A DNA stretch of 64,000 bases, taken from positions 62,001-126,000 of the forward strand of contig DATMES010000020.1 in the NCBI GenBank assembly GCA_035556555.1. The letters run 5' to 3'. The stretch comes from Frankiaceae bacterium (lineage in GTDB: Bacteria > Actinomycetota > Actinomycetes > BP-191). Position numbers and translations under genes: made by a program. This document shows positions 1 through 64,000 of the stretch, in pieces (position 1 is the first letter of the stretch; each line of letters opens with the position of its first letter). The notes beneath the pieces are model-generated. The model ran no database searches. It worked only from the letters and a program-made list of their open reading frames with translations, and was not told where the DNA came from.

Positions 1-113
1 ACCTGCCCACCCGCGAGTGGCTCGACCCGGACCCGGTCACCGGCGCGTGCTACACCGCCGTCGGCCTGATCCCGGACGCGCTCTGCACCAAGTACGGCAT
101 CTGCTTCGGCTAA
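1..113 (+). CDS. 3' end of an unrecognised gene (partial)
   Basis: An open frame entering from the left edge (codons start at base 3) runs to a TAA at 111-113 and gives about 36 residues ending in YGICFG. Cysteines in CYTAV, ALCTKYG and ICFG suggest a secreted or disulfide-containing tail, but no family can be assigned from so short a piece. The start lies outside the window. It is followed by a long inverted repeat that could serve as its terminator. Confidence 0.5.
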   Translation, partial: LPTREWLDPDPVTGACYTAVGLIPDALCTKYGICFG

Positions 114-128
114 GTCCCGGACACTCGC

Positions 129-195
129 GATTTCGGTGATCTTGGCTGGGTTTCTGCCGCTCGGGCAGCACGAACCCAGCCAAGATCACGAAATC
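129..195. terminator. Long imperfect palindrome, likely bidirectional terminator; copy 1 of a repeat family
   Basis: The 24-nt left arm (129-152) pairs with 173-195 with one bulged base, and the loop contains a further CTGCC/GGCAG stem. It lies between two convergent genes (ends at 113 and 227), which fits a bidirectional terminator. The left arm shares the 16-mer tttcggtgatcttggc with a second palindrome at 27947-28011, so it is also a dispersed repeat. Confidence 0.7.
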
Positions 196-226
196 TGGGG
201 TGGCCGCCGCGCCTCGCGCGGCCGAC

Positions 227-877
227 CTACACCTGGCGGTCGGACAGGCGGGCTGCGTACGCCGCGGCCTGCGTACGGCGCTCCATGCCCAGCTTGGCGA
301 GCATGTTCGAGACGTAGTTCTTGACGGTCTTCTCGGCGAGGTGGATCTCCTCGGCGATCTGCCGGTTGGTGAGCCCCTGGCCGATGAGCTCGAGGATGCG
401 CCGTTCCTGGTCGGTGAGCTTGCCGAGCCGTTCCTCGCGCTCGTTGCCCTCCCGCAGCCGCTGCAGGACCCGTGACGTGATCGACGGGTCGAGCAGCGAG
501 CGCCCCGCGGCGACGGTACGGAGGTTGTCGACCAGGTCGGTGCCGCCGATGTTCTTGAGCAGGTAGCCGGCGGCTCCGGCGATGATCGAGTCGAACAGCG
601 CGTCGTCGGAGTCCAGCGTCGACAGCATGAGGATGTTGACCTCGGGCACCTTGAGCCGGATCTCCCGGCACACCTCGATGCCGCTGCCGTCGGGCAGCTT
701 CGCCTCGATGATGGCGACATCAGGGCGCAGCAACGGCAGCTGGGCCAGCGCCTCGGCGGACGACGTGGCCTCGCCGACGATGCTGAACTCCGCGGTGCCG
801 CGGAGCAGGTCGACGATTCCCCGCCGGACCAGCTCCGCGTCGTCCACGAGATAGACGCGTGTGCTGTCCCCGATCAT
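227..877 (-). CDS. NarL/DevR-family response regulator with Glu at the phospho-acceptor position
   Basis: This 216-aa two-domain regulator has an N-terminal receiver (about 5-120) and a C-terminal LuxR-type helix-turn-helix (about 150-205, LTDQERRILELIGQG and KTVKNYVSNML). The acidic pair D12/D13, the S86/T87 switch and K108 are present. The residue aligned with the phospho-accepting Asp in the usual D-x-x-x-P-D-G context is Glu58 (IIEAKLPDG, codon GAG). Glu there often mimics phosphorylation, so the protein may be constitutively active or controlled otherwise. The domain order resembles DevR/DosR. A TACGCT hexamer 7 nt before the ATG suggests its own leaderless promoter. The gene follows a hemerythrin gene on the same strand with a 33-nt gap. 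No histidine kinase is adjacent. DNA targets are unknown. Confidence 0.88.
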   Translation of the reverse strand: MIGDSTRVYLVDDAELVRRGIVDLLRGTAEFSIVGEATSSAEALAQLPLLRPDVAIIEAKLPDGSGIEVCREIRLKVPEVNILMLSTLDSDDALFDSIIAGAAGYLLKNIGGTDLVDNLRTVAAGRSLLDPSITSRVLQRLREGNEREERLGKLTDQERRILELIGQGLTNRQIAEEIHLAEKTVKNYVSNMLAKLGMERRTQAAAYAARLSDRQV

Positions 878-884
878 GGGACGG

Positions 885-890
885 AGCGTA
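885..890 (-). promoter_or_regulatory. -10 element (TACGCT) of leaderless response-regulator gene
   Basis: On the minus strand TACGCT lies 7 nt before the ATG at 877, the spacing expected when transcription starts at the start codon. No Shine-Dalgarno sequence is visible. Confidence 0.5.
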
Positions 891-910
891 GTCGTTTCCG
901 GGCGATAGCC

Positions 911-1519
911 CTACGACTTCCCGCCGCCCTTGCCTCGACGGAGCCCCAGAAGCCCGCCCTTGGCGGCCGGCTTGGCCGCCGTCTTGGCGGTCGGCTGGCC
1001 CGCCGCGGCGGCCGCGGTGGGGGAGGTCAGGTTGGCCGGCGCCTCGTCGGGGGCCTCCGGCTGCGGGGTGTCGGGCACCTCGTTGCGCGCGGCCTCCATG
1101 GTCTCGAACAGCTCGACGAGCGGCTTGCGCCCGAGGGCCTCGCGGACCTTCGGGAACATCTCCTGCTCTTCCTCCTCGACGTGGTGGCGGACGCTCTCCA
1201 TGAGCACCTTCACCTTGGCGTCGAACCGCTCCTCGTCGCCGTTCATCCCCTCGAGCTCCGACAGCGTCCACTTGACGATGTGGTGCTCCTCGAGGCCCTC
1301 GAGCACGACGTCCTCCGCCTCCTCGACGGACTTGCGGACCGCCGGGTAGAACACCTGCTCCTCGACCGCGGCGTGCACGGACAGCTCGCGGATGATCTCG
1401 CCGACGACCTGGCGCTTGTCGGTGGCGCTGCCGTCGTTCTTCTCGAGCTTCTCGAACGCCTTGAACAGCTTCTCGACCTTCTTGTGGTCGTCGCGCAGGC
1501 TCGTGATCGCGTCGGGCAT
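911..1519 (-). CDS. Hemerythrin HHE-domain protein
   Basis: This 202-aa protein has a predicted four-helix hemerythrin-like fold. The iron-ligand type motifs are RDDHKKVEK near the N-terminus, SVHAAVEEQVFYPAV, LEEHHIVKW and RHHVEEEEQEMFPKV. Such proteins bind a di-iron centre and act in O2, NO or peroxide sensing or storage; the exact role here is not readable. The last ~45 residues are a low-complexity Ala/Lys/Gly tail ending in basic residues. The start at 1519 was preferred over an upstream ATG because a GAGAGGA ribosome-binding site precedes it. It lies 10 nt downstream of the F420-type oxidoreductase and just upstream of the response regulator, so a redox or oxygen-linked unit is plausible. 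Confidence 0.88.
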   Translation of the reverse strand: MPDAITSLRDDHKKVEKLFKAFEKLEKNDGSATDKRQVVGEIIRELSVHAAVEEQVFYPAVRKSVEEAEDVVLEGLEEHHIVKWTLSELEGMNGDEERFDAKVKVLMESVRHHVEEEEQEMFPKVREALGRKPLVELFETMEAARNEVPDTPQPEAPDEAPANLTSPTAAAAAGQPTAKTAAKPAAKGGLLGLRRGKGGGKS

Positions 1520-1529
1520 GGTCGTCCTC

Positions 1530-2489
1530 TCAGAGTGAACGCAGCCGCGGCAGCAGCTCACGTTCGAAGAAGGTCAGGAAACCGGCCTGGTCGGGGCCGA
1601 TCTGGTGGAAGTAGACGTGGTCGAACCCCGCGTCGGCGTAGGTGCGGAACGCCTCGGCGTACGGCTCGGGGTCGGGTCCGCACGGCGTGTGCTCGGTGGC
1701 CTGCTCCTCGGTGAGCATCTCGGCGGCCGCCTCGAAGTACGACGGCAGCGCCAGCTCCTGGGCCAGCTGGCCGGTGATGCCGGAGTTGGGCCAGATCTCG
1801 AACGCGGTCTTGCGGCCCTCCGCCTCCGACGAGGCCCAGCAGCAGGTCACCTGCGCGAAGCAGGGCCCGTCGCCGCCGGCCTTGCGGAACGTCTCGACGA
1901 GCCCGCTGTCGGGGCTCATGCCCCAGTAGCCGTCGCCGATCCGCCCGGCCAGCTCGGTGGCCTTCTCGCCGGCGCCGGACACGATGATCGGCGGCTTGGT
2001 CTCGGGCACCTCGTAGATGCGGGCGTTCTCGACGGTGTAGTGGGTGCCGCGGTGGCTGTAGAGGCCGCCCTCCCACAGCTCGCGGATGACGTGCACGGCC
2101 TCGTCGAGCATCTCCAGCCGGACGTCGACCTGCGGCCAGTGCTCGCCGGTGATGTGCTCGTTCAGCGCCTCGCCGGTGCCGACGCCGAAGTAGAAGCGGC
2201 CCGGCAGCATCGTCGCGACGGTCGCGGTGGCCTGGGCGATGACGGCGGGGTGGATACGAAGGATCGGCGCGGTCACGCCGGTGGCGACGTCGATGCGCTC
2301 GGTCGTCGCGGCGATACCGCCGAGGACCGCCCAGACGAACGGGCTGTGCCCCTGCTTGTCCACCCACGGGTGGTAGTGGTCGGACACCGACACGAAGTCG
2401 GCGCCGATCGCCTCCGCGCGCTGCGCGTTGCGCACGAGGTCGAGCGCCGCGTGCTCCTCGCTGGACAGCGTGTATCCGATCCGCACCAT
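1530..2489 (-). CDS. LLM-class F420-dependent oxidoreductase, G6PDH-like family
   Basis: This 319-aa protein is a luciferase-like (TIM-barrel) F420 oxidoreductase. Recognisable features are the start MVRIGYTLSSEEH, SVSDHYHPWVD, the RFYFGVGTGEALNEH stretch and GRIGDGYWGMSPD. It most resembles the F420-dependent glucose-6-phosphate dehydrogenase-related family, which reduces F420 with an organic substrate; the substrate here is unknown. AGGAAAGGA precedes the ATG. The stop lies 10 nt before the hemerythrin gene, so the two are probably co-transcribed. A far longer frame continues upstream on this strand across the subtilase gene, but that extension is a GC-bias artefact. Confidence 0.87.
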   Translation of the reverse strand: MVRIGYTLSSEEHAALDLVRNAQRAEAIGADFVSVSDHYHPWVDKQGHSPFVWAVLGGIAATTERIDVATGVTAPILRIHPAVIAQATATVATMLPGRFYFGVGTGEALNEHITGEHWPQVDVRLEMLDEAVHVIRELWEGGLYSHRGTHYTVENARIYEVPETKPPIIVSGAGEKATELAGRIGDGYWGMSPDSGLVETFRKAGGDGPCFAQVTCCWASSEAEGRKTAFEIWPNSGITGQLAQELALPSYFEAAAEMLTEEQATEHTPCGPDPEPYAEAFRTYADAGFDHVYFHQIGPDQAGFLTFFERELLPRLRSL

Positions 2490-2648
2490 GCCCCGTCCTT
2501 TCCTGTCACCCGCCGGGTGGTGACCTACCCGGGGGGGCGGGACGAAAACTGAGGGCGAAATGGTTGAAACGGAGTACCAGCGCCCGCCTCGCCGTAGATC
2601 ATCGGCGTACGGGGGCGCGTACTCCCGACCCCAGGAGCACAGAGCCTG

Positions 2649-5402
2649 ATGCGCAAGCGCGCGATCCCCGCCGTCGTGACCGCGGTCGTCCTCTCCGGCC
2701 TCGCCGTGCCCGCGCTCGCCGCGTCGGCCGCGGAGCCCCCGGCGGGTCGCGGCAGCCTCCGTACGGCGCGCGACGGCTACCGCCCGACAGGCCGCCTGCA
2801 GGTCCGGTTCAAGGACGGCGTGGGCGCCACGCGCCGCGCCGCCGCGCTGGCGAGGGTCGCCGACCGCGGGCACCGCGTGGGCGTCGTACGCCGCGTCGCC
2901 GCGCTCGACGCCGCCGTCCTCGACGTCTCCGACCCGCGCGCCGCCCGGGCCGCGCTCCGCAACGACCCCGACGTCCTCTACGTCGAGCCCGAGGCCCGCT
3001 ACACGCCCGCCGCCGAGGGCGACGCGCCGGAGCTCGCCGAGGTCGGCGTCGCGTCGGTGCAGGCCGAGCCGAGCCCGAACCTCGGCGCAGGCTCCGTCAT
3101 CGCGATCCTCGACTCGCCGGTCTCCAACACGATCAGCGACCTCAACGGCACCGGCAAGGTCGAGTACGCGCCGTTCAGCACGACCGACTTCGAGGACACG
3201 GACGACGGCTGGCAGGACCTCCCCTGCGATGCCTACAACTGCCCGCACGGCACCGCCGTCGCGAGCGCCGCGGCCGCCGAGAGCGGCGACGGCGGCATGG
3301 TCGGCGTCGCGCCGGGCGCGACCATCAGGTCGTACGACGTCTTCCGCCACTGGGTCTACAACCGCGACGGCGACGAGTTCCACGAGATCAGCGCGACGAG
3401 CGGCGACATCGCCGCCGCGCTCGTCTCCGTCGCGGACCACGCCGCCACCCGTCCCGAGCTCGTCGCCGTGAACATGAGCCTCGAGGGTCCGTACGACACG
3501 CTGCTGATCCGCGACGCCATCGCGTACCTCCATGCCACCGCACCGCGCGTGACGGTCGTCGTCGCGGCCGGCAACAACGCCAGCGAGCGCGCGACGTTCC
3601 CCGCCGGCGACCCGTACGTCCTCTCCGTCGGCGCCACCGGGCAGGTCTCCGGCAGCAACTGCAACGCGACGCCGAACCCGACCTGGTCGGTCGCGTCGTT
3701 CTCCAACCGCGGCAAGGTCGACGTCGTCGCGCCCGGCCACTGCGTCGACGTCTGGGAGCCGGGCACCGACCCGGACACCGGCGGCTCCACGGGCGCCGTG
3801 ACCGTCCGCAAGTCCAGCGGCACCAGCTACGCCGCGCCGATGGTCGCGGGCATCGCCGCGTTGCTGCACACCGCCGACTCCGACTCCGTCGGCGACGTCG
3901 CCCGCGCGGCGATCATCGCCAGCGCCACCGGGGGAATCCACGTCGCGCGCGGCGCGGGCAAGGCCAACGCCGAGGCCGCCCTCGCGCTTGCCGGCGGCAC
4001 CGCGCCGTACACCGCCATGACCACCGACCGCGGCGGCCAGGTCGCGAGCAGCGTCGGCCGGCGCAAGGTCGAGGTGCTCCGGGTCGACCCGACGGGCGCG
4101 ACGCCCACGGCGCCGGTGCCCACGGTGAGCGGCACGTACGGCACCGTCTCGGCCGGCACCGTGAGCGCCGCGCCCGGCATCGCGCGGCGGTACGCGACGT
4201 ACGCCGCGGCGCGCGCCACGGGCTCGTTCTCGCTGACCGCCACGGGCGGCTCCGGCGGCGACGACACGATCGCGGTCCCGATGGCCATGCTCGACGCCGC
4301 CGACAACTACGAGGGCCTGCCGGCCGCCAACCTGGAGCAGGCGAGCGTGCCGCTGACGTACGGCACCAGGTCGGCGTACGTCCGCTCGGCCGCCATCGGC
4401 AACGGCATGACGCTGGCGTGGGACTTCACGTACGGCGAGGGCACCAGCAACCCGTCGCGGGTCGCGTCGGACCTGTTCGTGTGGGAGCCCGCGACGTCCG
4501 GCGGCACCGCGGACGCCGCGACCGAACCGGTCATGGCGATGCAGTCGCCGACCGCCTCCAACAGCGGCAGCGTCGTCGCCAACCTCGACCCCTGCGAGTT
4601 CCCCACGAACAACGTCGACGAGCCGCGCCCGTGCCGCGCGGGCAGGTACCTCGTCGGCTTCCAGACGTTCTCCCCGGCCGACAGCTCCTCGTCGACCTCG
4701 CGGTACAAGCTCCGCCTCCGCTACGCCGGCCCGACCGCCTCGCTCAGCACCCCGGCGGTCACGTCGTCGCAGTCGACGGGCATGCCGTTCACGGTGCGGT
4801 GGAGTGGCCTGCGGGTGCAGACGTACGACGTGTCGTACGCCGTCAAGACCAAGGTCGGCAGCACGTGGAAGGTCACGGCCTGGATCCCCTGGAAGAAGAC
4901 GGCCGGCAGCGGTGCGGTCTTCGGGGCCGGCGGCTCGCCCGTGACGCTGGTGCAGGGACGGACGTACCACTTCCGGCTCCAGTCGTTCGACGCCCGCGGC
5001 AACCCCAGCCTGGTCACGGTGAAGTCGACGCAGGTGCCGTACGACGACCGCTCGGCCTCGATCGCGTTCTCGCCGTCGTGGAGCAGGGTCGTGGTCGCCG
5101 ACCGGTGGCTCGGCACCGCGACGAAGGGCAGCACGGCGGGCGGGCGCGCGTCGCTGACGACCGACGCGTCGGCGTTCTCGATCATCGGCGACAAGTGCGC
5201 GGCGTGCGGGCAGTTCAAGGTCTACGTGGACGGCGTCTACAAGAAGACCGTCGACACGTACCGCTCCTCGACGGCCACCCGGCAGGTGCTCTGGTCGTCG
5301 GGCTCGCTGGGCAGCGTGAAGTCGCACCGGGTCACGGTCATCGTGTCCGGCACGGCGGGGCGGCCCAAGGTCGTGGTGGACGGGATCGCCGCCCTGCGTT
5401 GA
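2649..5402 (+). CDS. Secreted subtilisin-like serine protease (S8) with long C-terminal region
   Basis: This 917-aa secreted protease has a Sec signal peptide (about 1-28, basic MRKR then hydrophobic, ending PALAASAAE) and an inhibitor-I9-like propeptide (about 45-115, LQVRFKDG to DVLYVEPEA). The S8 domain has a complete triad: Asp155 (AILDSPVS), His200 (CPHGTAVAS) and Ser393 (SGTSYAAPMVAG), plus oxyanion Asn309 (VAAGNN). The C-terminal ~480 residues include a fibronectin-III-like segment (around 720-790) and a final beta-rich domain with a CAACG motif, probably for surface or substrate binding. AGGAG lies 11 nt before the ATG. It is transcribed away from the oxidoreductase operon. The substrate is unknown. 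Confidence 0.9.
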   Translation: MRKRAIPAVVTAVVLSGLAVPALAASAAEPPAGRGSLRTARDGYRPTGRLQVRFKDGVGATRRAAALARVADRGHRVGVVRRVAALDAAVLDVSDPRAARAALRNDPDVLYVEPEARYTPAAEGDAPELAEVGVASVQAEPSPNLGAGSVIAILDSPVSNTISDLNGTGKVEYAPFSTTDFEDTDDGWQDLPCDAYNCPHGTAVASAAAAESGDGGMVGVAPGATIRSYDVFRHWVYNRDGDEFHEISATSGDIAAALVSVADHAATRPELVAVNMSLEGPYDTLLIRDAIAYLHATAPRVTVVVAAGNNASERATFPAGDPYVLSVGATGQVSGSNCNATPNPTWSVASFSNRGKVDVVAPGHCVDVWEPGTDPDTGGSTGAVTVRKSSGTSYAAPMVAGIAALLHTADSDSVGDVARAAIIASATGGIHVARGAGKANAEAALALAGGTAPYTAMTTDRGGQVASSVGRRKVEVLRVDPTGATPTAPVPTVSGTYGTVSAGTVSAAPGIARRYATYAAARATGSFSLTATGGSGGDDTIAVPMAMLDAADNYEGLPAANLEQASVPLTYGTRSAYVRSAAIGNGMTLAWDFTYGEGTSNPSRVASDLFVWEPATSGGTADAATEPVMAMQSPTASNSGSVVANLDPCEFPTNNVDEPRPCRAGRYLVGFQTFSPADSSSSTSRYKLRLRYAGPTASLSTPAVTSSQSTGMPFTVRWSGLRVQTYDVSYAVKTKVGSTWKVTAWIPWKKTAGSGAVFGAGGSPVTLVQGRTYHFRLQSFDARGNPSLVTVKSTQVPYDDRSASIAFSPSWSRVVVADRWLGTATKGSTAGGRASLTTDASAFSIIGDKCAACGQFKVYVDGVYKKTVDTYRSSTATRQVLWSSGSLGSVKSHRVTVIVSGTAGRPKVVVDGIAALR

Positions 5403-5504
5403 CGCGCCGTTGGCCCTCCGTTCGCCGGATGTCTGCCTTCCGGCCACTTGTCGGTACGCTTCGCGGCGGCCGGTGCGGCGGTGCGCCGGCGGGGAGGTTC
5501 ACAG

Positions 5505-6119
5505 GTGCGGTTCAAGCTCGTCCCGACCGACGACAAGTTCTTCGACCTGTTCAACGACGCGGCCGTCAACGCCGCGGCGTGCGCGCGGGCGCTGAAGGCA
5601 CTCGTCGACGACTTCACGGACGTCCAGGCCAAGCACGACGCCGTCCACGTCTGCGAGCAGCGCGGCGACGAGCTCACCTCCGCGATCCTGCGGCGGCTCG
5701 ACTCGTCGTTCGTGACGCCGTTCGACCGCGAGGACATCCACGCGCTGGCGGAGGAGCTCGACGACGTCTGCGACGACGTCCTCGCGATCAGCGACCTCAT
5801 GCAGCTCGTGCAGATCGAGGAGATGCTCCCGGAGATGCGGGAGATGGCCGACATCCTCGTGCAGGCCACCGACCAGGCCGTCCAGCTTCTCGAACGCCTC
5901 AAGCCCATGAAGGGCGTGCAGCCGTTCCTCGACGCGATCGACAAGCTCGAGAGCCAGGGCGACTCGGTCTACCGGCGGACGCTGGCGCGGCTGTTCACCG
6001 ACTACGACGCCATCACGGTCCTCAAGTGGAAGGACATCGTGCAGGCGATGGAGCACGCCATCAACACCGTCGAGGACGTCTCCAACGTCGTCGAGTCCAT
6101 CGTCCTGAAGTTCGCCTGA
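5505..6119 (+). CDS. DUF47 / PhoU-divergent phosphate-transport accessory protein
   Basis: This 204-aa all-helical cytoplasmic protein of the DUF47 (PhoU_div) family starts VRFKLVPTDDKFFDLFNDAA and carries LEESQGD-type helices (LESQGDSVYRR). Members are usually encoded beside Pit phosphate permeases and are thought to regulate them. The GTG at 5505 is chosen over an ATG 57 nt upstream because GGGGAGG lies 7 nt before it and family members begin with R-F-K-L-x-P. The pit gene begins 4 nt after the stop, so the two are co-translated. Confidence 0.9.
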   Translation: MRFKLVPTDDKFFDLFNDAAVNAAACARALKALVDDFTDVQAKHDAVHVCEQRGDELTSAILRRLDSSFVTPFDREDIHALAEELDDVCDDVLAISDLMQLVQIEEMLPEMREMADILVQATDQAVQLLERLKPMKGVQPFLDAIDKLESQGDSVYRRTLARLFTDYDAITVLKWKDIVQAMEHAINTVEDVSNVVESIVLKFA

Positions 6120-6123
6120 CCCG

Positions 6124-7122
6124 ATGGAGTTCGCGCTCTACTCGGTCGTCGTCATCGCGCTGATCTTCGACTACACCAACGGGTTCCACGACGCCGCCAA
6201 CTCCATCGCCACCGTCGTCTCCACGCGCGTCCTCACGCCGCGGATGGCGGTCGGCTGGGCGGCGTTCTGGAACTTCGTGGCGTTCCTCGTCTTCGAGGAG
6301 AAGGTCGCCTCGACCATCGCCAAGGGCATCGTCGACCCGGCGTCCAAGGCGCTGACCATCGGCGTCGTGTTCTCGGGCCTCGTCGGCGCCATCGCGTGGA
6401 ACCTCGTGACGTTCTACTTCGGCCTGCCGACCTCGTCGTCGCACGCGCTCGTCGGCGGCTTCGCCGGCGCGGCCGTCGCGCGGGCCGGCTTCCACGTGCT
6501 GCTGCTGGAGAAGGTGCGCGAGATCGGCGCGTTCATCCTGCTGGCGCCGTTGATCGGCCTGGCGCTCGGGCTGACGACGACGCTGCTCATCCTCTGGCTG
6601 GCGCACCGCGTCACTCGCCTGCGGACGCTGAACGCCGGCTTCCGCGTGGGGCAGCTCGTGTCGTCGGCGGCGTTCAGCCTCGGCCACGGCGCCAACGACG
6701 CGCAGAAGACGATGGGCATCATCCTCGCGCTGCTGATCGCCACCGGGCACGCGGCGCCCGATGCGGACGTACCCACGTGGGTCGTCCTCTCGGCGCACAC
6801 GGCGATCGGCCTCGGCACGCTCTCCGGCGGATGGCGGATCGTGAAGACCATGGGCTCCAAGATCACGCGCCTGCAGCCGGTCGGTGGCTTCGCCGCCGAG
6901 TCGGCCGCGGCGACGACGCTGTTCTTCACCGCGCAGAACGGCATCCCCGTCTCGACCACCCACACGATCGCCGGCGCCATCGTCGGCGTCGGCGCGACGC
7001 AGCGGCTCTCCGCTGTCAGGTGGGGCGTCGCCTCGCAGGTGGTCTGGGCGTGGGTGCTGACGATCCCCGGGGCGTTCGCGATCGCCGCGATCACGTCGCT
7101 GATCGTGCGGGTGCTCGCGTGA
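6124..7122 (+). CDS. pit: Low-affinity inorganic phosphate permease (PiT family)
   Basis: This 332-aa integral membrane protein has about eight to ten hydrophobic segments. Both PiT signature repeats are visible: DYTNGFHDAANSIATVVSTR near the N-terminus and LGHGANDAQKTMGI in the second half, with SGGWRIVKTMGSKI and STTHTIAGAIVGVG following. PiT proteins import metal-phosphate complexes with protons or sodium. The length is typical for a short actinobacterial PiT. It follows a DUF47 gene by 4 nt and overlaps the next small gene by GTGA, making a three-gene operon. Confidence 0.94.
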   Translation: MEFALYSVVVIALIFDYTNGFHDAANSIATVVSTRVLTPRMAVGWAAFWNFVAFLVFEEKVASTIAKGIVDPASKALTIGVVFSGLVGAIAWNLVTFYFGLPTSSSHALVGGFAGAAVARAGFHVLLLEKVREIGAFILLAPLIGLALGLTTTLLILWLAHRVTRLRTLNAGFRVGQLVSSAAFSLGHGANDAQKTMGIILALLIATGHAAPDADVPTWVVLSAHTAIGLGTLSGGWRIVKTMGSKITRLQPVGGFAAESAAATTLFFTAQNGIPVSTTHTIAGAIVGVGATQRLSAVRWGVASQVVWAWVLTIPGAFAIAAITSLIVRVLA

Positions 7123-7283
7123 ACCGCCGGGTCGCGTTCTTCGCCATCGCCGCGCTGGTCTGTTTCGCGCTGATCCCCGTGCTGGACGCGAAGTTCCAGT
7201 GGGTGCCCAAGCTCGTGGGCGGCATCTACGTCGCGTTGACGCTGCTCGCCGTCGCCGACGTGCTCGGCCGCCGCCGGCTCTAG
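7119..7283 (+). CDS. Small two-helix membrane protein after pit
   Basis: This 54-aa protein (VNRRVAFFAIAALVCFALIP...) has two hydrophobic segments (about 5-21 and 31-47) and a basic C-terminus (GRRRL). The GTG overlaps the pit stop as GTGA, so it is translationally coupled to phosphate uptake. It is too short for the usual gene-length cut-offs but is supported by position and membrane topology. No function is known; an accessory subunit of the permease is an inference from context. Confidence 0.7.
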   Translation: MNRRVAFFAIAALVCFALIPVLDAKFQWVPKLVGGIYVALTLLAVADVLGRRRL

Positions 7284-7370
7284 GTCCTCTGCGCAACCGG
7301 GTTGCGGCCCGTGCGGCGAAAAAGCGCAAAACGCACCCCGAAGCCGCCGACCCGCCCCAGTCCACCCCCA

Positions 7371-7438
7371 AAACGATCACCTGTGTCCCCTCAGCGGCGG
7401 CCCTTTCGGCGCACGGGAGGGGACACAGGTGATCGTTT
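7371..7438. terminator. Perfect 22-bp inverted repeat between convergent genes
   Basis: Bases 7371-7392 are the exact reverse complement of 7417-7438, with a 24-nt loop. It sits between the pit operon end (7283) and the methyltransferase end (7454), so a bidirectional terminator is the simplest reading. The perfection and length exceed what termination needs. Confidence 0.75.
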
Positions 7439-7453
7439 CGGGGGGCGGCCGGG

Positions 7454-8158
7454 CTACGGCTTGCGGGCCAGGGCGACCAGGCCGACCCCTGCGTTCGGCC
7501 GGGCGCGCTGCAGCAGGCGGAACGGCGCCGCCGCGGCCGCCGTGGCCACGCCCAGCGCATCCGGCGGCTGGAGGAAGCGCCCGCTCGCGGCAGTCCGCTC
7601 CTCGACCGACGCGGCGGCCGTCCTGCGCCTGGTGATGGCGTCGCGGGCGCGTTCGAGGACGTTGCCCAGCCCCCAGCCGTACGGCCGCAGCTCGACCGGC
7701 TCCAGCCCGGCCGCGACGAGCCGCTCGCGGAGGATGTCGGGGTCGTAGCGGCGGAAGTGGCCGACGTACGCGTCCGTCGGCCCGAACCGCTCCGCGAACG
7801 CCGGCACCGACAGCAGCAGCCACCCGCCCGGCTTCACGTGCGTCGCCCACGAACGCAGCGCCGCCACGTCGTCGTCGATGTGCTCCAGCACCTCGAACGC
7901 GCAGAGCAGGTCCACGTCGCCCGCGCCGTCCGACGGCAGCAGGCCGTGGATCACGTTGACCCGCGTCGCGGCGACGGCGGCGGAGGCCTCGTCGGGCTCG
8001 TAGCCGGTGTACGTCGTGGCGCGCTCGGCCAGCCGTACGCCCACCGCCCCCCGCCCGGGACCCACCTCGACGACGCGCTCGACGGGGCCGATGCGACGCA
8101 GCAGGCGCGCGACGACGTCGTAGCGCAGCCACGCGGACAGCGTCAGGGCGGGTCTCAT
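7454..8158 (-). CDS. Class I SAM-dependent methyltransferase
   Basis: This 234-aa methyltransferase has motif I VVEVGPGRGAVGVRLAE, a post-I region ending in EPDEASA, and LLCAFEVLEHIDDD followed by WLLLSVPAF, typical of methyltransferase type 11/12 proteins. The substrate is unknown; the preceding glycosyltransferase suggests a glycan or glycolipid. The ATG at 8158 overlaps the glycosyltransferase stop (ATGA), which decides the start over an in-frame codon 9 nt upstream. It is the last gene of an mshD-glycosyltransferase-methyltransferase operon. Confidence 0.85.
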   Translation of the reverse strand: MRPALTLSAWLRYDVVARLLRRIGPVERVVEVGPGRGAVGVRLAERATTYTGYEPDEASAAVAATRVNVIHGLLPSDGAGDVDLLCAFEVLEHIDDDVAALRSWATHVKPGGWLLLSVPAFAERFGPTDAYVGHFRRYDPDILRERLVAAGLEPVELRPYGWGLGNVLERARDAITRRRTAAASVEERTAASGRFLQPPDALGVATAAAAAPFRLLQRARPNAGVGLVALARKP

Positions 8159-9234
8159 CGCAGGCACTCCCGTAACGGCAGGACGACGTGCTCGGGGCGG
8201 AAGGAACGATCCGCGACCTCGTACGCAGCCTGCCGCAGCGCCGCGACGCGCGCCGGGTCGGCGGCGAGCGCACGGAGCGCGTCGGCGACCGCCTCGGCGG
8301 AGCCCGGCGGGACGTAGACCGCCGCGTCGCCGAGAGCGGCGCGCTGGGGCGGAGTGTCCGACGTGACGATGGCGCAGCCCGCGGCGGCGCCTTGGTAGAC
8401 CTTGTTCGGTACGACGCGCAGCGCCTTGGGCCCCGTGCCGACGATGCCGAGGCAGACGTGGTGCGACGCCACGACGTCGGGGAGCGCGTCGCCATCAACC
8501 CACGACACCCACTCGACTCGTGGGTTGCCTGCGCACGCCGCGCGCGTCGCGGCGAGGTCCTGGCCGCCGCCGATCATCGTGAACGTGATCCCCGGCTCGT
8601 CCGCGAGCAGCCCCACCGCGCGCCCGATGACCGGCGCCCCCTGCAACGGCGTGAACAGCCCGAAGAAGACGACCTTCAACGGAGCCGGCGGCAGCGTGAC
8701 AGGCGCGCGGAACCACCACGACGGAGACCCCACCGGCACGACCACGGTCTCCCGCCGGGGCTTCGCGAGGACGGTCGCCTCCTGCGCCGCCGTGTCGACG
8801 ACCACGACGTCCGCCGCCCTCGCCGCGGCCCGGTCCACGGCCACGAGCAGGCGCCGTACGACACCACCGCCCGCCGCCCGGTCGGCCGCCGTGTCGGACA
8901 GCGAAATGAAGTAGTCGAGCACGATGGGCGTCGTGGGCCAGAGACGCCGGGCGAGGTGGACGTCGAGGTGGCCGAGGTAGCCGACGACGACGGCGTCGTA
9001 CGTCCCCAGCCTGCGTCCCTGCCGCCACAGCGCCAGCCACGTCCGCAGCACCCGCCACAGCAGACCGAGCAGGAGCCACGGCCGCTTGAGCATCCGTACC
9101 CGAGACGCGGTGTCGAACCCGAGCGGCACGTTGCACTCGAACACCTCGTCGCCCGCCGCGCGGCAGCCGTCCATGAGGATGCCGACGCGCGGATGCCTGG
9201 CGACGTCGTACGTGCCGAAGAACAGCAGCCTCAT
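8155..9234 (-). CDS. Glycosyltransferase, GT-B fold (GT4-like)
   Basis: This 359-aa protein begins MRLLFFGTYDVARHPRVGIL, as in GT-B glycosyltransferases. A second half carries VVFFGLFTPLQGAPVIGRA, GGGQDL and the C-terminal nucleotide-sugar region GPKALRVVPNKVYQGAAAGCAIVTSDTP. It probably transfers a sugar from an NDP-sugar to a lipid or glycan acceptor. ATGA overlaps join it to mshD upstream and to the methyltransferase downstream. No part of known mycothiol synthesis needs it (that glycosyltransferase is MshA, which differs), so its link to mshD is positional only. Confidence 0.8.
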   Translation of the reverse strand: MRLLFFGTYDVARHPRVGILMDGCRAAGDEVFECNVPLGFDTASRVRMLKRPWLLLGLLWRVLRTWLALWRQGRRLGTYDAVVVGYLGHLDVHLARRLWPTTPIVLDYFISLSDTAADRAAGGGVVRRLLVAVDRAAARAADVVVVDTAAQEATVLAKPRRETVVVPVGSPSWWFRAPVTLPPAPLKVVFFGLFTPLQGAPVIGRAVGLLADEPGITFTMIGGGQDLAATRAACAGNPRVEWVSWVDGDALPDVVASHHVCLGIVGTGPKALRVVPNKVYQGAAAGCAIVTSDTPPQRAALGDAAVYVPPGSAEAVADALRALAADPARVAALRQAAYEVADRSFRPEHVVLPLRECLR

Positions 9235-10151
9235 CGGTTGACGTACGACACGTCGGTGTCCCAGCGGGTGAAGCCGAGGCGCTCGTAGACGCGGATGGCG
9301 TTGGTGTTGGCCTCGTCGACGTAGAGCATCGCCTGCCCGAGCCCGCGCGAGCGCAGGTGCCGCAGGCCGACGATCGTCATGGCCGGGCCGAGCCCGAGGC
9401 GCTGCGCGTCGGGGGAGACGCCGACGACGTAGACCTCGCCGATCGCCTCGTGGTCGTGGCCGCCGTTGCCGTGCACCTTCGTCCAGTGGAACGCCACCAG
9501 CGTGCCGCCGCGCTCGGCGAGGAAGAACCCCTCGGGGTCGAACCACGGCTCCTTCTCGCGCACCTCGAGGTCCTCGACGGTCCAGCCGCCCTGCTCGGGG
9601 TGCTCGGCGAACGCCGCGTTGTTGACCGCGACCCACGCCTCCTCGTCCTGCCCCGGCACGAACGTCCGTACGGCAACGCCCTCGGGGAGCGAGGGGTCCG
9701 GCAGCGGGGCGTACAGCGAACGCCGCATCTGCCACAGCGCGCGCCCGCGCCGGAAGCCGAGCCGCTCGGCCAGCGCGGACGCGGCGGGGTGCGAGCCGTG
9801 CGCCCAGAGCCGCAGCCGTCCGTCCGTCGAGAGCCCGACGAGCTGCCCTACGAGCGCCTGGCCGATGCCCTGCCGCCGCGAGCCAGGGTGCACGACGAGC
9901 TCGGCGCTGGCGCCCGCCACGACGTCGGTGAGGTCGAGGTGCGCGTAGCCGACGAGGTCGTCGCCGACACGGGCGAGGACGTTGCGCGCGTCGGGGTCGC
10001 CGCCGTGGCCAAGGTGCAGCGTCACGTGCTCGGACAGGGGGTGTACGTCGTCCGCGTCGGTCGCCGCCGCGAGCAGCGCGCGGACCTCGGCGACCTGCAC
10101 GGGGTCGAGACGCGTGCGGACGTCGAGCGTGACGTTCTCGGGGGTGGTCAC
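9231..10151 (-). CDS. mshD: Mycothiol synthase (tandem GNAT acetyltransferase)
   Basis: This 306-aa protein contains two GNAT domains. The first (about 1-150) has VHPGSRRQGIGQALV, the second (about 155-306) has VYVVGVSPDAQRLGLGPAMT and the typical MshD ending LYVDEANTNAIRVYERLGF. MshD acetylates Cys-GlcN-Ins with acetyl-CoA, the last step of mycothiol synthesis, a thiol restricted to Actinomycetota. The length matches the family. The GTG start is preceded by TACGGT at 7 nt with no ribosome-binding site, so a leaderless transcript is likely. glnR ends 20 nt upstream on the same strand. Confidence 0.93.
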   Translation of the reverse strand: MTTPENVTLDVRTRLDPVQVAEVRALLAAATDADDVHPLSEHVTLHLGHGGDPDARNVLARVGDDLVGYAHLDLTDVVAGASAELVVHPGSRRQGIGQALVGQLVGLSTDGRLRLWAHGSHPAASALAERLGFRRGRALWQMRRSLYAPLPDPSLPEGVAVRTFVPGQDEEAWVAVNNAAFAEHPEQGGWTVEDLEVREKEPWFDPEGFFLAERGGTLVAFHWTKVHGNGGHDHEAIGEVYVVGVSPDAQRLGLGPAMTIVGLRHLRSRGLGQAMLYVDEANTNAIRVYERLGFTRWDTDVSYVNR

Positions 10152-10158
10152 GAGTGCG

Positions 10159-10164
10159 ACCGTA
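10159..10164 (-). promoter_or_regulatory. -10 element (TACGGT) of leaderless mshD
   Basis: TACGGT on the minus strand ends 7 nt before the mshD GTG, in the 20-nt gap after glnR. It suggests that mshD has its own promoter besides read-through. Confidence 0.5.
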
Positions 10165-10171
10165 CCCAGGA

Positions 10172-10879
10172 TCAGGAGATACGGACCGGAGCGTCCTCGC
10201 CGAGCGGCGTGATGGGCGCGGAGACGAACTTGTAGCCGACGTTGCGGACCGTGCCGACCAGCGCCTCGTGCTCGGGGCCGAGCTTGGCGCGGAGGCGTCG
10301 TACGTGCACGTCGACCGTGCGCGTGCCGCCGAAGTAGTCGTACCCCCAGACCTCGTGCAGCAGCTGGTCGCGCGTGAACACGCGGCCCGGGTGCTGCGCG
10401 AGGTACTTGAGCAGCTCGAACTCCTTGAACGTCAGGTCGAGCGGCCTGCCCTTGATGCGCGCCTGGTACGTCGCCTCGTCGATCGTGAGGTCGCCGTTGC
10501 GGATGACCTCGTCGGCGTCCGGCGAGCCGGCGGCGGCGCGGCCGAGCGCCAGGCGGATCCGCGCATCGACCTCGGCGGGTCCCGCGCCGGTCAGGACGAC
10601 GTCGTCGACGCCCCAGTCGCCGCTGACGGCGGCGAGGCCGCCCTCGGTCACGACAGCCACGAGCGGGGTCGCGATGCCGGTCGTCCGCAGCAGCCGGCAG
10701 AGCGCCTTGGCACCCAGCAGGTCGGTGCGCGCGTCCACGACGAGGACGTCCGCGGCGGGCGCGTCGAGCAGCGCGGTGGGCTCGGGAGCGGCGCGGCGTA
10801 CGGCGTGCGTCAGCAGCCCGAGCGACGGCAGGACGGTCTGCGGGTCGGCCGCGGGCGTGAGCACGAGCAGCACGCTCAC
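10172..10879 (-). CDS. glnR: GlnR-type OmpR-family nitrogen regulator
   Basis: This 235-aa orphan regulator has a degenerate receiver (1-115) and a winged-helix DNA-binding domain (about 130-225). The stretch [20 protein letters not shown] and the following [19 protein letters not shown] are characteristic of actinobacterial GlnR, as is [18 protein letters not shown]. The single conserved acidic residue is Asp49 (VLVVDARTD); the acidic pair and other phosphorylation residues are lacking, as in known GlnR. GlnR controls ammonium assimilation genes such as glnA and amtB. The GTG start has GGAGG upstream. It lies next to mshD, as I recall for Streptomyces. Confidence 0.9.
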
Positions 10880-10915
10880 CGGTCACCTCCGTCGTCGTCA
10901 GGGGCCGGGATGCGG

Positions 10916-10921
10916 CACGAT
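10916..10921 (+). promoter_or_regulatory. Possible -10 (CACGAT) for leaderless hydrolase gene
   Basis: CACGAT lies 6 nt before the GTG at 10928. The same hexamer and spacing recur before the ATG at 56529. It is weaker than the TAnnnT cases. Confidence 0.3.
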
Positions 10922-10927
10922 AACCCA

Positions 10928-11725
10928 GTGCCGCGTCCCGTTCAGCCGCTTTCGCCGGATGCGCAGCGTGCGACGCTGCGTACGGCCGATGGAGTACGCC
11001 TCGCCGCCAGCCACCTCCCGCACAAGAGTGACACGGCGTTCGTCGTGGCCCATGGCTTCTCGGGTACGCACACCCGCCCGTGGCAGGCGAAGGTCGCGCT
11101 CGGCCTCGCGCGGCACGCCGGGGTGGTGGCGTTCGACTTCCGCGGGCACGGCGCCTCGGGCGGCGTCTCGACGCTCGGCGAGCTCGAGGTGCTCGACATC
11201 GAGGCGGCCGTCGTGTGGGCGCGCGAGCTCGGGTACGCGCGCGTCGTCACCTGCGGGTGGTCGATGGGTGCGTCCGCGGTGCTGCGGCACGCGGCGCTGA
11301 TCGGCGGGGTGGACGCGGTCGTCAGCGTCAGCGCGACGAGCCGCTGGCGGGTGCGCGACACCAAGCCGATGCGCCGCCTGCACTGGATCGTCGAACGCCG
11401 CGCGGGCCGCCTCGTCGGCCGCGCGTACCTGAAGACGCGGCTCGCGACGCACTGGACCGACGAGCCCGAGGCGCCGGTCGAGGTGATCGGCCGGATCGCG
11501 CCGACGCCGGTGCTGCTCGTCCACGGCGACCGCGACACGTACTTCACGGTCGAACACCCGCACGCGCTCTACGCGGCCGCGAACGAGCCCAAGGAGCTGT
11601 GGCTCATCCCCGGCTACGCGCACGCCGAGTCGGGCGCGACGCAGGAGCTGTTCGACCGCATCGGCGGGCACCTGCCGGTCCTCCTCGGCGACGACGTCAC
11701 CGACCGCGACGAGGTCCGCGCGTGA
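10928..11725 (+). CDS. Alpha/beta hydrolase
   Basis: This 265-aa hydrolase has a nucleophile elbow GWSMGAS (Ser112), an acid in LLVHGDRDTYF and a catalytic His in PGYAHAES near the C-terminus. An HGFSGTHTRPW oxyanion loop and FDFRGHGASGG complete the family pattern. It is probably a cytoplasmic esterase or lipase of unknown substrate. The GTG at 10928 is preferred because a CACGAT hexamer lies 6 nt upstream; an ATG at 10910 is an alternative giving 6 more residues. It diverges from glnR and overlaps the next gene by GTGA. Confidence 0.82.
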   Translation: MPRPVQPLSPDAQRATLRTADGVRLAASHLPHKSDTAFVVAHGFSGTHTRPWQAKVALGLARHAGVVAFDFRGHGASGGVSTLGELEVLDIEAAVVWARELGYARVVTCGWSMGASAVLRHAALIGGVDAVVSVSATSRWRVRDTKPMRRLHWIVERRAGRLVGRAYLKTRLATHWTDEPEAPVEVIGRIAPTPVLLVHGDRDTYFTVEHPHALYAAANEPKELWLIPGYAHAESGATQELFDRIGGHLPVLLGDDVTDRDEVRA

Positions 11726-12537
11726 CCGCGCCGAGCGCGCGAGCGACCGTGCTGCCGCCGCGAGCCGCGCTCCCCGCCGTGCTGTCGCTGTCGGTCGCGG
11801 GCATGCTCGCCGGGGCCGCCGCGGTCAACAACGCCGCGCTCGGCCTCGCGCTGCTCCTCACGCAGGCCGTCGTCGCGCTGGCCTGGCTGGCGCTGACCGA
11901 CGTGGACGGCGCCGAGGGCGCCACGGTCATCGTTCTCGCCGGTGCGGCCGCGGCGGACGTCCTCGCGGTACGCCGCCACGGCGAGGACCTCGCGGGCGCC
12001 GTGACCGTGGTCGCGCTGGCGTTCGTCGCGTCGCTGGCGCTGCAGCTGTTCCGCCCCAGCCGGCAGCGCGTCGTCGAGGCGATGGCGGGCACGGTGTCGG
12101 CGGTGGTGCTCGCGGTGTTCGCCGCGCACCTGCTGGCGGCCAGCGCGAAGACCGGCTGGGCCGTCGCCGCGACGGCCGTCCTCTGCGCCGCCGTCGCGCT
12201 CGTCGCGGGCCGCGCGGGCGACGTCATCCTGCTGCGCCCGCGCCTCGTGCCGACCGCGCAGCGCGGCTGGCTCGGCCTGCTGCTCGCGCTCGCCGCGGGC
12301 AGCGCGCTCGGCGCCGTTCTCGGCGGCGCGTGGTCGCCGCTGTCCGCCGCGTCGGGGGTTGCCGTGGGGGCAGCGTCGGCGTTCGCCGCCGCCGCCGCCG
12401 ACCTCGGCGTCGACCTGATCGACGCGGACGCCACCGACGCCCGCCGCGCCTCCGCGCTGCGCCCCCTCGCCGTCCTGCTGCCGCTCGTCGTCGCCGCACC
12501 CGTGTCGTACGCCGCCGCCCGACTCCTCGTCGGCTGA
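11722..12537 (+). CDS. Multi-pass membrane protein of unknown function
   Basis: This 271-aa very Ala/Leu/Val-rich protein has about eight hydrophobic segments spread over its length and few charged loops (ALTDVDGAEGA, AVRRHGEDL, FRPSRQRVV, RLVPTAQRG, DADATDARR). No transport or enzyme motif is recognised. Its GTG overlaps the hydrolase stop, so the two are translationally coupled, and it is followed 15 nt later by the DUF2993 gene. A role in the envelope is suggested only by this context. Confidence 0.65.
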   Translation: MTAPSARATVLPPRAALPAVLSLSVAGMLAGAAAVNNAALGLALLLTQAVVALAWLALTDVDGAEGATVIVLAGAAAADVLAVRRHGEDLAGAVTVVALAFVASLALQLFRPSRQRVVEAMAGTVSAVVLAVFAAHLLAASAKTGWAVAATAVLCAAVALVAGRAGDVILLRPRLVPTAQRGWLGLLLALAAGSALGAVLGGAWSPLSAASGVAVGAASAFAAAAADLGVDLIDADATDARRASALRPLAVLLPLVVAAPVSYAAARLLVG

Positions 12538-12552
12538 ACCGAGGAGCCGCCC

Positions 12553-13278
12553 GTGTTCAAGCGCCTGATCGTCTTCGTCGCGATCCTCGTCGGCCTCCTC
12601 GCGCTCGCCGACCGCGGCCTCGCCGTCGTCGCCGGCAACGCGACCGCGCACCAGATCCGCCTGCACGAGGGGCTGCGCGAGGACCCCGACGTGACGTTCC
12701 GGGGGTTCCCGTTCCTCACGCAGGCGGTGCGAGGGAAGTTCCAGCGGGTCGAGGTGACGGTCCGCGACCTCGAACGCGAGGGGCTGGTCATCGACCGCAT
12801 CGACGCGACCCTCGAAGGTGTCGAGGTCGACATCGGCGACGCGCTGCAGGGCCGCGTCTCCGCCGTCCCCGTCGAGGAGGGGGAGGCGACGATGCGGCTG
12901 ACGTACGGCGACCTCACGTCGTATCTATCCCGCAAGCCCGGCAACATCCGCGTCGTCGTGCGCGACGGGCAGCCGTACGTCGTCTCGACGTTCGGCGTGC
13001 CCGGCGTCGGCCAAGTGGACGTGGAGGGGACGCCGACGGTGCGTACGACGGCGACCTCGGTGCGCGTGACCGTGTCGCGCGTGCGCGTGGTCGTCGGCAC
13101 GGCGACGCTGTCGGGGTCGCTCGCGGCGAGCGCCGCGGCGCGGGCGTCGTTCACGATCCCGCTGGAGGAGCTGCCGTTCGGCATCGAGGTCACCGGCGCG
13201 CGGCTCACCGACGCGGGCATCGAGATCGACGCCACCGCCGAGGGGCTCGTCATCGACGTCAAGGACAACGTCCGCTGA
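12553..13278 (+). CDS. DUF2993 (LmeA-like) envelope protein
   Basis: This 241-aa protein has an N-terminal membrane anchor (about 5-25, LIVFVAILVGLLALADRG) followed by an extracytoplasmic beta-rich region. The motif FRGFPFLTQAVRGKFQRVEV is typical of DUF2993 proteins. The mycobacterial relative LmeA binds lipid and affects mannan elongation in lipoglycans. GAGGAG precedes the GTG start. It is likely co-transcribed with the membrane protein upstream. Confidence 0.82.
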   Translation: MFKRLIVFVAILVGLLALADRGLAVVAGNATAHQIRLHEGLREDPDVTFRGFPFLTQAVRGKFQRVEVTVRDLEREGLVIDRIDATLEGVEVDIGDALQGRVSAVPVEEGEATMRLTYGDLTSYLSRKPGNIRVVVRDGQPYVVSTFGVPGVGQVDVEGTPTVRTTATSVRVTVSRVRVVVGTATLSGSLAASAAARASFTIPLEELPFGIEVTGARLTDAGIEIDATAEGLVIDVKDNVR

Positions 13279-13339
13279 CGTTGTCAACGCGGTAGCCCCT
13301 CCGTGCGTTGGCAACCCGACGACGCGACGAGGAGGGGGT

Positions 13340-13987
13340 GTGGTGGAGAGCTTCGACGAGGCGTTCGCGGAGCTCTACCGCGCCTCGTACAAGGTCGCGT
13401 TCCGGCTGCTCGGCGACCGTGCGGAGGCGGAGGACGTGGCGCAGGAGGCACTCGCGAGGACGTACGTCCGCTGGCGCACCGTGGAGCCGTACGCCGCGCC
13501 GTGGGCCTGCCGCGTCGCCGCGAACGTCGCCATCGACCGCACCCGCAGGCGCCGCCGCCTCTCGGGTGGCGACGACGTCCCCGAGCGGGCCGCGCCGGAC
13601 GCGTACGCCGACGAGCGCATGGACCTCCAGCGCGCGCTGCGCGACCTGACGAAGCGGCAGCGCGACGTCGTGACGCTCCGCTACCTCGCCGATCAGCCCG
13701 AGGACGCCGTCGCCGCGGCGCTCGGCGTCTCGCTCGGCACCGTCAAGACACACGCGTCCCGCGGGCTCGCGGCGCGATGTTCGACGACCTCGACGACCCC
13801 GGGTACGCGGGTCCAGGCTCCGGCGCGCGGGACGCCGTCGCGGCGCGGGCCGGCCGCATCAGGCGTAACCGGCGCATCGCGTGGACGTCGGGCGTGGCGT
13901 CGTTCCTCCTGGTGGCGGTCGCGCTCGGCGCGGGGCTGCGGTCACGGCCGCAGAGCCTCGTCGGCATCGAGCCCGTGTCGCCTGTGA
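13340..13987 (+). CDS. ECF-type sigma factor (SigE-like), with aberrant C-terminal extension
   Basis: This protein has region 2 (about 8-70, ELYRASYKVAFRLLGDRAEAEDVAQEALART) and region 4 (about 95-145, LTKRQRDVVTLRYL and the recognition helix GVSLGTVKTHASRGLAA) of an ECF sigma factor. Family members usually end within ~15 residues of that helix. Here the frame runs ~65 further residues of Arg/Ser/Thr-rich sequence while overlapping the next gene by 211 nt in another frame. The overlap suggests a lost stop or a 1-2 nt indel around 13765-13800. GGAGG precedes the GTG. The downstream membrane protein is the likely partner. Confidence 0.75.
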   Translation: MVESFDEAFAELYRASYKVAFRLLGDRAEAEDVAQEALARTYVRWRTVEPYAAPWACRVAANVAIDRTRRRRRLSGGDDVPERAAPDAYADERMDLQRALRDLTKRQRDVVTLRYLADQPEDAVAAALGVSLGTVKTHASRGLAARCSTTSTTPGTRVQAPARGTPSRRGPAASGVTGASRGRRAWRRSSWWRSRSARGCGHGRRASSASSPCRL

Positions 13988-14694
13988 CGCCGAGCGTCAC
14001 CGCGACGACGGTCTCGCCCTCGCCGACCGCCGAGGAGTCGCCGACGCCGACGCCGGACCGGACCACGCCGGAGACCAAGCCCGCGCCGCACGTCTCGAGG
14101 TCGCCGGTCCCCGCCCCGCAGCCGACGCCCGTCCCGGGGCCGAGCATGCCGGCCGGCTGGTCGTGCGCGCCCGCGTCCGAGATCCCGCCGGAGGGCGGCG
14201 CGCCGGCGGACGGCGTCACGCTGTCGCTGGAGGCGCCGGCGGTCGTCGACGCCGACAAGCCCGGGGAGGCGACGCTCGTCCTCACCAACGGCACCGACGA
14301 GGGCGCCTACGTCCGGTTCTTCCCGCAGAACCGGCCGGGCGACATCAGCGGGCCGTTCCAGACCGTCATGACGAACGGCGCGGGGACGTTCTCCGGGATC
14401 CTGAGCGACGGCGTAGGCCGCGAAGCCCGCGACCTGCTCACGACGGGCGGCGGTGAGATCGGCGCGGGCGAGTCGTACCGCATGCCGGTGCGGATCATGA
14501 CGTGGGGCTGCGACGCGGACGGCGGGCGGGTGCCGCCAGGGACGTACCGGATGTCCGTCGGCGTCGAGATCGACGACGGCGGCGGCTTCGGCAGCCCGAC
14601 CGCGTCGCCGTCGCCGGCGTACTCGCCCCCGCCCCGCCCGTCGCGCTGGGACCGGACGTGGGCGACCGCGGCGGTCACGATCACCGTGCGCTGA
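13777..14694 (+). CDS. Single-pass membrane protein, putative sigma-factor partner
   Basis: This 305-aa protein has a short cytoplasmic N-terminus (MFDDLDDPGYAG..., 1-33), one transmembrane helix (about 34-53), a Pro/Thr/Ser-rich stalk (about 60-130) and an extracellular domain with WGCDADGG near the end. The layout and position directly behind an ECF sigma gene resemble membrane anti-sigma factors of SigE-type pairs, but the short N-terminus has no recognisable zinc anti-sigma motif. The start ATG lies inside the sigma reading frame. The extracellular part may sense an envelope signal; this is inference. Confidence 0.65.
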   Translation: MFDDLDDPGYAGPGSGARDAVAARAGRIRRNRRIAWTSGVASFLLVAVALGAGLRSRPQSLVGIEPVSPVTPSVTATTVSPSPTAEESPTPTPDRTTPETKPAPHVSRSPVPAPQPTPVPGPSMPAGWSCAPASEIPPEGGAPADGVTLSLEAPAVVDADKPGEATLVLTNGTDEGAYVRFFPQNRPGDISGPFQTVMTNGAGTFSGILSDGVGREARDLLTTGGGEIGAGESYRMPVRIMTWGCDADGGRVPPGTYRMSVGVEIDDGGGFGSPTASPSPAYSPPPRPSRWDRTWATAAVTITVR

Positions 14695-14730
14695 GCGTTC
14701 GGCGGGAATCCCGCGTGGCAGGGCCGTCGT

Positions 14731-14736
14731 TACGCT
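14731..14736 (+). promoter_or_regulatory. -10 element (TACGCT) of leaderless thioredoxin-like gene
   Basis: TACGCT is placed exactly 7 nt before the ATG at 14744, with no Shine-Dalgarno sequence. Confidence 0.5.
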
Positions 14737-14743
14737 CGGCACG

Positions 14744-15175
14744 ATGCCTTCCCTGCTGCTCCTCGCCGTGACGCTGCTGGCCAGCGCGGCGTTCGGCGTG
14801 GTGTGGGTGCGGCGCAACGGCCGTACCCGCGCGGTCGCCGAGGCCCCCGGGCTCTCCGACGCCGACCTCGCCGCGCTGGGCATCGACCGGCTGGGGGAGC
14901 GGGCGACGCTGGTGCAGTTCTCGTCGGCGTTCTGCGCGCCGTGCCGCGCGACGCGGCGCATCCTCGGCGAGGTGTCGTCGATGGTCGACGGCGTGGCGTA
15001 CGCCGAGGTCGACGCGGAGACGCACCTCGATGCCGTACGCCGCTTCCACGTGCTGCGGACGCCGACCGTGCTCGTGCTCGACCGCGACCGGCGGGTCGTC
15101 GTACGAGCCTCCGGTCAGCCGCGCAAGGCTGACGTCCTCGCCGCCGTCGGCAAGGCTGTGGACAACGCCTCCTGA
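14744..15175 (+). CDS. Membrane-anchored thioredoxin-like protein
   Basis: This 143-aa protein has an N-terminal hydrophobic anchor (about 3-22) and a thioredoxin fold with active site CAPC (Cys64-Cys67), followed by VDAETHLDAVRRFHVLRTPTV containing the cis-Pro. It probably reduces or relays electrons to partner thiols; the side of the membrane is not certain, though one N-terminal anchor with positive WVRRNGR after it argues for a cytoplasmic domain. The gene stands alone with its own leaderless promoter. Confidence 0.85.
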   Translation: MPSLLLLAVTLLASAAFGVVWVRRNGRTRAVAEAPGLSDADLAALGIDRLGERATLVQFSSAFCAPCRATRRILGEVSSMVDGVAYAEVDAETHLDAVRRFHVLRTPTVLVLDRDRRVVVRASGQPRKADVLAAVGKAVDNAS

Positions 15176-15192
15176 GGTCCAGGCCACGCGCC

Positions 15193-15198
15193 TACACT
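15193..15198 (+). promoter_or_regulatory. -10 element (TACACT) of leaderless hicB
   Basis: TACACT ends 6 nt before the hicB ATG at 15205. Confidence 0.45.
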
Positions 15199-15204
15199 GA
15201 CTCC

Positions 15205-15438
15205 ATGGAGCAGCACCACTTCTCGGCGGTCCTCACGTGGGACGAGGCGGACGGCTGGTGGGTCGCGGAGTGCCCCGACCTGCCCGGCTGCATGTCCCAG
15301 GGCCGTACCGAGGACGAGGCGCTCGCCAACCTCGCCGACGCCATCGCCGAGACGCTCCACGTCCTGCTCTCGCAGCGCGAGCGCTGGACGGCCACGGGGT
15401 CCTCGCCGGGCGAGGTACGGCTCGCGGTCGCCATCTGA
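15205..15438 (+). CDS. hicB: HicB-family antitoxin
   Basis: This 77-aa protein has the HicB/RNase H-like fold pattern: FSAVLTWDEADGWWVAECPDLPGCMSQG and TEDEALANLADAIAETL. HicB proteins bind and neutralise the HicA mRNA interferase and often repress their operon. No separate helix-turn-helix or ribbon-helix-helix domain is visible at its C-terminus (SPGEVRLAVAI), so DNA binding is doubtful. The toxin gene begins 1 nt after the stop. The order antitoxin-toxin is the reverse of classical hicAB. Confidence 0.82.
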   Translation: MEQHHFSAVLTWDEADGWWVAECPDLPGCMSQGRTEDEALANLADAIAETLHVLLSQRERWTATGSSPGEVRLAVAI

Positions 15439-15439
15439 C

Positions 15440-15688
15440 GTGGGTCAGTCGGACCTGCCGCTCGGCAGTGGCAGGGCGCACGTCAAGGCGTTCGAGCGAC
15501 TCGGCTGGACCCGCGCGCAGGGCCGCGGCAAGGGCAGTCACATGGTGCTGACCAAGCCGGGCCACTCCTTCGTCGTCTGCATCCCCGATCACGACCAGGT
15601 GAGCCGCGCCCTCCTTGCCAAGGCACTGAAAGGCGCGGGCGTCACGATCGAGGCGTACGTAGCGGCGTACGGGAAGAAGCGCGGCTGA
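15440..15688 (+). CDS. hicA: HicA-family toxin (mRNA interferase)
   Basis: This 82-aa protein has the HicA double-stranded-RNA-binding-like fold. GKGSHMVLTKPGHSFVVCIPDHD contains the catalytic His of the G-S-H motif, and an HDQVSRALLAKALKGAG helix follows. HicA cleaves mRNA when free of HicB. The GTG start lies 1 nt after hicB, so translation is coupled and antitoxin is made first. The residues look intact, so activity is expected. Confidence 0.82.
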   Translation: MGQSDLPLGSGRAHVKAFERLGWTRAQGRGKGSHMVLTKPGHSFVVCIPDHDQVSRALLAKALKGAGVTIEAYVAAYGKKRG

Positions 15689-15734
15689 GGGGCCGGGTCG
15701 ACAGATGGCGAGGGAATTACGTAAGGTCGCTGTG

Positions 15735-15812
15735 ATGTATTCGACGCAGCTCACCCGCCGCCGCACGGTCGACTACGGCCGTGACGGCAGCGCGCTGTGT
15801 CCGCTCTCCTGA
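15735..15812 (+). CDS. Cysteine-type leader peptide of the sulfur operon
   Basis: A 25-codon reading frame encodes MYSTQLTRRRTVDYGRDGSA followed by LCPLS. The pattern RR-x-VD-x-x-R-x-x-SALC matches the putative leader peptides often found before sulfur-assimilation genes in Actinomycetota, in which translation through a late Cys codon (here codon 22, TGT) controls downstream expression. It ends 40 nt before the ATG of the DUF4395 gene, and the gap contains GGACTCCCGTCAGGAGC, a stem that could sequester the ribosome-binding site AGGAG. The mechanism here is inference from those relatives. Confidence 0.7.
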   Translation: MYSTQLTRRRTVDYGRDGSALCPLS

Positions 15813-15852
15813 CCCAGCCTTCCCCGCAGGACTCCCGTCAGGAGCAACCCCC

Positions 15853-16317
15853 ATGTCGTACGTCGATCCGCGCGGTCCGCGCTTCGCCGCCTGGCTGACC
15901 GCCACCGTCCTCGCGATCACCCTGCTCACAGGGTCCGCGCTCCTCGCCGGCGCGCAGACGCTCGTCTTCGTCACCGGCGCGGCGTTCGGGCTGGGGGCGG
16001 CGCCGTACGGCGTCGTCTTCCGCCGCCTCGTACGTCCCCGCCTCGCCCCGCCCGCCGAGCTGGAGGCGGAGCTGCCGCCGCGGTTCGCGCAGGCGGTCGG
16101 CGCGGCGTTCGGCCTCGTCGCCACCCTCGGCTACGCGACCGGCGTCACCACCCTCGGCAACGCCGCCACCGCGCTCGCGCTGGCGGCGGCGTTCCTCAAC
16201 GCGGCGTTCGGCTTCTGCCTCGGGTGCGAGGTCCTGCTGCTCGCCCGCCGCGTCCTCGGCCGCGCCGAGATCACCCGCTACGTCCACCGACCCACCAACC
16301 AGGGAGCTTCCGCATGA
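15853..16317 (+). CDS. DUF4395 family membrane protein
   Basis: This 154-aa protein has four hydrophobic segments in two pairs (about 12-50 and 85-125) and starts MSYVDPRGPRFAAWLTATVL, as DUF4395 proteins do. FCLGCEVLLLARR carries a conserved Cys pair near the last helix. Family members are linked to sulfurtransferase and thioredoxin genes; the biochemical role is unproven. AGGAG precedes the ATG, and the stop overlaps the sulfurtransferase ATG (ATGA). The cysteine leader upstream points to regulation by sulfur status. Confidence 0.82.
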   Translation: MSYVDPRGPRFAAWLTATVLAITLLTGSALLAGAQTLVFVTGAAFGLGAAPYGVVFRRLVRPRLAPPAELEAELPPRFAQAVGAAFGLVATLGYATGVTTLGNAATALALAAAFLNAAFGFCLGCEVLLLARRVLGRAEITRYVHRPTNQGASA

Positions 16318-17147
16318 GCCGCGCTCGATCCTTAGTTTCCGCCGAGCAGGCCGAGGGCCTGATCGGGGCGCCGGGCGTCGTCTTCGTCGAGGTCGACGAG
16401 GACGTGTCCGCGTACGACAAGGGCCACATCGAGGGCGCCGTACGCCTCGACTGGAAGACCGAGCTGCAGGACCAGGTCAAGCGCGACTTCGTCGACAAGG
16501 GCCAGTTCGAGCAGCTGCTCTCCGCGAAGGGCATCGCCAACGACGACACCGTGATCCTCTACGGCGGCAACAACAACTGGTTCGCCGCCTACGCCTACTG
16601 GTACTTCAAGCTCTACGGCCACCACGACGTCAAGCTCCTCGACGGCGGCCGCAAGAAGTGGGAGCTCGACTCCCGCCCCCTCACCACCGACGTCGCCGAC
16701 CGGCCCGCGACGACGTACACCGCGCGGGAGCAGGACCTGTCCATCCGCGCGTTCCGCGACGAGGTCCTCGACGCCATCGGCACCAAGAACCTCGTCGACG
16801 TACGGTCCCCCGACGAGTTCTCCGGCAAGCTGCTCGCCCCCGCGCACCTGCCGCAGGAGCAGAGCCAGCGCGCAGGCCACATCCCCACCGCCGCCAACAT
16901 CCCGTGGTCCCAGGCTGCCAACGAGGACGGCACGTTCAAGTCCGACGACGAGCTGAAGGCGCTGTACGAGGCCAAGGGCGTCACGGCGGACAAGCCGACG
17001 ATCGCGTACTGCCGGATCGGCGAGCGGTCCTCGCACACGTGGTTCGTCCTGCGCGAGCTTCTGGGCCACTCCGACGTCAAGAACTACGACGGGTCGTGGA
17101 CCGAGTACGGCTCCCTGGTCGGCGTCCCGATCGAGATCGGGTCCTGA
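16314..17147 (+). CDS. Thiosulfate sulfurtransferase (rhodanese, two-domain)
   Basis: This 277-aa protein has two rhodanese domains. The inactive N-terminal one (about 5-120) has FVEVDEDVSAYDKGHIEGA. The catalytic one (about 140-270) has LVDVRSPDEFSGK and active-site Cys233 in AYCRIGERSSHTW. It resembles the actinobacterial SseA/CysA2-type enzymes that move sulfane sulfur from thiosulfate or mercaptopyruvate to acceptors. ATGA overlap with the DUF4395 gene and a 1-nt gap to sseC make one operon. Confidence 0.92.
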   Translation: MSRARSLVSAEQAEGLIGAPGVVFVEVDEDVSAYDKGHIEGAVRLDWKTELQDQVKRDFVDKGQFEQLLSAKGIANDDTVILYGGNNNWFAAYAYWYFKLYGHHDVKLLDGGRKKWELDSRPLTTDVADRPATTYTAREQDLSIRAFRDEVLDAIGTKNLVDVRSPDEFSGKLLAPAHLPQEQSQRAGHIPTAANIPWSQAANEDGTFKSDDELKALYEAKGVTADKPTIAYCRIGERSSHTWFVLRELLGHSDVKNYDGSWTEYGSLVGVPIEIGS

Positions 17148-17148
17148 C

Positions 17149-17442
17149 GTGTGCGGCGCCACCACTGGGGGTCTGTCACTGGAAGGGATCGACATGGCCA
17201 CGGAGACGGTGATCCAAGGGGTCGTCGAGAACGAGGGCGAGCCGGTGCCCGGCGCGTTCGTGCGGCTGCTCGACTCCTCGGGTGAGTTCACGGCGGAGGT
17301 CGTGACGTCGGCCACCGGAGGGTTCCGCTTCTTCGCGGCGCCGGGGTCGTGGACCGTTCGCGCCCTCTCCTCCGCCGGCGCTGCTCAGGCGACCGTCGAG
17401 GCTGCTCAGGGGTCCGTCGCCGAGGCGACCATCTCCCTCTAG
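17149..17442 (+). CDS. sseC: SseC-like DUF1416 protein
   Basis: This 97-aa protein starts VCGATTGGLSLEGIDMATET, keeping the near-terminal Cys of the family, then GAFVRLLDSSGEFTAEVV and FRFFAAPGSWTVRALS, matching mycobacterial SseC (DUF1416) closely. A transthyretin-like beta-sandwich is expected. The role in sulfur transfer is not established, but the gene always travels with the sulfurtransferase. The GTG start 1 nt after the previous stop is chosen because it retains the Cys. Confidence 0.88.
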   Translation: MCGATTGGLSLEGIDMATETVIQGVVENEGEPVPGAFVRLLDSSGEFTAEVVTSATGGFRFFAAPGSWTVRALSSAGAAQATVEAAQGSVAEATISL

Positions 17443-17481
17443 AGAGACGCCGGGGTGGGGCGGGCGCCCCGCCCCGGCTCC

Positions 17482-17844
17482 TCAGTAGACGAGTGCCTGC
17501 GCGCCGTCGCGCATGATCTCCTCGAGGAACGCCTGCGCGCCCGCGATGCGGATGCCGGGCAGCACGTCCTCCGGCCCGATCGAACGGCGCGCGGCGCACT
17601 GCGTGCACAGCGTCACCGTTCCTCCCGCGAGCACTGCCTCGAGCAGGTCAGCGAGCGGCGCCGCCTCGGGCAGCACGAACGCCTCCGCCCTTCCGGGGAG
17701 GGCGAACCACGCGGACTCGCCTGTCAGCCACAGGGAGACCGGCACTCCGGACGCCACTGCTATCGCGGCGACGGTGAAGGCCTGGGAGCAGCGTTCGGGC
17801 GCGTCCTCGCCCGCTGTGACCTTGACCACCAGGCTCGTCGCCAC
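17482..17844 (-). CDS. DsrE-family protein
   Basis: This 120-aa protein has a DsrE/F-like alpha/beta fold: an N-terminal strand ATSLVVKVTAG, ERCSQAFTVAAIAVASGVPVSLWLTGESAW and LCTQCAARRSIGPEDVLPG with a CxxC pair. DsrE-like proteins act as sulfur carriers or interaction partners. It ends convergently with the SseC operon, which fits sulfur metabolism. GGAGG lies 5 nt before the GTG start, which is 14 nt after the subtilase stop on the same strand. Confidence 0.8.
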   Translation of the reverse strand: MATSLVVKVTAGEDAPERCSQAFTVAAIAVASGVPVSLWLTGESAWFALPGRAEAFVLPEAAPLADLLEAVLAGGTVTLCTQCAARRSIGPEDVLPGIRIAGAQAFLEEIMRDGAQALVY

Positions 17845-17858
17845 GCGTACCTCCGCCG

Positions 17859-19109
17859 CTATCTCCGCAGCGACTCGCTCGCCGCGTAGAACGCATCTTC
17901 CACCGGTCTGGCCGGCAGTGGCTTGGTGCCGTTGAGCACCGCCAGTGCGGTGGGGAGGGTGTGCTCGCTGACCTCGCCGTAACCCATCTTCGGGTAGAAG
18001 GCGTACGGCAGGTCCGCGGGCTGCGGGACGGGCGGGTACTGCACCGACCCGCTCGGCGTGCCGTCGTAGCGGCTGTCGTGCGGGTTGGGGTCCGCGGTCC
18101 TGCGGATGACCTCGTGGAGGTCGGCCGGCGTCAGCGTCCCGTCGGCCAGCGGGCCGCTCTTCGGGCGGGGCCTGCCCGCGGGGATCGTCACGAGGCCCTT
18201 GCCCGAGTGGCCCCACCTGGCTCGCGCGTCGGCGACGAGCCGGGCGGCGTACCCGGTGATCCGCGGGCTCGAGCTGGACGTGCCGCTGAAGCTCGTCGAC
18301 CCGAAGTCGTACGGCTGCGCGGCCACCGTCCCGAAGCCGTCCATGACGACGTGCGGGTCGAGGTTGCTGAACGTCGTGTACCCGCCGTTGTCGTTCGCCC
18401 CGGCGATGAGGCTGCCCTTCGGGGCGTTGTACGCGCTCAGCTCCATGGGGTAGCTGGCGCCGTAGCCGGCGACGCCGTTGCCCGCAGCGATGACGACGAG
18501 CTTGCCGCTGTCGATCACCTCGCGGACCCGCTCGTCGGGGATGCCGGTGGGGAGGTCCTGGATGTTCAGGTGCACGACGTCGATCCACGACTGCCGGGCG
18601 ACCCAGCTCATCAGCGCGCTGACCGACGACGTGCCGTCGTACCAGTTGAGGACGACGAGCTGCGCGTCGGGCGCGAGGCCGTACGCCCCGCCGCACGCGA
18701 TCTGGCTCGACGCCTGCGCGCCGTGCGGATAGTTGTCGACGAGCTCGGTGGCGGCGCCCTGCCCGCCGTAGAACGACAGGTTCGTCCCTGGAACGTGGTA
18801 CAGCGTGTCCGGCTTCACCGCGGCGAGCGCCTTCTTGCTCCGGTACTTCGACTCCTCGTACGTCTTGGCGAACGTCAGCTTCAACGGCTTCGACGACGAG
18901 GGGTACGCCGCCGTCCGCGAGCGCGGGTGCGTCAGCCCAGGGCGGCGCCAGCAGGGGTGGAACGGGTTCGTCCCCGTGTCGAACGTCGCCACGACCACCG
19001 CCGCCGGCTTCGGCTTCGGGGCCGCGCCGGCGCCGGGCGCGCCAGGCAGCGTGACCGCGGCGAGCGCGAGCGCGACGACACCGCGCCGTACGAGGCGTGA
19101 GCCCGGCAT
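17859..19109 (-). CDS. Secreted subtilisin-like serine protease (S8), compact form
   Basis: This 416-aa protein has a signal peptide (about 1-29, MPGSRLVRRGVVALALAAV to PGAGAA) and an S8 domain with Asp44 (ATFDTGTN), His129 (NYPHGAQAS), Asn211 (IAAGNGVAG) and Ser278 (SFSGTSSSSPRITG). There is no clear I9 propeptide: the catalytic Asp comes only ~15 residues after the signal peptide. The C-terminal ~90 residues are Pro-rich without a recognised domain. GGGAGG precedes the ATG at 19109. It is distinct from the larger protease at 2649. Confidence 0.88.
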   Translation of the reverse strand: MPGSRLVRRGVVALALAAVTLPGAPGAGAAPKPKPAAVVVATFDTGTNPFHPCWRRPGLTHPRSRTAAYPSSSKPLKLTFAKTYEESKYRSKKALAAVKPDTLYHVPGTNLSFYGGQGAATELVDNYPHGAQASSQIACGGAYGLAPDAQLVVLNWYDGTSSVSALMSWVARQSWIDVVHLNIQDLPTGIPDERVREVIDSGKLVVIAAGNGVAGYGASYPMELSAYNAPKGSLIAGANDNGGYTTFSNLDPHVVMDGFGTVAAQPYDFGSTSFSGTSSSSPRITGYAARLVADARARWGHSGKGLVTIPAGRPRPKSGPLADGTLTPADLHEVIRRTADPNPHDSRYDGTPSGSVQYPPVPQPADLPYAFYPKMGYGEVSEHTLPTALAVLNGTKPLPARPVEDAFYAASESLRR

Positions 19110-19430
19110 GTGTTCCTCCCCTGTCGAACCCGTCACTTCGACGGCGAGGACGTAGTGCCCTGCGACAGGCCCTAGGCCGTTCGCCGCAACGGCTCCGCCT
19201 CACGGCCCATGAGGTACGTCCGCTCTCGTCCCGCCTGCGACCGGAACGTCCTCGGGGTGCCCGATTCGGGTAGCCCGATCGGCCCCCACCGTAGGCACTA
19301 CCCGTCACACGGAGTGATCTGGTCCTCGAACGGTCCCGCCGGACTATCGGCCGGGGCTTTGGTCCCGCCGATCAATCTGCTGTAAGTCCCGAAGGCGACT
19401 TCGGGCCCAGCCTCGGAAGGAACCGCCTCG
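19110..19430. other. 321-bp divergent intergenic region with DosR-box-like element and hairpins
   Basis: No gene is visible. It holds the start regions of the subtilase (leftward) and the WxL-like protein (rightward), a spaced inverted repeat cgggtag/ctacccg around 19268-19313, the GGGGC-TTTG-GTCCC element at 19353-19366, and a GCGA-loop hairpin (cccgaag/cttcggg) at 19388-19405 in what would be the leader of the rightward gene. Confidence 0.6.
19353..19366 (+). promoter_or_regulatory. GGGRC-N4-GTCCC element, copy 1 (DosR-box-like)
   Basis: GGGGC TTTG GTCCC is an inverted repeat with a 4-nt spacer, the geometry of the mycobacterial DosR box (TTSGGGACTWWAGTCCCSAA). It lies about 65 nt before the ATG of the WxL-like gene. 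The upstream flank tcggccggg is shared with the second copy at 63384-63397. It could also fold as an RNA hairpin here. Confidence 0.45.
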
Positions 19431-19976
19431 ATGCGCAAGCGCCTCGCACTCGCTCTGTCCCTCGCCTCCGCCGGCAGCATGGTCCTGCTGGCCGCGCCGG
19501 CCGACGCCGCGCAGGGCGTCACCTTCACCCTGACCGCCGGAGCGCTCAACGTGAGCGACCCCGCCGACACCTCCCTGGGCTCGGTCGCCACCGGCACCGC
19601 CTCCGTGTCCAGCACCCTCGGCAACACGACCGTCACCGACGCCCGCGGCGCCCTGCTCGGCACGTGGACCGCGAGCGTGACGTCGACCGACTTCACGACC
19701 GGTGCCGCGTCGGCGGACGAGACGATCGGCAAGGCCCTCGTGTCGTACGCCTCGGGCACGGCCACCGCGTCCAGCGGCACCGCGGTCCGCGTCCCCGGGC
19801 AGGCGACGACGCTGCTCGCGCAGGACATGAGCGTCTCCCGTACGGCGTTCTCCGCCACCGGCGTCGTCGGCAACAACTCGACCACGTGGGTCCCGACCGT
19901 CACCGTCACCATCCCGTCGGACTCCGTCGCCGGCACGTACTCGGGCACGATCACCCACTCGGTCACGGGTGCCTAG
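19431..19976 (+). CDS. Secreted WxL-domain-like surface protein
   Basis: This 181-aa protein has a signal peptide (1-27, MRKRLALALSLASAGSMVLL to ADAA) and one beta-rich domain starting VTFTLTAGALNVSDPAD. DARGALLGTWTASVTSTDF resembles the W-x-(L/V) motif region of WxL domains, and the final PTVTVTIPSDSVAGTYSGTITHSV is typical of them. WxL proteins bind peptidoglycan non-covalently. The next gene encodes the usual DUF916-like partner. GGAAGG precedes the ATG. Confidence 0.75.
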   Translation: MRKRLALALSLASAGSMVLLAAPADAAQGVTFTLTAGALNVSDPADTSLGSVATGTASVSSTLGNTTVTDARGALLGTWTASVTSTDFTTGAASADETIGKALVSYASGTATASSGTAVRVPGQATTLLAQDMSVSRTAFSATGVVGNNSTTWVPTVTVTIPSDSVAGTYSGTITHSVTGA

Positions 19977-20018
19977 GTTCGCCCACCTGAGCGCTCCCCG
20001 CTGAGGTACAACAGCCTC

Positions 20019-21206
20019 ATGCGCAGAGCCCTCGCGATGCTCCTGCTGATGGCCGGGACTCTCGTCCCGGCCATCAGCGCGTCCGCACAGTCCCAGAACG
20101 GCGGCGTCGGCATCCGCCTCCTCGAGGCTCCGACCGCCCGCGAGAAGGACCCGCGCGCGCGGCGGTCGATCGTCGACCACGTGAAGCCGGGGGCGTCGTT
20201 CAGCAGGAAGTTCGAGGTCTCCAACACCACGAGCGGGCAGCGGCTGATCTCGATCTACGCCGCCGCGGCCGACGTCGTCGGGGGGCAGTTCGTCCCCGCC
20301 GACGGACGTACCCAGAACGAGCTCTCCGGCTGGATCACCCTCGACACCAACAACGCCGACCTCCCCGCCGGGGGCACCGTGCAGCCGCGGCTCACGATCA
20401 CCGTGCCGCCGACCGCGACCGAGGGGGAGCGGTACGCCGTCATCTGGGCCGAGCTGCCACCGGCCACGCCACCGGCCGGGGGCGTCGCCGTCGTCAACCG
20501 CGTCGGCCTGCGCGTCTACCTGTCCGTCGGCGCCGGCGGCGAGCCCGCGACCGACTTCGTCATCGAGTCGCTCACCGCCGAACGCGACGCGCAGAAGCGC
20601 CCCGTCGTCCAGGCCACCGTCAAGAACACCGGCGGCCGCGCGCTCGACCTCTCCGGCAACCTCCGCCTGACCAACGGGCCTGGCGGGCTGTCGGCGGGGC
20701 CGTTCGACGCCCGTCTCGGCACGACGCTCGCCATCGGCGCCAGCGCGCCCGTCACCATCCCGCTCGACCCGAGCCTGCCGGACGGTCCGTGGGACGCGCG
20801 GATCGAGCTGCGTTCCAGCACGACGGTGCGGACGGCTGAGGCGACGATCACGTTCCCCGCGGCGGCCGGCGCGACCGCGTCCCCCGTCGCCGCGGACCCC
20901 GTCGAGGAGAAGTCCTCGTCGTCCATGCTGCCGGTGCTGCTCGCGGTCGGCGGCGGCGTACTCCTCCTGCTGCTCCTCCTCTTCCTGCTGCTCCGCCGCC
21001 GATCGTCCGCGCCGCCGACCGTGGCGCTGCCGCTCGACGACGTGCTGACCGAGCTGCGTACGGCGGAGGGGAAGCGGCGTACGGAGCTCATGGGGATGGC
21101 GGCGGCGTACGGCAAGGAGGCGATCATGGCGTCGCCCGCGCTGGCGGCGCTGCCGGTGCAGACGGCGCGCGACCTCGGCGAACGGGTGGCCAAGACCGGC
21201 CGGTGA
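20019..21206 (+). CDS. DUF916-like membrane-anchored surface protein (WxL partner)
   Basis: This 395-aa protein has a signal peptide (1-24), two beta-sandwich regions, a transmembrane helix (about 308-328, a Leu-rich run ending RRRSS) and a ~70-aa cytoplasmic tail. GIRLLEAPTAREKDPRARRSI followed by SFSRKFEVSNTTSGQRLISIY, and VNRVGLRVYLSVG, match DUF916/WxL peptidoglycan-binding proteins. It probably displays or retains the WxL-like protein at the surface. It follows that gene by 42 nt. Confidence 0.78.
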   Translation: MRRALAMLLLMAGTLVPAISASAQSQNGGVGIRLLEAPTAREKDPRARRSIVDHVKPGASFSRKFEVSNTTSGQRLISIYAAAADVVGGQFVPADGRTQNELSGWITLDTNNADLPAGGTVQPRLTITVPPTATEGERYAVIWAELPPATPPAGGVAVVNRVGLRVYLSVGAGGEPATDFVIESLTAERDAQKRPVVQATVKNTGGRALDLSGNLRLTNGPGGLSAGPFDARLGTTLAIGASAPVTIPLDPSLPDGPWDARIELRSSTTVRTAEATITFPAAAGATASPVAADPVEEKSSSSMLPVLLAVGGGVLLLLLLLFLLLRRRSSAPPTVALPLDDVLTELRTAEGKRRTELMGMAAAYGKEAIMASPALAALPVQTARDLGERVAKTGR

Positions 21207-21237
21207 TCACCTGGTCGCGCCGGAAGGTCGTCGCGGC

Positions 21238-21243
21238 GATACT
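21238..21243 (+). promoter_or_regulatory. Possible -10 (GATACT) for PIG-L gene
   Basis: GATACT ends 7 nt before the ATG at 21251 and supports that start over the GTG at 21203. Confidence 0.35.
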
Positions 21244-21250
21244 GCGCGTC

Positions 21251-22045
21251 ATGCCTGCCAACCGGACGCTCGCCTGCGTCTTCGCGCACCCGGACGACGA
21301 CGCCTACGGGGCCGCGGGAAGCGTGGCGCTGCACGCCGACGAGCCGGACTTCCGGTTCGTCCTCGTCCACGCGACCGCGGGCGAGCAGGGCGACATCCGG
21401 GACGGGTTCCCGGCCACGCGAGAGACCCTCGGTGCCATCCGACGGGCCGAGGACGAAGCCGCGTGGCGTGCGCTCGGCCGCGTCCCCGACCGGCACGAGT
21501 GGCTCGGTCTGCCTGACGGCGGGGTCGCCGACGTTCCTCGCGAGGACGTCGTCGCCGCGGTCGAGCGGATCCTTGCGGAGGAGGAGCCCGCTGTCGTCGT
21601 GACGTTCGGCCCCGACGGCATCTTCGGACATCCCGACCACATCGCGATCGGCGCGGCCACTGACGAGGCGTTCCTGCGTCTGCGCACCGGCACGCGATCC
21701 GGGTTCCAGCGCCTGGCGCATGGCGCGGTCCCGCAGTCAGTGTTCGATCGGTGGAACCGCCAGCGCGCCGAGCTCGGGCTCTTCACCTTCGACCCGACGC
21801 GGACGTACCACATGCGCGGGGTTCCGGACGAGCAGATCCACGTCACGGTCGACTGTCAACGGGTGGCGAGCCGCATCGTCGCCGGACTCCGCGAGCACCG
21901 GAGCCAGCTGCACGTCATGTCCGACGACCCGGACAACACCGACCAGTGGGAACGGCGCGTGCGGCGCGAGTGGTACACGCTCGTCTGGCCGGACGAGCGG
22001 CCGGACGGGGAGATGCTCACCGACCTCTTCGACGGCCTGGCCTGA
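21251..22045 (+). CDS. PIG-L family deacetylase
   Basis: This 264-aa protein is a zinc-dependent LmbE/PIG-L N-deacetylase. The first motif is FAHPDDDAYGAAG, and the zinc-binding HPDH is found in TFGPDGIFGHPDHIAIG. The substrate class is N-acetylated sugars or conjugates; it is not clearly MshB or Mca. An in-frame GTG at 21203 overlapping the previous stop (GTGA) is an alternative start giving 16 more residues, but the -10-like hexamer and the short family N-terminus favour 21251. Confidence 0.82.
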   Translation: MPANRTLACVFAHPDDDAYGAAGSVALHADEPDFRFVLVHATAGEQGDIRDGFPATRETLGAIRRAEDEAAWRALGRVPDRHEWLGLPDGGVADVPREDVVAAVERILAEEEPAVVVTFGPDGIFGHPDHIAIGAATDEAFLRLRTGTRSGFQRLAHGAVPQSVFDRWNRQRAELGLFTFDPTRTYHMRGVPDEQIHVTVDCQRVASRIVAGLREHRSQLHVMSDDPDNTDQWERRVRREWYTLVWPDERPDGEMLTDLFDGLA

Positions 22046-22087
22046 CGTCCGCGTCCTCGTCGGGCTCGGGTCCAGGCGCGCGGCCGG

Positions 22088-22093
22088 TAGGCT
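22088..22093 (+). promoter_or_regulatory. -10 element (TAGGCT) of leaderless 34-aa gene
   Basis: TAGGCT ends 7 nt before the ATG at 22101. Confidence 0.5.
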
Positions 22094-22100
22094 CCGTTCC

Positions 22101-22205
22101 ATGACCATCGAGCACGTCTTCACCGGGCTGCTGATCGCGGTGTTCCTGTTGATCGGCTGGTTCTCGGTGTACGTCGTCTACAAGCTCTACCAGGGCCAGC
22201 GCTGA
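22101..22205 (+). CDS. Small single-pass membrane protein (34 aa)
   Basis: MTIEHVFTGLLIAVFLLIGW and the rest encode one transmembrane helix (about 8-27) with a short basic tail ending YKLYQGQR. A clean leaderless promoter and a good start support it as a real gene despite its size. It stands between the PIG-L gene and the RiPP-like gene. No function is known. Confidence 0.6.
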   Translation: MTIEHVFTGLLIAVFLLIGWFSVYVVYKLYQGQR

Positions 22206-22279
22206 CCCTCCTTGCGCCACCGCGGTAGCCACGCGACGCTGCACCGGTCCACCCCTACGGACCGAAACGGGGATCCACC

Positions 22280-22468
22280 GTGAAGAAGACCCTCTCGCTG
22301 CGCGCCGAGCGCCTCGCCGAGCTGACGACCGCCGACCTCGACTGCGTCGTCGGCGCCGGGCAGATCACCGGTACGACGTGCCCCGTGCGCACCTGCAACC
22401 CGCCCACCGTGAACCTCGCGACCTGCGAGTCGGTCCCCAACTGCCCGACGCTCCCCGTCTGCGACTGA
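22280..22468 (+). CDS. RiPP-like (lanthipeptide-type) precursor peptide, orphan
   Basis: This 62-aa peptide looks like a ribosomal natural-product precursor. The leader MKKTLSLRAERLAELTTADL followed by DCVVGAGQ matches the L-x-L-x-x-E-x-L-x-E-L-(T/S)-x-x-(E/D)-L-x-x-V-x-G-(A/G) leaders common in Actinomycetota. The core (about 29-62) is rich in Cys (34, 39, 49, 55, 61), Thr and Pro (TCPVRTCNPPTV, CESVPNCPTLPVCD). The start is GTG. No LanB/C, LanM, radical SAM, protease or transporter gene is adjacent, so any maturation would rely on enzymes elsewhere. Confidence 0.6.
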   Translation: MKKTLSLRAERLAELTTADLDCVVGAGQITGTTCPVRTCNPPTVNLATCESVPNCPTLPVCD

Positions 22469-22543
22469 CCGTCGCCGGGTCGGTGACGCTCACCCCCGCC
22501 GACGACGCGGACCTGCGCCTGCCGACCGTTCCCGGCCGCGCGG

Positions 22544-22549
22544 CAGAAT
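22544..22549 (+). promoter_or_regulatory. Possible -10 (CAGAAT) for leaderless acyl-CoA dehydrogenase
   Basis: CAGAAT ends 6 nt before the GTG at 22556. The same hexamer and spacing precede the starts at 48833 and 56407. Confidence 0.4.
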
Positions 22550-22555
22550 GGCCGC

Positions 22556-23710
22556 GTGGACTTCACGATCACTCCTGAGCAGGAGGCGTTCCGCCGGTCC
22601 GTCCTCGCGTGGGCGCGCGACGTCGTCGCGCCCGAGGCGGCGGACCGCGACAAGCAGGGGCGCTGGGACCCGGCGATCTGGCGGTCGTTCGGCGAGCAGG
22701 ACCTCGCCGGGCTGCCGATCCCGACCGAGCTCGGCGGCGCGGGCGGCAGCATCATCGACTGCTGCCTCGCCAACGAGGCCATCGGCGAGGGCGGCCACGA
22801 CGGTGGCTTCAACCTGTCTCTCGGCGCCCACTGGGTGATCGGCACCGTCCCGATCTGGCTGCACGGCACCCCCGAGCAGCAGGCGCGCTACCTCCCGCGG
22901 CTGTGCAGCGGCGAGTGGGTCGGCGCGTGGGCGTCGACCGAGCCCGAGGCCGGCAGCGACGCGGGCTCGATCCGTACGACCGCTCGCCGCGACGGCGACG
23001 AGTGGGTCATCAACGGCACCAAGATGTTCATCACGAACGGCCCCATCGCCCAGCTCTGCACGGTCCTCGCCGTGACCGACGGTGAGGCGGGGCCGGGGCG
23101 CGGCGTCAGCGCGTTCCTCGTCGAGACCGACAACCCCGGCTTCGCCGTCGGGCGCGAGCTGGACAAGATGGGGTGCCGTTCCTCGCCCACCGCGGAGATC
23201 GTCCTCACCGACTGCCGCGTGCCCGCCGGCGCGATGCTCGGGCCCGAGGGGGAGGCGCTCTGGCGGATCGCGTTCGAGTGCTTCGACTGGGAACGCACCG
23301 TCATGATCGCCGGCTCCATCGGCGGGATGCAGTCGACGCTCGACGGCGCCATCGCGTACGCCAAGGAACGCCGCCAGTTCGGCAAGCCCATCGCCCACTT
23401 CCAGGCGGTCGCGCACAAGCTCGCCGACATGAAGATCAACCTCGAGGTGTGCCGCACGGCCGTCTACCGCGCCGCGTGGCTCAAGCAGGAGGGGCTCCCG
23501 CACGCCATCGAGGCGTCGATCGCCAAGACCCTCGTCGGCGACCTCTCCGTCAAGAACGCCATCGAGGCCATCCAGATCCACGGCGGCTACGGCTACATGC
23601 GCGACTTCTCCCCGGAACGCTCGCTGCGCGACTCCAAGCTCACCTCGATCGGCGGCGGCACCACCGAGATCCAGAAAATGATCATCAGCAGGGCGCTACT
23701 CGGCGACTGA
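22556..23710 (+). CDS. Acyl-CoA dehydrogenase
   Basis: This 384-aa flavoprotein has the N-terminal helical domain (VDFTITPEQEAFRRSVLAWA), the middle FAD-binding beta domain (AWASTEPEAGSDAGSI, WVINGTKMFITNG) and the C-terminal helical domain (RRQFGKPIAHFQAV, GGYGYMRDFSPERSLRD). It oxidises an acyl-CoA at C2-C3 and passes electrons to ETF. At the usual catalytic Glu position of the YEGT motif it has Gly (SIGGGTTEIQ), as in isovaleryl-CoA-type enzymes whose base sits on an earlier helix. The substrate is undetermined. Confidence 0.92.
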   Translation: MDFTITPEQEAFRRSVLAWARDVVAPEAADRDKQGRWDPAIWRSFGEQDLAGLPIPTELGGAGGSIIDCCLANEAIGEGGHDGGFNLSLGAHWVIGTVPIWLHGTPEQQARYLPRLCSGEWVGAWASTEPEAGSDAGSIRTTARRDGDEWVINGTKMFITNGPIAQLCTVLAVTDGEAGPGRGVSAFLVETDNPGFAVGRELDKMGCRSSPTAEIVLTDCRVPAGAMLGPEGEALWRIAFECFDWERTVMIAGSIGGMQSTLDGAIAYAKERRQFGKPIAHFQAVAHKLADMKINLEVCRTAVYRAAWLKQEGLPHAIEASIAKTLVGDLSVKNAIEAIQIHGGYGYMRDFSPERSLRDSKLTSIGGGTTEIQKMIISRALLGD

Positions 23711-23835
23711 ACGTCTCCTCGTCGGCAGGAGACGTACGCCGTCGTCGCGAACTCCTCCGCCGTACCCCCGCGCCGCCCCGCCCCTGGGAGCGGCGCTACC
23801 TGTGATGCCCCACACACCCCGAAAGGCTCCCCCTC

Positions 23836-24426
23836 ATGCGCCTGCGCTCCACCGTGCTCGCCGCCTTCGGCGTCCTCGCCCTGGCCGGCCCCGCGTTCGC
23901 CGCGACCCCCACGCCCGACTGCCACGCCCTGCTCCTCGACGACGCCGACGGCGACCAGGCCCTGATCTCCACGGCGCTCCCCGTCCGCGCGACGGTCGCC
24001 ATCGACATCGACGACGTCTTCCTCACCGGCCCCGCCGGCGCCGAGAAGGTCAACATCCGCGTCGACGACCTCACCGCCTCCCCCAACACCGAGTACCGCT
24101 TCGGCTGGGCCGACCCCGTCAACTTCGGCTACTCGTACCGCCTCGACGCGACGTTCCTCACCGCGGCGGGCGCGCACGGCGCCGGCACGTACACCCTGTG
24201 GCACCTCGACCCGAACGGCTCGTGGATCAGCCTGCGCGCCGCCTCCGGCCGTACGTTCGCCGGCAACGACGGGGTGATCCAGTTCGACCAGCACGCGGAC
24301 GCGCCGTGGCCGGGGACCTTCACTGGCGTGAACGTCTCCGCGCACCAGTACGAGTCGGCCGCGCTCACCGACGTCGCCCTGCGCAGCGACTCCGCCTCGA
24401 CTGGTCTGTGGTCGCAGCCTTGCTAG
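23836..24426 (+). CDS. Secreted protein of unknown function
   Basis: This 196-aa protein has a signal peptide (1-23, MRLRSTVLAAFGVLALAGPA FAA) and a beta-rich mature part with repeated aromatic and Asp residues (EYRFGWADPVNFGYSYRLDA, YTLWHLDPNGSW). Two Cys, one near each end (DCHALL and the terminal QPC), could pair. No family is recognised. The gene is monocistronic with a strong palindromic terminator behind it. Confidence 0.6.
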   Translation: MRLRSTVLAAFGVLALAGPAFAATPTPDCHALLLDDADGDQALISTALPVRATVAIDIDDVFLTGPAGAEKVNIRVDDLTASPNTEYRFGWADPVNFGYSYRLDATFLTAAGAHGAGTYTLWHLDPNGSWISLRAASGRTFAGNDGVIQFDQHADAPWPGTFTGVNVSAHQYESAALTDVALRSDSASTGLWSQPC

Positions 24427-24446
24427 CTCTTCTTCTTTGAGCAAGC

Positions 24447-24521
24447 GGGGCAGGGGGGCCGTACCGCCTCACTAGGGCGCATGCGCGCTTTAGTCGTTCG
24501 GCGGCACGGCCCCCCTGCCCC
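24447..24521. terminator. 22-bp inverted repeat between convergent genes
   Basis: Bases 24447-24468 pair with 24500-24521 with one mismatch and a 31-nt loop. It separates the secreted-protein gene (ends 24426) from the convergent GGDEF-EAL gene (ends 24541) and probably terminates both. Confidence 0.7.
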
Positions 24522-24540
24522 TCCCTGGCCCCTCCGGGGG

Positions 24541-27500
24541 TCAATGGCCCCTGAGTCGTCTGTGGCGCTGCAGGGGGGTGACCTCGCTGGGTGTTCTCGC
24601 CAGGCCCGGCCATTCCGGGCGTTGGGCTATCAGGGCGTCTATCGACTGCCTGGGTTCGGGTCTCGCGAAGTAGAAGCCTTGGGCGAAGGCGCAGCCGAGC
24701 TCGGTCAGCTCGTCGAGCTGGGCCCTGGACTCCACGCCCTCGGCGATGGTGTCGAGGCCGAGCGCTGAGGCCATGCCGACGACCGCTCGGACGATGGCGG
24801 AGTCCTCCGGGGACGTGCCCAGGCCCGCGACGAACGACCTGTCGATCTTGACGCCGTCGACCGGCAGGCGGCGGAGGTACGCCAGCGACGAGTAGCCCGT
24901 CCCGAAGTCGTCGATGACGATGCGGACACCCAGCGCGCGCAGGGCCTGGAGGGTGCCGATCGCGGCTTCCGCGTCACCGAGGAGGGCGCTCTCCGTCACC
25001 TCCAGGCCGATGTGCCGCGGGTCCACTCCGGTCTCGACGAGCGCGGCCTCGACGACGCCGACGATGTCCTCGGCGAGCTGCCGTGGCGAGAGGTTGACCC
25101 AGACGACGAACGGCTCGCCGTCGTCGCGCGACCCGCGCCACCGCGCCGCCTGCCAGCACGCCTCGCGCAGCACCCAGCCGCCGATCCGCCCGATCAGCCC
25201 CGACTCCTCGGCGAGCGGGACGAACGCGTCCGGCTGCACGAGGCCGTTCTCCGGGTGCAGCCAGCGCACCAGTGCCTCCGCGCCGACGACGCGGCCGGTC
25301 CGCAGGCAGACCTCGGGCTGGTAGTAGACGCGGAGCTGGCCGGTGTCGATCGCCTCGTGCAGCGCGCTCTCCGTCTGGAACCGCGCCACCGCGGACGCGC
25401 GCAGCCGCTCGTCGAAGAGCTCGTACCGCGCCTTGCCGAGCTCCTTCGCGCGGTGCAGCGCGGCGTCGGCGTCGCGCAGCATGTCCTCGGGCCGCGGGTC
25501 GCTGCCGTCGGACACGGCGATGCCGACCGACGCCGTGACGTGCACCGGCGAGCCGTCGAGGACGAACGGCACCGACAGCACGCTGAGCACCCGCTGCGCG
25601 ATGGCGGTCGCCTGCGCGTCGTCGACGACCTCCTCGCAGAGCAGCGTGAACTCGTCGCCGCCGAACCGCGCCGCCGTGTCGCCCTGCCGCAGTACGCCCT
25701 GCAGCCTGCCGGAGACCTCGAGCAGCAGCCGGTCTCCGGCGTCGTGGCCGAGAGAGTCGTTGACGAGCTTGAACCTGTCGATGTCGACGAACAGCACCGC
25801 CACCAGCGACTCCCGCCGCGCGGTCCGCGCGAGCGACTGGGTGAGCCGGTCGACGAACAGCACGCGGTTGGGCAGGCCGGTCAGCCGGTCGTGCAGGACC
25901 TCGTGTGCGAGCCGCGTCTGGTAGTCGACGCGCTCGGAGAGGTCGCGCGCAGTGAACGAGTAGTTCTGCAGCTGCCCGTCGGAGCCGTGGTGGGCCTGGA
26001 TCAGCTGGGAGACAGGGATCTCCGTGTCGTCGGGACCGAGCAGCGAGAGCTCACCGCTCCACCGCCCCTCGCGCCGCAGCGCGGGGAGGACGACGTCGGC
26101 GAAGTAGTTGCGAGTCGTCGGCGCGACGAGGTCGTCGAGGCGGTGCGGCACGACGCCGACGGCGCGCATGAAGCGGCGCGCGGCGTCGTTGGCCCAGACG
26201 ACCTCGCCGCCGGGGTCGGTGATCGTGACGAGGTCCGTGGTGTGCTCGAGGACGCGCGTGAGGCGGTCCGTGCGCCGCAGCGACTCGACCTTGTCGGTGA
26301 CGTCGTCGGCGCTGCCGACCCAGCCGGTGACGGCGCCCGACTCGTCGCGCGTCGGCCCCGTGGCGATGTCCACCCAGCGCAGCGAGCCGTCGGGGCGGAC
26401 GACGCGGTACGTCCCGCGGAGCACGGAGCGGTCCTCGACCGCCCTGCGCCACGCGGCGTCGAGGCGTGGCTTGTCGTCGTCGTGGATGAGGTCGCGCGGG
26501 GCGCCCCCGTCGAACGACTCCACGCCCGCGATGGCCGCGAGCCGCGGGTTGGAGTACTCGAGGTCGCCGGCGTCGTTGGCGAAGAACACGCCGGTCGGCG
26601 AGCAGTCGGCGAGCGCGCGGAACCGCTCCTCGTTCTCGCGCAGCGTCCTCGTCGTGTCGGCGACGGCGCGCTCGGCGCGACGGCGGGCGGTGAGCAGCGT
26701 CCGCAGCACCAGTGCCGTCAGCGCGGTCATGAGCAGGCTGCCGACGAGCAGGAGCCACGGCGCCACGCGGTACGCCCCCGGAAGGAACGTCCGCGGCGCG
26801 GCGGTGCGGATGGTCCACGGCACGCCGTACGCCGTGATGCGCGTGTCCCGCGTCCAGCCCGGTCCTTCGCGCAGCGCCGCCCCGTAGCCAGGGGAGGAGC
26901 CGACGAACGCCTCGGGACGCGCCGTCGGGCCCTGGAAGAGCGCGGACTCGACGGCGTACCCACCGGTCAGCTGGCCGGCGACGAACTCGGCGCCGCGGTA
27001 CGAGTTCACGACCCAGCCGCGCAGCGCCGCGCGGCGGGCGGGCTCCGTGGCGGGGACGCCCGCGGAGTCGTACAGCGGCAGGAAGACGAGGAACGCCACG
27101 CCGTCCTCGCCGGGCCTGCGCAGCGGCGGTGTCGCGGTGGCGCGCCCGGAGTCGGCGGCGCGGTCCTGCGCCTGGCGCGCCAGCGGTCCGCCCTCGACGG
27201 CGGGCGCCATGTCGGAGGGCTCGACGTACGCCACCGTGCGCTGCGCGTCGGCGCGGACGTACGCCACCGCGGCCACGCCGGGGAAGCGGTGGCCGGTGTC
27301 GAGCGCGTCGAGGAAGCGGCCGAACTCGTCCCGCGTGACCTCGGCGGAGCCGTCGAAGAGCCCGCGCAGGCCGCGCAGCGAGTCGCCGGAGCCGTCGAGG
27401 CCGTGGGTCAGGGCGTGCGCGGTCTCGCGCGAGCGGTTGTCGAAGCGTTCGCGCATCTCGGTGTTCTGGACACGGCGGAGGTACGCCGCAGAGGCGACGG

Positions 27501-27615
27501 AGCTGGCGACGCCGACGACGAGCGCGGCGAGCGGCAGCAGCGCTCGCGCACGGTCCGTTCGCGACCAGGAGCGCGTCATCGTCCTCGGGGGAAGGCGGGG
27601 GCGGTGGGGGGTCAT
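24541..27615 (-). CDS. CHASE-PAS-PAS-GGDEF-EAL c-di-GMP turnover protein
   Basis: This 1024-aa membrane sensor enzyme has an N-terminal TM (about 22-44), a CHASE-like extracellular sensor (about 75-270), a second TM (about 287-310), two PAS domains (about 330-450 and 455-580), GGDEF and EAL. The GGDEF site RFGGDEFTLL is intact, with an RQGD inhibitory-site motif 5 residues before it, as expected for an active diguanylate cyclase with product inhibition. The EAL domain keeps EALVRW, LEVTESAL, DDFGTGYSSL, KIDRSF and AEGVE, so phosphodiesterase activity is also plausible. A second Met 36 nt downstream, after GAGGA, is an alternative start. A palindrome lies 29-46 nt upstream. Confidence 0.92.
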   Translation of the reverse strand: MTPHRPRLPPRTMTRSWSRTDRARALLPLAALVVGVASSVASAAYLRRVQNTEMRERFDNRSRETAHALTHGLDGSGDSLRGLRGLFDGSAEVTRDEFGRFLDALDTGHRFPGVAAVAYVRADAQRTVAYVEPSDMAPAVEGGPLARQAQDRAADSGRATATPPLRRPGEDGVAFLVFLPLYDSAGVPATEPARRAALRGWVVNSYRGAEFVAGQLTGGYAVESALFQGPTARPEAFVGSSPGYGAALREGPGWTRDTRITAYGVPWTIRTAAPRTFLPGAYRVAPWLLLVGSLLMTALTALVLRTLLTARRRAERAVADTTRTLRENEERFRALADCSPTGVFFANDAGDLEYSNPRLAAIAGVESFDGGAPRDLIHDDDKPRLDAAWRRAVEDRSVLRGTYRVVRPDGSLRWVDIATGPTRDESGAVTGWVGSADDVTDKVESLRRTDRLTRVLEHTTDLVTITDPGGEVVWANDAARRFMRAVGVVPHRLDDLVAPTTRNYFADVVLPALRREGRWSGELSLLGPDDTEIPVSQLIQAHHGSDGQLQNYSFTARDLSERVDYQTRLAHEVLHDRLTGLPNRVLFVDRLTQSLARTARRESLVAVLFVDIDRFKLVNDSLGHDAGDRLLLEVSGRLQGVLRQGDTAARFGGDEFTLLCEEVVDDAQATAIAQRVLSVLSVPFVLDGSPVHVTASVGIAVSDGSDPRPEDMLRDADAALHRAKELGKARYELFDERLRASAVARFQTESALHEAIDTGQLRVYYQPEVCLRTGRVVGAEALVRWLHPENGLVQPDAFVPLAEESGLIGRIGGWVLREACWQAARWRGSRDDGEPFVVWVNLSPRQLAEDIVGVVEAALVETGVDPRHIGLEVTESALLGDAEAAIGTLQALRALGVRIVIDDFGTGYSSLAYLRRLPVDGVKIDRSFVAGLGTSPEDSAIVRAVVGMASALGLDTIAEGVESRAQLDELTELGCAFAQGFYFARPEPRQSIDALIAQRPEWPGLARTPSEVTPLQRHRRLRGH

Positions 27616-27643
27616 ACGTTACGTACCGGACTACTGCGCGGCT

Positions 27644-27661
27644 ATGGCCGAAGTGGGCCAT
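27644..27661. promoter_or_regulatory. Operator-like palindrome upstream of the GGDEF-EAL gene
   Basis: ATGGCC and GGCCAT are perfect half-sites separated by GAAGTG, 29-46 nt before the ATG at 27615. That position could overlap a promoter. Confidence 0.35.
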
Positions 27662-27946
27662 TTCCGTCCCCGGACAACAGACAACCCCCGGGCTTGCCAC
27701 GGGCCGACCGGCGGTCGGAACGCGGGCCGGCTGGACGAGAGCCGGCACCCGGGGGCGCGGTGTCTGTCTTGGTCTCCGCCGTGCGCCGGAAGGCGCCGGG
27801 CGGTGGCCCGACATCAGGCCGGCGGCTAGCGGACAGCCACCTCACGAGTCCGTTGATCATGCATGAATCGGACCACCTCCCTTCCCGTGTCCGGCCACGG
27901 TACGTCGGCTCGGGAGGCCCCGCAATCGGAATCTTCGGAACGCCGC

Positions 27947-28011
27947 GTTTTCGGTGATCTTGGCGGGATTCGCGCTGCTCGACGCGCACGAACGCAGCCA
28001 CGATCGCGAAA
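27947..28011. repeat. Imperfect palindrome, copy 2 of the repeat at 129-195
   Basis: It shares the exact 16-mer tttcggtgatcttggc with copy 1 in the left arm, and gcacgaac-n-cagcca in the right arm, but its arms pair less well. It lies just after the NlpC/P60 stop and may act as its terminator. Confidence 0.6.
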
Positions 28012-28023
28012 GGCGAGCCTCGC

Positions 28024-29130
28024 CTACAGGCGGACGGCGCCGGCGTAGTCGGAGCGCATCGCGGAGCTCACCTTGACCACGTCGCCGGTCTGCGGCGCGT
28101 GGATCATGTTGCCGTTGCCGACGTAGATCCCGAGGTGGTGGATCGGGTTGCCGAAGAACACGAGGTCGCCAGGCTGCAGCTCGCCCTGCGAGACGTGCCG
28201 GCCCTCGTTGTACTGAGCGCGGCTGTAGTGCGGCAGGCTGACGCCCGCCTTGGCCCATGCCCACTTCGACAGGCCCGAGCAGTCGAACGAGTCCGGGCCC
28301 TCGGCGCCCCACCGGTACGGCTTGCCGAGCTGGCGGTACGCCTCCTGCACCGCGATCGCGGCGCGACCGGACGCGGGGCCGTTGTAGGCGGGCACCGACG
28401 CCGTACGGGTGCGCGACGCGCGGGCCAGCGCCTCGCGGCGCGCGCGCTCCGCGGCGGCGAGGGCGGCGGCCCTGGCGCGGGCGGCCTCGAGCTGGGCCGC
28501 GCGGCGTTCGGCGGCCTCGCGCTCGAGGCGTTCGCGGCGGGCGTCGGCCGACTCGAGCCGGCGTACGAGCTCCTGCTGGCGCACCAGCTTGCGCTCGATC
28601 TCCTGGCGGGTGCGCTCCATGCTCGCGGCGATCGCGTCGGCGCGGGCGAGCTCCTGCGCGGCGACGCGGCGTTCGTGCTCCAGGCCCTGCCGCGCGGCCT
28701 TCACGGCACGCAGCTGGCCCGACTGGTTGCGCACGACGGCGTCGAGGGTGCCCGCTTTGTCCAGGAACGTCCCCGGTGTCGCCGACGTCATGAGCCGCAG
28801 CACCGGGTCGATCGTGCCGCCGGAGCGGTACGCCGCCGCCGCCAGCTCGCCGAGCCCGCGCGACGTCGCGGCGACCTCGGCCTCCTTCGCGGCGACCCTG
28901 GCCTGCGCGCGCGCCGCGGCGCGCTTGGCGGCCTGCAGCTCGATCTCGGCGCCGTTGAACGCCTCGGCGGCCAGCGCGACCTCGGTGTTGATGCGCGCGA
29001 GCTCCTTGCGCGCCTCGATGGTCTTCTGGCTCGGGTCGGCGACAGCCGTGCCCGGCACCATCGTGAGCCCCGCCGCAAGGGCGGTGGCGGCGGCAATCCC
29101 ACGCAGAACGGTACGTACTGACCTCGCCAC
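28024..29130 (-). CDS. Secreted NlpC/P60 peptidoglycan hydrolase with coiled coil (RipA-like layout)
   Basis: This 368-aa secreted protein has a signal peptide (1-32), a long Ala/Arg/Glu-rich coiled coil (about 35-225) and a C-terminal NlpC/P60 domain (about 255-368). The catalytic Cys is in DSFDCSGLSKWAW, the His in FFGNPIHHLGIYVG and the third residue near NGNMIHAPQTGDVV. Such enzymes cleave D-Glu to meso-DAP bonds in peptidoglycan stems and the coiled coil controls access, as in RipA. The GTG at 29130 is chosen because the signal peptide starts there (VARSVRTVLRGIAAATALAA). Confidence 0.9.
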   Translation of the reverse strand: MARSVRTVLRGIAAATALAAGLTMVPGTAVADPSQKTIEARKELARINTEVALAAEAFNGAEIELQAAKRAAARAQARVAAKEAEVAATSRGLGELAAAAYRSGGTIDPVLRLMTSATPGTFLDKAGTLDAVVRNQSGQLRAVKAARQGLEHERRVAAQELARADAIAASMERTRQEIERKLVRQQELVRRLESADARRERLEREAAERRAAQLEAARARAAALAAAERARREALARASRTRTASVPAYNGPASGRAAIAVQEAYRQLGKPYRWGAEGPDSFDCSGLSKWAWAKAGVSLPHYSRAQYNEGRHVSQGELQPGDLVFFGNPIHHLGIYVGNGNMIHAPQTGDVVKVSSAMRSDYAGAVRL

Positions 29131-29390
29131 GAGGCGGCACTCCAGGTGTGTCGTCGGCGGTGCTGTCAGGGCGAGGTTACCTCCCTGCTGCGCCGCCGGG
29201 CGGAACATCCCTCCGCCGTACGGCGCTGTGTCGCTCTCGTTACCCCAGGCAGCGCAACGTCTCGGGCATCCGCTCGTTTCAAGGAGCAGGGGACAGTTGT
29301 CGAACACGCCTGGGGGGGCGTCGATGACGCGCACCTCAGATCGCCCGCGATGCCCCGCGGACGGTCACGACGACGCGACGGAGATGGCAC
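29131..29390. other. 260-bp divergent intergenic region with possible structured leader
   Basis: It separates the NlpC/P60 gene (left) from the LPxTG-like gene (right). On the minus strand it contains cagggaggtaacctcgccctg, a compact stem, and other GC-rich helices ahead of the hydrolase start. c-di-AMP (ydaO) riboswitches are known before NlpC/P60 genes in Actinomycetota, but the match here is not good enough to call one. Confidence 0.35.
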
Positions 29391-30026
29391 GTGAAGCTGG
29401 GACACCTCGTCGGCATCCTGCTGCTGACGCTGACCTTGGGGACGGCCGTTCCGGCCGCCGCCCAGTACCCGCCTGTGGTGGGGAACGGCAGGGTCACGCG
29501 CAGCGAGGTCAAGCAGTGCCAGTGCACGCAGTTCTCCGGTGACGGCTTCGAGCCGGGCACGACGATCACCGTCGTCGACCGCGGGCCGAACGGCGCCGAG
29601 CGCGTCGTCGCGACCGTGACGGCCGACGACAGGGGCGGCTTCAAGGTCAAGGTCTGCTTCGACGAGAAGTCGCAGGAGGGCCGGCACACGCTCATCGCCC
29701 GCGGCATCGAGGCCGGCGGCGAGGACGCCCGCGAGGTGCGCGCCACGGTCCAGGTCGAGGGCACCACCTGCTTCGGCAAGGGCGACGAGGTCCACAACCC
29801 GAACGGCGTCGGCGGCGAAGGCGAGGAGGAGCAGCCCCGCGGCGGCTCCGGCGGCACGGACGGCGAGGGTACGGGCTCCGGTGACGGCACCGGCGTCGGC
29901 GGCGTCGGCCTGCCGCGCACGGGCACCGGGTACGTTCTTCCCGGCCTGCTCCTCGGGTTCACGCTCGTCGTCACCGGCGCCGGCGTCGTCCACCTGACGC
30001 GCCGCCGCCGCCTCGTCACCCTCTAG
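29391..30026 (+). CDS. Secreted protein with LPxTG-like sorting signal
   Basis: This 211-aa protein has a signal peptide (1-24), a Cys-containing beta domain (about 35-125, QCQCTQFSGDGFEPGTTITV), a Gly/Glu/Asp linker (about 135-175) and a C-terminal sorting signal LPRTGTGYVLPGLLLGF ending in RRRR. It should be anchored to peptidoglycan by a sortase, or remain membrane-held; no sortase gene is in the window. GGAG lies 7 nt before the GTG start. It is followed 19 nt later by the DUF4012 gene. Confidence 0.78.
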   Translation: MKLGHLVGILLLTLTLGTAVPAAAQYPPVVGNGRVTRSEVKQCQCTQFSGDGFEPGTTITVVDRGPNGAERVVATVTADDRGGFKVKVCFDEKSQEGRHTLIARGIEAGGEDAREVRATVQVEGTTCFGKGDEVHNPNGVGGEGEEEQPRGGSGGTDGEGTGSGDGTGVGGVGLPRTGTGYVLPGLLLGFTLVVTGAGVVHLTRRRRLVTL

Positions 30027-30045
30027 CTCCCTCTAGCGAGGCCCC

Positions 30046-31752
30046 ATGGCGCGCCGGCGCCTGCTCCTCGTCCTCGGACTGTTCCTGCTCATCGTCGTCG
30101 CGGCGGGCGCGTGGGTCGGCTTCCGCGGCATGGCCGCGCGCAAGCACCTGGACGCTGCCCGCGCCGAGGTGCCCGCGCTGCGTACGGCGCTGCTCTCCGC
30201 CGACCGTTCCTCCGTGCCCGCCAGGCTCGACCGCGTGCAGCGCTCCACCCGCGCCGCCCGGCGGCTCACCTCCGACCCGGTCTGGCGGCTCGCGTCGCGC
30301 GTGCCGTGGGCCGGGCGGACGCTGCGTACGGCCGGTGGTCTCGCCGCCGCCGTGGACGACCTCGCGCGGACGTCGCTGCCGGAACTGGACACGGCGTCGC
30401 GCGCGCTCTCGCTGAAGTCGTTGCGGCCCGCGGGCGACCGGGTCGCGCTGGAGCCGCTGGCAGCCGCGCGCGGTCCGCTCATGACGGTCCGCTCGTCGCT
30501 GTCGGCGACCGAGGAGCGGGTCCGCGCGCTGCCGTCGTCCGGCGTCCACGGCGCCGTCGTGTCCGCGCGGGCCGAGTTCCTCGGCGAGCTGGAGTCGTTG
30601 CGGCGCTCGACCGACGCGGCGGCGACCGCCGTCGAGGTGGCGCCGCCGATGCTCGGCCGCGACGGCAAGCGGCGCTACTTCCTCGCGATCCTCAACAACG
30701 CCGAGATGCGCGGCTCCGGCGGCCTCCTCGGGGCGTACGGAATCCTCGAAGCCGACCGCGGCCGGCTGAAGATGCGCGAGCTCGGCACCAACTCCTCGCT
30801 GCTCAACACCCGCCGCCCCGCGGTCGACATGGGCGAGGAGTTCAGGGCGCGGTACGGCCGGTTCGCCTCCGACTCGTACTGGGTCAACGCGAACATGAGC
30901 CCGCACTTTCCCGACGCGTCGCGGATCTGGACCGCGCTGTGGGCCCGGACGCACCGGGGGGAGAAGCTCGACGGCACCATCGCCATCGACCCGGTCGGGC
31001 TCGCCGCGATCCTGCGCGTCACAGGACCCGCCGGCGAGGTCACCGCCGACAACGTCGTCGACCTGACCGAGCGGGAGGCGTACGTCCGCTTCGCCGCCGA
31101 CAACGACGCCCGCGACCGGTACCTGCAGCGGGTGGCGCGGGCGGCGTACCTCAAGGCGGTGTCCGGCGCGGGCGACACGACGGCGCTGGTCCGCGCGCTG
31201 GCGTCGGCGGCGGGCGAGCGGCACGTCCAGGTGGCGTCGGAGCACGTGGTCGAGGCGGCGGCGTTGCAGGGCACGCCGCTCGGCGGGGCGATGCCGACCG
31301 AGCCTGCGCGGCCGTACCTCGAAGTGCTGGCGCAGAACGCCGGCGGCAACAAGCTCGACTACTACGTGCGCCGCTCGATCTCGTACGCGCGCGCCGGCGA
31401 CGAGGCGACGGTGACCGTCCGGCTGCGCAACGAGGCGCCGCCCGGCCTGCCGCCGTACGTCACCAACCGCCTCGACCTCCCTGGCCTCGTCGCCCCGGTG
31501 AAGGGCCAGCAGCGGCTGTACGTCTCCGTCTACAGCAGCGTTCGCTCCGGTCTGCTGGCGGCGACGCTGGACGGCAAGGAGGTCGCTCTGGAGTCGGAGG
31601 TGGACCGCGGGCACGCGGTGTTCTCGCTGTTCCTCGACCTCGACCCCGGGGACGAACGCGTGCTGACCCTGCGCATCCGCGAGCCGATGCCGGGCGCGCC
31701 CGTGGTGCGGCGCCAGCCGGTGGTCGTGCCCGACGCGATCACGGTCTCGTAG
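30046..31752 (+). CDS. DUF4012 membrane-anchored protein of polysaccharide loci
   Basis: This 568-aa protein has an N-terminal TM helix (about 5-24) and a large extracytoplasmic region. The DUF4012 core is recognised by [44 protein letters not shown] and [23 protein letters not shown]4012 proteins are common in exopolysaccharide and capsule clusters but have no proven role; their fold is related to LytR-CpsA-Psr-associated proteins only loosely. The stop codon TAG forms the first half of the gmd -10 element. Confidence 0.85.
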
Positions 31753-31755
31753 GGT
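31750..31755 (+). promoter_or_regulatory. -10 element (TAGGGT) of leaderless gmd, overlapping the previous stop codon
   Basis: TAGGGT ends 7 nt before the gmd ATG at 31763. Its first three bases are the TAG stop of the DUF4012 gene. Confidence 0.5.
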
Positions 31756-31762
31756 CTGCGGC

Positions 31763-32779
31763 ATGGCGAAGACCGCGCTGATCACCGGCATCACCGGGCA
31801 GGACGGGTCGTACCTCGCGGAGCTGCTGCTCGCGAAGGGGTACACGGTCCACGGGTTCATCCGCCGCGCGTCGACGTTCAACACCGACCGGATCGACCAC
31901 ATCTACCAGGACCCGCACGACACCGACCGGCGGCTCGTGCTGCACCACGCCGACCTCACCGAGGGCGTCGGGCTCGTCAACCTGCTGCGCGACGTACGGC
32001 CAGACGAGGTCTACCACCTGGCCGCGCAGTCGCATGTGAAGGTGTCGTTCGAGCTGCCCGACTACACCGGCGACACGACCGGGCTCGGCACGGTACGGCT
32101 GCTGGAGGCGATCCGCGCGGCGGGCGTGCCGTGCCGCTTCTACCAGGCGTCGTCGTCGGAGATGTACGGCTCCACGCCGCCCCCGCAGAACGAGACGACG
32201 CCGTTCTACCCCCGCTCTCCCTACGGCTGCGCGAAGCTCTACGGCTACTGGATCACGGTCAACTACCGCGAGTCGTACGACCTGTACGCCGTCAACGGCA
32301 TCCTCTTCAACCACGAGTCGCCGCGGCGCGGTGAGACGTTCGTGACCCGCAAGATCACGCGCGCGGTGGCGCGGATCAAGGCCGGCATGCAGGAGAAGCT
32401 CTACCTCGGCAACCTCGACGCGGTGCGCGACTGGGGGTACGCGCCGGAGTACGTCGAGGGCATGTGGCGGATGCTGCAGCGGGACGATCCGTCGGACTAC
32501 GTGCTCGCGACGGGGCACGCGATGACGGTGAAGGAGTTCGCTGTCGCCGCCTTCGCGCGGGTGGGGCTGGCGGCGGACGACTACGTCGAGATCGACCCGC
32601 GCTACCAGCGCCCCGCCGAGGTGGACGCGCTGATCGGGGACGCGTCCAAGGCTCGCGCCGAGCTGGGGTGGCAGGCGACGACGTACGGCACCGCTCTGGT
32701 GGACCTCATGGTGGACGCCGACGTCGAACGGCTGCAGGCCGAACGGGAGGGGCGGCTCGTCCGCGTCGATCGGCGCTGA
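31763..32779 (+). CDS. gmd: GDP-mannose 4,6-dehydratase
   Basis: This 338-aa short-chain dehydrogenase makes GDP-4-keto-6-deoxymannose from GDP-mannose. The NADP-binding motif [15 protein letters not shown], the diagnostic [20 protein letters not shown], the catalytic set SSSEMYG with YGCAK (Y-x-x-x-K), and [20 protein letters not shown] are all present. The length is typical. The product feeds GDP-fucose synthase encoded at 33300, or another 6-deoxyhexose route. Confidence 0.95.
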
Positions 32780-32818
32780 GGTGTGGACAGCGTCCTTGAC
32801 GACGTCCGTCGTACTGCC

Positions 32819-32824
32819 GATGGT
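32819..32824 (+). promoter_or_regulatory. Possible -10 (GATGGT) for 53-aa gene
   Basis: GATGGT ends 6 nt before the ATG at 32831 and supports that start over a GTG at 32783. Confidence 0.3.
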
Positions 32825-32830
32825 GTTCGT

Positions 32831-32992
32831 ATGAGCGAGCCCGCCCGCATCGACAGCGACGCGGACGTCGATGCTGCCCGCGAGGCGTTGGCGCAGCGCA
32901 TGCGCAAGGGTGACCTGACAGCGTTCGAGGAGTTCTTCCGCGGGCGCGGTATCGACGTCGGCACCATCGAGTGGGTCGAGCCGCCGCGCTAG
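32831..32992 (+). CDS. Small acidic protein of unknown function
   Basis: This 53-aa protein (MSEPARIDSDADVDAAREAL...) is helical and charged, ending FRGRGIDVGTIEWVEPPR. A GTG at 32783 in the same frame would add 16 residues. No family is recognised. Its stop TAG and that of the opposing gene share the palindrome CTAG, so the two genes meet end to end without a spacer. Confidence 0.5.
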   Translation: MSEPARIDSDADVDAAREALAQRMRKGDLTAFEEFFRGRGIDVGTIEWVEPPR

Positions 32993-33210
32993 CGGAGATA
33001 GCCGCGGTTCGCGTCGCGCACCGCGTCTTCGAGCACCTCGTACATGACGCCATGCGGGAACGGCACCCCGACGACACCTGAGTCGCCGTTACGCATCACG
33101 ACGCGCAGCCACGCGTGAGTCACGGCTGAGGGCGTGCCTTCGAGCGTGACGCGCACGATCTCGATGCGCACCACGTCTCTCCGGTCGATGCCGCTCAGCC
33201 ATTCCGTCAC
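32989..33210 (-). CDS. Small conserved-looking protein of unknown function
   Basis: This 73-aa protein (VTEWLSGIDRRDVVRIEIVR...) has alternating beta-strand patterns (THAWLRVVMRNGDSGVVGVPF) and a C-terminal helix (VMYEVLEDAVRDANRGYLR). The GTG start has a well-placed TAGCCT at 7 nt. No family is recognised. It is convergent with the 53-aa gene and could relate to it, but nothing shows a function. Confidence 0.55.
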   Translation of the reverse strand: MTEWLSGIDRRDVVRIEIVRVTLEGTPSAVTHAWLRVVMRNGDSGVVGVPFPHGVMYEVLEDAVRDANRGYLR

Positions 33211-33217
33211 CGATCCG

Positions 33218-33223
33218 AGGCTA
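33218..33223 (-). promoter_or_regulatory. -10 element (TAGCCT) of leaderless 73-aa gene
   Basis: TAGCCT on the minus strand ends 7 nt before the GTG at 33210. Confidence 0.5.
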
Positions 33224-33299
33224 GGAGCGCGCGAGAGCCGGAAACGACGCGGGAGTAAGTCTGTGGACGCCGGTTTCGCGGCTGTGGAGAAAGCGCGGA

Positions 33300-34256
33300 C
33301 TAACGCGCAGGCGGGTTCGCCAGGAACCACTCGTACGTCGCCGCGATGCCGTCGCGCAGGGGGATCTCCGGCTTCCAGCCGAGGGCGGTGATGCGCGAGA
33401 CGTCGAGCAGCTTGCGCGGCGTGCCGTCGGGCCGCGACGTGTCCCACTCGATCGTGCCGGCGTAGCCGACGACGTCCGCGACGAGCGCCGCGAGGTCGCG
33501 GATCGCGATGTCGTCGCCGACACCGACGTTGACCGGCTCCGGCGCGTCGTACTGCTCCAGCAGGTGCACGCACGCCCGCGCCAGGTCGTCGACGTGCAGG
33601 AACTCCCGCCGCGGCGTCCCCGTCCCCCAGAGCGTCACTGCCGGCGCGCCCGAGACCCGCGCCTCATGCATGCGCCGGATCAAGGCAGGGAGCACGTGCG
33701 ACGACTCGAGGTCGAAGTTGTCACCGGGGCCGTACAGGTTCGTCGGCATCGCCGAGACGAACGACGCGCCGTACTCCCGCCGCAGCGCCTGGACGTGCAG
33801 CACGCCCGCGATCTTCGCGATGGCGTACGCGTCGTTGGTCGGCTCCAGCGGACCGGTCAGCAGTGCCGACTCCGGGATCGGCTGCGGCGCGTGCTTCGGA
33901 TAGATGCACGACGAGCCGAGGAACAGCAGCCGCGAGACGCCCACGCGGTGAGCCGCGTCGAGGACGTTGAGCTGGATGCGCAGGTTGTCGGAGAGGAACT
34001 CCGCCGGGTACGTGTCGTTGGCCACGATGCCGCCGACCTTGGCGGCCGCGAGGATCACGTGCGAGGGGCGTTCGGCGTCGAAGAACGCGTCGACCGCGGG
34101 CCTGTCCCGCAGGTCGAGCTCGGCGGACGTCCGACCCAGGAGGCGAGCGAAGCCGAGCGACTCCAGGTGCCGCCAGATCGCCGAGCCGACGAGGCCACGG
34201 TGCCCCGCGACGTACACGCGGGCGTCCCTTGGCAACGGGAACACGGCGTCGGCCAT
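33300..34256 (-). CDS. fcl: GDP-L-fucose synthase
   Basis: This 318-aa epimerase-reductase turns GDP-4-keto-6-deoxymannose into GDP-L-fucose. VYVAGHRGLVGSAIWRHLE is the NADP-binding loop; FLGSSCIYPKHAPQPIPESA, the YAIAK motif and NLYGPGDNFD complete the WcaG/Fcl pattern. It is transcribed opposite to gmd but completes that pathway. The ATG at 34256 is preferred over a GTG 6 nt upstream because TACCTT lies 7 nt before it. Confidence 0.94.
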   Translation of the reverse strand: MADAVFPLPRDARVYVAGHRGLVGSAIWRHLESLGFARLLGRTSAELDLRDRPAVDAFFDAERPSHVILAAAKVGGIVANDTYPAEFLSDNLRIQLNVLDAAHRVGVSRLLFLGSSCIYPKHAPQPIPESALLTGPLEPTNDAYAIAKIAGVLHVQALRREYGASFVSAMPTNLYGPGDNFDLESSHVLPALIRRMHEARVSGAPAVTLWGTGTPRREFLHVDDLARACVHLLEQYDAPEPVNVGVGDDIAIRDLAALVADVVGYAGTIEWDTSRPDGTPRKLLDVSRITALGWKPEIPLRDGIAATYEWFLANPPAR

Positions 34257-34263
34257 GCCCACG

Positions 34264-34269
34264 AAGGTA
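34264..34269 (-). promoter_or_regulatory. -10 element (TACCTT) of leaderless fcl
   Basis: TACCTT on the minus strand ends 7 nt before the ATG at 34256. Confidence 0.5.
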
Positions 34270-34336
34270 CCCCCGGGCGCGAGGTTAGGCGGCTACCGTC
34301 CGTTGAAAGGGAAGGGGGAGAACCGGAGGGTCACGG

Positions 34337-35818
34337 GTGTCGGCGGCGGAGCGCGGCGTGCGCAGCCCCCGCATGCCCAAGAACGCCGTCCCCGACCCGG
34401 TCGCCGAGCCGCGCCCGCGGCCCGCGTGGGAGGCGTCGTACGCGCTCTCGCTGGTCCTCGTCGACGCCGCGCTCATCTCGGTCGCCGGCTACGTCGCGCT
34501 CGGCCGCTTCGGCGTCGACCGCACCGTCAACGGCATCCCGTACGGCGTCCTCGCCGTCCTCCTCGCACCCGTCTGGGTCCTCGTGCTCGCGGTCGGGCGG
34601 GCGTACGAGAGCAGGTTCGTCGGGGTGGGGTCGGACGAGTTCCGGCGGGTGTTCGACTCGTCGGTACGCCTCCTCGCCGCGGTGGCGACGACGGCGTTCG
34701 TGTTCCGGCTGCCGCTCTCGCGCGGGTTCGTCGGCGTGGCCTTCCCGCTCGGCACGGTGCTGCTCCTGCTCGGCCGCTACGGCGCCCGCCGCGTCCTGCA
34801 CCGCCTGCGCCGCAAGGGCCGGGCGGTGCACAACGTCCTCGTCGTCGGCGCCCGCGACGGTGTCGAGGCGGTCGTCGCGCAGATGTGCGAGTCGCCGCAC
34901 GCCGGCATGCGCGTCGTGGGCGCGTGCGTGCCCGACACGGAGCGTCCTGTCGTCGCGGGCGGCATTCACGTGAAGGTGTACGGCGTGCCGATGGAGGCCG
35001 CGCGCGCGGTCGGCGAGTGCGGTGCCGACACGGTCGCCGTCGCGGGTGGCTGGGCGATGGGAGCGGACGGCGTACGCCGCCTCGCCTGGCAGCTCGAGGG
35101 CAGCGGCGTCGACCTCGTCGTCGCGCCCTCGCTGACCAACGTCGCCGGCCCGCGCATCACGATCCGGCCGGTCGCCGGGCTGCCGCTGTTGCACGTGGAC
35201 GAGCCGGAGTTCACCGGGTTCCGGCGGCTCGTGAAGGGCGCGCTCGACAGGTCCCTGGCGGCGTTCATGCTGCTCGCCGGGAGCCCGGTGCTGCTGCTCG
35301 TCGCGCTCGCCGTCAAGGTCACCGACCGCGGCCCCGTCTTCTACGGCCAGGAGCGGATCGGGCGCGACGGCAAGGCGTTCCGCATCTGGAAGTTCCGCAG
35401 CATGTACGTCGGCGCCGACCGCGTCGTCGACGAGCTCGCGGAGCAGAACGAGAAGGACGCCGTCCTCTTCAAGATCCGCCGCGACCCGCGCGTCACGCCC
35501 GTCGGCCGTTGGCTGCGGCGGTTCTCCGTCGACGAGGTCCCGCAGCTCTGGAACGTCGTCAAGGGCGACATGTCCCTCGTCGGCCCGCGGCCGCCGCTGC
35601 CCAGCGAGGTCGAGAAGTACGGCTACGACGTCCGGCGCCGCCTGCTCGTCAAGCCCGGCGTCACCGGCCTCTGGCAGGTGTCCGGGCGCAGCGACCTGTC
35701 GTGGGAGGAGAGCGTCCGGCTCGACCTGCACTACGTCGAGAACTGGTCGGTCGCGATGGACGCGATGATCCTCTGGAAGACGTTCGGCGCGGTCGTCCGC
35801 GGACGGGGCGCGTACTGA
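34337..35818 (+). CDS. Polyprenyl-phosphate sugar-1-phosphate transferase (exopolysaccharide initiation)
   Basis: This 493-aa protein has four to five N-terminal TM helices (about 28-145), a CoA-binding-like Rossmann domain (about 155-270, NVLVVGARDGVEAVV) and a C-terminal bacterial sugar transferase domain (about 295-493). The last has VTDRGPVFYGQERIGRDGK, FRIWKFRSMYV, RRFSVDEVPQLWNVVKGDMS and LVGPRPPLPSEV. It loads the first sugar phosphate onto undecaprenyl phosphate. The sugar is unknown. It heads a rightward run of glycosyltransferases. GGAGG precedes the GTG. Confidence 0.94.
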   Translation: MSAAERGVRSPRMPKNAVPDPVAEPRPRPAWEASYALSLVLVDAALISVAGYVALGRFGVDRTVNGIPYGVLAVLLAPVWVLVLAVGRAYESRFVGVGSDEFRRVFDSSVRLLAAVATTAFVFRLPLSRGFVGVAFPLGTVLLLLGRYGARRVLHRLRRKGRAVHNVLVVGARDGVEAVVAQMCESPHAGMRVVGACVPDTERPVVAGGIHVKVYGVPMEAARAVGECGADTVAVAGGWAMGADGVRRLAWQLEGSGVDLVVAPSLTNVAGPRITIRPVAGLPLLHVDEPEFTGFRRLVKGALDRSLAAFMLLAGSPVLLLVALAVKVTDRGPVFYGQERIGRDGKAFRIWKFRSMYVGADRVVDELAEQNEKDAVLFKIRRDPRVTPVGRWLRRFSVDEVPQLWNVVKGDMSLVGPRPPLPSEVEKYGYDVRRRLLVKPGVTGLWQVSGRSDLSWEESVRLDLHYVENWSVAMDAMILWKTFGAVVRGRGAY

Positions 35819-35819
35819 C

Positions 35820-36854
35820 GTGCGCCGTGTCGTGTTCGCCAACAACTACTCGATGACGAAGGCGTTCGCCGACGTCACGCGCGGCGTCTACCCGGCGCAG
35901 CACCTGTACGGCGCCGACGCGCTGGAGCGGGCCGGCTGGGACGTCGCGGTGGCGCCGTTCACCTCGCGCTCCGATGCGCTGGCGCGCCGGCTTCGCTACC
36001 GGCTCGGCGACCTCGGGCAGGAGGCGTACGTCGTCCGCGCGCGCCGCCCCGCGTACAGCGGCGAGCCCAACTCCCTCGCCCTCCTCGCCTATCTGCGCGC
36101 GCTACGGCTGCGGCGCAGGCCGCTCGTCACGGTGCTGCACACGGTCCCGCGGCGGACAGCGCGGACGGCGTTGCAGCTGCGCGGGTACGACGCCGTCATC
36201 TGCCTGTCGTCGTACGTCCGCTCGGAGCTGCTCGCGGCGTTCGACCTCGACCCCGCGCGCGTGACGTGGGCGCCGTGGGGCCCGGCGCTCGATTTCCCTG
36301 GCTACGTCGCGGAGGCGGATGACGCGGTCGTGTCGTCGGGCAAGACCAACCGTGACCAGCCGACCTTGCTGGCGGCGCTCGACGGCATGCCCGGTGTCGT
36401 CTACGCGCGCTCGCCCCGCGGCCTCTCCGTACCCGAGGGCGTCGAGCTGGTCACCGACGAGACGCACGAGGACACCGTCGAGCCGGGCGGTCCGAAGTTC
36501 TCGTACGGGCACGTGCTCAAGGACCTCGTCGCCGCGTCGGTCGTCGCGATCCCGCTGAAGGACCCGGCGAAGATCAGCGGGCTCTCCGAGCTCAACGACG
36601 CCCTCGCCCTCGGCAAGCCCGTCGTCGTGACCCGGACACCGCACCTTGCCGACGTCGACGTCGAGGCGATCGGCTGCGGCTGCTGGGTAGACGCGGGTGA
36701 CGTCTCCGGCTGGCGCGAAGCGTTGACGTGGCTGCACGGCGACCCGGCACTGCGCGCGCGGATGGGCGCGGCCGGCAGGGCGTTCGCCGAGGAGAGGTGG
36801 AACGCCGCGATCTTCGGTGCCGCGGTCGTCGAGACGTTAGCGTCGGTGTCGTGA
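35820..36854 (+). CDS. Glycosyltransferase, GT-B fold
   Basis: This 344-aa protein has a GT-B layout: an N-terminal Rossmann-like half (VVFANNYSMTKAFADVTRG to VTVLHTVPRRTA) and a C-terminal half with GPKFSYGHVLKDLVAASVVA and the donor-binding ISGLSELNDALALGKPVVVTR. The Glu in the latter corresponds to the conserved GT4 family Glu. It starts with GTG 1 nt after the initiating transferase, so it may add the second sugar. The specificity is not readable. Confidence 0.8.
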   Translation: MRRVVFANNYSMTKAFADVTRGVYPAQHLYGADALERAGWDVAVAPFTSRSDALARRLRYRLGDLGQEAYVVRARRPAYSGEPNSLALLAYLRALRLRRRPLVTVLHTVPRRTARTALQLRGYDAVICLSSYVRSELLAAFDLDPARVTWAPWGPALDFPGYVAEADDAVVSSGKTNRDQPTLLAALDGMPGVVYARSPRGLSVPEGVELVTDETHEDTVEPGGPKFSYGHVLKDLVAASVVAIPLKDPAKISGLSELNDALALGKPVVVTRTPHLADVDVEAIGCGCWVDAGDVSGWREALTWLHGDPALRARMGAAGRAFAEERWNAAIFGAAVVETLASVS

Positions 36855-37672
36855 GGATCGCGCAGGCCGTACGCCATCGCGTCACCGAGCGCGGCGTCGA
36901 CGGGCAGCTCGAGCTGTGGCGTGAGCGGATCGAGGCGCGCCACCACAGGGAGCTGCTGGCCCGCGCGCGGGGCGGCCGCGACGTCTGCTGGGAGGAGCCG
37001 GACGGCGACGACGAGCCGCTGGTGACGATCCGCATCCCGACGTTCAACCGTTCCGAGGCGCTGGCGGACGTGGCGCTGCCGAGCGCATTGCGGCAGACGT
37101 ACGCCAAGATCGAGGTGCTCGTCATCGGCGACTGCACGGACGGTGCGACGGACCGCTTCATGGCGACGGTCCGCGACCCTCGCGTGCGCTACGTGAACCT
37201 GCCGCGGCCGGGCCTGTACCCCACGGACCCGCTGCAGCGCTGGCGCGTCTCGGGCACCCAGCCGATGAACGCCGCGCTGCTGCTCGCCCAGGGCGCGTGG
37301 ATCGCGCCGTGCGACGACGACGACGAGCTGACCGACGACCACGTCGAGGTGCTGCTGCGCGCGGCGAAGGCGCGGCGGCTGGAGTTCGTGCACTCGGTGA
37401 CGGAGACGCACTTCGCGGACGGGTCGTTCGGTCGCCTCGGCGCGCCCGAGCTGACCGTCGGCCAGGTGACGCACGGGTCGGTGCTGTACTCGATGGGGCT
37501 GCGCTTCCTCACGTACTCGTCGACCTGCCACCGCATCCCCGAGCCGCACGACTGGAACCTCTGGCGGCGGATGCGCGACCTCGGCGTCCGTATGGGGTTC
37601 GTCGACGCGGTGACCTACCGCTACTACGCGACCCGCGCCTCGACGCAGGGCGCTCCGGAGCCGAAGCCATGA
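36851..37672 (+). CDS. Family 2 glycosyltransferase
   Basis: This 273-aa GT-A enzyme has a ~55-aa helical N-terminal extension before the fold (LVTIRIPTFNRSEALADVAL). The nucleotide-sugar region IEVLVIGDCTDGATD and the metal site WIAPCDDDDELTDDHVE follow. The GTG overlaps the previous stop (GTGA) and the stop overlaps the next ATG (ATGA), marking tight co-translation in the glycosyltransferase run. Confidence 0.85.
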   Translation: MRIAQAVRHRVTERGVDGQLELWRERIEARHHRELLARARGGRDVCWEEPDGDDEPLVTIRIPTFNRSEALADVALPSALRQTYAKIEVLVIGDCTDGATDRFMATVRDPRVRYVNLPRPGLYPTDPLQRWRVSGTQPMNAALLLAQGAWIAPCDDDDELTDDHVEVLLRAAKARRLEFVHSVTETHFADGSFGRLGAPELTVGQVTHGSVLYSMGLRFLTYSSTCHRIPEPHDWNLWRRMRDLGVRMGFVDAVTYRYYATRASTQGAPEPKP

Positions 37673-38523
37673 GCGAGCCGTTCGTCAGCGTGCTGGTGCC
37701 GACGTACAACCGCGCCCATCTGCTCGACGGCGCGCTGACGTCGCTGCTGGCGCAGACGTACCCGTCGTACGAGGTCGTCGTCGTCAGCGACGGCTCCACC
37801 GATGACACCGCGGAGATCGCGCGCGGGTGGGCGGCGCGGGACTCGCGCGTGCGCTTCGTGGACGCTCCGCACGGCGGCCTGAACAGCGCGCGCAACGCCG
37901 CCCTCGCGGCAGCCCAGGGCGAGCTGCTCTGCTTCGTGGACGACGACGTCGTGGCGCCGCCCGGGTGGCTGGCCGCTCTGGTCTCGGGCTACGTGACGTA
38001 CCCGGACGCGGGCGCGTTCGGCGGCCCGATCCGGCTCTCGCTCGAACGCGCCGCCCCCCGCTCCTGCGGCCGTGAGGAGCTCGGCGAGACCGTTCTCGAC
38101 GCGGGTCCTTCGGTCATCGAGCCGTCGGTCCTCTACGGCTCCAACCTCGCCGTCACGCGCGCGGCGGTCGAGCTCGTCGGGCAGTTCGACGTGACGCTGC
38201 CGTCGAGCGGCGACGAGGAGGAGTGGCTGCGCCGGCTGCGCGCGGCGGGGCGGCGGGTGCTGTACCTGCCGGACGCCGAGGTGCTGCACCGGCGTACCGA
38301 GGAGGACCTGCTGCTGCGCAACCTCGTGCGCAAGCGGTACGCGCGAGGCCGCGACCAGGTGACGTTCGACCGCAAGGTCGGCAACGCCGTCAGCGCGCGC
38401 GCCGAGGTACGCCAGGTCGTCGCGTCGGTCGCGCACTCCGCGCGGTCGCGCTGCGCCCTCGGGCTCGTGGCCGCGGCCGGCGCGGCGGGGCGGCTCGTCG
38501 GCATCTGGCGGACCCGCGGGTGA
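37669..38523 (+). CDS. Family 2 glycosyltransferase
   Basis: This 284-aa protein is a classical GT2: FVSVLVPTYNRAHLLDGALT, VVVVSDGSTDDTAEIA, LNSARNAALAAAQGELLCFV and the DxD-type DDDVVAPPGW. An acceptor region SSGDEEEWLRRLRAAGRRV and ADAEVLHRRT-like histidine motif follow. A hydrophobic C-terminus (about 258-278) may associate with the membrane. Overlaps of 4 nt on both sides keep it in the operon. Confidence 0.9.
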   Translation: MSEPFVSVLVPTYNRAHLLDGALTSLLAQTYPSYEVVVVSDGSTDDTAEIARGWAARDSRVRFVDAPHGGLNSARNAALAAAQGELLCFVDDDVVAPPGWLAALVSGYVTYPDAGAFGGPIRLSLERAAPRSCGREELGETVLDAGPSVIEPSVLYGSNLAVTRAAVELVGQFDVTLPSSGDEEEWLRRLRAAGRRVLYLPDAEVLHRRTEEDLLLRNLVRKRYARGRDQVTFDRKVGNAVSARAEVRQVVASVAHSARSRCALGLVAAAGAAGRLVGIWRTRG

Positions 38524-39704
38524 CCCGGCGGCCGCTGTCGCTCGTCGCCTGGGCGCTCGCGCTGGTCACGGCCGCGGCGGTGGTGTGGCAGGCGTTCACG
38601 ACCGGGCGTATCGAGCAGGCGGACGGGTGCGGGTTCGACGGCGAGCAGTACTGCGCGGCGGCGCGCGGCGAACGGATCGCGCCGCCGTACAGCCGCCGTC
38701 CGCTCGTGCCTCTCCTGGTGCGTGCCCTGCGCCTCGGCTCCGTCCTGGACCGCTTCCTCGTCGTGGACCTGGTCGCGCTGGCCGTGGCGGCGTTCCTCGT
38801 CGGTGTCCTGGTGGTGCGGCTCGCGGGCGACGCGGCTCGGTCGCGGGCGGTGGCCGCCGCGGTGGTGGCCGGGTGCCTCGTGCTGCTGCAGCCGTTGACC
38901 GTGCACGCGGCGTTCGCGTACCCGGCGGCCACCGACCCCGTGGCGTTGGCGCTCGCGCTGGGATGGCTGGTGCTGCTGCTCGGCGGGCGGCCGTGGCTTT
39001 CGTTGCCGGTGGCCGTGCTGCTCGTCCTCGCGCGCGAGTCGTGGGGCCCGGTCGTCGTGGCTGTCGTCGTCGTGGACGCGCTGCTCGACCGGTCGCAGTG
39101 GCGGCTCGCCGTCGTGACCGCCGTCGCTTGTGCCGGGGCCGTCGCGGTCGACTTCCTGCAGCCGTCCGCGGGGACGTCGATGTCGACCGTTCAGGTCGTG
39201 AAGACGTGGCTGCGGGCGCACTTCGGCAGCGGCGGCGGGCTGGCGCGGCTGGTCTGGATGACCGTGACGGGGCTGGGGCTGGTGCCGCTGCTGCTCGTCG
39301 CGCGGTCGTCGTGGCGGGTCCCGCGCAGGCCGCTGGCGCTGCTGGTGACGGCGGCGTTGCTCAACGCCGTGCTCGCCGTCATCGGCGGCAACGACACCGC
39401 CCGGCTGCTCCTGCCGACCATGGCCATCGCGCTGGCGCCGGCCCTCGCGGCGGTCGCGCGATCACCGCGCCTCGACCTGCCGCTCGTGGCGCTGGTGGTG
39501 GGCTGCGTGGCGTTATGGCGGCCCTGGACCGTCGCGCCGACCGACGTGGACGGCTTCCTCGCGTACTTCACGCCGTACTACTCGTCCGGCGAGGTCTTCA
39601 CCCGGCGCCTTGTGCTGGACCTCGGCGTGGCAGTTGCGGCCGGCTGTGCTGCCGCTGTGTCTGCCTATCGCTTGCCATTGTTTCCGGGTGAGACGACACC
39701 TTGA
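38520..39704 (+). CDS. Polytopic membrane protein, possibly a GT-C-like or polymerase protein
   Basis: This 394-aa protein has about nine to ten TM helices and an extracytoplasmic Asp/Glu-Cys loop after the first helix (QADGCGFDGEQYCAAARGE with RRPLVPLLVRAL). The first-loop acidic residues and topology are reminiscent of GT-C glycosyltransferases or of membrane proteins in mannan-type clusters, but no family signature is certain. It overlaps the GT2 gene by GTGA. It is the last gene before a change in base composition. Confidence 0.55.
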   Translation: MTRRPLSLVAWALALVTAAAVVWQAFTTGRIEQADGCGFDGEQYCAAARGERIAPPYSRRPLVPLLVRALRLGSVLDRFLVVDLVALAVAAFLVGVLVVRLAGDAARSRAVAAAVVAGCLVLLQPLTVHAAFAYPAATDPVALALALGWLVLLLGGRPWLSLPVAVLLVLARESWGPVVVAVVVVDALLDRSQWRLAVVTAVACAGAVAVDFLQPSAGTSMSTVQVVKTWLRAHFGSGGGLARLVWMTVTGLGLVPLLLVARSSWRVPRRPLALLVTAALLNAVLAVIGGNDTARLLLPTMAIALAPALAAVARSPRLDLPLVALVVGCVALWRPWTVAPTDVDGFLAYFTPYYSSGEVFTRRLVLDLGVAVAAGCAAAVSAYRLPLFPGETTP

Positions 39705-39793
39705 TCCTGGCGTAGAGGTGCCGTTGCTCTTGACAGCACCTAGGCCCAGGTCAAAGGTCCCGAGTTGTCCTAATTTCATAGAACGGGGGAACG

Positions 39794-40447
39794 ATGCGAA
39801 CAAGCTTGCGAAGGTTGGTCGTGTCCTTGGCCGCCGCCGCTTCCGTCGGCGGCTTTCTCGTGCCCGCGCAAGCCGCGGGAGAGGGATGGACGCTGGTCAG
39901 TAGTGGCGTCGCCGAGAAGAGCGTCGATCTTGACGTACACCTCGCGGTGCCGGTTCGGCCCAAGTCTGAATCCGCGCCGTGCCTGCCGACGCAGACCGGC
40001 ATGGAGACGCACTCGCTGAGCTGGGAGGTCTGGTACAACCCGCAGTACGGCGCCGTCGCCTACGACTGGTCCAACGGCGGGATGGCGTGGTCATCGACGA
40101 AGTGCTCGACTGCCGCGCGCGTCACCATCTCACTCACGGACTACGCTCCGAATGGAAAGCCCCCGGTCGTGTTCGGGGCTCCGCTGATGATCACTCAGAC
40201 GCGGGCGGCGAATGGCCGCTATACCGCGACGAGCCTGCCCAACGCGGGTCTGTGGGTCGAGTACTACAACTTCCCGAATCTGTACATGCGCGGTGAGGCC
40301 CTGGTCGAGACGAAGGTGAAGGGCGAGTACCGCAACCATGACGGGAAGTGGGTGACTATCGGGTGCACGGTTACCTATAACACCGTCCACCCCACGCCCA
40401 CTGGTCCGCAGGTGGACCGACCCACGGCGCCGCAGCCCTGCCGGTGA
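39794..40447 (+). CDS. Secreted protein of unknown function, first of a pair
   Basis: This 217-aa protein has a signal peptide (1-27, MRTSLRRLVVSLAAAASVGG to AQAA) and a beta-rich mature domain with aromatic patches (SLSWEVWYNPQYGAVAYDW, LWVEYYNFPNLYMRGEALVE) and several Cys that could form disulfides. No family is recognised. Codon use has more A/T at third positions than neighbours (GCA, ACT and TAT codons appear). GTGA overlap couples it to the next secreted protein. Confidence 0.6.
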   Translation: MRTSLRRLVVSLAAAASVGGFLVPAQAAGEGWTLVSSGVAEKSVDLDVHLAVPVRPKSESAPCLPTQTGMETHSLSWEVWYNPQYGAVAYDWSNGGMAWSSTKCSTAARVTISLTDYAPNGKPPVVFGAPLMITQTRAANGRYTATSLPNAGLWVEYYNFPNLYMRGEALVETKVKGEYRNHDGKWVTIGCTVTYNTVHPTPTGPQVDRPTAPQPCR

Positions 40448-41502
40448 GCCGACGGTCGAGCCGCGAGTCGACGAAACGCCTCGTTCGCGTACGCGTCGCG
40501 GCTGTTGTTGCGCTCGCGGCACTTGCCGTCGTGCACACGCCCGCACCGGCATCCGAGAGCGCGGGGATGCTGGTGTTGTCAGGGCGCGGCGCGTCCTCGG
40601 TCGAGGTGTCGTTCAAGTCGCCGGTGACCATCATGCCGATGCGACTTCAGGACAACGGCGCGAACGGCTGGTCATGGACGGGATGTGGCGGAATTCGGGG
40701 CTTCTACCTGCAGCCGCTCTCGGGGAACGCCATGGCCGGCGCCGGAGCCGTCGATTTCGCAGCTCTTGAGTACGGCAGCGCGGCCGACGTCCTTCCGGGC
40801 CCGTCGCTGCCGCGGACACCGGTCGGGCTCGGTACCAGGCTCCTCGACGGCAGTGGTGGAAACCAGGGGCCCACGTTCGAGACCACCGTCACGCTTCGAC
40901 CAGGTCGCTACCGTGCGCACCTCCTCGGGGAGGGTGCCTGCACTGTCCGGGTGCCGATGGAAGGACTGCGCAGCTCGGTTCGCAAAGCCACCTCCCAGCG
41001 GACGCGTCTGCAGTTCGACGTCGCTGCGCTTGGGCCTACCGGCTCCGGAGCCTCGCCTGCGTTGCCGGTGCCCCATGCGGGGGTTGCAACTTTCCCCATG
41101 ACAGTGCGCTCGACCACCCTGGCTTTCTCGTTGCTCCACCGGCTCAACTACGCGCAGGCTGGAGGCCCGACGGGAGTCTCCGCGTACGAGCTCTGTATTG
41201 AGCCCGACGCGGCACCGCCGTGCGGCCAGTTCAACGGCACGACACTCCCCGGACGCACCGTTCCGGAGCGGTCCGGCTTCTACCACCAGTCGATGACCAT
41301 TTCCTCAGGAGGTCCCGTCGGCCCCGGAGGTGGGCCGTTGCCCGTGCCGCTACCACATCTCATCCATGCCTCCACGACGAACCTGGCGACGTGGTACGCG
41401 CCTGGATGGCTCGTCCCGGGGACCTATACCGCGAAGGTGGTCCTCGGATCGACGTTGTCCACGACGACGCAGGCGGCGATGTTCGCGCTCGACCTCGGCT
41501 AA
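40444..41502 (+). CDS. Secreted protein of unknown function, second of a pair
   Basis: This 352-aa protein has a signal peptide after a long basic n-region (about 1-38, ending APASESAG) and three or four beta-rich stretches (MLVLSGRGASSVEVSFKSP, VTLRPGRYRAHLLGEGAC, FPMTVRSTTLAFSLL). It ends FALDLG. No family is recognised. The GTG overlaps the preceding stop. As with its partner, codon use is less GC-biased than the flanking glycosyltransferases. The pair may be envelope proteins acting on or binding the polysaccharide; that is inference. Confidence 0.6.
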   Translation: MSRRSSRESTKRLVRVRVAAVVALAALAVVHTPAPASESAGMLVLSGRGASSVEVSFKSPVTIMPMRLQDNGANGWSWTGCGGIRGFYLQPLSGNAMAGAGAVDFAALEYGSAADVLPGPSLPRTPVGLGTRLLDGSGGNQGPTFETTVTLRPGRYRAHLLGEGACTVRVPMEGLRSSVRKATSQRTRLQFDVAALGPTGSGASPALPVPHAGVATFPMTVRSTTLAFSLLHRLNYAQAGGPTGVSAYELCIEPDAAPPCGQFNGTTLPGRTVPERSGFYHQSMTISSGGPVGPGGGPLPVPLPHLIHASTTNLATWYAPGWLVPGTYTAKVVLGSTLSTTTQAAMFALDLG

Positions 41503-42203
41503 CGGAGCCACGGCGGGGTGCGCTGCCAGGGGCGCCAGGTCGCCAGCGTCCCCTGGATCTCGTGCAGCCCGCCGAGGCCCGCCGCCGCCAGCCGCTCCGC
41601 GAGCCGTTCGCGCTCGGGTCCTTGCGAGTACGACGTCGCCACCGGCGCGAGGTGACGCATCGGCGCCGCGTCCACGATGCCCAGCCGGGCGCCGCGCCGG
41701 TGCAGCGCGTACCAGTCCGCCTCGAGCCCCCAGCCCATCCCCGCGTCCTCCGGGAACGGCAGCACCGAGGCACGCCACCGAGGCGACACCGCGAACACCG
41801 GCCCGATCTCCACGAACTCCGTCACCCGCGCCACCGACCACCGGGCCCGCAGCGTCACCGGGTGCGACAGGTGGGAGAGGTGCCGGCGGTGCGCCGGCTG
41901 CGCGAGGTCGAACGCCGCCCGCCGCGCCAGCCGCAGGAAGAGGCGCCACGACACCAGCCGTACGTCGTCGTCGGCCACGACCACGTACGCATCGGGCGCG
42001 ACAGCCGACACAGCGAGCAGCTCGTTCACCAGCGAGAACTTCGTGCCAGGTCCGCTCCCCACGGTCCACCGCGACAGAGAAGGCACGGTCTCGTCGAGCG
42101 CCCACAAGCGCGCCGCACCGCCACTCCGCAGACAGGAACGTACGAGCTGCCGGACGACGTCAGCGTTGCGCGCGCGGTAGACGCAGAGCAGCACGTCACT
42201 CAC
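41499..42203 (-). CDS. Glycosyltransferase-like protein (GT-A type)
   Basis: This 234-aa protein has a GT-A-like order: VLLCVYRARNADVVRQLVRS, SGPGTKFSLVNELLAV (in place of the usual A-R-N region), the metal site YVVVADDDVRLV and PEDAGMGWGLEADWYALHRR near the acceptor site. It is shorter than usual and lacks the common P-T-Y-N motif. It overlaps the acetyltransferase upstream by 8 nt, and its stop interlocks with the stop of the secreted-protein gene at 41502. Confidence 0.7.
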   Translation of the reverse strand: MSDVLLCVYRARNADVVRQLVRSCLRSGGAARLWALDETVPSLSRWTVGSGPGTKFSLVNELLAVSAVAPDAYVVVADDDVRLVSWRLFLRLARRAAFDLAQPAHRRHLSHLSHPVTLRARWSVARVTEFVEIGPVFAVSPRWRASVLPFPEDAGMGWGLEADWYALHRRGARLGIVDAAPMRHLAPVATSYSQGPERERLAERLAAAGLGGLHEIQGTLATWRPWQRTPPWLR

Positions 42204-42630
42204 GGCGGCCCACGCGCCGGGCCGGCGCCCCCGCCCAGATCTCGTTCTCGCCGGTCGACGACAGCAGCACGGCGTTCGCCCCGACGACGGTGCCGCGCCC
42301 GACGGTGAGCACGCCGCTCTTGCCGAGGATCGCCGCGCCCGCGCAGACGACGACGTCGTCCTCGAGCACGATGCGCTGCAACGGGCTCAGGTCGCCGGGC
42401 ACCCACGGGTCGGCGCGGCCGATGGTGACCCCGTGGTACAGCGTGACGTTCGCGCCGAGCGTCACGCCGGGGTGGACGACGGTGCCGAAGCCGCGGTGCA
42501 TGACGCGCAGCCCTGGCCCGACGCGCACGCCGGGCGGCACCTCCATGCCGTACAGCGCCAGCAGCTCCTTGGCGACGCGGCGCAGCCCGGGACGGTCCCG
42601 CAGGTAGACCAGCCGAGCCGCCAGCGACAT
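42196..42630 (-). CDS. Serine O-acetyltransferase-like hexapeptide acetyltransferase
   Basis: This 144-aa protein has a left-handed beta-helix: VRVGPGLRVMHRGFGTVVHP, VTLYHGVTIGRAD, VVVCAGAAILG and VGANAVLLSSTGENEIWAGA. It resembles CysE-family proteins found in polysaccharide clusters that O-acetylate sugars, and the short N-terminus (no CysE helical domain) argues against true serine acetylation. The 8-nt overlap with the GT-like gene suggests a two-gene unit modifying the glycan. Confidence 0.82.
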   Translation of the reverse strand: MSLAARLVYLRDRPGLRRVAKELLALYGMEVPPGVRVGPGLRVMHRGFGTVVHPGVTLGANVTLYHGVTIGRADPWVPGDLSPLQRIVLEDDVVVCAGAAILGKSGVLTVGRGTVVGANAVLLSSTGENEIWAGAPARRVGRRE

Positions 42631-42665
42631 GTGGCAATCGTGGCAGAACGCACGCCACCGAGACC

Positions 42666-42671
42666 TAGACT
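42666..42671 (+). promoter_or_regulatory. -10 element (TAGACT) of leaderless ligase/polymerase gene
   Basis: TAGACT ends 7 nt before the GTG at 42679. It lies in the 48-nt divergent gap behind the acetyltransferase start. Confidence 0.5.
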
Positions 42672-42678
42672 CGCCAGC

Positions 42679-44118
42679 GTGCGAGCCACGCTCGACCTGC
42701 CCCCCGCCACCGTCGACCGCGCCCGCGCGGCCGCGCTGACAGCGGGCGCTGCCGCGTTCGCGTACCTCGCCGCCCAGCGCGTCCTCCTCGGCGGCGCGAT
42801 GGTGCTGCTGCTCGTCCTCGCGATCGGCCTCGCGGTCCTCGTCATCGAACGTCCCCGCGTCACGGTCGCGGTCATGCTCGTCTTCAGCGCGCCGCTCGCG
42901 GAGCCGCTGCGCCGCCAGGTCGCCGTCGGCGGCATCGTCACGGACACGTTCGAGGTGCTGGCCTACGCCCTCGTCGCGCGCTGGGTCCTCAGCCGCGGCC
43001 GCGAGGCGAAGACGCCGTCATGGCAGTTCGCCTCGCCGGTCGTCCTGCTGGTGCTCGGCGCCACGGCCGGCGCGGCGTACGGCCTGTTCCGCTACGCCGA
43101 CCGCGCGCTCGTCCTCGGCCAGTACAAGTCGTACCTCGTCTACCTCCTCGTGCTGCCGCTGACGGCGCTGTTCGCGACGGCGGCGGAGAAGCGCAGGCTC
43201 GAACGCTGGGTCGTCAGCTTCTGCGTCTTCGGCTCGCTCGTCGTCCTCGGCGCGGCGGCGACGGGCAGCTCGACGCCGAGCGAGGCGCCGAACATCCCCA
43301 TCAACACGTTCGGCATCACGACACAGGTCAACCGCATCCGCCCAGCCATGCTCTGGCTGCTCTTCCTCGCGACGCTCATCGTGCTGGGCCAGGTCTTCGC
43401 GTACGGCATGACCCGCGCCAACGCGCTGCGCCTCGCGCTCTTCCTCGGTGTCTGGGTCTTCTCGTTCAACCGGTCGTCGTGGGGTGCGCTCGTCGTCTGC
43501 GGCGGCCTCCTCGCGCTGCTGCGGCCAGGCCCGCGCAGGCCAGGGAGAGGCCTGAGAACGGCGGCCATCGGCGCATTGCTGCTGCCCGTCCTCTGGGGCA
43601 CCGCCGCGAGCGGTGTGCTGGGCCCGAGCATCGAGCAGGTGCCCGCGCGGCTGGAGAGCCTGGTCAACCCCGAGGTCCGCAACGAGGACGCCATCCAGGA
43701 CCGCGCGACGGAGTACCCGTTCGCCTTCAAGGCGTTGCGCGAGAGCCCCGTCTTCGGCGTCGGTCTCGGGCGGTCGTACGGCGCGCGGCGGCCGTTCTAC
43801 AACCCGCGCCTCGGCGTCGTCGTCTACGAGGACCGGCCGTTCTCGCACAACAGCCTGCTGTTCGCGTACCTCCAGACCGGCCTGCTCGGCGTCGCCGCGC
43901 TCGTCTGGCTCGGGATCGCGGCCTGGCGCGCGGCGGTGACGGCGGTGCGCACGCTGCCGACCGAGGTGTCGTTGCGCATCCTCGTCGGCAGCCTCGCGCT
44001 GCTCGGGTACGGCATCCAGTCGATCTCGCAGACCAGCCTGCTGCACCGGCCCGGCATCACCGCCGCGGTCATCGCGATGGTGCTCGCCACCCGGCCGCGG
44101 GAGCTGCTGCGTGGCTGA
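42679..44118 (+). CDS. O-antigen ligase/polymerase-like membrane protein (Wzy/WaaL family)
   Basis: This 479-aa polytopic protein has about eleven hydrophobic segments. A large periplasmic-side loop (about 320-395) carries VFGVGLGRSYGARRPFYNPR and the key FSHNSLLFAYLQTGLLGV, the H-N-x-(L/Y)-L-x-x-(L/Y) pattern of the O-antigen ligase family. It should polymerise repeat units or transfer glycan outside the membrane. The GTG start is set by the -10 element. The next glycosyltransferase overlaps it by 8 nt. Confidence 0.85.
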   Translation: MRATLDLPPATVDRARAAALTAGAAAFAYLAAQRVLLGGAMVLLLVLAIGLAVLVIERPRVTVAVMLVFSAPLAEPLRRQVAVGGIVTDTFEVLAYALVARWVLSRGREAKTPSWQFASPVVLLVLGATAGAAYGLFRYADRALVLGQYKSYLVYLLVLPLTALFATAAEKRRLERWVVSFCVFGSLVVLGAAATGSSTPSEAPNIPINTFGITTQVNRIRPAMLWLLFLATLIVLGQVFAYGMTRANALRLALFLGVWVFSFNRSSWGALVVCGGLLALLRPGPRRPGRGLRTAAIGALLLPVLWGTAASGVLGPSIEQVPARLESLVNPEVRNEDAIQDRATEYPFAFKALRESPVFGVGLGRSYGARRPFYNPRLGVVVYEDRPFSHNSLLFAYLQTGLLGVAALVWLGIAAWRAAVTAVRTLPTEVSLRILVGSLALLGYGIQSISQTSLLHRPGITAAVIAMVLATRPRELLRG

Positions 44119-45154
44119 CCGCGTCCTCTGGGTCGGTACGCAGCTGACGACGGCCCCGCGCTCCGGCGGCGCGATCCGTTCGCTGCGGCTGCTCGAAGCC
44201 CTCGCCCGGCACGCCGAGGTCGACCTGCTGACGACCGAACGCTCCGGCGGCGAGCTGCCCGTCGCCTCGCACACGCCCGTCCCGTCGCCCGCCAAGCCTC
44301 TGCGCGCGCTCGGCCTCGCGCGGGGCTGGCCGCGCGCCACCGCGCGGTCCTGCTCGCGCGCGGGAGCCAAGGCCGCGGAACGACTGGCCGCCAACGCATC
44401 CCACGTCGTCGTCGAGTGGGTGCACCTCTTCCCGCTCGTGCCGAGGCATGGCCCGTACGTCCTCTCGCTGCACAACGTCGAGGCCGACCGTTCCACCGAC
44501 AAGCGCCTGGTCGCGGCCGAACGCCGCCTCGTCGCCGACCCGCGCGCGACCACGGTCGTCGTCTCCGAGCGCGACCGCGGCCTCCTGGGCATCGACGCCA
44601 CCGTCGTCCCCAACGGCACCGACATCCCCTCCGTCACGACCGAGGTGCGGGCCGACGGGGACGTGCTGTTCGTCGGCGCGATGGACTACGGACCCAACCG
44701 CCACGCCGTGGAGTGGTGGGCCGGAAACGTCTGGCGCGCAGGGCTTCCGCCGCTCACCGTCGCGGGACGCAGCGCGGGAACGCTCCCCCCGATGGACGGC
44801 GTCCGCGTCCTCGGCGAGGTCGAGTCGGTGGCGCCGCTGCTGGAGCGCGCGGCCCTCGTCGCGGTGCCTCTCCACCACGGCGGAGGTACGCGGCTCAAGG
44901 TGCTGGAGGCGTTCGCCGCCGGCCGGCCCGTGCTGTCGACGAGCAAGGGCGTCGAGGGTTTGCGCGTCGGCGGCGCGTGCGCGATCGCGGACGACCCGAG
45001 GGAGTTCGGCAACGCCGTCGCGCTGCTGCTCGGCGACCTGCCTCGCCGCCGCGCGCTCGCCGCCGCGGGGCGCAAGGTCGCCGAGGAGCACGCGTGGGGA
45101 CCGCTCGGCGAGGCGTTCGCGCGGGCCGTGCTGACGTCGCCGGGGCGCCGATGA
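44111..45154 (+). CDS. Family 4-like glycosyltransferase
   Basis: This 347-aa GT-B protein has RVLWVGTQLTTAPRSGGAIR at its N-terminus (acceptor side), the linker YVLSLHNVEADRS, VVVSERDRGLL and PNGTDIPSV (family P-N-G-x-D), then VLFVGAMDYGPNRHAVEWW and HHGGGTRLKVLEAFAAGRPV with the conserved Glu. It is close to sugar transferases of the TuaH/exosortase-cluster type. It is coupled to the neighbours by 8-nt and ATGA overlaps. Confidence 0.9.
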   Translation: MADRVLWVGTQLTTAPRSGGAIRSLRLLEALARHAEVDLLTTERSGGELPVASHTPVPSPAKPLRALGLARGWPRATARSCSRAGAKAAERLAANASHVVVEWVHLFPLVPRHGPYVLSLHNVEADRSTDKRLVAAERRLVADPRATTVVVSERDRGLLGIDATVVPNGTDIPSVTTEVRADGDVLFVGAMDYGPNRHAVEWWAGNVWRAGLPPLTVAGRSAGTLPPMDGVRVLGEVESVAPLLERAALVAVPLHHGGGTRLKVLEAFAAGRPVLSTSKGVEGLRVGGACAIADDPREFGNAVALLLGDLPRRRALAAAGRKVAEEHAWGPLGEAFARAVLTSPGRR

Positions 45155-45993
45155 TCACCGCGATCCTGCCGACGTACAACCGCGGCGCCGCCCTGCCCAC
45201 GACGCTGCCGCGCTTCCTCGCGCTGCGCGGCGTCGAGCGCGTCGTCGTCGTGGACGACGGGTCCACGGACGACACGCGACAGGTGCTCGCGGCGTTCGAC
45301 GACCCCAGGCTCACGGTCATCAGGCACGACCCCAACAGGGGTTCGCCCGCCGCTCGCAACACCGGCGTCGAGGCCGCGACGACGGAGTGGGTGGTGTTCC
45401 TCGAGGACGACTGCGGCTTCCCCGACGACTACGCGACGACGCTGCTGCGCGTCGCCACCGAGACGCAAGCCGACGTCGTCGGCGCGCCGTGGCTGAACGT
45501 CCCCGAGGAGCGCTACGCCGCCGAGGTCGCGAGGCGCCGCGCGGAGCCGACAGCGGAGTTCGGGCTCGACACGCACCCGGGGACGTTCCCTCCGCACACC
45601 ATGGAGACGCCGTTCCTCTGCGCGCTCGCGCTGGTGCGCACCGAGGTCGCGCGACGCGTCCGCTACGACGACACGCTGCGCGGCAACGCGTGGCGCGAGG
45701 AGACCGACTTCTACCTGCGCGCCGTCGAGGCGGGCCACCGCGTCGTCTGCACGCCCGAGACCGCGTCGTGGCAGGCGGGGCACTGGGGCGGCGGGCAGCA
45801 CCCGCGCGTCGTGCCGTACGAGTACTGGCTGCTCCGCAACAACTGGGCGTTCCTCCGCAGGCACGCCGCCTACCTGCGGCGGCACGGCGGCGTTCCGAGC
45901 ATCGCGCGGGCGCAGGCACGGCTTGCTAGCCGCCGCGCCACGATCCTGGCCCGTCGTGCCGGAGGCGCCGCCAAGCGGCGTCTGCGCGGTTAG
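45151..45993 (+). CDS. Family 2 glycosyltransferase
   Basis: This 280-aa GT2 has ITAILPTYNRGAALPTTLPR, VVVVDDGSTDDTRQV, GSPAARNTGVEAATTEW and the metal site FLEDDCGFPDDYA. RGNAWREETDFYLRAVEAGH provides the ED catalytic pair. A basic tail (RRATILARRAGGAAKRRLRG) follows. The ATG overlaps the previous stop; its own TAG stop forms part of the next gene's -10. Confidence 0.9.
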   Translation: MITAILPTYNRGAALPTTLPRFLALRGVERVVVVDDGSTDDTRQVLAAFDDPRLTVIRHDPNRGSPAARNTGVEAATTEWVVFLEDDCGFPDDYATTLLRVATETQADVVGAPWLNVPEERYAAEVARRRAEPTAEFGLDTHPGTFPPHTMETPFLCALALVRTEVARRVRYDDTLRGNAWREETDFYLRAVEAGHRVVCTPETASWQAGHWGGGQHPRVVPYEYWLLRNNWAFLRRHAAYLRRHGGVPSIARAQARLASRRATILARRAGGAAKRRLRG

Positions 45994-45996
45994 GCT
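45991..45996 (+). promoter_or_regulatory. -10 element (TAGGCT) of leaderless Wzz/BY-kinase gene, overlapping the previous stop
   Basis: TAGGCT ends 7 nt before the GTG at 46004. Its TAG is the stop codon of the GT2 gene. Confidence 0.5.
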
Positions 45997-46003
45997 CGCC
46001 GAC

Positions 46004-47374
46004 GTGGACGTCCGCTCCGTGCTGGGCCTGCTGCGCAGGCGCTGGCGCGCCCTCGCAATCTGCCTGCTGGCCGGGCTGCTCGGCGCGGGCGTCGTGACCG
46101 AGCGCGCGGAGCCGAGGTACGAGTCGTCGTCGCGACTGTTCGTCAACATCCCCCGCGCGGGCACCGTCGCCGAGCAGGTCCAGGGCGTGCAGCTCACGGT
46201 GCAACTGCTGCAGTCGTACGCGCAGATCGCCACGTCGCGCAGCGCCGCCGAGGAGATCGCGGGCCGGATCGGACGCAACACGTTCGACGTCGAGGGCAGA
46301 GTCGGAGCGACGCCGCGCCCGGAGACGCTGCTCATCGACGTCGTCGCCGCCGACCGCGACCCGGAGAAGGCCCGCGCGCTGGCCGACGCGGCCGCCGCGG
46401 TCCTCATCGAGAAGATCGCCGACCTCGAGAAGGGGAAGGCGACGCCGGTCACCGCCCAGGTCATCGACAAGGCCGTCGCGGCGGGCTCTCCGGTCTCGCC
46501 GCGGCCGCGCGTCAACTACGCGCTCGGCGGGATCCTCGGGCTCGTCGTCGGCGTCCTCCTGGCGCTGGCGCTCGACACGCTGGACCGCTCGGTGAAGACG
46601 CCGGCGCAGGCCACGGAGTCGTTCCGCGCGCCGCTGCTCGCGGTGACGCCGCGCAGCAGGGAGTTCCGCGACAAGCCCGTCCCCGACGACGCGCTGAGCC
46701 CGGTGAGCGAGTCGTTCAGGACGCTGCGTACGGCGGTCCGCTTCGTCAACCCCGACGACCCGCTGTCGACGATCCTCGTCACGTCGTCGGTGTCCGGCGA
46801 GGGCAAGACGACGACTGCCATCAACCTCGCCGCCGCGCTCGCGCAGTCCGGTGAGCGCGTCATCCTCGTCGACGCCGACCTGCGACGCGCTCGGCTCGCC
46901 GAGGTGCTCGGGCTCGAAGCCGCGTCCGGCCTCACCGGCGTCATCACGCGCAGGCTGCCGCTGGAGGAGGCGTTCCAGCAGTGGCACGGCATCGACGTCC
47001 TGACGTCCGGCGTGCTGCCGCCCAACCCCAGCGAGATGCTCGGTTCCGAGGCGATGGCCGGCCTCGTCGACCGGCTGCGCGACCTCGCCGACGTGGTGGT
47101 GTTCGACGCGCCGCCGATCCTCCCCGTGACCGACTCGGTCGTGCTCTCGACGCAGTGCGACGGGGTCGTGCTCATCGGCCGGTACGGCCAGACGCAGAAG
47201 GCGCAGGCCGCCGAGGCCCGCCGCAGGCTCGACACCGTCGGCGCGACCGTCGTCGGCTGCGTTCTCAACGCCGTCCCGACGTCGTCGGCGCACGGCTACT
47301 ACGAGGAGTACTACGGCCGGAAGCCGCAGCCCACGCAGTGGGGCAGGCGCTGGTCCGACCGGGTGGGGCGGTAG
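46004..47374 (+). CDS. Wzz-like chain-length protein fused to BY-kinase domain
   Basis: This 456-aa protein has an N-terminal TM (about 16-36), a Wzz-type extracytoplasmic region (about 40-165), a second TM (about 172-194) and a cytoplasmic P-loop kinase domain. Walker A SSVSGEGKTTTAINLA, Walker A' VILVDADLRRARL and Walker B VVVFDAPPIL are intact. The Tyr cluster is short (HGYYEEYYGRKPQ), which should be the autophosphorylation site. It controls polymer length and export, as CpsC/CpsD-type fused proteins do. The GTG start is set by the -10 element. Confidence 0.9.
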   Translation: MDVRSVLGLLRRRWRALAICLLAGLLGAGVVTERAEPRYESSSRLFVNIPRAGTVAEQVQGVQLTVQLLQSYAQIATSRSAAEEIAGRIGRNTFDVEGRVGATPRPETLLIDVVAADRDPEKARALADAAAAVLIEKIADLEKGKATPVTAQVIDKAVAAGSPVSPRPRVNYALGGILGLVVGVLLALALDTLDRSVKTPAQATESFRAPLLAVTPRSREFRDKPVPDDALSPVSESFRTLRTAVRFVNPDDPLSTILVTSSVSGEGKTTTAINLAAALAQSGERVILVDADLRRARLAEVLGLEAASGLTGVITRRLPLEEAFQQWHGIDVLTSGVLPPNPSEMLGSEAMAGLVDRLRDLADVVVFDAPPILPVTDSVVLSTQCDGVVLIGRYGQTQKAQAAEARRRLDTVGATVVGCVLNAVPTSSAHGYYEEYYGRKPQPTQWGRRWSDRVGR

Positions 47375-47377
47375 CGC

Positions 47378-47662
47378 ATGACCGAGTCCGACGAGGCCCT
47401 GCGTCCGGCGCTCAAGCGCCCCGAGCGCCGTCCCGCCGAGCCGCCGCCGGCCGCGCCGCCGGTCGAGGAGCCGGCCCCGCCACCCGCTCCGGAGCCGGCG
47501 GTCGATGACGCCGAGCTCGAACGCGGCCGTACGCTCGCCGTCATCGCCGCGATCGGCCGCTTGCAGATGTCGCTCGACGTGCTGGCCCGCCAGCAGAAGA
47601 AGCACCAGGAGGCCGTCGAGGCGCGCCTCGCCCGCATCGAACGCGCCCTCGGCGACCGCTGA
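47378..47662 (+). CDS. Small Pro-rich coiled-coil protein behind the BY-kinase
   Basis: This 94-aa protein has an acidic Pro/Ala-rich N-terminal half (about 10-42) and a C-terminal amphipathic coiled coil (about 48-92, RGRTLAVIAAIGRLQMSLDV to ARLARIERALGDR). No family is recognised. It starts 3 nt after the kinase stop, so it is probably co-expressed and may be an adaptor for that protein; this is inference. Confidence 0.6.
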   Translation: MTESDEALRPALKRPERRPAEPPPAAPPVEEPAPPPAPEPAVDDAELERGRTLAVIAAIGRLQMSLDVLARQQKKHQEAVEARLARIERALGDR

Positions 47663-47667
47663 CCGAC

Positions 47668-47736
47668 GTTACCGGTGAGTACGGACTGACGGCCGTGCTC
47701 ACGCGGTAGCTTTGGCCGTCCGTACTCACCGGTAAC
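47668..47736. terminator. Perfect 19-bp inverted repeat between convergent genes
   Basis: Bases 47668-47686 (gttaccggtgagtacggac) are exactly complementary to 47718-47736, with a further GGCC/GGCC pairing inside the loop. It starts 5 nt after the coiled-coil gene and ends 14 nt before the convergent WbsX-like gene, consistent with a bidirectional terminator. Confidence 0.72.
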
Positions 47737-47750
47737 TGGCGGGGGCGGGG

Positions 47751-48833
47751 TCAGGCGAGGGCGCGCTTCGTCGCCTCGAGGTAGGCGCGGCCCCAGCGCT
47801 CGTCGGGCTCCAGGTGCGAGCCCTCGGCCCACTCGTTCCAGGCGTTGACGAAGAGCAGCGGCGGTACGTCCGCCCGCGCGCGCAGCCGCCGCGCCTCCTC
47901 GCGCAGCCAGCGTTCGTACGTCTCCGGCGTCGCGTCGCGGTAGATGACCGCGTGCTCCTTGCGGCGCGGCGAGTTGTCCCACGCGACCGTGACGCACGGC
48001 AGCCTCGGGTAGTCGGGCAGCGGGCGCGCGAGCATCTCGTCGACGACCGCGTCGTACGAGAAGACGTTCTGCCGGTACCCCTTCGCCGTCATGCCGAGCG
48101 TGCGCATCCCTCGCCAGAACAGCGAGCGCCGCAGCGGCCGCCCCAGCGTCTGGTAGTCGGGCACGAACGCCACCCCCGCGTCGAACCCCCACTCCGCCGG
48201 CGGCACCGCCCGCTCCGACGCGAAGCCCTCGACGCGCGCGAGGTAGAGCTCGCCGATGCCCATCCGCGCGGCCTCGCGGCGCCACGTCTCCGTCGTACGC
48301 CGCGGGTCGGGCAGGTCCGAGGCGCGGTAGACGAGGAACACCGGCTTGCCGTCCACGCGCATGTACCGCGGGTCCTCGAACGCCCTCGCCAGCCACGCGA
48401 AGTGCGCGACGTCGTCGGCGTCGGAGTACGCCTGCGGCATCAGCACGTTCCGCGACCCGCCGTCCCAGACGCGGGTCCAGTTCTCGTTCGCCCAGCAGAG
48501 GAGGAACGGGAGGTCCGGCGTGCCCGACGAGAGCACCTCGGCGAACGGGCGTTCGAGCAGCCGCCGGCCGGCGAACCAGTAGTGGTAGTAGCAGAACGCG
48601 CCGATGCCGTGGTCGCGCGCGAGGTCCGCCTGCGCCTCACGCACCTCGGGCACGCGGAGGTCGTAGAAGCCCAGCTCGCCGGGCAGGTGCGGCTGGTAGT
48701 GGCCGGGGAACAGCGGCCGCGCGCGAGCGACGTTGCGCCACTCGGTGAAGCCCGTGCCCCACCACTCGTCGTTCTCCGGGATGGGGTGGAACTGCGGCAG
48801 GTAGAACGCCGCCGTCCGCAGACCGTCTCCCAT
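47751..48833 (-). CDS. WbsX-family protein (glycosyltransferase or GH99-like)
   Basis: This 360-aa protein matches the WbsX family: AAFYLPQFHPIPENDEWWG followed by GFTEWRNVARARPLFPGHYQPH, FCYYHYWFAGRRLLERPF, LLCWANENWTRVWDG, and at the end FVNAWNEWAEGSHLEPDE. The family occurs in O-antigen and capsule loci and is fold-related to GH99 endo-mannosidases; whether it makes or cuts glycosidic bonds is not settled. The ATG at 48833 (MGDGLRTAAFYLP) fits the family start better than one 69 nt upstream. It is divergent from wzm. Confidence 0.87.
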   Translation of the reverse strand: MGDGLRTAAFYLPQFHPIPENDEWWGTGFTEWRNVARARPLFPGHYQPHLPGELGFYDLRVPEVREAQADLARDHGIGAFCYYHYWFAGRRLLERPFAEVLSSGTPDLPFLLCWANENWTRVWDGGSRNVLMPQAYSDADDVAHFAWLARAFEDPRYMRVDGKPVFLVYRASDLPDPRRTTETWRREAARMGIGELYLARVEGFASERAVPPAEWGFDAGVAFVPDYQTLGRPLRRSLFWRGMRTLGMTAKGYRQNVFSYDAVVDEMLARPLPDYPRLPCVTVAWDNSPRRKEHAVIYRDATPETYERWLREEARRLRARADVPPLLFVNAWNEWAEGSHLEPDERWGRAYLEATKRALA

Positions 48834-48839
48834 GTGTGG

Positions 48840-48845
48840 ATTCTG
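48840..48845 (-). promoter_or_regulatory. Possible -10 (CAGAAT) for leaderless WbsX-like gene
   Basis: CAGAAT on the minus strand ends 6 nt before the ATG at 48833. Confidence 0.4.
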
Positions 48846-48869
48846 TCCGTTCCTGCCCGCCGTGTCCGT

Positions 48870-48875
48870 TAGTGT
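48870..48875 (+). promoter_or_regulatory. Possible -10 (TAGTGT) for wzm
   Basis: TAGTGT ends 10 nt before the wzm ATG. This is slightly far for a leaderless start, so a very short leader is possible. It lies in a 52-bp divergent gap. Confidence 0.35.
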
Positions 48876-48885
48876 CGTCGGCGCC

Positions 48886-49638
48886 ATGAACTTCGCCGCC
48901 ACCGCCTACCTGCTCGTCGAGTGGACGCGTCGCGACTTCCGCATCCGCTACACCCAGACGCTGCTGGGCAGCATGTGGGCGATCGTGCAGCCGGTCGCGC
49001 TCACCGCGGCGTTCGTGTTCCTCTTCGGGCGGGTCGCGCGCTTCGAGGTCGGCATCCCGTACGCGTCGTTCGTCTTCCCCGGCATGCTGATCTGGACGCT
49101 GTTCTCGGTCGGCGTCGGCAACGCCAACTCCGCCATGCTCGGGTCGATGCACGTCGCGTCGAAGGCCAACTACCCGCGCGTCGTCGCGCCGCTGGCCGGC
49201 GCGCTGCTGCCCGCCGTCGACTTCGCCGCCGGGCTGCTGCTGGTGCCGGTGCTGTTCCTCTGGCAGGACCCGCCGATGCGGTTCGCGCCGCTGCCGTTCC
49301 TCGTGGCGATCGTCGGCACGATGCTGCTGTCCAGCGGCGTGGGGACGTTCCTCGCGGCGGTCACGGTGTTCCTCCGCGACATCCGCAACGTCGTGCCCCT
49401 CGCGATGCAGCTCGCGCTGCTCGTGACGCCGGTCGGCTACTCCAGCAAGGACATCCCCGGCTGGCTCAAGCAGAACCCGATGGGGACGTTCGTGGAGGGG
49501 TTCCGCGCGTCGCTGCTCGACGTGCCCGGGCCCACGACGTCGCGCTGGATCGGGTCGCTCTGCATCGCGGCGGGCTTCTTCGCGTTCGGGCTCTGGTACT
49601 TCCACCGGGTCGAACGGCGGTTCCCCGATGTCGCCTAG
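48886..49638 (+). CDS. wzm: Polysaccharide ABC transporter permease
   Basis: This 250-aa ABC-2 type permease has six hydrophobic segments. TRRDFRIRYTQTLLGSMWAI is the amphipathic N-terminal signature of Wzm/TagG-like exporters, and FLRDIRNVVPLAMQLALLVTPVGYSS the conserved C-terminal part. With Wzt it exports lipid-linked polysaccharide to the outer face of the membrane. The wzt gene follows after a 150-nt gap that contains a large inverted repeat. Confidence 0.9.
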   Translation: MNFAATAYLLVEWTRRDFRIRYTQTLLGSMWAIVQPVALTAAFVFLFGRVARFEVGIPYASFVFPGMLIWTLFSVGVGNANSAMLGSMHVASKANYPRVVAPLAGALLPAVDFAAGLLLVPVLFLWQDPPMRFAPLPFLVAIVGTMLLSSGVGTFLAAVTVFLRDIRNVVPLAMQLALLVTPVGYSSKDIPGWLKQNPMGTFVEGFRASLLDVPGPTTSRWIGSLCIAAGFFAFGLWYFHRVERRFPDVA

Positions 49639-49639
49639 A

Positions 49640-49796
49640 GGTGTCACCGGCTCTCCCGCCCGTCGCGAGCCGCGGGCCGGGCGGCGAGCCGGCAAGGCCG
49701 CAGGAGTGGCCGATAGCTGCGCTATCGGCCGCGACGAGAACGCAGCCGGGCGCTGTCCGGACGCGGCGCAGCAGGGCGGGGAGGGCCGGTGACACC
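49640..49796 (+). promoter_or_regulatory. 157-nt inverted repeat burying the wzt start codon
   Basis: The left arm 49640-49661 (right after the wzm stop) pairs with 49774-49796; the outer 12 bp (ggtgtcaccggc) are perfect and the rest nearly so. The right arm contains the wzt GTG (49789-49791) and its GGAG ribosome-binding site. A nested perfect hairpin (ggccgatagc/gctatcggcc) lies at 49708-49730. If folded in mRNA, it would sequester wzt initiation. Confidence 0.55.
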
Positions 49797-50967
49797 TCGG
49801 GTCCCGCGCGGTGCCGTGCAGTTCCGCGGCGTCACGAAGGAGTACCGGCTCGGCAAGCCGCGCGCGTTCATCGCGGCGGCGATGCCGTGGGGGGACGGCG
49901 TCGGCCGAGGCGACCGGCTCAAGGCGCTGGACGACGTGACGTTCAGCATCGAGCCGGGCGAGTCGTTCGCGCTCATCGGGGCGAACGGCGCGGGCAAGAG
50001 CACCGCGCTGAAGTGCCTGGCCGGCGTCACGCACCCGACCCGCGGCGAGATCCGCAAGGGCGGCCGGGTCGTCGCGCTCATCGAGCTCGGCATCGGCTTC
50101 CACCCCGACCTGTCGGGGCTCGACAACGCGAAGTTCGCGGCGACGATCTCCGGCCTGCGCGGTGCCGCGGCGAAGCGGCTCGTGGAGCAGGCGGTGGAGT
50201 TCGCGGAGATCGAGCGGTTCGCGACGACGCCGGTGAAGCGCTACTCGTCGGGCATGTACGCGCGGCTGTCGTTCGGCATCGCCGCGCACCTGCCCGCCGA
50301 CATCCTCATCGTCGACGAGATCCTCGCGGTGGGCGACCTGGCGTTCCAGCGCAAGTGCTACTCGCACCTCGCCGGCCTGCGCAACAACGACGGTGTCACG
50401 CTGATGTTCGTCAGCCACAACGACTGGGTGCTCAAGGAGACCTGCGAACGCGGCGCGCTCATCAACCACGGGCAGGTCGTCGCCGAGGGTCCTGTCCAGG
50501 CGCTGCTCGACACGTACCACGCGGCCCCCGACCCGCTGACGTCGGCGGAGAAGACCGGCGGCGAGCGCATCAAGGTCGGCCACGTCGACACCGTTCCGGC
50601 AGGTACGCGGTCGATCGGGCTGCACGAGCCGCTCACGCTGGAGTGCGAGGTCACGGTCGCGCAGGGCACCGACAACGCCGTCGTCGGCCTCGCCTGGGCG
50701 AACAAGGACAAGCAGCTGCTGTGGGCGTCGTACTCCGACGAGCAGGGCCTGACGCTCAAGCCCGGCAAGCACCGCGTCCGCATCGTCGTGGAGGACGTCA
50801 ACGCACTCCCTGGGCCGAACCTGCTCGAGCTGCTGGCGTTCGACCGTACGTCGCCGGTCATCGAGCAGTCGCGGCTGTTCGACATCACGGTGGTCGGCTC
50901 CGAGCACTCGGCGGGCAACTGGGACCACGGCCTCATCGACGTGCCGACGCAGTGGAGCGCTGGATGA
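49789..50967 (+). CDS. wzt: Polysaccharide ABC transporter ATPase with Wzt C-terminal domain
   Basis: This 392-aa protein has an ABC domain (about 5-245) with Walker [12 protein letters not shown], signature [14 protein letters not shown], Walker [13 protein letters not shown] and switch His FVSHND, and a beta-sandwich Wzt C-terminal domain (about 250-385). In O-antigen exporters that domain recognises the finished glycan end. ATPase motifs are intact. The GNAT gene overlaps the stop by ATGA. Confidence 0.92.
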
Positions 50968-51419
50968 CGGCACGGCGGGTGCCGTTCGACGAGACGTATC
51001 TCGACGCGTCGTACGCGTGGCTCCAGGACCCCGAGATGGCACGGCTGACGATGAGCGCCGCGATGACGCGCGAGCAGCAGAAGGCCTGGTACGACACCCT
51101 CGCCGGCCGCACGGACTACGCGATCTGGGGCATCGAGTACGACGGCGCGCCCGTCGGAGTCATGGGCCTCAAGCACCTGGACTCGGACGACGGCGGCGCG
51201 GAGTACTTCATGTACCTCGGCGACACCTCCGTCTGGGGCAAGGGCATCGCGCGCTGGGCCACCGACGAGATCCTCGCCGAGGCACGGTCGCGCGGGCTGA
51301 CGTACGTCTACGGCCTCGTCGGCAAGCACAACGAGCGCTCGCTGTCGGTGCACACGCACCTCGGCTTCGAGATCGACGGCGAGCGCGACGGCAAGTGGCT
51401 GCTCGTCCAGCGCTGCTGA
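50964..51419 (+). CDS. GNAT-family N-acetyltransferase
   Basis: This 151-aa protein has the GNAT fold with [12 protein letters not shown] near the N-terminus, [19 protein letters not shown], the acetyl-CoA region [15 protein letters not shown] and the ending [20 protein letters not shown]. Its length and Trp-rich N-terminal part resemble sugar N-acetyltransferases of the PseH/WbpD-like type. The presence of a 3-amino sugar branch at 57917-59382 makes an amino-sugar acetylation role reasonable. It is translationally coupled to wzt. Confidence 0.82.
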
Positions 51420-51455
51420 CCGATGAGTTCCGGCGAGTGGAGGAGTCCTACCGCC

Positions 51456-51836
51456 ATGACCACCTCCCTCGGCAGCATCCTGCTCGGCACCGCGGACCCG
51501 GGGCCGCTGCGCGCGTGGTACGAGTGCGCGTTCGACGTGAAGCCCAACGCCGACGGCTTCCTCGAGCTCGGCGGCGTCGCGGTCCTCGTCGACCAGCGTG
51601 CCGACGTGGCGACCACGACGGCCGAGCCGGGGCGCGTGGTCCTCAACTTCCACGTCGACGACGCTCGCGCCACCGCGGCGCACCTCGACGAAATGGGCGT
51701 GACGTGGCACGCGCCGCTGGAGTACAGAGAGGACGCCGGGGCGTGGTTCGGCACCGTGCTGGACCCCGACGGCAACTACGTCCAGGTGATCGAGCTGACC
51801 GAGGCGTACTACGCGGAGCGCGGAGGGCGACGATGA
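51456..51836 (+). CDS. VOC (glyoxalase/bleomycin resistance) family protein
   Basis: This 126-aa protein has the paired beta-alpha-beta-beta-beta modules of the VOC superfamily: [40 protein letters not shown] and [17 protein letters not shown], where the final Glu is the usual metal ligand. Members include glyoxalases, isomerases and drug-binding proteins. An in-frame ATG 33 nt upstream is possible; 51456 follows GGAGGAG and fits the fold. It overlaps the DrrA-like ATPase by ATGA. Confidence 0.82.
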
Positions 51837-52792
51837 CGGCACTCGCGATCGAGACGTCGGGTCTCGTGAAGACGTTCGGCGAGACCCGGGCCGTGGACGG
51901 CATCGACCTCGCCGTGCCGACCGGCACCGTGCACGGCGTCCTCGGGCCGAACGGCGCGGGCAAGACCACGACGATTCGCGTCCTCGCCACGCTGCTCAAG
52001 CCCACCGAGGGCTCCGCGCGGGTGCTGGGGCACGACGTCGTACGCGACGCCGCCGCGGTCCGCGCGTGCGTGAGCCTGACCGGCCAGTTCGCATCGGTCG
52101 ACGAGGAGCTGAACGGCCGCGAGAACCTCGTGCTCCTCGGCCGCCTGCTCGGCCTGTCGAAGAAGACGTCGTTGTCTCGCGCCGGCGAGCTGCTCGACGC
52201 GTTCGGCCTGGGTGAGGCGGCGGACAAGCTCGTCCGCGACTACTCCGGCGGCATGCGGCGCCGTCTCGACATCGCGTCGAGCATCGTCGTGACGCCGCAG
52301 CTGCTGTTCCTCGACGAGCCGACCACCGGCCTCGACCCGCGCAGCCGCAACCAGGTCTGGGAGATCGTGCGCGTCCTCGTGTCGGAGGGCACGACCGTGC
52401 TGCTCACGACGCAGTACCTCGACGAGGCCGACCAGCTCGCCGACAGGATCGCGATCGTCGACCACGGCCGCGTCATCGCCGAGGGCACCAGCGGCGAGCT
52501 CAAGGCGCTGGTGGGGAGCGGCACCGTACGAGCGCGCCTGTACGACCCTTCGCGGCGCGAGGAGGCCGTACGCGTCCTCGGCCGCGCGCTGGGCGAGGAG
52601 GTCTCGCTCGACTCCGACCCCGCGTCGGTCTCGGCGCGTGCGCCGGAGGCCGACCGGGTCGCCGCGGGGCTGGCCGAGCTGGCTGCCGCCGGCATCGACG
52701 TCGCGGAGTTCTCGCTCGGGCAGCCGAGCCTCGACGAGGTGTTCCTCGCGCTGACCGGCCACCCGGCCGAGGAGAAGGAGGCCGTCGCATGA
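51833..52792 (+). CDS. ABC exporter ATPase, daunorubicin-resistance (DrrA) type
   Basis: This 319-aa ATPase has Walker [21 protein letters not shown], the Q-loop [15 protein letters not shown], signature [15 protein letters not shown], Walker [18 protein letters not shown] and [13 protein letters not shown]. The C-terminal ~80 residues match DrrA-type proteins, ending with [16 protein letters not shown]. It energises the permease encoded next (ATGA overlap). The substrate could be a drug, lipid or glycolipid; VOC proteins often neighbour such exporters. Confidence 0.9.
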
Positions 52793-53625
52793 CCACCCTC
52801 GACACCGCTCCCGTCCTCACCGAGGGCGCGCTGCGGACGGCGGTCGCGACCGGTGCGCGCCCCGCCGCGCCGAGCTCGCTGTCGGCGTCGCTGACGTTCG
52901 CGTGGCGGGCGATGCTGAAGATCAAGCACGTGCCGATGCAGCTGTTCGACGTGACGGCGTTCCCCATCATGTTCGTGCTGCTCTACACCTACCTCTTCGG
53001 CGGCGCGCTGGCCGGCTCGCCGCGCGCGTACCTCCAGCAGCTGCTCCCCGGCATCCTCGTCATGACGGTGTCGTGGATCACGATGTACACCGGCCAGGCG
53101 CTGAACTACGACATCTCCAAAGGTGTCTTCGACCGGTTCCGCTCGCTGCCGATCTGGCGGCCCGCGGTGCTTGTGGGGATGCTCATCGCCGACACCGCGC
53201 GGTACGCGATGGCGTCGGTCGTGATGATGACCGTGGGCTTCGGTCTCGGTTTCCGGCCCGGTGCCGGGGTGCTCGGCGTGCTGGCGGCCGTGGCGCTGCT
53301 GCTGGTGTTCGCGTTCAGCCTGTCGTGGGTGTGGACGTCGGTCGGGCTGAAGATGCAGACGCCTGAGGCGGTCATGCAGATCTCGATGACGGTGCTGTTC
53401 CCGCTGACGTTCGCGAGCAACGTGTTCGTGGACCCGAAGACGATGCCGGGCTGGGTGCGGGCGTTCGTGGACGTCAACCCGGTCAGCCAGCTCTCGACGG
53501 CCGCGCGCGGACTGATGCACGGCACGTCCGTGGGCAGCGAGATCGGCTGGGTGCTGGCGTGGAGCGCGCTTCTGGTGGCGGTGTTCGCGCCGCTGACGAT
53601 GCGCCTGTACAACGCGGAGCGCTAG
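52789..53625 (+). CDS. ABC-2 type exporter permease, DrrB type
   Basis: This 278-aa permease has six TM helices after a ~45-aa cytoplasmic N-terminus. [20 protein letters not shown] and the conserved [30 protein letters not shown] (the ABC-2 FDRFRSLP motif) and [20 protein letters not shown] are visible. It pairs with the ATPase upstream. The next gene is convergent 8 nt away. Confidence 0.9.
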
Positions 53626-53633
53626 TCCGGGCG

Positions 53634-54383
53634 TCAGTCCAGCGTGGCCCAGCAGATCGAGGTGAACGGCAGCCGCTCCATGCGGACGTTCGCGATGCCA
53701 CGGGTCTCCAGAAGCGCCATCGTCTCGCCCGGCCACTCGGCCGCGTGGAACTCGTCGAAGCCGATGACCGCTCCCTTCGGCATTCGTGGCAGGAACGTCT
53801 CCAGCGCGTGCCGCGTCGGCTCGTAGATGTCGAAGTCGAGGTACAGCAGCGAGACGACGAAGTGCTGGTTGGCGGCGAGGAACTGCTGCGCGGTCTGGAG
53901 GAAGTCGCCCGCGACGAGGTGCACCTTGGGGATCTGCCCGAGCGGCCGGTCGGCGTCGTAGAGGGCGATCGCCTCCTCGAGGTCGGCGACCGAGCCGCCG
54001 CTGACGCCCCCGACGACGGCACGCGAGTTGTCGCCCGCCGCGTCGATCTCGGAGACGCTGGGGAACCCCTCGAACGTATCGAAGCCGACGACGTGCCGCC
54101 GGTGGTTGAGCGGCTCGAGGATCGCGGACAGCTGCGCCCAGGTGAACAGCCCGCCGCCGAGGTTGACGCCGCACTCGACGACCGACCCGGGGACGTTCAG
54201 CACCTGCTTGAAGATCTCGTACTTCACGACGAAGCGGGACAGCGAGGAGCGGTCCACGAACTTCGGGAAGTTCGCGAGCTTGTGCGTCGTGGAGCCGGGG
54301 GAGCGTTCCCAGTACGACTCGGCGTCGCCGCCGGGCGCGCGGGCGTAGCCCTGGGCGAAGTCGGGGCCTTCGATGCGTTCCAT
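53634..54383 (-). CDS. TylF/MycF-family O-methyltransferase
   Basis: This 249-aa protein resembles macrocin O-methyltransferase-like sugar methyltransferases: SVVECGVNLGGGLFTWAQL for SAM binding, VVGFDTFEGFPSVSEIDAAG, and the metal-ligand region LLYLDFDIYEPTRHALET with VIGFDEFHAAEWPGE. It probably methylates a sugar hydroxyl of the polysaccharide or a nucleotide sugar. The start overlaps the stop of the FemAB-like gene by one base (TGATG). Confidence 0.86.
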   Translation of the reverse strand: MERIEGPDFAQGYARAPGGDAESYWERSPGSTTHKLANFPKFVDRSSLSRFVVKYEIFKQVLNVPGSVVECGVNLGGGLFTWAQLSAILEPLNHRRHVVGFDTFEGFPSVSEIDAAGDNSRAVVGGVSGGSVADLEEAIALYDADRPLGQIPKVHLVAGDFLQTAQQFLAANQHFVVSLLYLDFDIYEPTRHALETFLPRMPKGAVIGFDEFHAAEWPGETMALLETRGIANVRMERLPFTSICWATLD

Positions 54384-55312
54384 CAACCGTCCAGTGAGAG
54401 CTCGTAGAAGTCGCACACGGTGCCGCGCGCGCCGAACGACGTCTTGAAGTCGTAGAGGCCGGCGTTGAGGACCGTGCCCCCGTCCTCGGTGGACACACCG
54501 AAGTCGTAGTACGGCAGGTCGCACGTCTCGATGGCCCTCGCGAACGCGAGGTCGAGCGCGTACGCCTTGGCGCCCGCCGGGCTCGCCGCCGAGTACTGGC
54601 AGTGGAGGACGCGGTCGGTGCGGTAGTGCACGGTGCCGCCGACGACCTCGCCGTCGAGGAGGACCGTCTCCAGCGTGATGGCGCCGGGGAAGAGGTGCAT
54701 CAGCGTGCGCATCTCGTCGGCCGTGTGCACCGGCTTCGTCGCGTGCCGCGCGGCGAGGCTGGAGGTGAGGACGTCCCAGAACGCGTCGAGATCGGTGGGG
54801 TCGGTCGAGAGCATCGCGCCGCGCTTGGTGGCGACGCGCGGGTTGCGTCGTCTGTCACTTCTCGCGGTTGTGCCGGCGGCGAGCTCGACCGTGGCGGAGA
54901 GGTCACGTCTGTAGAGACGCGCGCCGAGCCGGAACAGCGCGTAGAGGTCGTCCTGCGCGGGCTCGCGGTGGTAGATCGCGGGGACGGTCTTGTAGCGGAG
55001 CGTGCGGTAGCCGGCTGCCTTGTAGTGGTCTCTGGCCGCGCGGAGCGCGTCGATCATCGCGTCGCCGCGGAGGCTGCCGTCGTGGACGATGCCGCCGTAC
55101 GTGATGCCGGGGTGCGACACCACGGTCGTCGCGTCGGAGGGGTCCTCGGCGGCGGGGAGGACGGCGTTGTCACCGAGCATCAACGAGCGGTCGGCGAAGC
55201 GGTCGCCGTGGTAGCCGAGGTAGCGGCGGGTGTGGAGGAACGTGCCGTTGACCGACCGCGCGACGAGGTCGTCCCAGGGCTCGGCGGGGGACCAGGGGCG
55301 CACGTCGGGCAC
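54383..55312 (-). CDS. FemAB-like / GNAT-fold acyl or aminoacyl transferase
   Basis: This 309-aa protein has two GNAT-like halves as in FemAB-related proteins of polysaccharide clusters: NGTFLHTRRYLGYHGDRFAD, GYRTLRYKTVPAIYHREPAQ, then LLDGEVVGGTVHYRTDRVLH and YYDFGVSTEDGGTVLNAGLY DFKTSFG. These enzymes transfer acyl or aminoacyl groups to sugars or peptides. The GTG start is 9 nt after the GT2 stop, so the three genes form one leftward unit. Confidence 0.8.
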   Translation of the reverse strand: MPDVRPWSPAEPWDDLVARSVNGTFLHTRRYLGYHGDRFADRSLMLGDNAVLPAAEDPSDATTVVSHPGITYGGIVHDGSLRGDAMIDALRAARDHYKAAGYRTLRYKTVPAIYHREPAQDDLYALFRLGARLYRRDLSATVELAAGTTARSDRRRNPRVATKRGAMLSTDPTDLDAFWDVLTSSLAARHATKPVHTADEMRTLMHLFPGAITLETVLLDGEVVGGTVHYRTDRVLHCQYSAASPAGAKAYALDLAFARAIETCDLPYYDFGVSTEDGGTVLNAGLYDFKTSFGARGTVCDFYELSLDG

Positions 55313-55321
55313 GGTGCGACG

Positions 55322-56185
55322 TTACCGCCGCCGGAGGAGGCCGCGGGCTCTTGCGAGCAGGCCCGGGCGCGCGGGTGCGGCCCAGGCGGCCTCGATGCGG
55401 GCCACGAGGGGTTGGAGTGCCGGTGGCGGCGCGTCGCCGGAGAGGACGTACGTCCACGCCTCGGCCGCGTTGCGTGCGGTGGCGCGGCGGTGCTCGGGGA
55501 GGCCCGGCCATGAGGCGACGTGCTCGATGGCGGAGGCGTACTCGGCGCGGGTACGGCCCTCGGCCTGGACCTGCGCGGCGATACCGGTCGTGTTGACGCG
55601 GTAGCGCGCGAGCGGCTCGGGGACGTACGCCACGTCGGTCAGCGCGGAGACGCGGAGCATGAGGTCGAGGTCCTCGAACCGCTCGTCCGACACGCCGCCG
55701 GCCCGGTCGAAGACCTCCCGTGTCACGAGGACGGTGGCGGCGGGGACGACGTTGGTGACGAGCAGGTTGCCGAAGAGGTCGTCGTCGGGTGGCGCGCCCC
55801 AGACGACACCGGTGGGGACGTCGCTCTCGTCCATGAGCGCCGCCTGGGAGTACGCGGCGTCGGCGCCGGCGGCGAGCAGGCGTTCGAGGCGGTGCGGCTC
55901 CCACGCGTCGTCGGAGGCGAGGAACGACAGCCACTCGCCTTGGGCGGTCTCGGCCGCGAGGCGTAGCGAGGCGTGGAGGCCGCGGTTGGCGCGGCCAGGG
56001 TGGGTGAGGAGCCGGACGCGGGGATCGGCGAAGGTGCCCAGCACCTGCGGGGTGTGGTCGGTGCAGCCGTCGTCCACGACGAGCAGCTCGACGTCGGCGT
56101 GGGTCTGCGCGAGGACGCTCTCGACCGCGCCGGCGACCCAGCGTTCGTGGTTGTACGCCGGCATGAGCACGGAGACGAGCGCCAC
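55322..56185 (-). CDS. Family 2 glycosyltransferase
   Basis: This 287-aa GT2 has LVSVLMPAYNHERWVAGAVE, LLVVDDGCTDHTPQVL, FLASDDAWEPHRLE (metal site) and FEDLDLMLRVSALTDVAYVP with the catalytic Asp region. A C-terminal ~70 residues of helices ends in basic RARGLLRRR. It starts with GTG and heads the GT2-FemAB-methyltransferase unit. Confidence 0.9.
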   Translation of the reverse strand: MALVSVLMPAYNHERWVAGAVESVLAQTHADVELLVVDDGCTDHTPQVLGTFADPRVRLLTHPGRANRGLHASLRLAAETAQGEWLSFLASDDAWEPHRLERLLAAGADAAYSQAALMDESDVPTGVVWGAPPDDDLFGNLLVTNVVPAATVLVTREVFDRAGGVSDERFEDLDLMLRVSALTDVAYVPEPLARYRVNTTGIAAQVQAEGRTRAEYASAIEHVASWPGLPEHRRATARNAAEAWTYVLSGDAPPPALQPLVARIEAAWAAPARPGLLARARGLLRRR

Positions 56186-56245
56186 GTCAGCCCGCGTCCG
56201 CGCGGACGACGAGCCCGCGGTCAGTGTCGATACGGGTGCGCGTGC

Positions 56246-56407
56246 TCAACGCTCTCCCTCACGGGGTCCGGAGGGGTTCGCCCTCGCCGGGCCGATCTGG
56301 TGCTGTTCAAAGCCCTCCTCGGCGAGCCGTGCCAACGCATCCTCGTATGCGGTGGCCTCGTCGTCGTGGGGTCGATACCTGGCGGGTGTGGACTCGTACT
56401 TCGTCAT
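56246..56407 (-). CDS. Small charged protein of unknown function
   Basis: This 53-aa protein (MTKYESTPARYRPHDDEATA...) is hydrophilic, with one helix (AYEDALARLAEEGFEQHQIG) and a Pro/Arg/Glu tail. A CAGAAT hexamer 6 nt before the ATG supports it as a real leaderless gene. It is divergent from the two-gene set at 56529. No family is recognised. Confidence 0.45.
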   Translation of the reverse strand: MTKYESTPARYRPHDDEATAYEDALARLAEEGFEQHQIGPARANPSGPREGER

Positions 56408-56413
56408 CGCCTG

Positions 56414-56419
56414 ATTCTG
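56414..56419 (-). promoter_or_regulatory. Possible -10 (CAGAAT) for leaderless 53-aa gene
   Basis: CAGAAT on the minus strand ends 6 nt before the ATG at 56407. Confidence 0.4.
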
Positions 56420-56516
56420 TCAACCGACTGCAACCGCTGGGGCGCGCGCTGTGGACAACGGCGTACCGACGCCACATCCCTGTGGATGGCGCGCTTGCCA
56501 CCTCGCGGCGTCCTGT

Positions 56517-56522
56517 CACGAT
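56517..56522 (+). promoter_or_regulatory. Possible -10 (CACGAT) for the 56529 gene
   Basis: CACGAT ends 6 nt before the ATG at 56529. Confidence 0.3.
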
Positions 56523-56528
56523 GGAGAC

Positions 56529-56789
56529 ATGACAGAGCTCGCGTACGCCCCGCCCGCCGACATGGCATCGTCGCCGCTCACCGTTGCGCTGCAGCGGTTG
56601 TCGCGGGAGAAGCAGGCAGAGATCTACTGGCGCCTCATGAGCGCGATCGAACGCAACGACCAGAAGGACCTCGACATCCTGGGCCGCATTCTGCGTGCCC
56701 TCGCGGAGAACCGACCCGGCATCGACGAGAGCACCGCTCGCACGGTGTCGTGGGACGAGTTCTGCCGAGAGTTCGGGATTCCGCAGTAA
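56529..56789 (+). CDS. Small protein, possible antitoxin
   Basis: This 86-aa protein is mostly helical (LTVALQRLSREKQAEIYWRL, LDILGRILRALAENRPG) and ends VSWDEFCREFGIPQ, a tail reminiscent of antitoxin toxin-binding ends. No DNA-binding motif is certain. It precedes a RelE-like small gene by 22 nt in the same orientation, the usual antitoxin-toxin order. No direct family match is recognised. Confidence 0.5.
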   Translation: MTELAYAPPADMASSPLTVALQRLSREKQAEIYWRLMSAIERNDQKDLDILGRILRALAENRPGIDESTARTVSWDEFCREFGIPQ

Positions 56790-56811
56790 GTGCCGTCACG
56801 GGGGAGGCTGA

Positions 56812-57054
56812 TTGATCGACGAGGTCCGCTACGACGAGAGCGCCGCCGAGTTCCTGCGCACGCACCCCCGCGCCGAGGAGGCCAGGCTCTTCGTGGAGGC
56901 GCTCCGCCGCGGACAAGCCGTCCCCGGTGCGCTGACGGACCTCGACCAGTACGGGAGGTCGCTGGCGGTGCTGCCGGACTCGGGTCACGTCATCCGGTGG
57001 CACTACGCCGGGATGCGCCGCAACATCCTCGTCATCGACGAGATCTACGAGTAA
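56812..57054 (+). CDS. Small RelE/ParE-like protein, possible toxin
   Basis: This 80-aa protein (TTG start after GGGGAGG) reads like a compact RelE/ParE fold: an N-terminal strand-helix (VRYDESAAEFLRTHPRAEEA), then LDQYGRSLAVLPDSGHVIRW and the final strands HYAGMRRNILVIDEIYE. RelE-family catalytic residues cannot be assigned with certainty. Its stop touches the stop of the convergent GT2 gene. The toxin idea rests on size, order and fold pattern only. Confidence 0.5.
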   Translation: MIDEVRYDESAAEFLRTHPRAEEARLFVEALRRGQAVPGALTDLDQYGRSLAVLPDSGHVIRWHYAGMRRNILVIDEIYE

Positions 57055-57927
57055 CTACGGCAGCAGCGTGCGCTGCTCGGCGCTGCCGACGAGGCGCCCT
57101 GCGTGGTACGCGTACTCGCGCAGCAGCAGCACGCGGTCGTCGTCGTTGCGGCGCAGGCCGGGCGCCTTGCGCAGCAGCCCGCGCCACACCCGCAGCAGGT
57201 CGCGTACGCCGTGCCGCGGCGCGGCGGGGAAACTGCGTTGCAGCAACGCCTCGGTGCGGCCGTAGCGGAACGACTGCCGGTACAGCCCCCGCGCGTCCGC
57301 ACGGTAGCGGTACGCGATGACGGCGTCCGGCGCGAAGCCGACGGTGTAGCTGCACAGCTGCGCGCGCCACGCGAAGTCCACGTCGTCGGACCCCGCGACG
57401 TACGACGCGTCCCAGCCGCCGAGCGCGTCGATGACGTCGCCCCACACCGCGCAGTTGCCGCCGGGCGCGAACGGCAGGTACCCCAGCGGCACCATCAGCG
57501 CGTCGCGCGGGATCGCACCGCGCCAGCGCACGACGTTCGGCGGGTTCAGCGCGGTGTCGTCGAGCACGCCGCCCACGACGTCGTACGACTCCGCCGCCGC
57601 CACGAGCGCGGCCAGCCAGCCGGGCACCACGACGTCGTCGCCGTCGCAGAACGCCAGCAGGTCGCCGCGCGCGACCCGGCGAGCGGCGTTGCGGACGTTC
57701 GAGATGCCCCGCTCCGCCACGCGCTCGACCCGCAGCCCTGGCAGCCGCGAAGCCCACTCCATGACGTAGACGTCGGAGCCGTCGGTCGAGCCGTTGTCGA
57801 GGACCACGACCTCCCACGCGCCGTCGTACGTCTGCGCCGCCAGCGCGTCGAGCTGCTCGCCGATGGTCGCGCGCGTGTTCAGGCTCGGGATGCAGACGCT
57901 GACGAGCGTGGGGGCGCTACGACGCAT
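57055..57927 (-). CDS. Family 2 glycosyltransferase
   Basis: This 290-aa GT2 has [56 protein letters not shown] and the metal site [10 protein letters not shown]. The acceptor part [20 protein letters not shown] has the catalytic Asp pair. It overlaps the DegT aminotransferase by 11 nt, so it may transfer the amino sugar made by that enzyme. Confidence 0.9.
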
Positions 57928-58972
57928 CGCGTACGGCGGCGATGACCGCGTCGACGTCGGCGTCGGACAGGTGCGGGCCGATGGGCAGCGAGAGCACCTC
58001 GGCCGCGAGGCGCTCGGCGACCGGCAGCGACCCGGCGATGCCCGCGAACGCCGCCTGCTTGTGCGGCGGCGTCGGGTAGTGGATCAGCGTCTCCACGCCG
58101 CGTTCGCGCAGCCGCGCCGCGAGGCCGTCGCGGTCGGGCGAGCGGACGACGTACAGGTGCCACGACGGCTCGGCCCCCTTCGCGACGACCGGCGTCTCGA
58201 CGACGCCGGCGAGACCCGACGTGTAGCGCGACGCGATCTCGCGACGGCGCGCGTTCCAGGCGTCGAGGTGGCGCAGCTTCACCCGCAGCACGGCGGCCTG
58301 GAGCTCGTCGAGGCGACTGTTGACGCCGGCCTCCTCGTGCACGTACTTCCGCTCGGAGCCGTAGTTCCGGAGGAGCCGGAGCCGTTGCGCGAGAGCAGGA
58401 TCCGAGGTGGTGACGGCGCCGGCGTCGCCGAGCGCGCCGAGGTTCTTGCCCGGGTAGAACGACCAGCACGCCGTCGCGCCGCCGCCGCCGACCCGGACGC
58501 CGTTCAAGGTGGCGCCGTGCGCCTGCGCGGCGTCCTCGATGACGTACACCAGCGACGCCGCGACCGGCACCGCGGTCGGCTGGCCGTACAGGTGCACGGG
58601 CAGCACCGCGCGGGTCCGCGGGGTGACGCGGTACGACGTGAGGTTGTAGGTGGCGGGATCGACCTCGGCGGGCACCGGCGTCGCCCCCGCCGCCGCGACC
58701 GCGAGCCACGTCGCCACGAACGTGTGCGACGGCACGACCACCTCGTCGCCCGCGCCGATGCCCAGCGCCCGCAGCGTGAGTGTCAGCGCGTCGAGGCCGT
58801 TGCCGACGGACACGCAGAACCGCGCGCCGACATAGGTGGCCCACTCCTCCTCGAACGCCTCCACCTCGGGCCCGAGCACGAACCATCCAGACCGCACGAC
58901 GCGCGTCGCCGCCTCGACCAGCTCCGCCTCGATCGGCGCGTGGCAGGCCTGGAGGTCGAGGAACCGGATCAC
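57917..58972 (-). CDS. DegT/DnrJ/EryC1/StrS sugar aminotransferase (3-amino sugar type)
   Basis: This 351-aa PLP enzyme has the StrS-family pattern: [71 protein letters not shown] and the PLP lysine Lys176 in [15 protein letters not shown]. The start IRFLDL and the neighbouring 3,4-ketoisomerase match FdtB/QdtB-like enzymes that aminate C3 of dTDP-3-keto-6-deoxyhexose. GTGA overlap joins the two genes. Confidence 0.9.
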
Positions 58973-59382
58973 GCCGGGGCGCTCACCGCGCGGAGGTACT
59001 CGCGGTAGTCGCGGTAGTAGTCGTCCTCCTCGTACGGGTGCGACGCCAGCACCAAGGAGACGGACCCTGACGAGAAGTTGTCGAGCTCGCGCCAGATCAT
59101 CGGCGGCAGGTAGAGGCCGTAGTACGAGCGCGAGAGGAAGAACCGGCGCTCCTGCCAGCCGTCGCGCACGATGACCTCGAACGACCCAGACGCGCTGATG
59201 ATGAACGCGTGGTTGGTCTTGTGCGCGTGCCCCGCGCGGGACTCGCCGCCGGGCACGTCGTACAGGTAGTAGACGCGGCTGATGTCGAACGGCACGTGCC
59301 GCTGCTGCTCGACGAACGTCAGGTTCCCTCGCGGGTCCGCGATCTTCGGCAGGTCGATGATCCGGCAGTCCTCGACACCCAT
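58969..59382 (-). CDS. dTDP-4-keto-6-deoxyglucose 3,4-ketoisomerase (FdtA/QdtA-like)
   Basis: This 137-aa cupin (WxcM-like) has [20 protein letters not shown], the paired His of [33 protein letters not shown] and the ending [13 protein letters not shown]. These enzymes shift the keto group from C4 to C3 before amination, giving Fuc3N or Qui3N precursors depending on the epimer; which one cannot be told here. No dTDP-glucose synthase or 4,6-dehydratase gene is in the window, so substrate must come from elsewhere. The -10 element overlaps the previous stop. Confidence 0.9.
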
Positions 59383-59388
59383 GGCGTC

Positions 59389-59394
59389 ACGCTA
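59389..59394 (-). promoter_or_regulatory. -10 element (TAGCGT) of leaderless ketoisomerase gene, overlapping the previous stop
   Basis: TAGCGT on the minus strand ends 6 nt before the ATG at 59382. Its TAG is the stop codon of the upstream glycosyltransferase. Confidence 0.5.
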
Positions 59395-60486
59395 CCCAAC
59401 GACGCTGTCGTAGACGGCCAGAAGTGACCGCATGGTCCGCTCCGGGGTCAGCTCCGCGAGGTAGTGCGCGCGCGCCGCGGCGCCCCGCGAAGGATCGGCG
59501 GACACGTGCGCCATCGCGTCGCGCAGGCCCTCGGGGGTCGGCGGCGCGAGCCAGCCGCGCTCTGCCGTCACGAGGTCCGGCAACGGCCCCACGGACGTCG
59601 CGAGCACCGGACGGCCGCGCGCGAACGCCTCCACCACGACTCGCGGGAAACCCTCGTACACAACGGAGGGGACGACGACGGCGGCGCAACGTTCCATCTC
59701 GGCGGCCACCACGTCGGCCGGCTGCGGGCCGAGGTAGCGGATGCCGGGCGGCGGCTCGAAGCGACCGGCGCCGATCACCGTGAGCGGCACCTCCGGGGAC
59801 CACGCCGAGTAGAGCAGCGGCGCGCCCTTCTCCTCGTCCAGCCGCCCGACGAACAGCAGCCCCTCGCCGGGCGGCGAGGAAGGCCCGGGGTCGGGCGTCG
59901 AGTTGGGCCGTACAACGATCCGCGACTCCGGCAGCCCCGCCTCGACGAGCTTCCGCTTGGCGAACGACGTCAGCGCGAGGTAGCGGTCGACGGAGTTCCA
60001 GGTGCCGGTGTGCAGCAGCTCGGCCGTCGTCAGCGCGAGGCTCTGCGCGCGGGATCCGCGGTAGCAGCCGTGGACGACGCCGGGCCAGCGCGTCCGGGTC
60101 GGCAGGCAGTCCTCGCAGACGCGCGCGTCGCGATAGTGCGAGCCGGCGACGCAGCCGTGCCGGTAGTTGTGCACGGTCTGGACGACGGGCACGCCGGCGC
60201 GCTTGGCGACGCGGACGACCCACGGCGAGACGAGCGGGTACGGGTTGTGCAGGTGCAGCACGTCGACGCCGTCGAGCTTCGCCGCGACCTCACGGGCGTC
60301 CACCCGCGAGTAGACCGGGCGCACCGCGAGCGCAGGCGAGAGGCCCGCGATCTCGTCGCTCGACCGCAGGTGCGTCACGACGTCCACGCCCGCCTCGCGC
60401 AGGGCGGCGACCTCCTCGTCGACGACGGCGTTCTCGCCGGAGGGGACGGCGGAGACGTAGCGGTTGTGCACGACGAGCACACGCAT
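59392..60486 (-). CDS. Family 4 glycosyltransferase
   Basis: This 364-aa GT-B protein has MRVLVVHNRYVSAVPSGENA at the start, DVLHLHNPYPLVSPW, a Cys-rich acceptor insert (HGCVAGSHYRDARVCEDCLP), VRPNSTPDPG, LLFVGRLDEEKGAPLLYSAW and the donor region PSVVYEGFPRVVVEAFARGR with the E-x7-E motif. The Cys-containing insert is typical of some capsule GT4 enzymes. Its start overlaps the previous stop (TGATG). Confidence 0.92.
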   Translation of the reverse strand: MRVLVVHNRYVSAVPSGENAVVDEEVAALREAGVDVVTHLRSSDEIAGLSPALAVRPVYSRVDAREVAAKLDGVDVLHLHNPYPLVSPWVVRVAKRAGVPVVQTVHNYRHGCVAGSHYRDARVCEDCLPTRTRWPGVVHGCYRGSRAQSLALTTAELLHTGTWNSVDRYLALTSFAKRKLVEAGLPESRIVVRPNSTPDPGPSSPPGEGLLFVGRLDEEKGAPLLYSAWSPEVPLTVIGAGRFEPPPGIRYLGPQPADVVAAEMERCAAVVVPSVVYEGFPRVVVEAFARGRPVLATSVGPLPDLVTAERGWLAPPTPEGLRDAMAHVSADPSRGAAARAHYLAELTPERTMRSLLAVYDSVVG

Positions 60487-61427
60487 CAGCCGAGCACCTT
60501 CGCCCAGTCGCGCGCGGTCGCCCCGGGGTCGGGCGATGGGCGCGGCAGCGTACGCACCCGCGCCGCCACGGCTGCCAGCGCCGCCACGTCGCCCTCGGGC
60601 ACCAGCCCTTCGTCGCCGGCCAGCTCGGCGACGGCACCCGAGTCGAAGCCGACGACCGGCAGGCCCGCGGTGACGGCGAGCGCGACGGTGCCGCTCTGCG
60701 TCGCGCCGGTGTACGGCGCCAGCAGCGCGTCGCACGACAGCAGCGTCGCCGCGAGCTCGCGGTCGGGGACGAACGACCGCGACGTACGGTCCTCCACCCG
60801 CGGCCCCGCCGGCGCTGCCCGCTTGCCGCAGACCACGACGGTCACGTCCTCCGGGAGCAGAGCCAGCAACGACGGCAGCACGTCCTCGCCCTTGTCGGGG
60901 CGGGAGTGGCCGAGGAGCAGCAGCCGCACGCCGTCGTGGGGCGCGACGGGAGCGGCGTACGACGCGAGCCAGTGCGTGTACAGCGGGTGCGCGCAGACGG
61001 CCGCCCCCGGCTCCGCCAGCGACGCGGAGTGCACGACGCGCGTAGCGGCCGCCTGCCGCAGACGGGGGGAGAGCGTGTCGCGCGGCCCGGGGTTGTGCAC
61101 GACGAGGTGCAGCCGCCGTACGCGCGCCACGAGCGACAGCACGAGCGCATCGGACCGCGACCAGGCCACCACCCACTGACCCGGCCGCGCCGCCAGCGCC
61201 AGCACCACGAGCAGCCCCCGCGCGAGCCGGAACGCCTGCGCCAGACGGGAGGAAGGCGAGTTGTACGCGAGGACGGCGAGGGTCCGTACGCCGGGCGGTC
61301 GCCACTCCGCATCCCCCGGCACCACAGCGGTCACGGCGTAGCCGGAGGCGGCGAGCTGCGCGGCCAGCTCGCGGCCGTACGGGTTCACGCCGTCGGGGTC
61401 GTAGACGACCACCCGCGACCTCGCCAC
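60486..61427 (-). CDS. Glycosyltransferase, GT-B fold
   Basis: This 313-aa protein has RVVVYDPDGVNPYGRELAAQ at the N-terminus, LHLVVHNPGPRDTLS, LLLLGHSRPDKGEDVLPSL and the donor region DALLAPYTGATQSGTVALAV followed by LPVVGFDSGAVAEL. It is a short GT4-like enzyme, or a relative, of unknown specificity. The GTG at 61427 is preferred to an ATG 12 nt upstream because TATGGT lies 7 nt before it; that upstream ATG is inside the -10. Confidence 0.8.
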   Translation of the reverse strand: MARSRVVVYDPDGVNPYGRELAAQLAASGYAVTAVVPGDAEWRPPGVRTLAVLAYNSPSSRLAQAFRLARGLLVVLALAARPGQWVVAWSRSDALVLSLVARVRRLHLVVHNPGPRDTLSPRLRQAAATRVVHSASLAEPGAAVCAHPLYTHWLASYAAPVAPHDGVRLLLLGHSRPDKGEDVLPSLLALLPEDVTVVVCGKRAAPAGPRVEDRTSRSFVPDRELAATLLSCDALLAPYTGATQSGTVALAVTAGLPVVGFDSGAVAELAGDEGLVPEGDVAALAAVAARVRTLPRPSPDPGATARDWAKVLG

Positions 61428-61433
61428 GCCTGG

Positions 61434-61439
61434 CACCAT
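61434..61439 (+). promoter_or_regulatory. Possible -10 (CACCAT) for rightward glycosyltransferase
   Basis: CACCAT ends 6 nt before the GTG at 61446 and overlaps the opposing -10 on the other strand by five bases. Confidence 0.35.
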
Positions 61440-61440
61440 A
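61435..61440 (-). promoter_or_regulatory. -10 element (TATGGT) of leftward glycosyltransferase
   Basis: TATGGT on the minus strand ends 7 nt before the GTG at 61427, within an 18-bp divergent gap. Confidence 0.45.
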
Positions 61441-61445
61441 GCCGC

Positions 61446-62570
61446 GTGTCAGACAGCCGCGCGGCAGGTCCCCGGCTCCTGTTCGTCACCAACCTGCTGA
61501 CGCACTACCGCAAGCCGCTCTACGAGGAGCTGGCCCGCCGGGTGCCGGTGCGGTACGTGTTCTTCTCGGACGGCGGCGAGTGGTACTGGCAGGGTGGGCA
61601 GGCCACGTCCGACGCGATCGAGAGCAGCCACCCCAAGGGCTTCTGGCTGGGCCGTACGCGGATCACGCCGGGCCTCGCGACCCGCGTCCTCCGAGGCGAC
61701 TACGACGTCGTGGTCACGGGCCTCGTGGGCAAGTTCGCGCTGGCGGCGTCGTACGGCGGCGCCCGCCTGCGCCGCAGGCCGGTCGTCCTCTGGGCGACGC
61801 TGTGGGCGCATCCGGGCACGGCGTTCCACCGGCGCACCGAGCGCGTCACCAACAGGCTCTACAAGAATGCCGACGCGATCGTGACGTACGGCCGCCACGT
61901 CAGCCGCCACGTGATCGAGCGCGGCGCCGACCCGAGCCGGGTGTTCGTCGCGCCGCAGGCCGTCGACCTGACCCGCTTCGCCAGGGACAGAGCGCCGTAC
62001 GACGGCCCGGTCCGGATCGGCTACGTCGGCCGGCTCGAGCCCGAGAAGGGCATCGAGGACCTCCTCGCCGCGCTGCGCGTGCTCGACGAGAGAGGCGTCG
62101 CGTACGCGCTCACCGTCGCAGGCAAGGGCAGCATCGACGTCCCAGGCGCCCGTCAGGTCCCCAACGACGAGCTGCCCAGGATCTACAACGCCCTCGACGT
62201 CGTCGTGGTCCCGAGCAGGCTGGTGCCGGAGTTCGCGGAGCCGTGGTCGCTCGCGGTCAACGAGGCCATGGGCTGCGGCGCCGCGGTCGTCGCGAGCGAC
62301 GCGGTCGGCGCCGTGCAGGACGGCCTCGTGACCGACGGCGAGACCGGCCTCGTCTTCCCGAACGGCGACGTGACAGCCCTCGCCGATGCCTTGGAGCACC
62401 TGGCGGGCGACGCGAGGCTGCGCCACGCCCTCGCCGACGCGGGGCACAACGCCGTGCAGGAGTTCACCTACGCCAGGGCGGCGCAGGCGTTCGTCGACGC
62501 GGCTCAGGCGGGGTTGAGCAACCGCGAGCGGCGGGCGTTGCGCAGGAAGCGCGCGTTGCCGACGAAGTAG
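61446..62570 (+). CDS. Family 4 glycosyltransferase
   Basis: This 374-aa GT-B protein has RLLFVTNLLTHYRKPLYEEL, VLWATLWAHPGTAFHRRTER, VAPQAVDLTRFARDR, RIGYVGRLEPEKGIEDLLAA and the donor site VPEFAEPWSLAVNEAMGCGA with the conserved Glu pair. Acceptor and donor are unknown. It is convergent with wecG-like gene and their 3' ends overlap by 67 nt. Confidence 0.92.
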   Translation: MSDSRAAGPRLLFVTNLLTHYRKPLYEELARRVPVRYVFFSDGGEWYWQGGQATSDAIESSHPKGFWLGRTRITPGLATRVLRGDYDVVVTGLVGKFALAASYGGARLRRRPVVLWATLWAHPGTAFHRRTERVTNRLYKNADAIVTYGRHVSRHVIERGADPSRVFVAPQAVDLTRFARDRAPYDGPVRIGYVGRLEPEKGIEDLLAALRVLDERGVAYALTVAGKGSIDVPGARQVPNDELPRIYNALDVVVVPSRLVPEFAEPWSLAVNEAMGCGAAVVASDAVGAVQDGLVTDGETGLVFPNGDVTALADALEHLAGDARLRHALADAGHNAVQEFTYARAAQAFVDAAQAGLSNRERRALRRKRALPTK

Positions 62571-63313
62571 CGCTTGGCCAGGCGGCGCGGCTCGCACATC
62601 AGCCGGAACGTCCACTCGAAGCCGGTGTGCTGCAGCCACTCGGGCGCGGTCTTCTTGGTGCCGGCGATGAAGTCGAACGCCGCGCCGATCGGCACGAGCG
62701 TCGTACCGAGGCGGGCCTTCATCTGCTCGACGAAGCGGTCCTGGCGCGGCGTGCCGAGGCCGACCCAGACGATCTCGGCCTCGCGGGCGCGGACGCGGGT
62801 GGCGAGCTCGTCGGCCTCGTCGGCGGTGAGGTCACGGAACGGCGGGGACTCGGCGCCGACGATCTGCGCGTCGGGGGCGATCACCCGCAGCTCGGCGACG
62901 AGCGCGTCGACGACGTCCTGGCTGCTGCCGTAGACGTAGTGGCGGATGCCGTACGCCTGCCCGCGCTTGATGGTCTCGACCATGAGGTCCGGGCCGCGGG
63001 TGGACTGCTCGAGGTCGGCGAAGCCGAGGCGGCGGCCGACCCAGGCGACGGGCTGGCCGTCGGGGAGGTTGAGGTCGCCGTCGTTGAGGAGGGCGGCGTA
63101 CTCGGGGTCGGAGGCGGCGAGGGAGAGCGTGTACGCGTTGCAGAGGTGCAGCGTGGCCGGGCGCCGGCGGAGGGCGTACTCGAACAGCCGGTTGACGGCG
63201 TCGTCGAGCGTGACGGCGTCGATCCGGACGCCGCAGCACTCGAACGAGCCCGCGGTACGGCGCTGCTCGGCGGTCTCCGGGCGTGCCGGAGCCACCGTCT
63301 CCATGACGGTCAC
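62504..63313 (-). CDS. WecG/TagA/CpsF family glycosyltransferase
   Basis: This 269-aa GT26 enzyme adds an N-acetylhexosaminuronic or N-acetylmannosamine-type sugar to a lipid-linked acceptor. LHLCNAYTLSLAASDPEYAA, LNDGDLNLPDGQPVAWVGRR, YGIRHYVYGSSQDVVDALVA and IVWVGLGTPRQDRFVEQMK are the family landmarks. The C-terminal ~45 residues (FRLMCEPRRLAKRYFVGNAR) form the membrane-association appendage. The start may be GTG 63313 or ATG 63304; a GAGGGG 10 nt before the former favours it slightly. Confidence 0.92.
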   Translation of the reverse strand: MTVMETVAPARPETAEQRRTAGSFECCGVRIDAVTLDDAVNRLFEYALRRRPATLHLCNAYTLSLAASDPEYAALLNDGDLNLPDGQPVAWVGRRLGFADLEQSTRGPDLMVETIKRGQAYGIRHYVYGSSQDVVDALVAELRVIAPDAQIVGAESPPFRDLTADEADELATRVRAREAEIVWVGLGTPRQDRFVEQMKARLGTTLVPIGAAFDFIAGTKKTAPEWLQHTGFEWTFRLMCEPRRLAKRYFVGNARFLRNARRSRLLNPA

Positions 63314-63383
63314 TTAGCTTGTTCCCCTCAGCGTCCCTAAGCCGCGTGTCCCGACGCGGCCCCCCACGACAGGTACTTCGGCC

Positions 63384-63397
63384 GGGACGTTGGTCCC
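63384..63397 (+). promoter_or_regulatory. GGGAC-GTTG-GTCCC element, copy 2 (DosR-box-like)
   Basis: Perfect half-sites GGGAC/GTCCC flank a 4-nt spacer, and the preceding ttcggcc is shared with the copy at 19353-19366. It lies about 70 nt upstream of the WecG-like start and about 215 nt upstream of the 46-aa gene. Confidence 0.5.
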
Positions 63398-63489
63398 TCT
63401 TGAGTAGTCCGTCCTGGCCTCTGTGCCTGTAGTAACGGACTAGTCCGCGGAACGTCACGCATCAAGTCGGGCTTTCCGGGAGCCGATGT

Positions 63490-63511
63490 CTAACTACAGC
63501 CCTGTAGTTAG
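63490..63511. promoter_or_regulatory. Perfect 10-bp palindrome with 2-bp spacer (operator-like)
   Basis: ctaactacag and ctgtagttag are perfect reverse complements separated by cc. The arms are A/T-rich against the GC-rich background, typical of a transcription-factor site rather than a terminator. It is about 100 nt before the 46-aa gene. Confidence 0.55.
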
Positions 63512-63612
63512 GGCCGTTCGCGCGGAGGATTCGTTCGAACGGGTGCTCTTGTGCGGCGCCGCGAGACCCGATCGATCAGGTGCAAGTTCGGACAAGTCGA
63601 AGGAGCAGGGCC

Positions 63613-63753
63613 ATGACAGGGGACCACTCCCGGGCGTACGAGTGGCTGCGTTGCGGCGTACCGCTCACGCTGCTGCTCGACCTCGCGTCGCCGGACGGTC
63701 CGGACTCGCGGGAGATCGCCAGGCACGAACGCGGGCTGCCCGCGGCGAGCTGA
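63613..63753 (+). CDS. Micro-protein (46 aa) of a conserved-looking actinobacterial type
   Basis: This frame encodes MTGDHSRAYEWLRCGVPLTL followed by LLDLASPDGPDSREIARHER and GLPAAS. AGGAG lies 7 nt before the ATG. I recall similar short proteins (W-L-R-x-G-(V/I)-P-L-T-L-L-x-D-L-A) as hypothetical proteins in other Actinomycetota, which supports it as real. No function is known. The large upstream region with an operator-like palindrome suggests tight control. Confidence 0.6.
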   Translation: MTGDHSRAYEWLRCGVPLTLLLDLASPDGPDSREIARHERGLPAAS

Positions 63754-63809
63754 ACGCCACGCCACGCCGGCTCTCGGGGAGGGTGCCGGACGGCGCGTAC
63801 GCACGACAC

Positions 63810-63848
63810 GACGAAGGGCACGGCCGCTGGGAGGCCGTGCCCTTCGTC
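63810..63848 (+). terminator. Strong terminator hairpin (16-bp perfect stem)
   Basis: gacgaagggcacggcc pairs perfectly with ggccgtgcccttcgtc around a 7-nt loop (gctggga), followed by tgtcat. It lies 57 nt after the 46-aa gene stop and should end that transcript. Confidence 0.8.
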
Positions 63849-63871
63849 TGTCATGGGAGGTGCTGCGTCGC

Positions 63872-63996
63872 GGTGGGCAGCGGCGGCGCCCCTACAACAC
63901 CGCCGCCGCCCACACGCTTCGCGCGCGGGCTCTCACCCGCTCGGTACGAGGCGTACCCACCCGGGGGTGTCCGATCCCTCGCGGGACGCCTCTTTT
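63872..63996 (+). other. Structured sequence ending in a T-run, identity unknown
   Basis: A stem gtgggc-gcggcggcg with ccgccgccgcccac (about 63878-63916) is followed by a second set of stems and by acgcctc paired with gaggcgt before ttttt near the right edge. This looks like a terminator or the end of a small RNA; no RNA family is identified and no protein frame is credible. Confidence 0.35.
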
Positions 63997-64000
63997 TCGT

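Follow-up and report, generated by a model that had tools for sequence, protein, structure and literature searches.

How a lanthipeptide-type precursor is matured when no maturation gene lies beside it is the question raised by a short ORF in the 64,000-nucleotide stretch of Frankiaceae bacterium DNA analyzed here (hereafter, the window). An earlier note described this ORF (hereafter, the target) as an orphan that was either modified in trans or left as an unmodified disulfide peptide. To place it, we compared the genome that contains the window (G000: 3.98 Mb, 71 contigs) with its two congeners (G001 and G002); these three draft assemblies alone make up the sample of the order, and G001 shows 7% contamination. 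Based on these gene comparisons, the target quite likely belongs to a large family of class I lanthipeptide-type precursors whose genes are scattered over the genome and whose products would be matured in trans by one LanB/LanC set.

The target is a real gene with precursor anatomy

The target encodes 62 amino acids (MKKTLSLRAERLAELTTADLDCVVGAGQITGTTCPVRTCNPPTVNLATCESVPNCPTLPVCD; Table 1) and shows the leader–core anatomy of a class I lanthipeptide precursor, with a 26-aa leader ending in VVGA, a form of the GG/GA motif, followed by a core that contains Ser/Thr and Cys. The GG/GA motif is the cut site used by C39 peptidases. We counted five Cys, seven Thr, and one Ser in the core, in agreement with the earlier description of a Cys/Thr-rich core with five Cys, although the length of 34 residues given there misses by one or two, according to the cut position assumed; 36 aa follow VVGA. 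When the target was scanned alone against Pfam and NCBIfam, there were zero family matches, its score lying below the cut-off of the class I leader model NF038153, and a pattern scan of the contigs with the target returned no relative. A chance ORF could also be expected here, as the ribosome site ahead of the GTG start is weak and the DNA is GC-rich and dense in ORFs. Against this, a leader profile built without the target scored it at 41.6 bits (E 3.6e-12), compared to 4.6 bits (E 1.4) for the runner-up ORF in the window, and 141 family members were found across the three genomes. A chance ORF, to which we give next to no probability, is refuted by the score of the target-free profile, and positions 22280–22468 hold a real gene, far above chance.

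Table 1 Coordinates of the target, its neighbors, and the two lanthipeptide loci of G000 (window positions unless a contig is named).
Feature	Location	Strand	Remarks
PIG-L-like deacetylase gene	21203–22045		upstream of target
34-aa membrane peptide ORF	22101–22205	+	directly upstream of target; 74 bases between
CCCCT box of target	22252–22256	+	first base at -28 from start codon
GGGGA, ribosome-binding-site-like	22269–22273	+	6 bases ahead of GTG; putative, from sequence
Precursor gene (target)	22280–22468	+	62 aa; GTG start at 22280, TGA stop at 22466–22468
Leader, residues 1–26	22280–22357	+	MKKTLSLRAERLAELTTADLDCVVGA; basis: family leader alignment
Core, residues 27–62	22358–22465	+	GQITGTTCPVRTCNPPTVNLATCESVPNCPTLPVCD
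Acyl-CoA dehydrogenase	22556–23710	+	directly downstream of target; 87 bases between
lan locus	G000 C2:197051–204960		order: two precursors (-), LanC, LanB, 143-aa protein, C39/ABC exporter (all +), three precursors (-)
Class III locus	G000 C1:75781–83165		LanKC (RamC_N, kinase, LANC), extra LanC-like protein, two ABC-like genes

One leader is shared by dispersed precursors in three genomes

When G000 was searched with the target peptide, hits were obtained at 53 places (E ≤10), and 34 of these were leader paralogues (E <0.02). From 44 leaders we built a profile (consensus MxRxLxLxxETLxELTTDELxxVVGG; GG or GA at the end in the common family leader) that identified 60 members in G000, 27 in G001, and 54 in G002. 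The term orphan therefore does not hold, given that the target is one of 60 leader paralogues in its own genome, and the further leader copies that the earlier note had proposed to search for proved to be many. All 141 members were recovered as small ORFs at their loci, mostly 46–78 aa long (starts: ATG 105, GTG 32), and a purine-rich ribosome site precedes 105 of 140. Their leaders end in GG (74/141) or GA (56/141), together 130/141, and a Cys within the leader, as in the target, is unusual (4/140). The 60 members of G000 occupy 25 places on 18 contigs, ranging from singletons to arrays of eight.

Within the sample, the family leader is confined to these genomes. Across the class (395 genomes in 138 genera, E ≤1e-4), only the three congeneric genomes matched the profile, leaving 0/392 others with the family leader. 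With a broader profile, which combined the family leaders with leaders of other LanB systems, G000 was the sole match among 397 genomes of the phylum (0/396 beyond it). In 16 genomes with LanB relatives, the same profile found 0–8 leaders each, nearly all on a single contig per genome; one Hymenobacter locus has eight leaders in a tandem array.

A single class I lan locus is the candidate maturation machinery

The search for lanthipeptide synthetases, also proposed earlier, yielded one LanB, two stand-alone class I-type LanCs, and one class III LanKC with a LanC-like partner in G000. Its four LANC domains all belong to stand-alone LanCs or LanKC, and none of the four represents a class II LanM. 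LanB (1002 aa) is full length with both Pfam domains (PF04738: E 4e-157; PF14028: E 4e-56) and can be aligned with solved lantibiotic dehydratases including NisB. Thus, the genome encodes the enzyme pair of a class I system, i.e., a LanB with glutamylation and elimination domains plus a LanC. The LanC of the lan locus (407 aa; PF05147) retains AHG, WCYG, and CHG when aligned with NisC, which we take to be the active-site and zinc motifs, and the exporter (732 aa; PF03412 [C39], PF00664, and PF00005 [ABC]) retains the C39 ADCGAA and H/D segments. The DrrAB-like exporter 29 kb from the target, to which the earlier note had drawn attention, is beside the point; a C39-peptidase exporter is encoded within the LanB locus itself.

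The block of LanC, LanB, small protein, and exporter is also present in G002 (C64) and G001 (C97, cut by the contig end), and family members flank it in all three genomes. A second, partial lan copy exists on C9 of G001, an assembly with 7% contamination, and its LanB is 86% identical to that of C97. One precursor linked to the lan locus of G000 (C2:204341) passes the class I leader model NF038153 with a score of 23.8 over the cut-off of 22, while other siblings reach 13–19. The lanthipeptide-type leader recognized earlier in the target was confirmed. About 1 kb from the lan locus, C2:190556–195973 encodes an RHS-repeat protein (1805 aa) that carries a ribonuclease domain at its C-terminus (PF00545) and looks like an interbacterial toxin.

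The absence of an adjoining maturation gene, noted earlier, was confirmed for the target: its neighbors are those listed in Table 1, and it lies on contig C20, whereas the lan locus is on C2, so that the target is not linked to lanB or lanC. The other scattered precursors also have ordinary, unrelated neighbors. No co-traveling enzyme was found near them except at the lan locus, which alone recurs as a modification locus, and the neighbors that they share are syntenic, ordinary, or generic ABC genes. All family members share the leader, there is a single LanB, and the lan locus is conserved, which together speak for one machinery serving the whole family, and modification of the target in trans, as predicted from these genes, is supported. 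A second stand-alone LanC and a class III LanKC are present, so the shared enzymes need not be obligatory for every precursor. The second stand-alone LanC (C1:35161; region C1:34823–36426) has a family precursor about 130 bases off and no LanB nearby.

Maturation by the class III locus instead of LanB was considered, given that this locus comprises LanKC with its RamC_N, kinase, and LANC domains, an extra LanC-like protein, and a pair of ABC-like genes. It has its own short, class III-type precursor-like frame directly upstream (MQNILALQALELDTVSN... / MQNILALQALELDTVSNAYVLESWSTISYQCCTQTHT...), and there are 0 family members within 10 kb of it, compared to five flanking the LanB locus. We rejected class III maturation on these two grounds and regard it as highly improbable.

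In class I systems, LanB acts by glutamyl-tRNA-dependent glutamylation and elimination of Ser/Thr side chains, and LanC adds Cys to the products. By analogy, each precursor would use the shared leader to dock on the single LanB and LanC; dehydration of core Ser/Thr via glutamyl-tRNA would follow, and Cys would close the dehydrated residues into (methyl)lanthionine rings. Cleavage after GG/GA would then be performed by the exporter's C39 peptidase during export.

Core composition and turnover

With the leader fixed for docking, the cores would be free to diversify. They are about 33 aa long and mostly dissimilar to one another. Compared to a proteome sample, the pooled cores are enriched in Cys (12.5% vs. 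0.9%; 14.2-fold), Thr (14.2% vs. 6.9%; 2.1-fold), and Pro (8.0% vs. 5.9%), and depleted in Glu, Arg, and Lys. Every core contains at least three Ser/Thr. The spacing [ST]xxxC occurs 167 times, compared to 105 in shuffled cores, whereas Ser/Thr-x-Cys, with one residue between, is rarer in the cores than in shuffled ones. Two short motifs recur, PTLP (14 vs. 0.3 expected) and CIT (17 vs. 2.8 expected).

This composition bears on the possibility that the family encodes secreted disulfide peptides, whose leader would be a double-glycine export signal only and whose cores would never be dehydrated. In favor of such peptides, odd Cys counts are common (three or five in 51/140 cores) and the genome encodes a C39 exporter. 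The exporter is, however, encoded together with LanC and LanB in a block flanked by the family in three genomes, Thr is doubled in the cores, LanC keeps its Zn-ligand motifs, and one family member fits the class I lanthipeptide leader model. We therefore consider disulfide peptides unlikely; of the two fates proposed earlier for the target, modification in trans agrees with the genome, and the unmodified disulfide form is the less likely one.

Certain core types are common to the species at syntenic loci and keep their Cys pattern (e.g., C38/C82/C10 and C42:79838/C129/C64:52993), and others form radiating arrays. At the second of these two loci, the precursor with an SGLPC...CTG(Y/N)Y core is syntenic in three species (C42:79838 in G000, C129:28645 in G001, C64:52993 in G002), and its neighbors in each are ABC transporter genes and a small secreted protein. 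The N-terminal half of the target core reads GxTCPVxxC, which is shared by three precursor arrays, and its nearest cores belong to this group in the C73 array of G002 (z ~6.5 against shuffles). The pN/pS ratio was 0.77 in the core and 0.62 in the leader for 43 pairs that were selected for similar cores and in many cases overlap, a weak test from which positive selection is not clear.

An upstream box and the species-specific position of the target

The motif CCCCT was found at -60 to -12 ahead of 39 of 73 leading precursors, compared to 24 of 305 other genes whose upstream region is free (p = 4e-17), a p-value that overstates independence because related copies share descent. Still, the leading genes lie at scattered places in the three species; the position of the box peaks at about -25 from the start codon. 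In the longer form CCCCTC, it lies within the final 60 upstream bases of 31/73 leading precursors and 4/305 other genes, and the variants CCCCT(C/A) occur ahead of leading precursors in G000, G001, and G002. The simplest reading suggests a promoter or 5' UTR element common to the scattered copies.

Around the target, the acyl-CoA dehydrogenase gene shows 85–86% DNA identity in both congeners, with no precursor beside it, and the upstream flank gene shows 76–78%. The 34-aa membrane peptide is likewise present in both (tblastn: 76% and 71%) without an adjoining precursor. At the syntenic place in these two genomes, neither the target precursor nor the PIG-L-like gene was found, and a gap of 6.4 kb separates the two flanks in G001. 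The position of the target is therefore species-specific, either gained in G000 or lost in the congeners, and selection on this one copy is not demonstrable. The PIG-L-like gene and the nearby target, both missing in the congeners, may represent one gain event.

The missing counterpart, together with the rare Cys in the leader, would fit a family in which only cluster-linked precursors are matured and the scattered copies, including the target, are relics or unexpressed. This seems improbable in view of the intact leader frames (0/60 interrupted in G000), the conservation of the leader at scattered sites, the retention of several scattered loci and core types across three species, and the CCCCT box kept upstream, that of the target included. 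Maturation of the scattered copies in trans remains our preferred interpretation.

Comparison with known systems

Genomes in which a synthetase serves many substrates are known from picocyanobacteria. ProcM of Prochlorococcus acts on ProcA peptides, with 30 precursors in MIT9313 (PMC11667668), and SyncM of Synechococcus on SyncA peptides, with up to 83 (PMC10783134); prochlorosin precursors form tandem arrays and isolated genes distant from the enzyme (PMC7268733, PMC10783134). In the literature covered here, synthetases with 10–80 genome-encoded substrates are described for class II only (PMC11667668, PMC12328550). The gene set reported here resembles the prochlorosins in having one synthetase and dozens of dispersed precursors whose cores are diverse and whose leader is common to all (60 precursors at 25 places and a single LanB). 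It differs in that prochlorosins rely on a class II LanM and Nif11-type leaders, whereas LanB, a separate LanC, and an L1a-type leader occur here in an uncultured Actinomycetota order. A Nif11-type leader was not found, either in the target, which lacked any Pfam/NCBIfam match, or in its siblings, which match lant_leader_L1a.

Class I systems with L1a leaders (NF038153; Bacteroidota, Myxococcota, and Actinomycetota) share the LxLxxExLxxLxxxxLxxVxGG leader, a related LanB, and an implied C39/GG cut. Compared to their 0–8 leaders in the 16 LanB-related genomes, the 60 leaders of G000 are mostly distant from the enzymes. As a multi-precursor class I cluster, the Pseudonocardia MAG 53_S67 (L126, 3583–8866) has a LanB with 44% identity and, next to it, about nine short precursor-like frames that contain Cys, but its leader is of the form xxETxADL...GG and the observed frames all adjoin the enzyme. 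The literature searched, which excludes most subscription journals, contained no case of a dispersed or many-precursor class I system. On balance, we favor a combinatorial class I system in which one LanB/LanC/C39-exporter set would serve about 60 dispersed precursors with a shared leader and CCCCT box; it would be limited to one uncultured Actinomycetota order and would have arisen independently of the class II prochlorosins.

The apparently orphan precursor could be placed by a genome-wide search for its leader, instead of a search for enzymes in its neighborhood. If our interpretation is true, the one-enzyme-many-substrates strategy also arose in a mechanistically unrelated, glutamyl-tRNA-dependent dehydratase. 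The LanB/LanC pair would then be naturally tolerant and usable for peptide libraries, and the turnover of cores under a constant leader could be traced in three species.

What the first reader, a model, noticed from the sequence alone, without database searches (positions are those of the whole stretch)
39794..41502. Pair of unrecognised secreted proteins with different codon use inside the polysaccharide locus
Seen: two translationally coupled (GTGA) signal-peptide proteins, no family, with more A/T-ending codons than neighbours, flanked by glycosyltransferase genes. Inferred: a laterally acquired surface module, or a lectin-like or processing pair for the exported glycan.
Basis: partly seen in the sequence, partly recalled or inferred. 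Interest (0 to 1): 0.55.

Follow-up and report, generated by a model that had tools for sequence, protein, structure and literature searches.

The report
Paired orphan secreted proteins, mix-and-match family
Two coupled genes for exported proteins of no named family turn out to be one of many scattered look-alike pairs in an uncultured actinobacterium, sitting in its sugar-coat gene cluster as an optional insert rather than as part of it.

Summary
ORF A (39794-40447, 217 aa) and ORF B (40444-41502, 352 aa) overlap by GTGA, start with signal-peptide-like stretches, match nothing in Pfam, NCBIfam or PDB sequences, and have atypical codon use (GC3 0.83 and 0.78; mean of 48 window genes 0.93).

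In a congener (G002) the polysaccharide cluster is collinear at 75-80% DNA identity, but A, B and the membrane-protein gene before them are missing; a UvrA-like gene sits there instead. The pair is accessory, not a conserved glycan component. Its closest kin are another A-B pair in the same genome, so recent foreign origin is unsupported.

B belongs to an undescribed multi-copy secreted family (17 matches in this genome). Many copies directly follow a small Cys-bearing secreted partner gene, and partners come from about ten unrelated families. B subclades and partner families agree on the tree (3 changes; 0 of 2000 shuffles as few), also across taxonomic families. A-type and one other partner type also occur beside a second anchor family, C.

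I read the pair as a co-secreted, disulfide-stabilised, beta-rich complex with exchangeable partners. Complex formation and molecular function are inferred; the structure models were too poor to use.

The parts
39794..40447 (+). ORF A, 217 aa, signal-like N-terminus, four cysteines (63, 104, 191, 216); small partner subunit
   Evidence: cysteines invariant in three close relatives; homologues
40444..41502 (+). ORF B, 352 aa, signal-like N-terminus, cysteines 81, 166, 251, 260; anchor subunit of the multi-copy family
   Evidence: C251 and C260 invariant in 39 rows; family
40444..40447 (+). GTGA overlap: stop codon of A inside the start of B (translational coupling inferred)
38518..41502 (+). 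Accessory block (membrane-protein gene 38520-39704 plus A and B) with no counterpart in the syntenic locus of G002

Best explanation
A and B are co-translated, exported together, fold as disulfide-stabilised beta-rich proteins and form a heteromeric complex at or outside the cell envelope. B is the anchor subunit of a family that this lineage has multiplied; A is one of several unrelated small Cys-bearing subunits that can stand beside an anchor (B or C). This copy is an accessory insert in the polysaccharide cluster, not part of the glycan machinery. Shown by sequence: the coupled pair, the expanded family, the recurrent secreted neighbour, the agreement of B subclade with partner family, and absence from the syntenic locus. 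Inferred: export (signal-like N-termini), complex formation, fold, location, and a role in envelope or contact biology.
For: A second A-B pair in the same genome. 17 B matches in G000 and 12 in G002. Secreted partner directly upstream in 18 of 43 B genes against 15 of 94 other secreted-type genes (p 0.0013) and 14 of 214 others; 17 of 43 after correction by eye. Partner families agree with B subclades: 3 changes, 0 of 2000 shuffles as few, with a clade spanning two taxonomic families. A-type and L082-type partners also beside family C. Synteny gap in G002.
Against: 25 or 26 of 43 B genes have no such partner directly upstream, so B can probably act alone or with distant genes. One A homologue has neither B nor C next to it. 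Secreted-type genes cluster in general (15 of 94). Structure models are too poor (mean pLDDT 38.4 and 38.6), so neither fold nor interface is supported. Signal peptides are heuristic. Agreement on the tree could reflect joint duplication of neighbours without physical contact.
Confidence: 0.45

Rival explanations
1. Glycan-associated pair: a lectin-like or processing pair acting on the polysaccharide exported by this cluster, possibly strain-specific together with the preceding membrane protein.
For: Position inside the cluster between glycosyltransferase genes; the preceding membrane protein has a weak match to a glycopolymer-formation family (NF046093, E 0.0042, 16.3 bits against a cut-off of 150).
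Against: Cluster conserved without the pair in G002; the nearest paralogous pair is next to an RHS-repeat ORF, not a glycan cluster; no lectin, carbohydrate-binding or glycosidase match.
Confidence: 0.15
2. Recently transferred foreign module with no particular bond to this genome, marked by its codon use.
For: Lowest GC3 of the region; absent from the syntenic site in G002.
Against: Nearest kin are in the same genome and genus; B paralogues share lower GC3; no match in plasmids for B or in viral contigs for A.
Confidence: 0.15
3. Interbacterial conflict pair: an exported antagonist with an exported protector, diversified like polymorphic toxin systems.
For: Partner variety, strong divergence and broken copies; the second pair lies just downstream of a large RHS-repeat ORF.
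Against: No toxin or immunity match in Pfam or NCBIfam (PADLOC was not searched); both products look exported, whereas immunity proteins of such systems usually stay inside (recalled); only one of the pairs read is next to an RHS gene.
Confidence: 0.1
4. Two unrelated secreted orphan genes that are neighbours because secreted-type genes cluster; no joint function.
For: Other secreted-type genes also have secreted upstream neighbours (15 of 94); many B genes have no partner.
Against: A-B found twice in the genome and partner families agree with B subclades beyond shuffles.
Confidence: 0.15

Closest known systems
PPC (PF04151) and similar small bacterial beta-sandwich domains
   Same: Secreted beta-rich domain; motif of the kind PAGxYRLxL before a strand (resemblance recalled)
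   Different: Profile comparison gives no relation (probability 0.2); no Pfam match among 39 B proteins beyond single chance-level lines
Polymorphic toxin / RHS systems
   Same: Lineage-variable secreted parts with exchangeable neighbours; one pair is just downstream of an RHS-repeat ORF
   Different: No toxin or immunity domain found; both products look exported
Accessory genes of surface-polysaccharide clusters
   Same: Located inside such a cluster
   Different: Cluster conserved without it in G002; paralogues mostly lie elsewhere

Membership tests
PPC domain (PF04151) | Profile match to the family | tested here: not met
   No Pfam PPC match in 39 B proteins; hhalign of 39 B against 11 PPC regions (one of them, L115, evidently out of frame) gives probability 0.2
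Conserved component of this polysaccharide cluster | Present at the syntenic locus of congeners | tested here: not met
   Absent from the only syntenic locus found, in G002; the ligase was not found in G001, so n = 1
Lectin or carbohydrate-processing protein | Match to a carbohydrate-binding or glycoside-active family | tested here: not met
   No match at the thresholds used
Lectin or carbohydrate-processing protein | Binds or changes a glycan | not testable with these tools
   Needs an assay
Polymorphic toxin-immunity pair | Recognisable toxin domain with a cytoplasmic immunity partner | tested here: not met
   No such domain; both N-termini look like signal peptides (heuristic)
Bacterial Ig-like or other beta-sandwich fold | Confident beta-sandwich model | tested here: inconclusive
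   Models with mean pLDDT 38.4 (B) and 38.6 (A); strand-rich only
Recent lateral transfer | Nearest relatives outside the lineage | tested here: not met
   Nearest relatives in the same genome and genus

The most novel reading that the evidence does not exclude
A combinatorial extracellular system in rarely cultured Actinomycetota: two unrelated anchor families (B and C) are dispersed round the genome, many copies paired with one of a pool of unrelated small disulfide-bearing subunits, so that each cell line makes its own set of surface or exported complexes, used in recognition of neighbours, surfaces or phages.
Probability: 0.2. Interest if true: 0.75.

Novelty: new variant of a known kind. 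Interest (0 to 1): 0.45.

Why it matters
It turns one odd gene pair into a testable family: dozens of paralogous secreted genes, many in pairs, in a lineage known here from assemblies, with partner type tied to subfamily. If the pairing is physical, this is an undescribed class of actinobacterial exoprotein complex. It also takes the pair off the list of polysaccharide genes, which matters to anyone annotating such clusters.

Tried and rejected
Recent foreign origin from low GC3: not accepted as proof, because B paralogues share lower GC3 and nearest kin are in the genus. PPC-domain membership: rejected. A, B and C as one superfamily: hhalign gave B-C probability 55% but over 18 columns only, B-A 17.5% (mostly the signal peptide), C-A 1.8%; left as unrelated. 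Weak B matches in wide samples (E about 5e-6 to 1e-3), many covering only the N-terminal stretch, were not counted as members: 7 of the 17 genomes and 12 of the 16. PDB profile hits at E 0.003-0.006 are designed Ig-like proteins over some 35-50 positions and were not used. No fold search was made, as the models are too poor. Viral contigs (A) and plasmids (B) gave nothing. Paper searches listed nothing on these families; I saw the search listings with abstract starts only, so this is weak evidence of absence from print. In one search only 5 candidates per genome were scored (6); one search scored all candidates in six genomes.

Full report
Observation. The two ORFs exist as described: A 39794-40447 (217 aa) and B 40444-41502 (352 aa), overlapping by GTGA. 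Neither has a convincing match in Pfam, NCBIfam or PDB sequences. In 48 picked window genes the mean GC3 is 0.930 (sd 0.050); A has 0.83 and B 0.78. Against 146 other genes of at least 100 codons from 17 stretches of the same genome, 4 have lower GC3 than A and 0 lower than B; for CAI 2 and 0. My gene caller prefers typical codon use, so atypical genes are under-represented there. Signal peptides are judged by a simple heuristic.

Genome. The window lies in G000 (3.98 Mb, 71 contigs). A same-genus genome, G001, has a contig of the same length (68,551) and with the same hit as a record titled 'MAG: Frankiaceae bacterium isolate BP_191', so the window's organism is probably an uncultured relative of that one.

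Locus. Flanking genes match GDP-mannose dehydratase, an epimerase, bacterial sugar transferase, GT4 and GT2 families; on the far side DUF707, a hexapeptide transferase, Wzy_C ligase, GT4, GT2, Wzz with an AAA domain, WbsX and an ABC exporter. The gene directly before A is a 9-TM protein (count from my script) without Pfam match. The ligase has a 70% identical match in congener G002 and none in G001. The G002 contig is collinear with the window at DNA level over most of 25025-38517 (75-80%), 41503-42190 (75%) and 42618-45146 (75%); 38518-41502 has no collinear counterpart, and the place holds a 782-aa UvrA-like gene (L107:3263-5611 minus; its UvrA score of 679.7 lies under the cut-off of 729.8). 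One 46-base stretch inside the block (38939-38984) matches elsewhere in that contig and is not collinear. tblastn of A, B and the membrane protein against the 20-kb stretch gives only chance lines. The membrane protein is found in 1 of 3 genus genomes. The block is therefore accessory; gain here or loss in G002 cannot be told, and only one syntenic locus was available.

Family. A has a 33% and B a 46% identical paralogue that sit together at C55 of the same genome, 81 bp apart, just downstream of a 2,879-codon RHS-repeat ORF. A profile of 15 B proteins finds 17 matches in G000, 12 in G002, 5 each in G001, G022 and G159, and 4 in G169 (some of the last are weak or interrupted by a stop). With a 39-row profile, 17 of 393 class genomes have a match at E 1e-3 or less, 10 of them below 1e-10; in a phylum sample 16 of 396, 4 of them below 1e-10. 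A was found in 3 of 393 class genomes. No convincing Pfam or NCBIfam match exists among 39 B proteins or among 21 A, partner and C proteins. Two cysteines of B (251, 260) are invariant in the 39-row alignment, and the four cysteines of A are invariant in its three-row alignment.

Pairing. In 43 B genes from six genomes, 18 are directly preceded on the same strand, within 120 bp, by a secreted-type gene without TM of at most 310 aa; the same holds for 15 of 94 other secreted-type genes (Fisher p 0.0013) and 14 of 214 remaining genes (p 3e-8) in the same stretches. By eye, one of the 18 (L086) is the end of a longer ORF, one (L102) is doubtful, and one true pair (L070) was missed because its start was clipped: 17 of 43. 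The 18 partners fall into 12 clusters, three with more than one member; without L086 and L102, ten; L070's partner resembles that of L078. On a tree of 41 B proteins (two short pieces, L076 and L100, left out) the four partner families with two or more labelled members (11 rows) need 3 changes, the minimum; 0 of 2000 label shuffles reach 3, and 24 reach 4. One T2 row (L068) has an unresolved place, 18 of 38 inner branches are open, and the bootstrap had not settled. Related copies are not independent, so the shuffle count is not a strict probability. The T1 clade (99/96) joins own-genome copies with copies in G169, which belongs to another taxonomic family. The broken B in L066 still has, upstream, a short remnant resembling the end of a T2 partner.

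Mix and match. In G001 the A homologue overlaps or closely precedes (start uncertain) not a B but a gene of another secreted family, C. In G169 and G159 A-like genes directly follow C genes; these are weak against the A profile (E 8.9e-5 and 1.4e-4, and 0.019 for a second copy in G169) and join the A cluster by phmmer linkage. One further A homologue in G169 has neither B nor C next to it. C has 6, 3, 1, 0, 3 and 2 matches in G000, G001, G002, G022, G159 and G169. The partner type that flanks a B in L082 (G002) occurs directly before a C in L136 (G000). Of 12 C neighbourhoods fetched, my script placed no gene on the probed point in 2 (L138, L144), and several of the other 10 have no secreted neighbour.

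Structure. Two AlphaFold2 jobs gave mean pLDDT 38.4 (B, two-row alignment) and 38.6 (A alone); only the strand-rich secondary structure is suggestive. No fold search was made on such models.

Reading. The pair is best seen as one unit of a dispersed set of secreted gene pairs with exchangeable partners, most likely forming heteromeric extracellular complexes. Recurrence of pairs and partner-subclade agreement are shown by sequence; export, complex formation, fold and function are inference. Some copies are conserved in place: B genes in G001 and G002 follow the same sigma-factor-like gene (L079, L083), and C genes in G000 and G001 share their neighbours (L140, L142).

Noticed in passing
window 42196-42630 (-): Hexapeptide-transferase gene is also missing from the syntenic G002 locus: a second difference in the same cluster.
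   Followed up: partly
L010:1742-10381 (own genome, C55): 2,879-codon RHS-repeat ORF directly upstream of the second A-B pair.
   Followed up: partly
L069, L073, L099: Three B genes lie divergently next to ECF-sigma-like genes (by eye).
   Followed up: no
L070, L078, L082: B genes flanked on both sides by related small secreted genes, so some cassettes have three or more genes.
   Followed up: partly
L011:3084-9563 (own genome, C2): Run of small orphan secreted genes with one B and one C copy near a contig end.
   Followed up: no
L107:3263-5611 (-) (G002, C61): UvrA-like gene of 782 aa at the place where the window has the membrane protein, A and B.
   Followed up: partly
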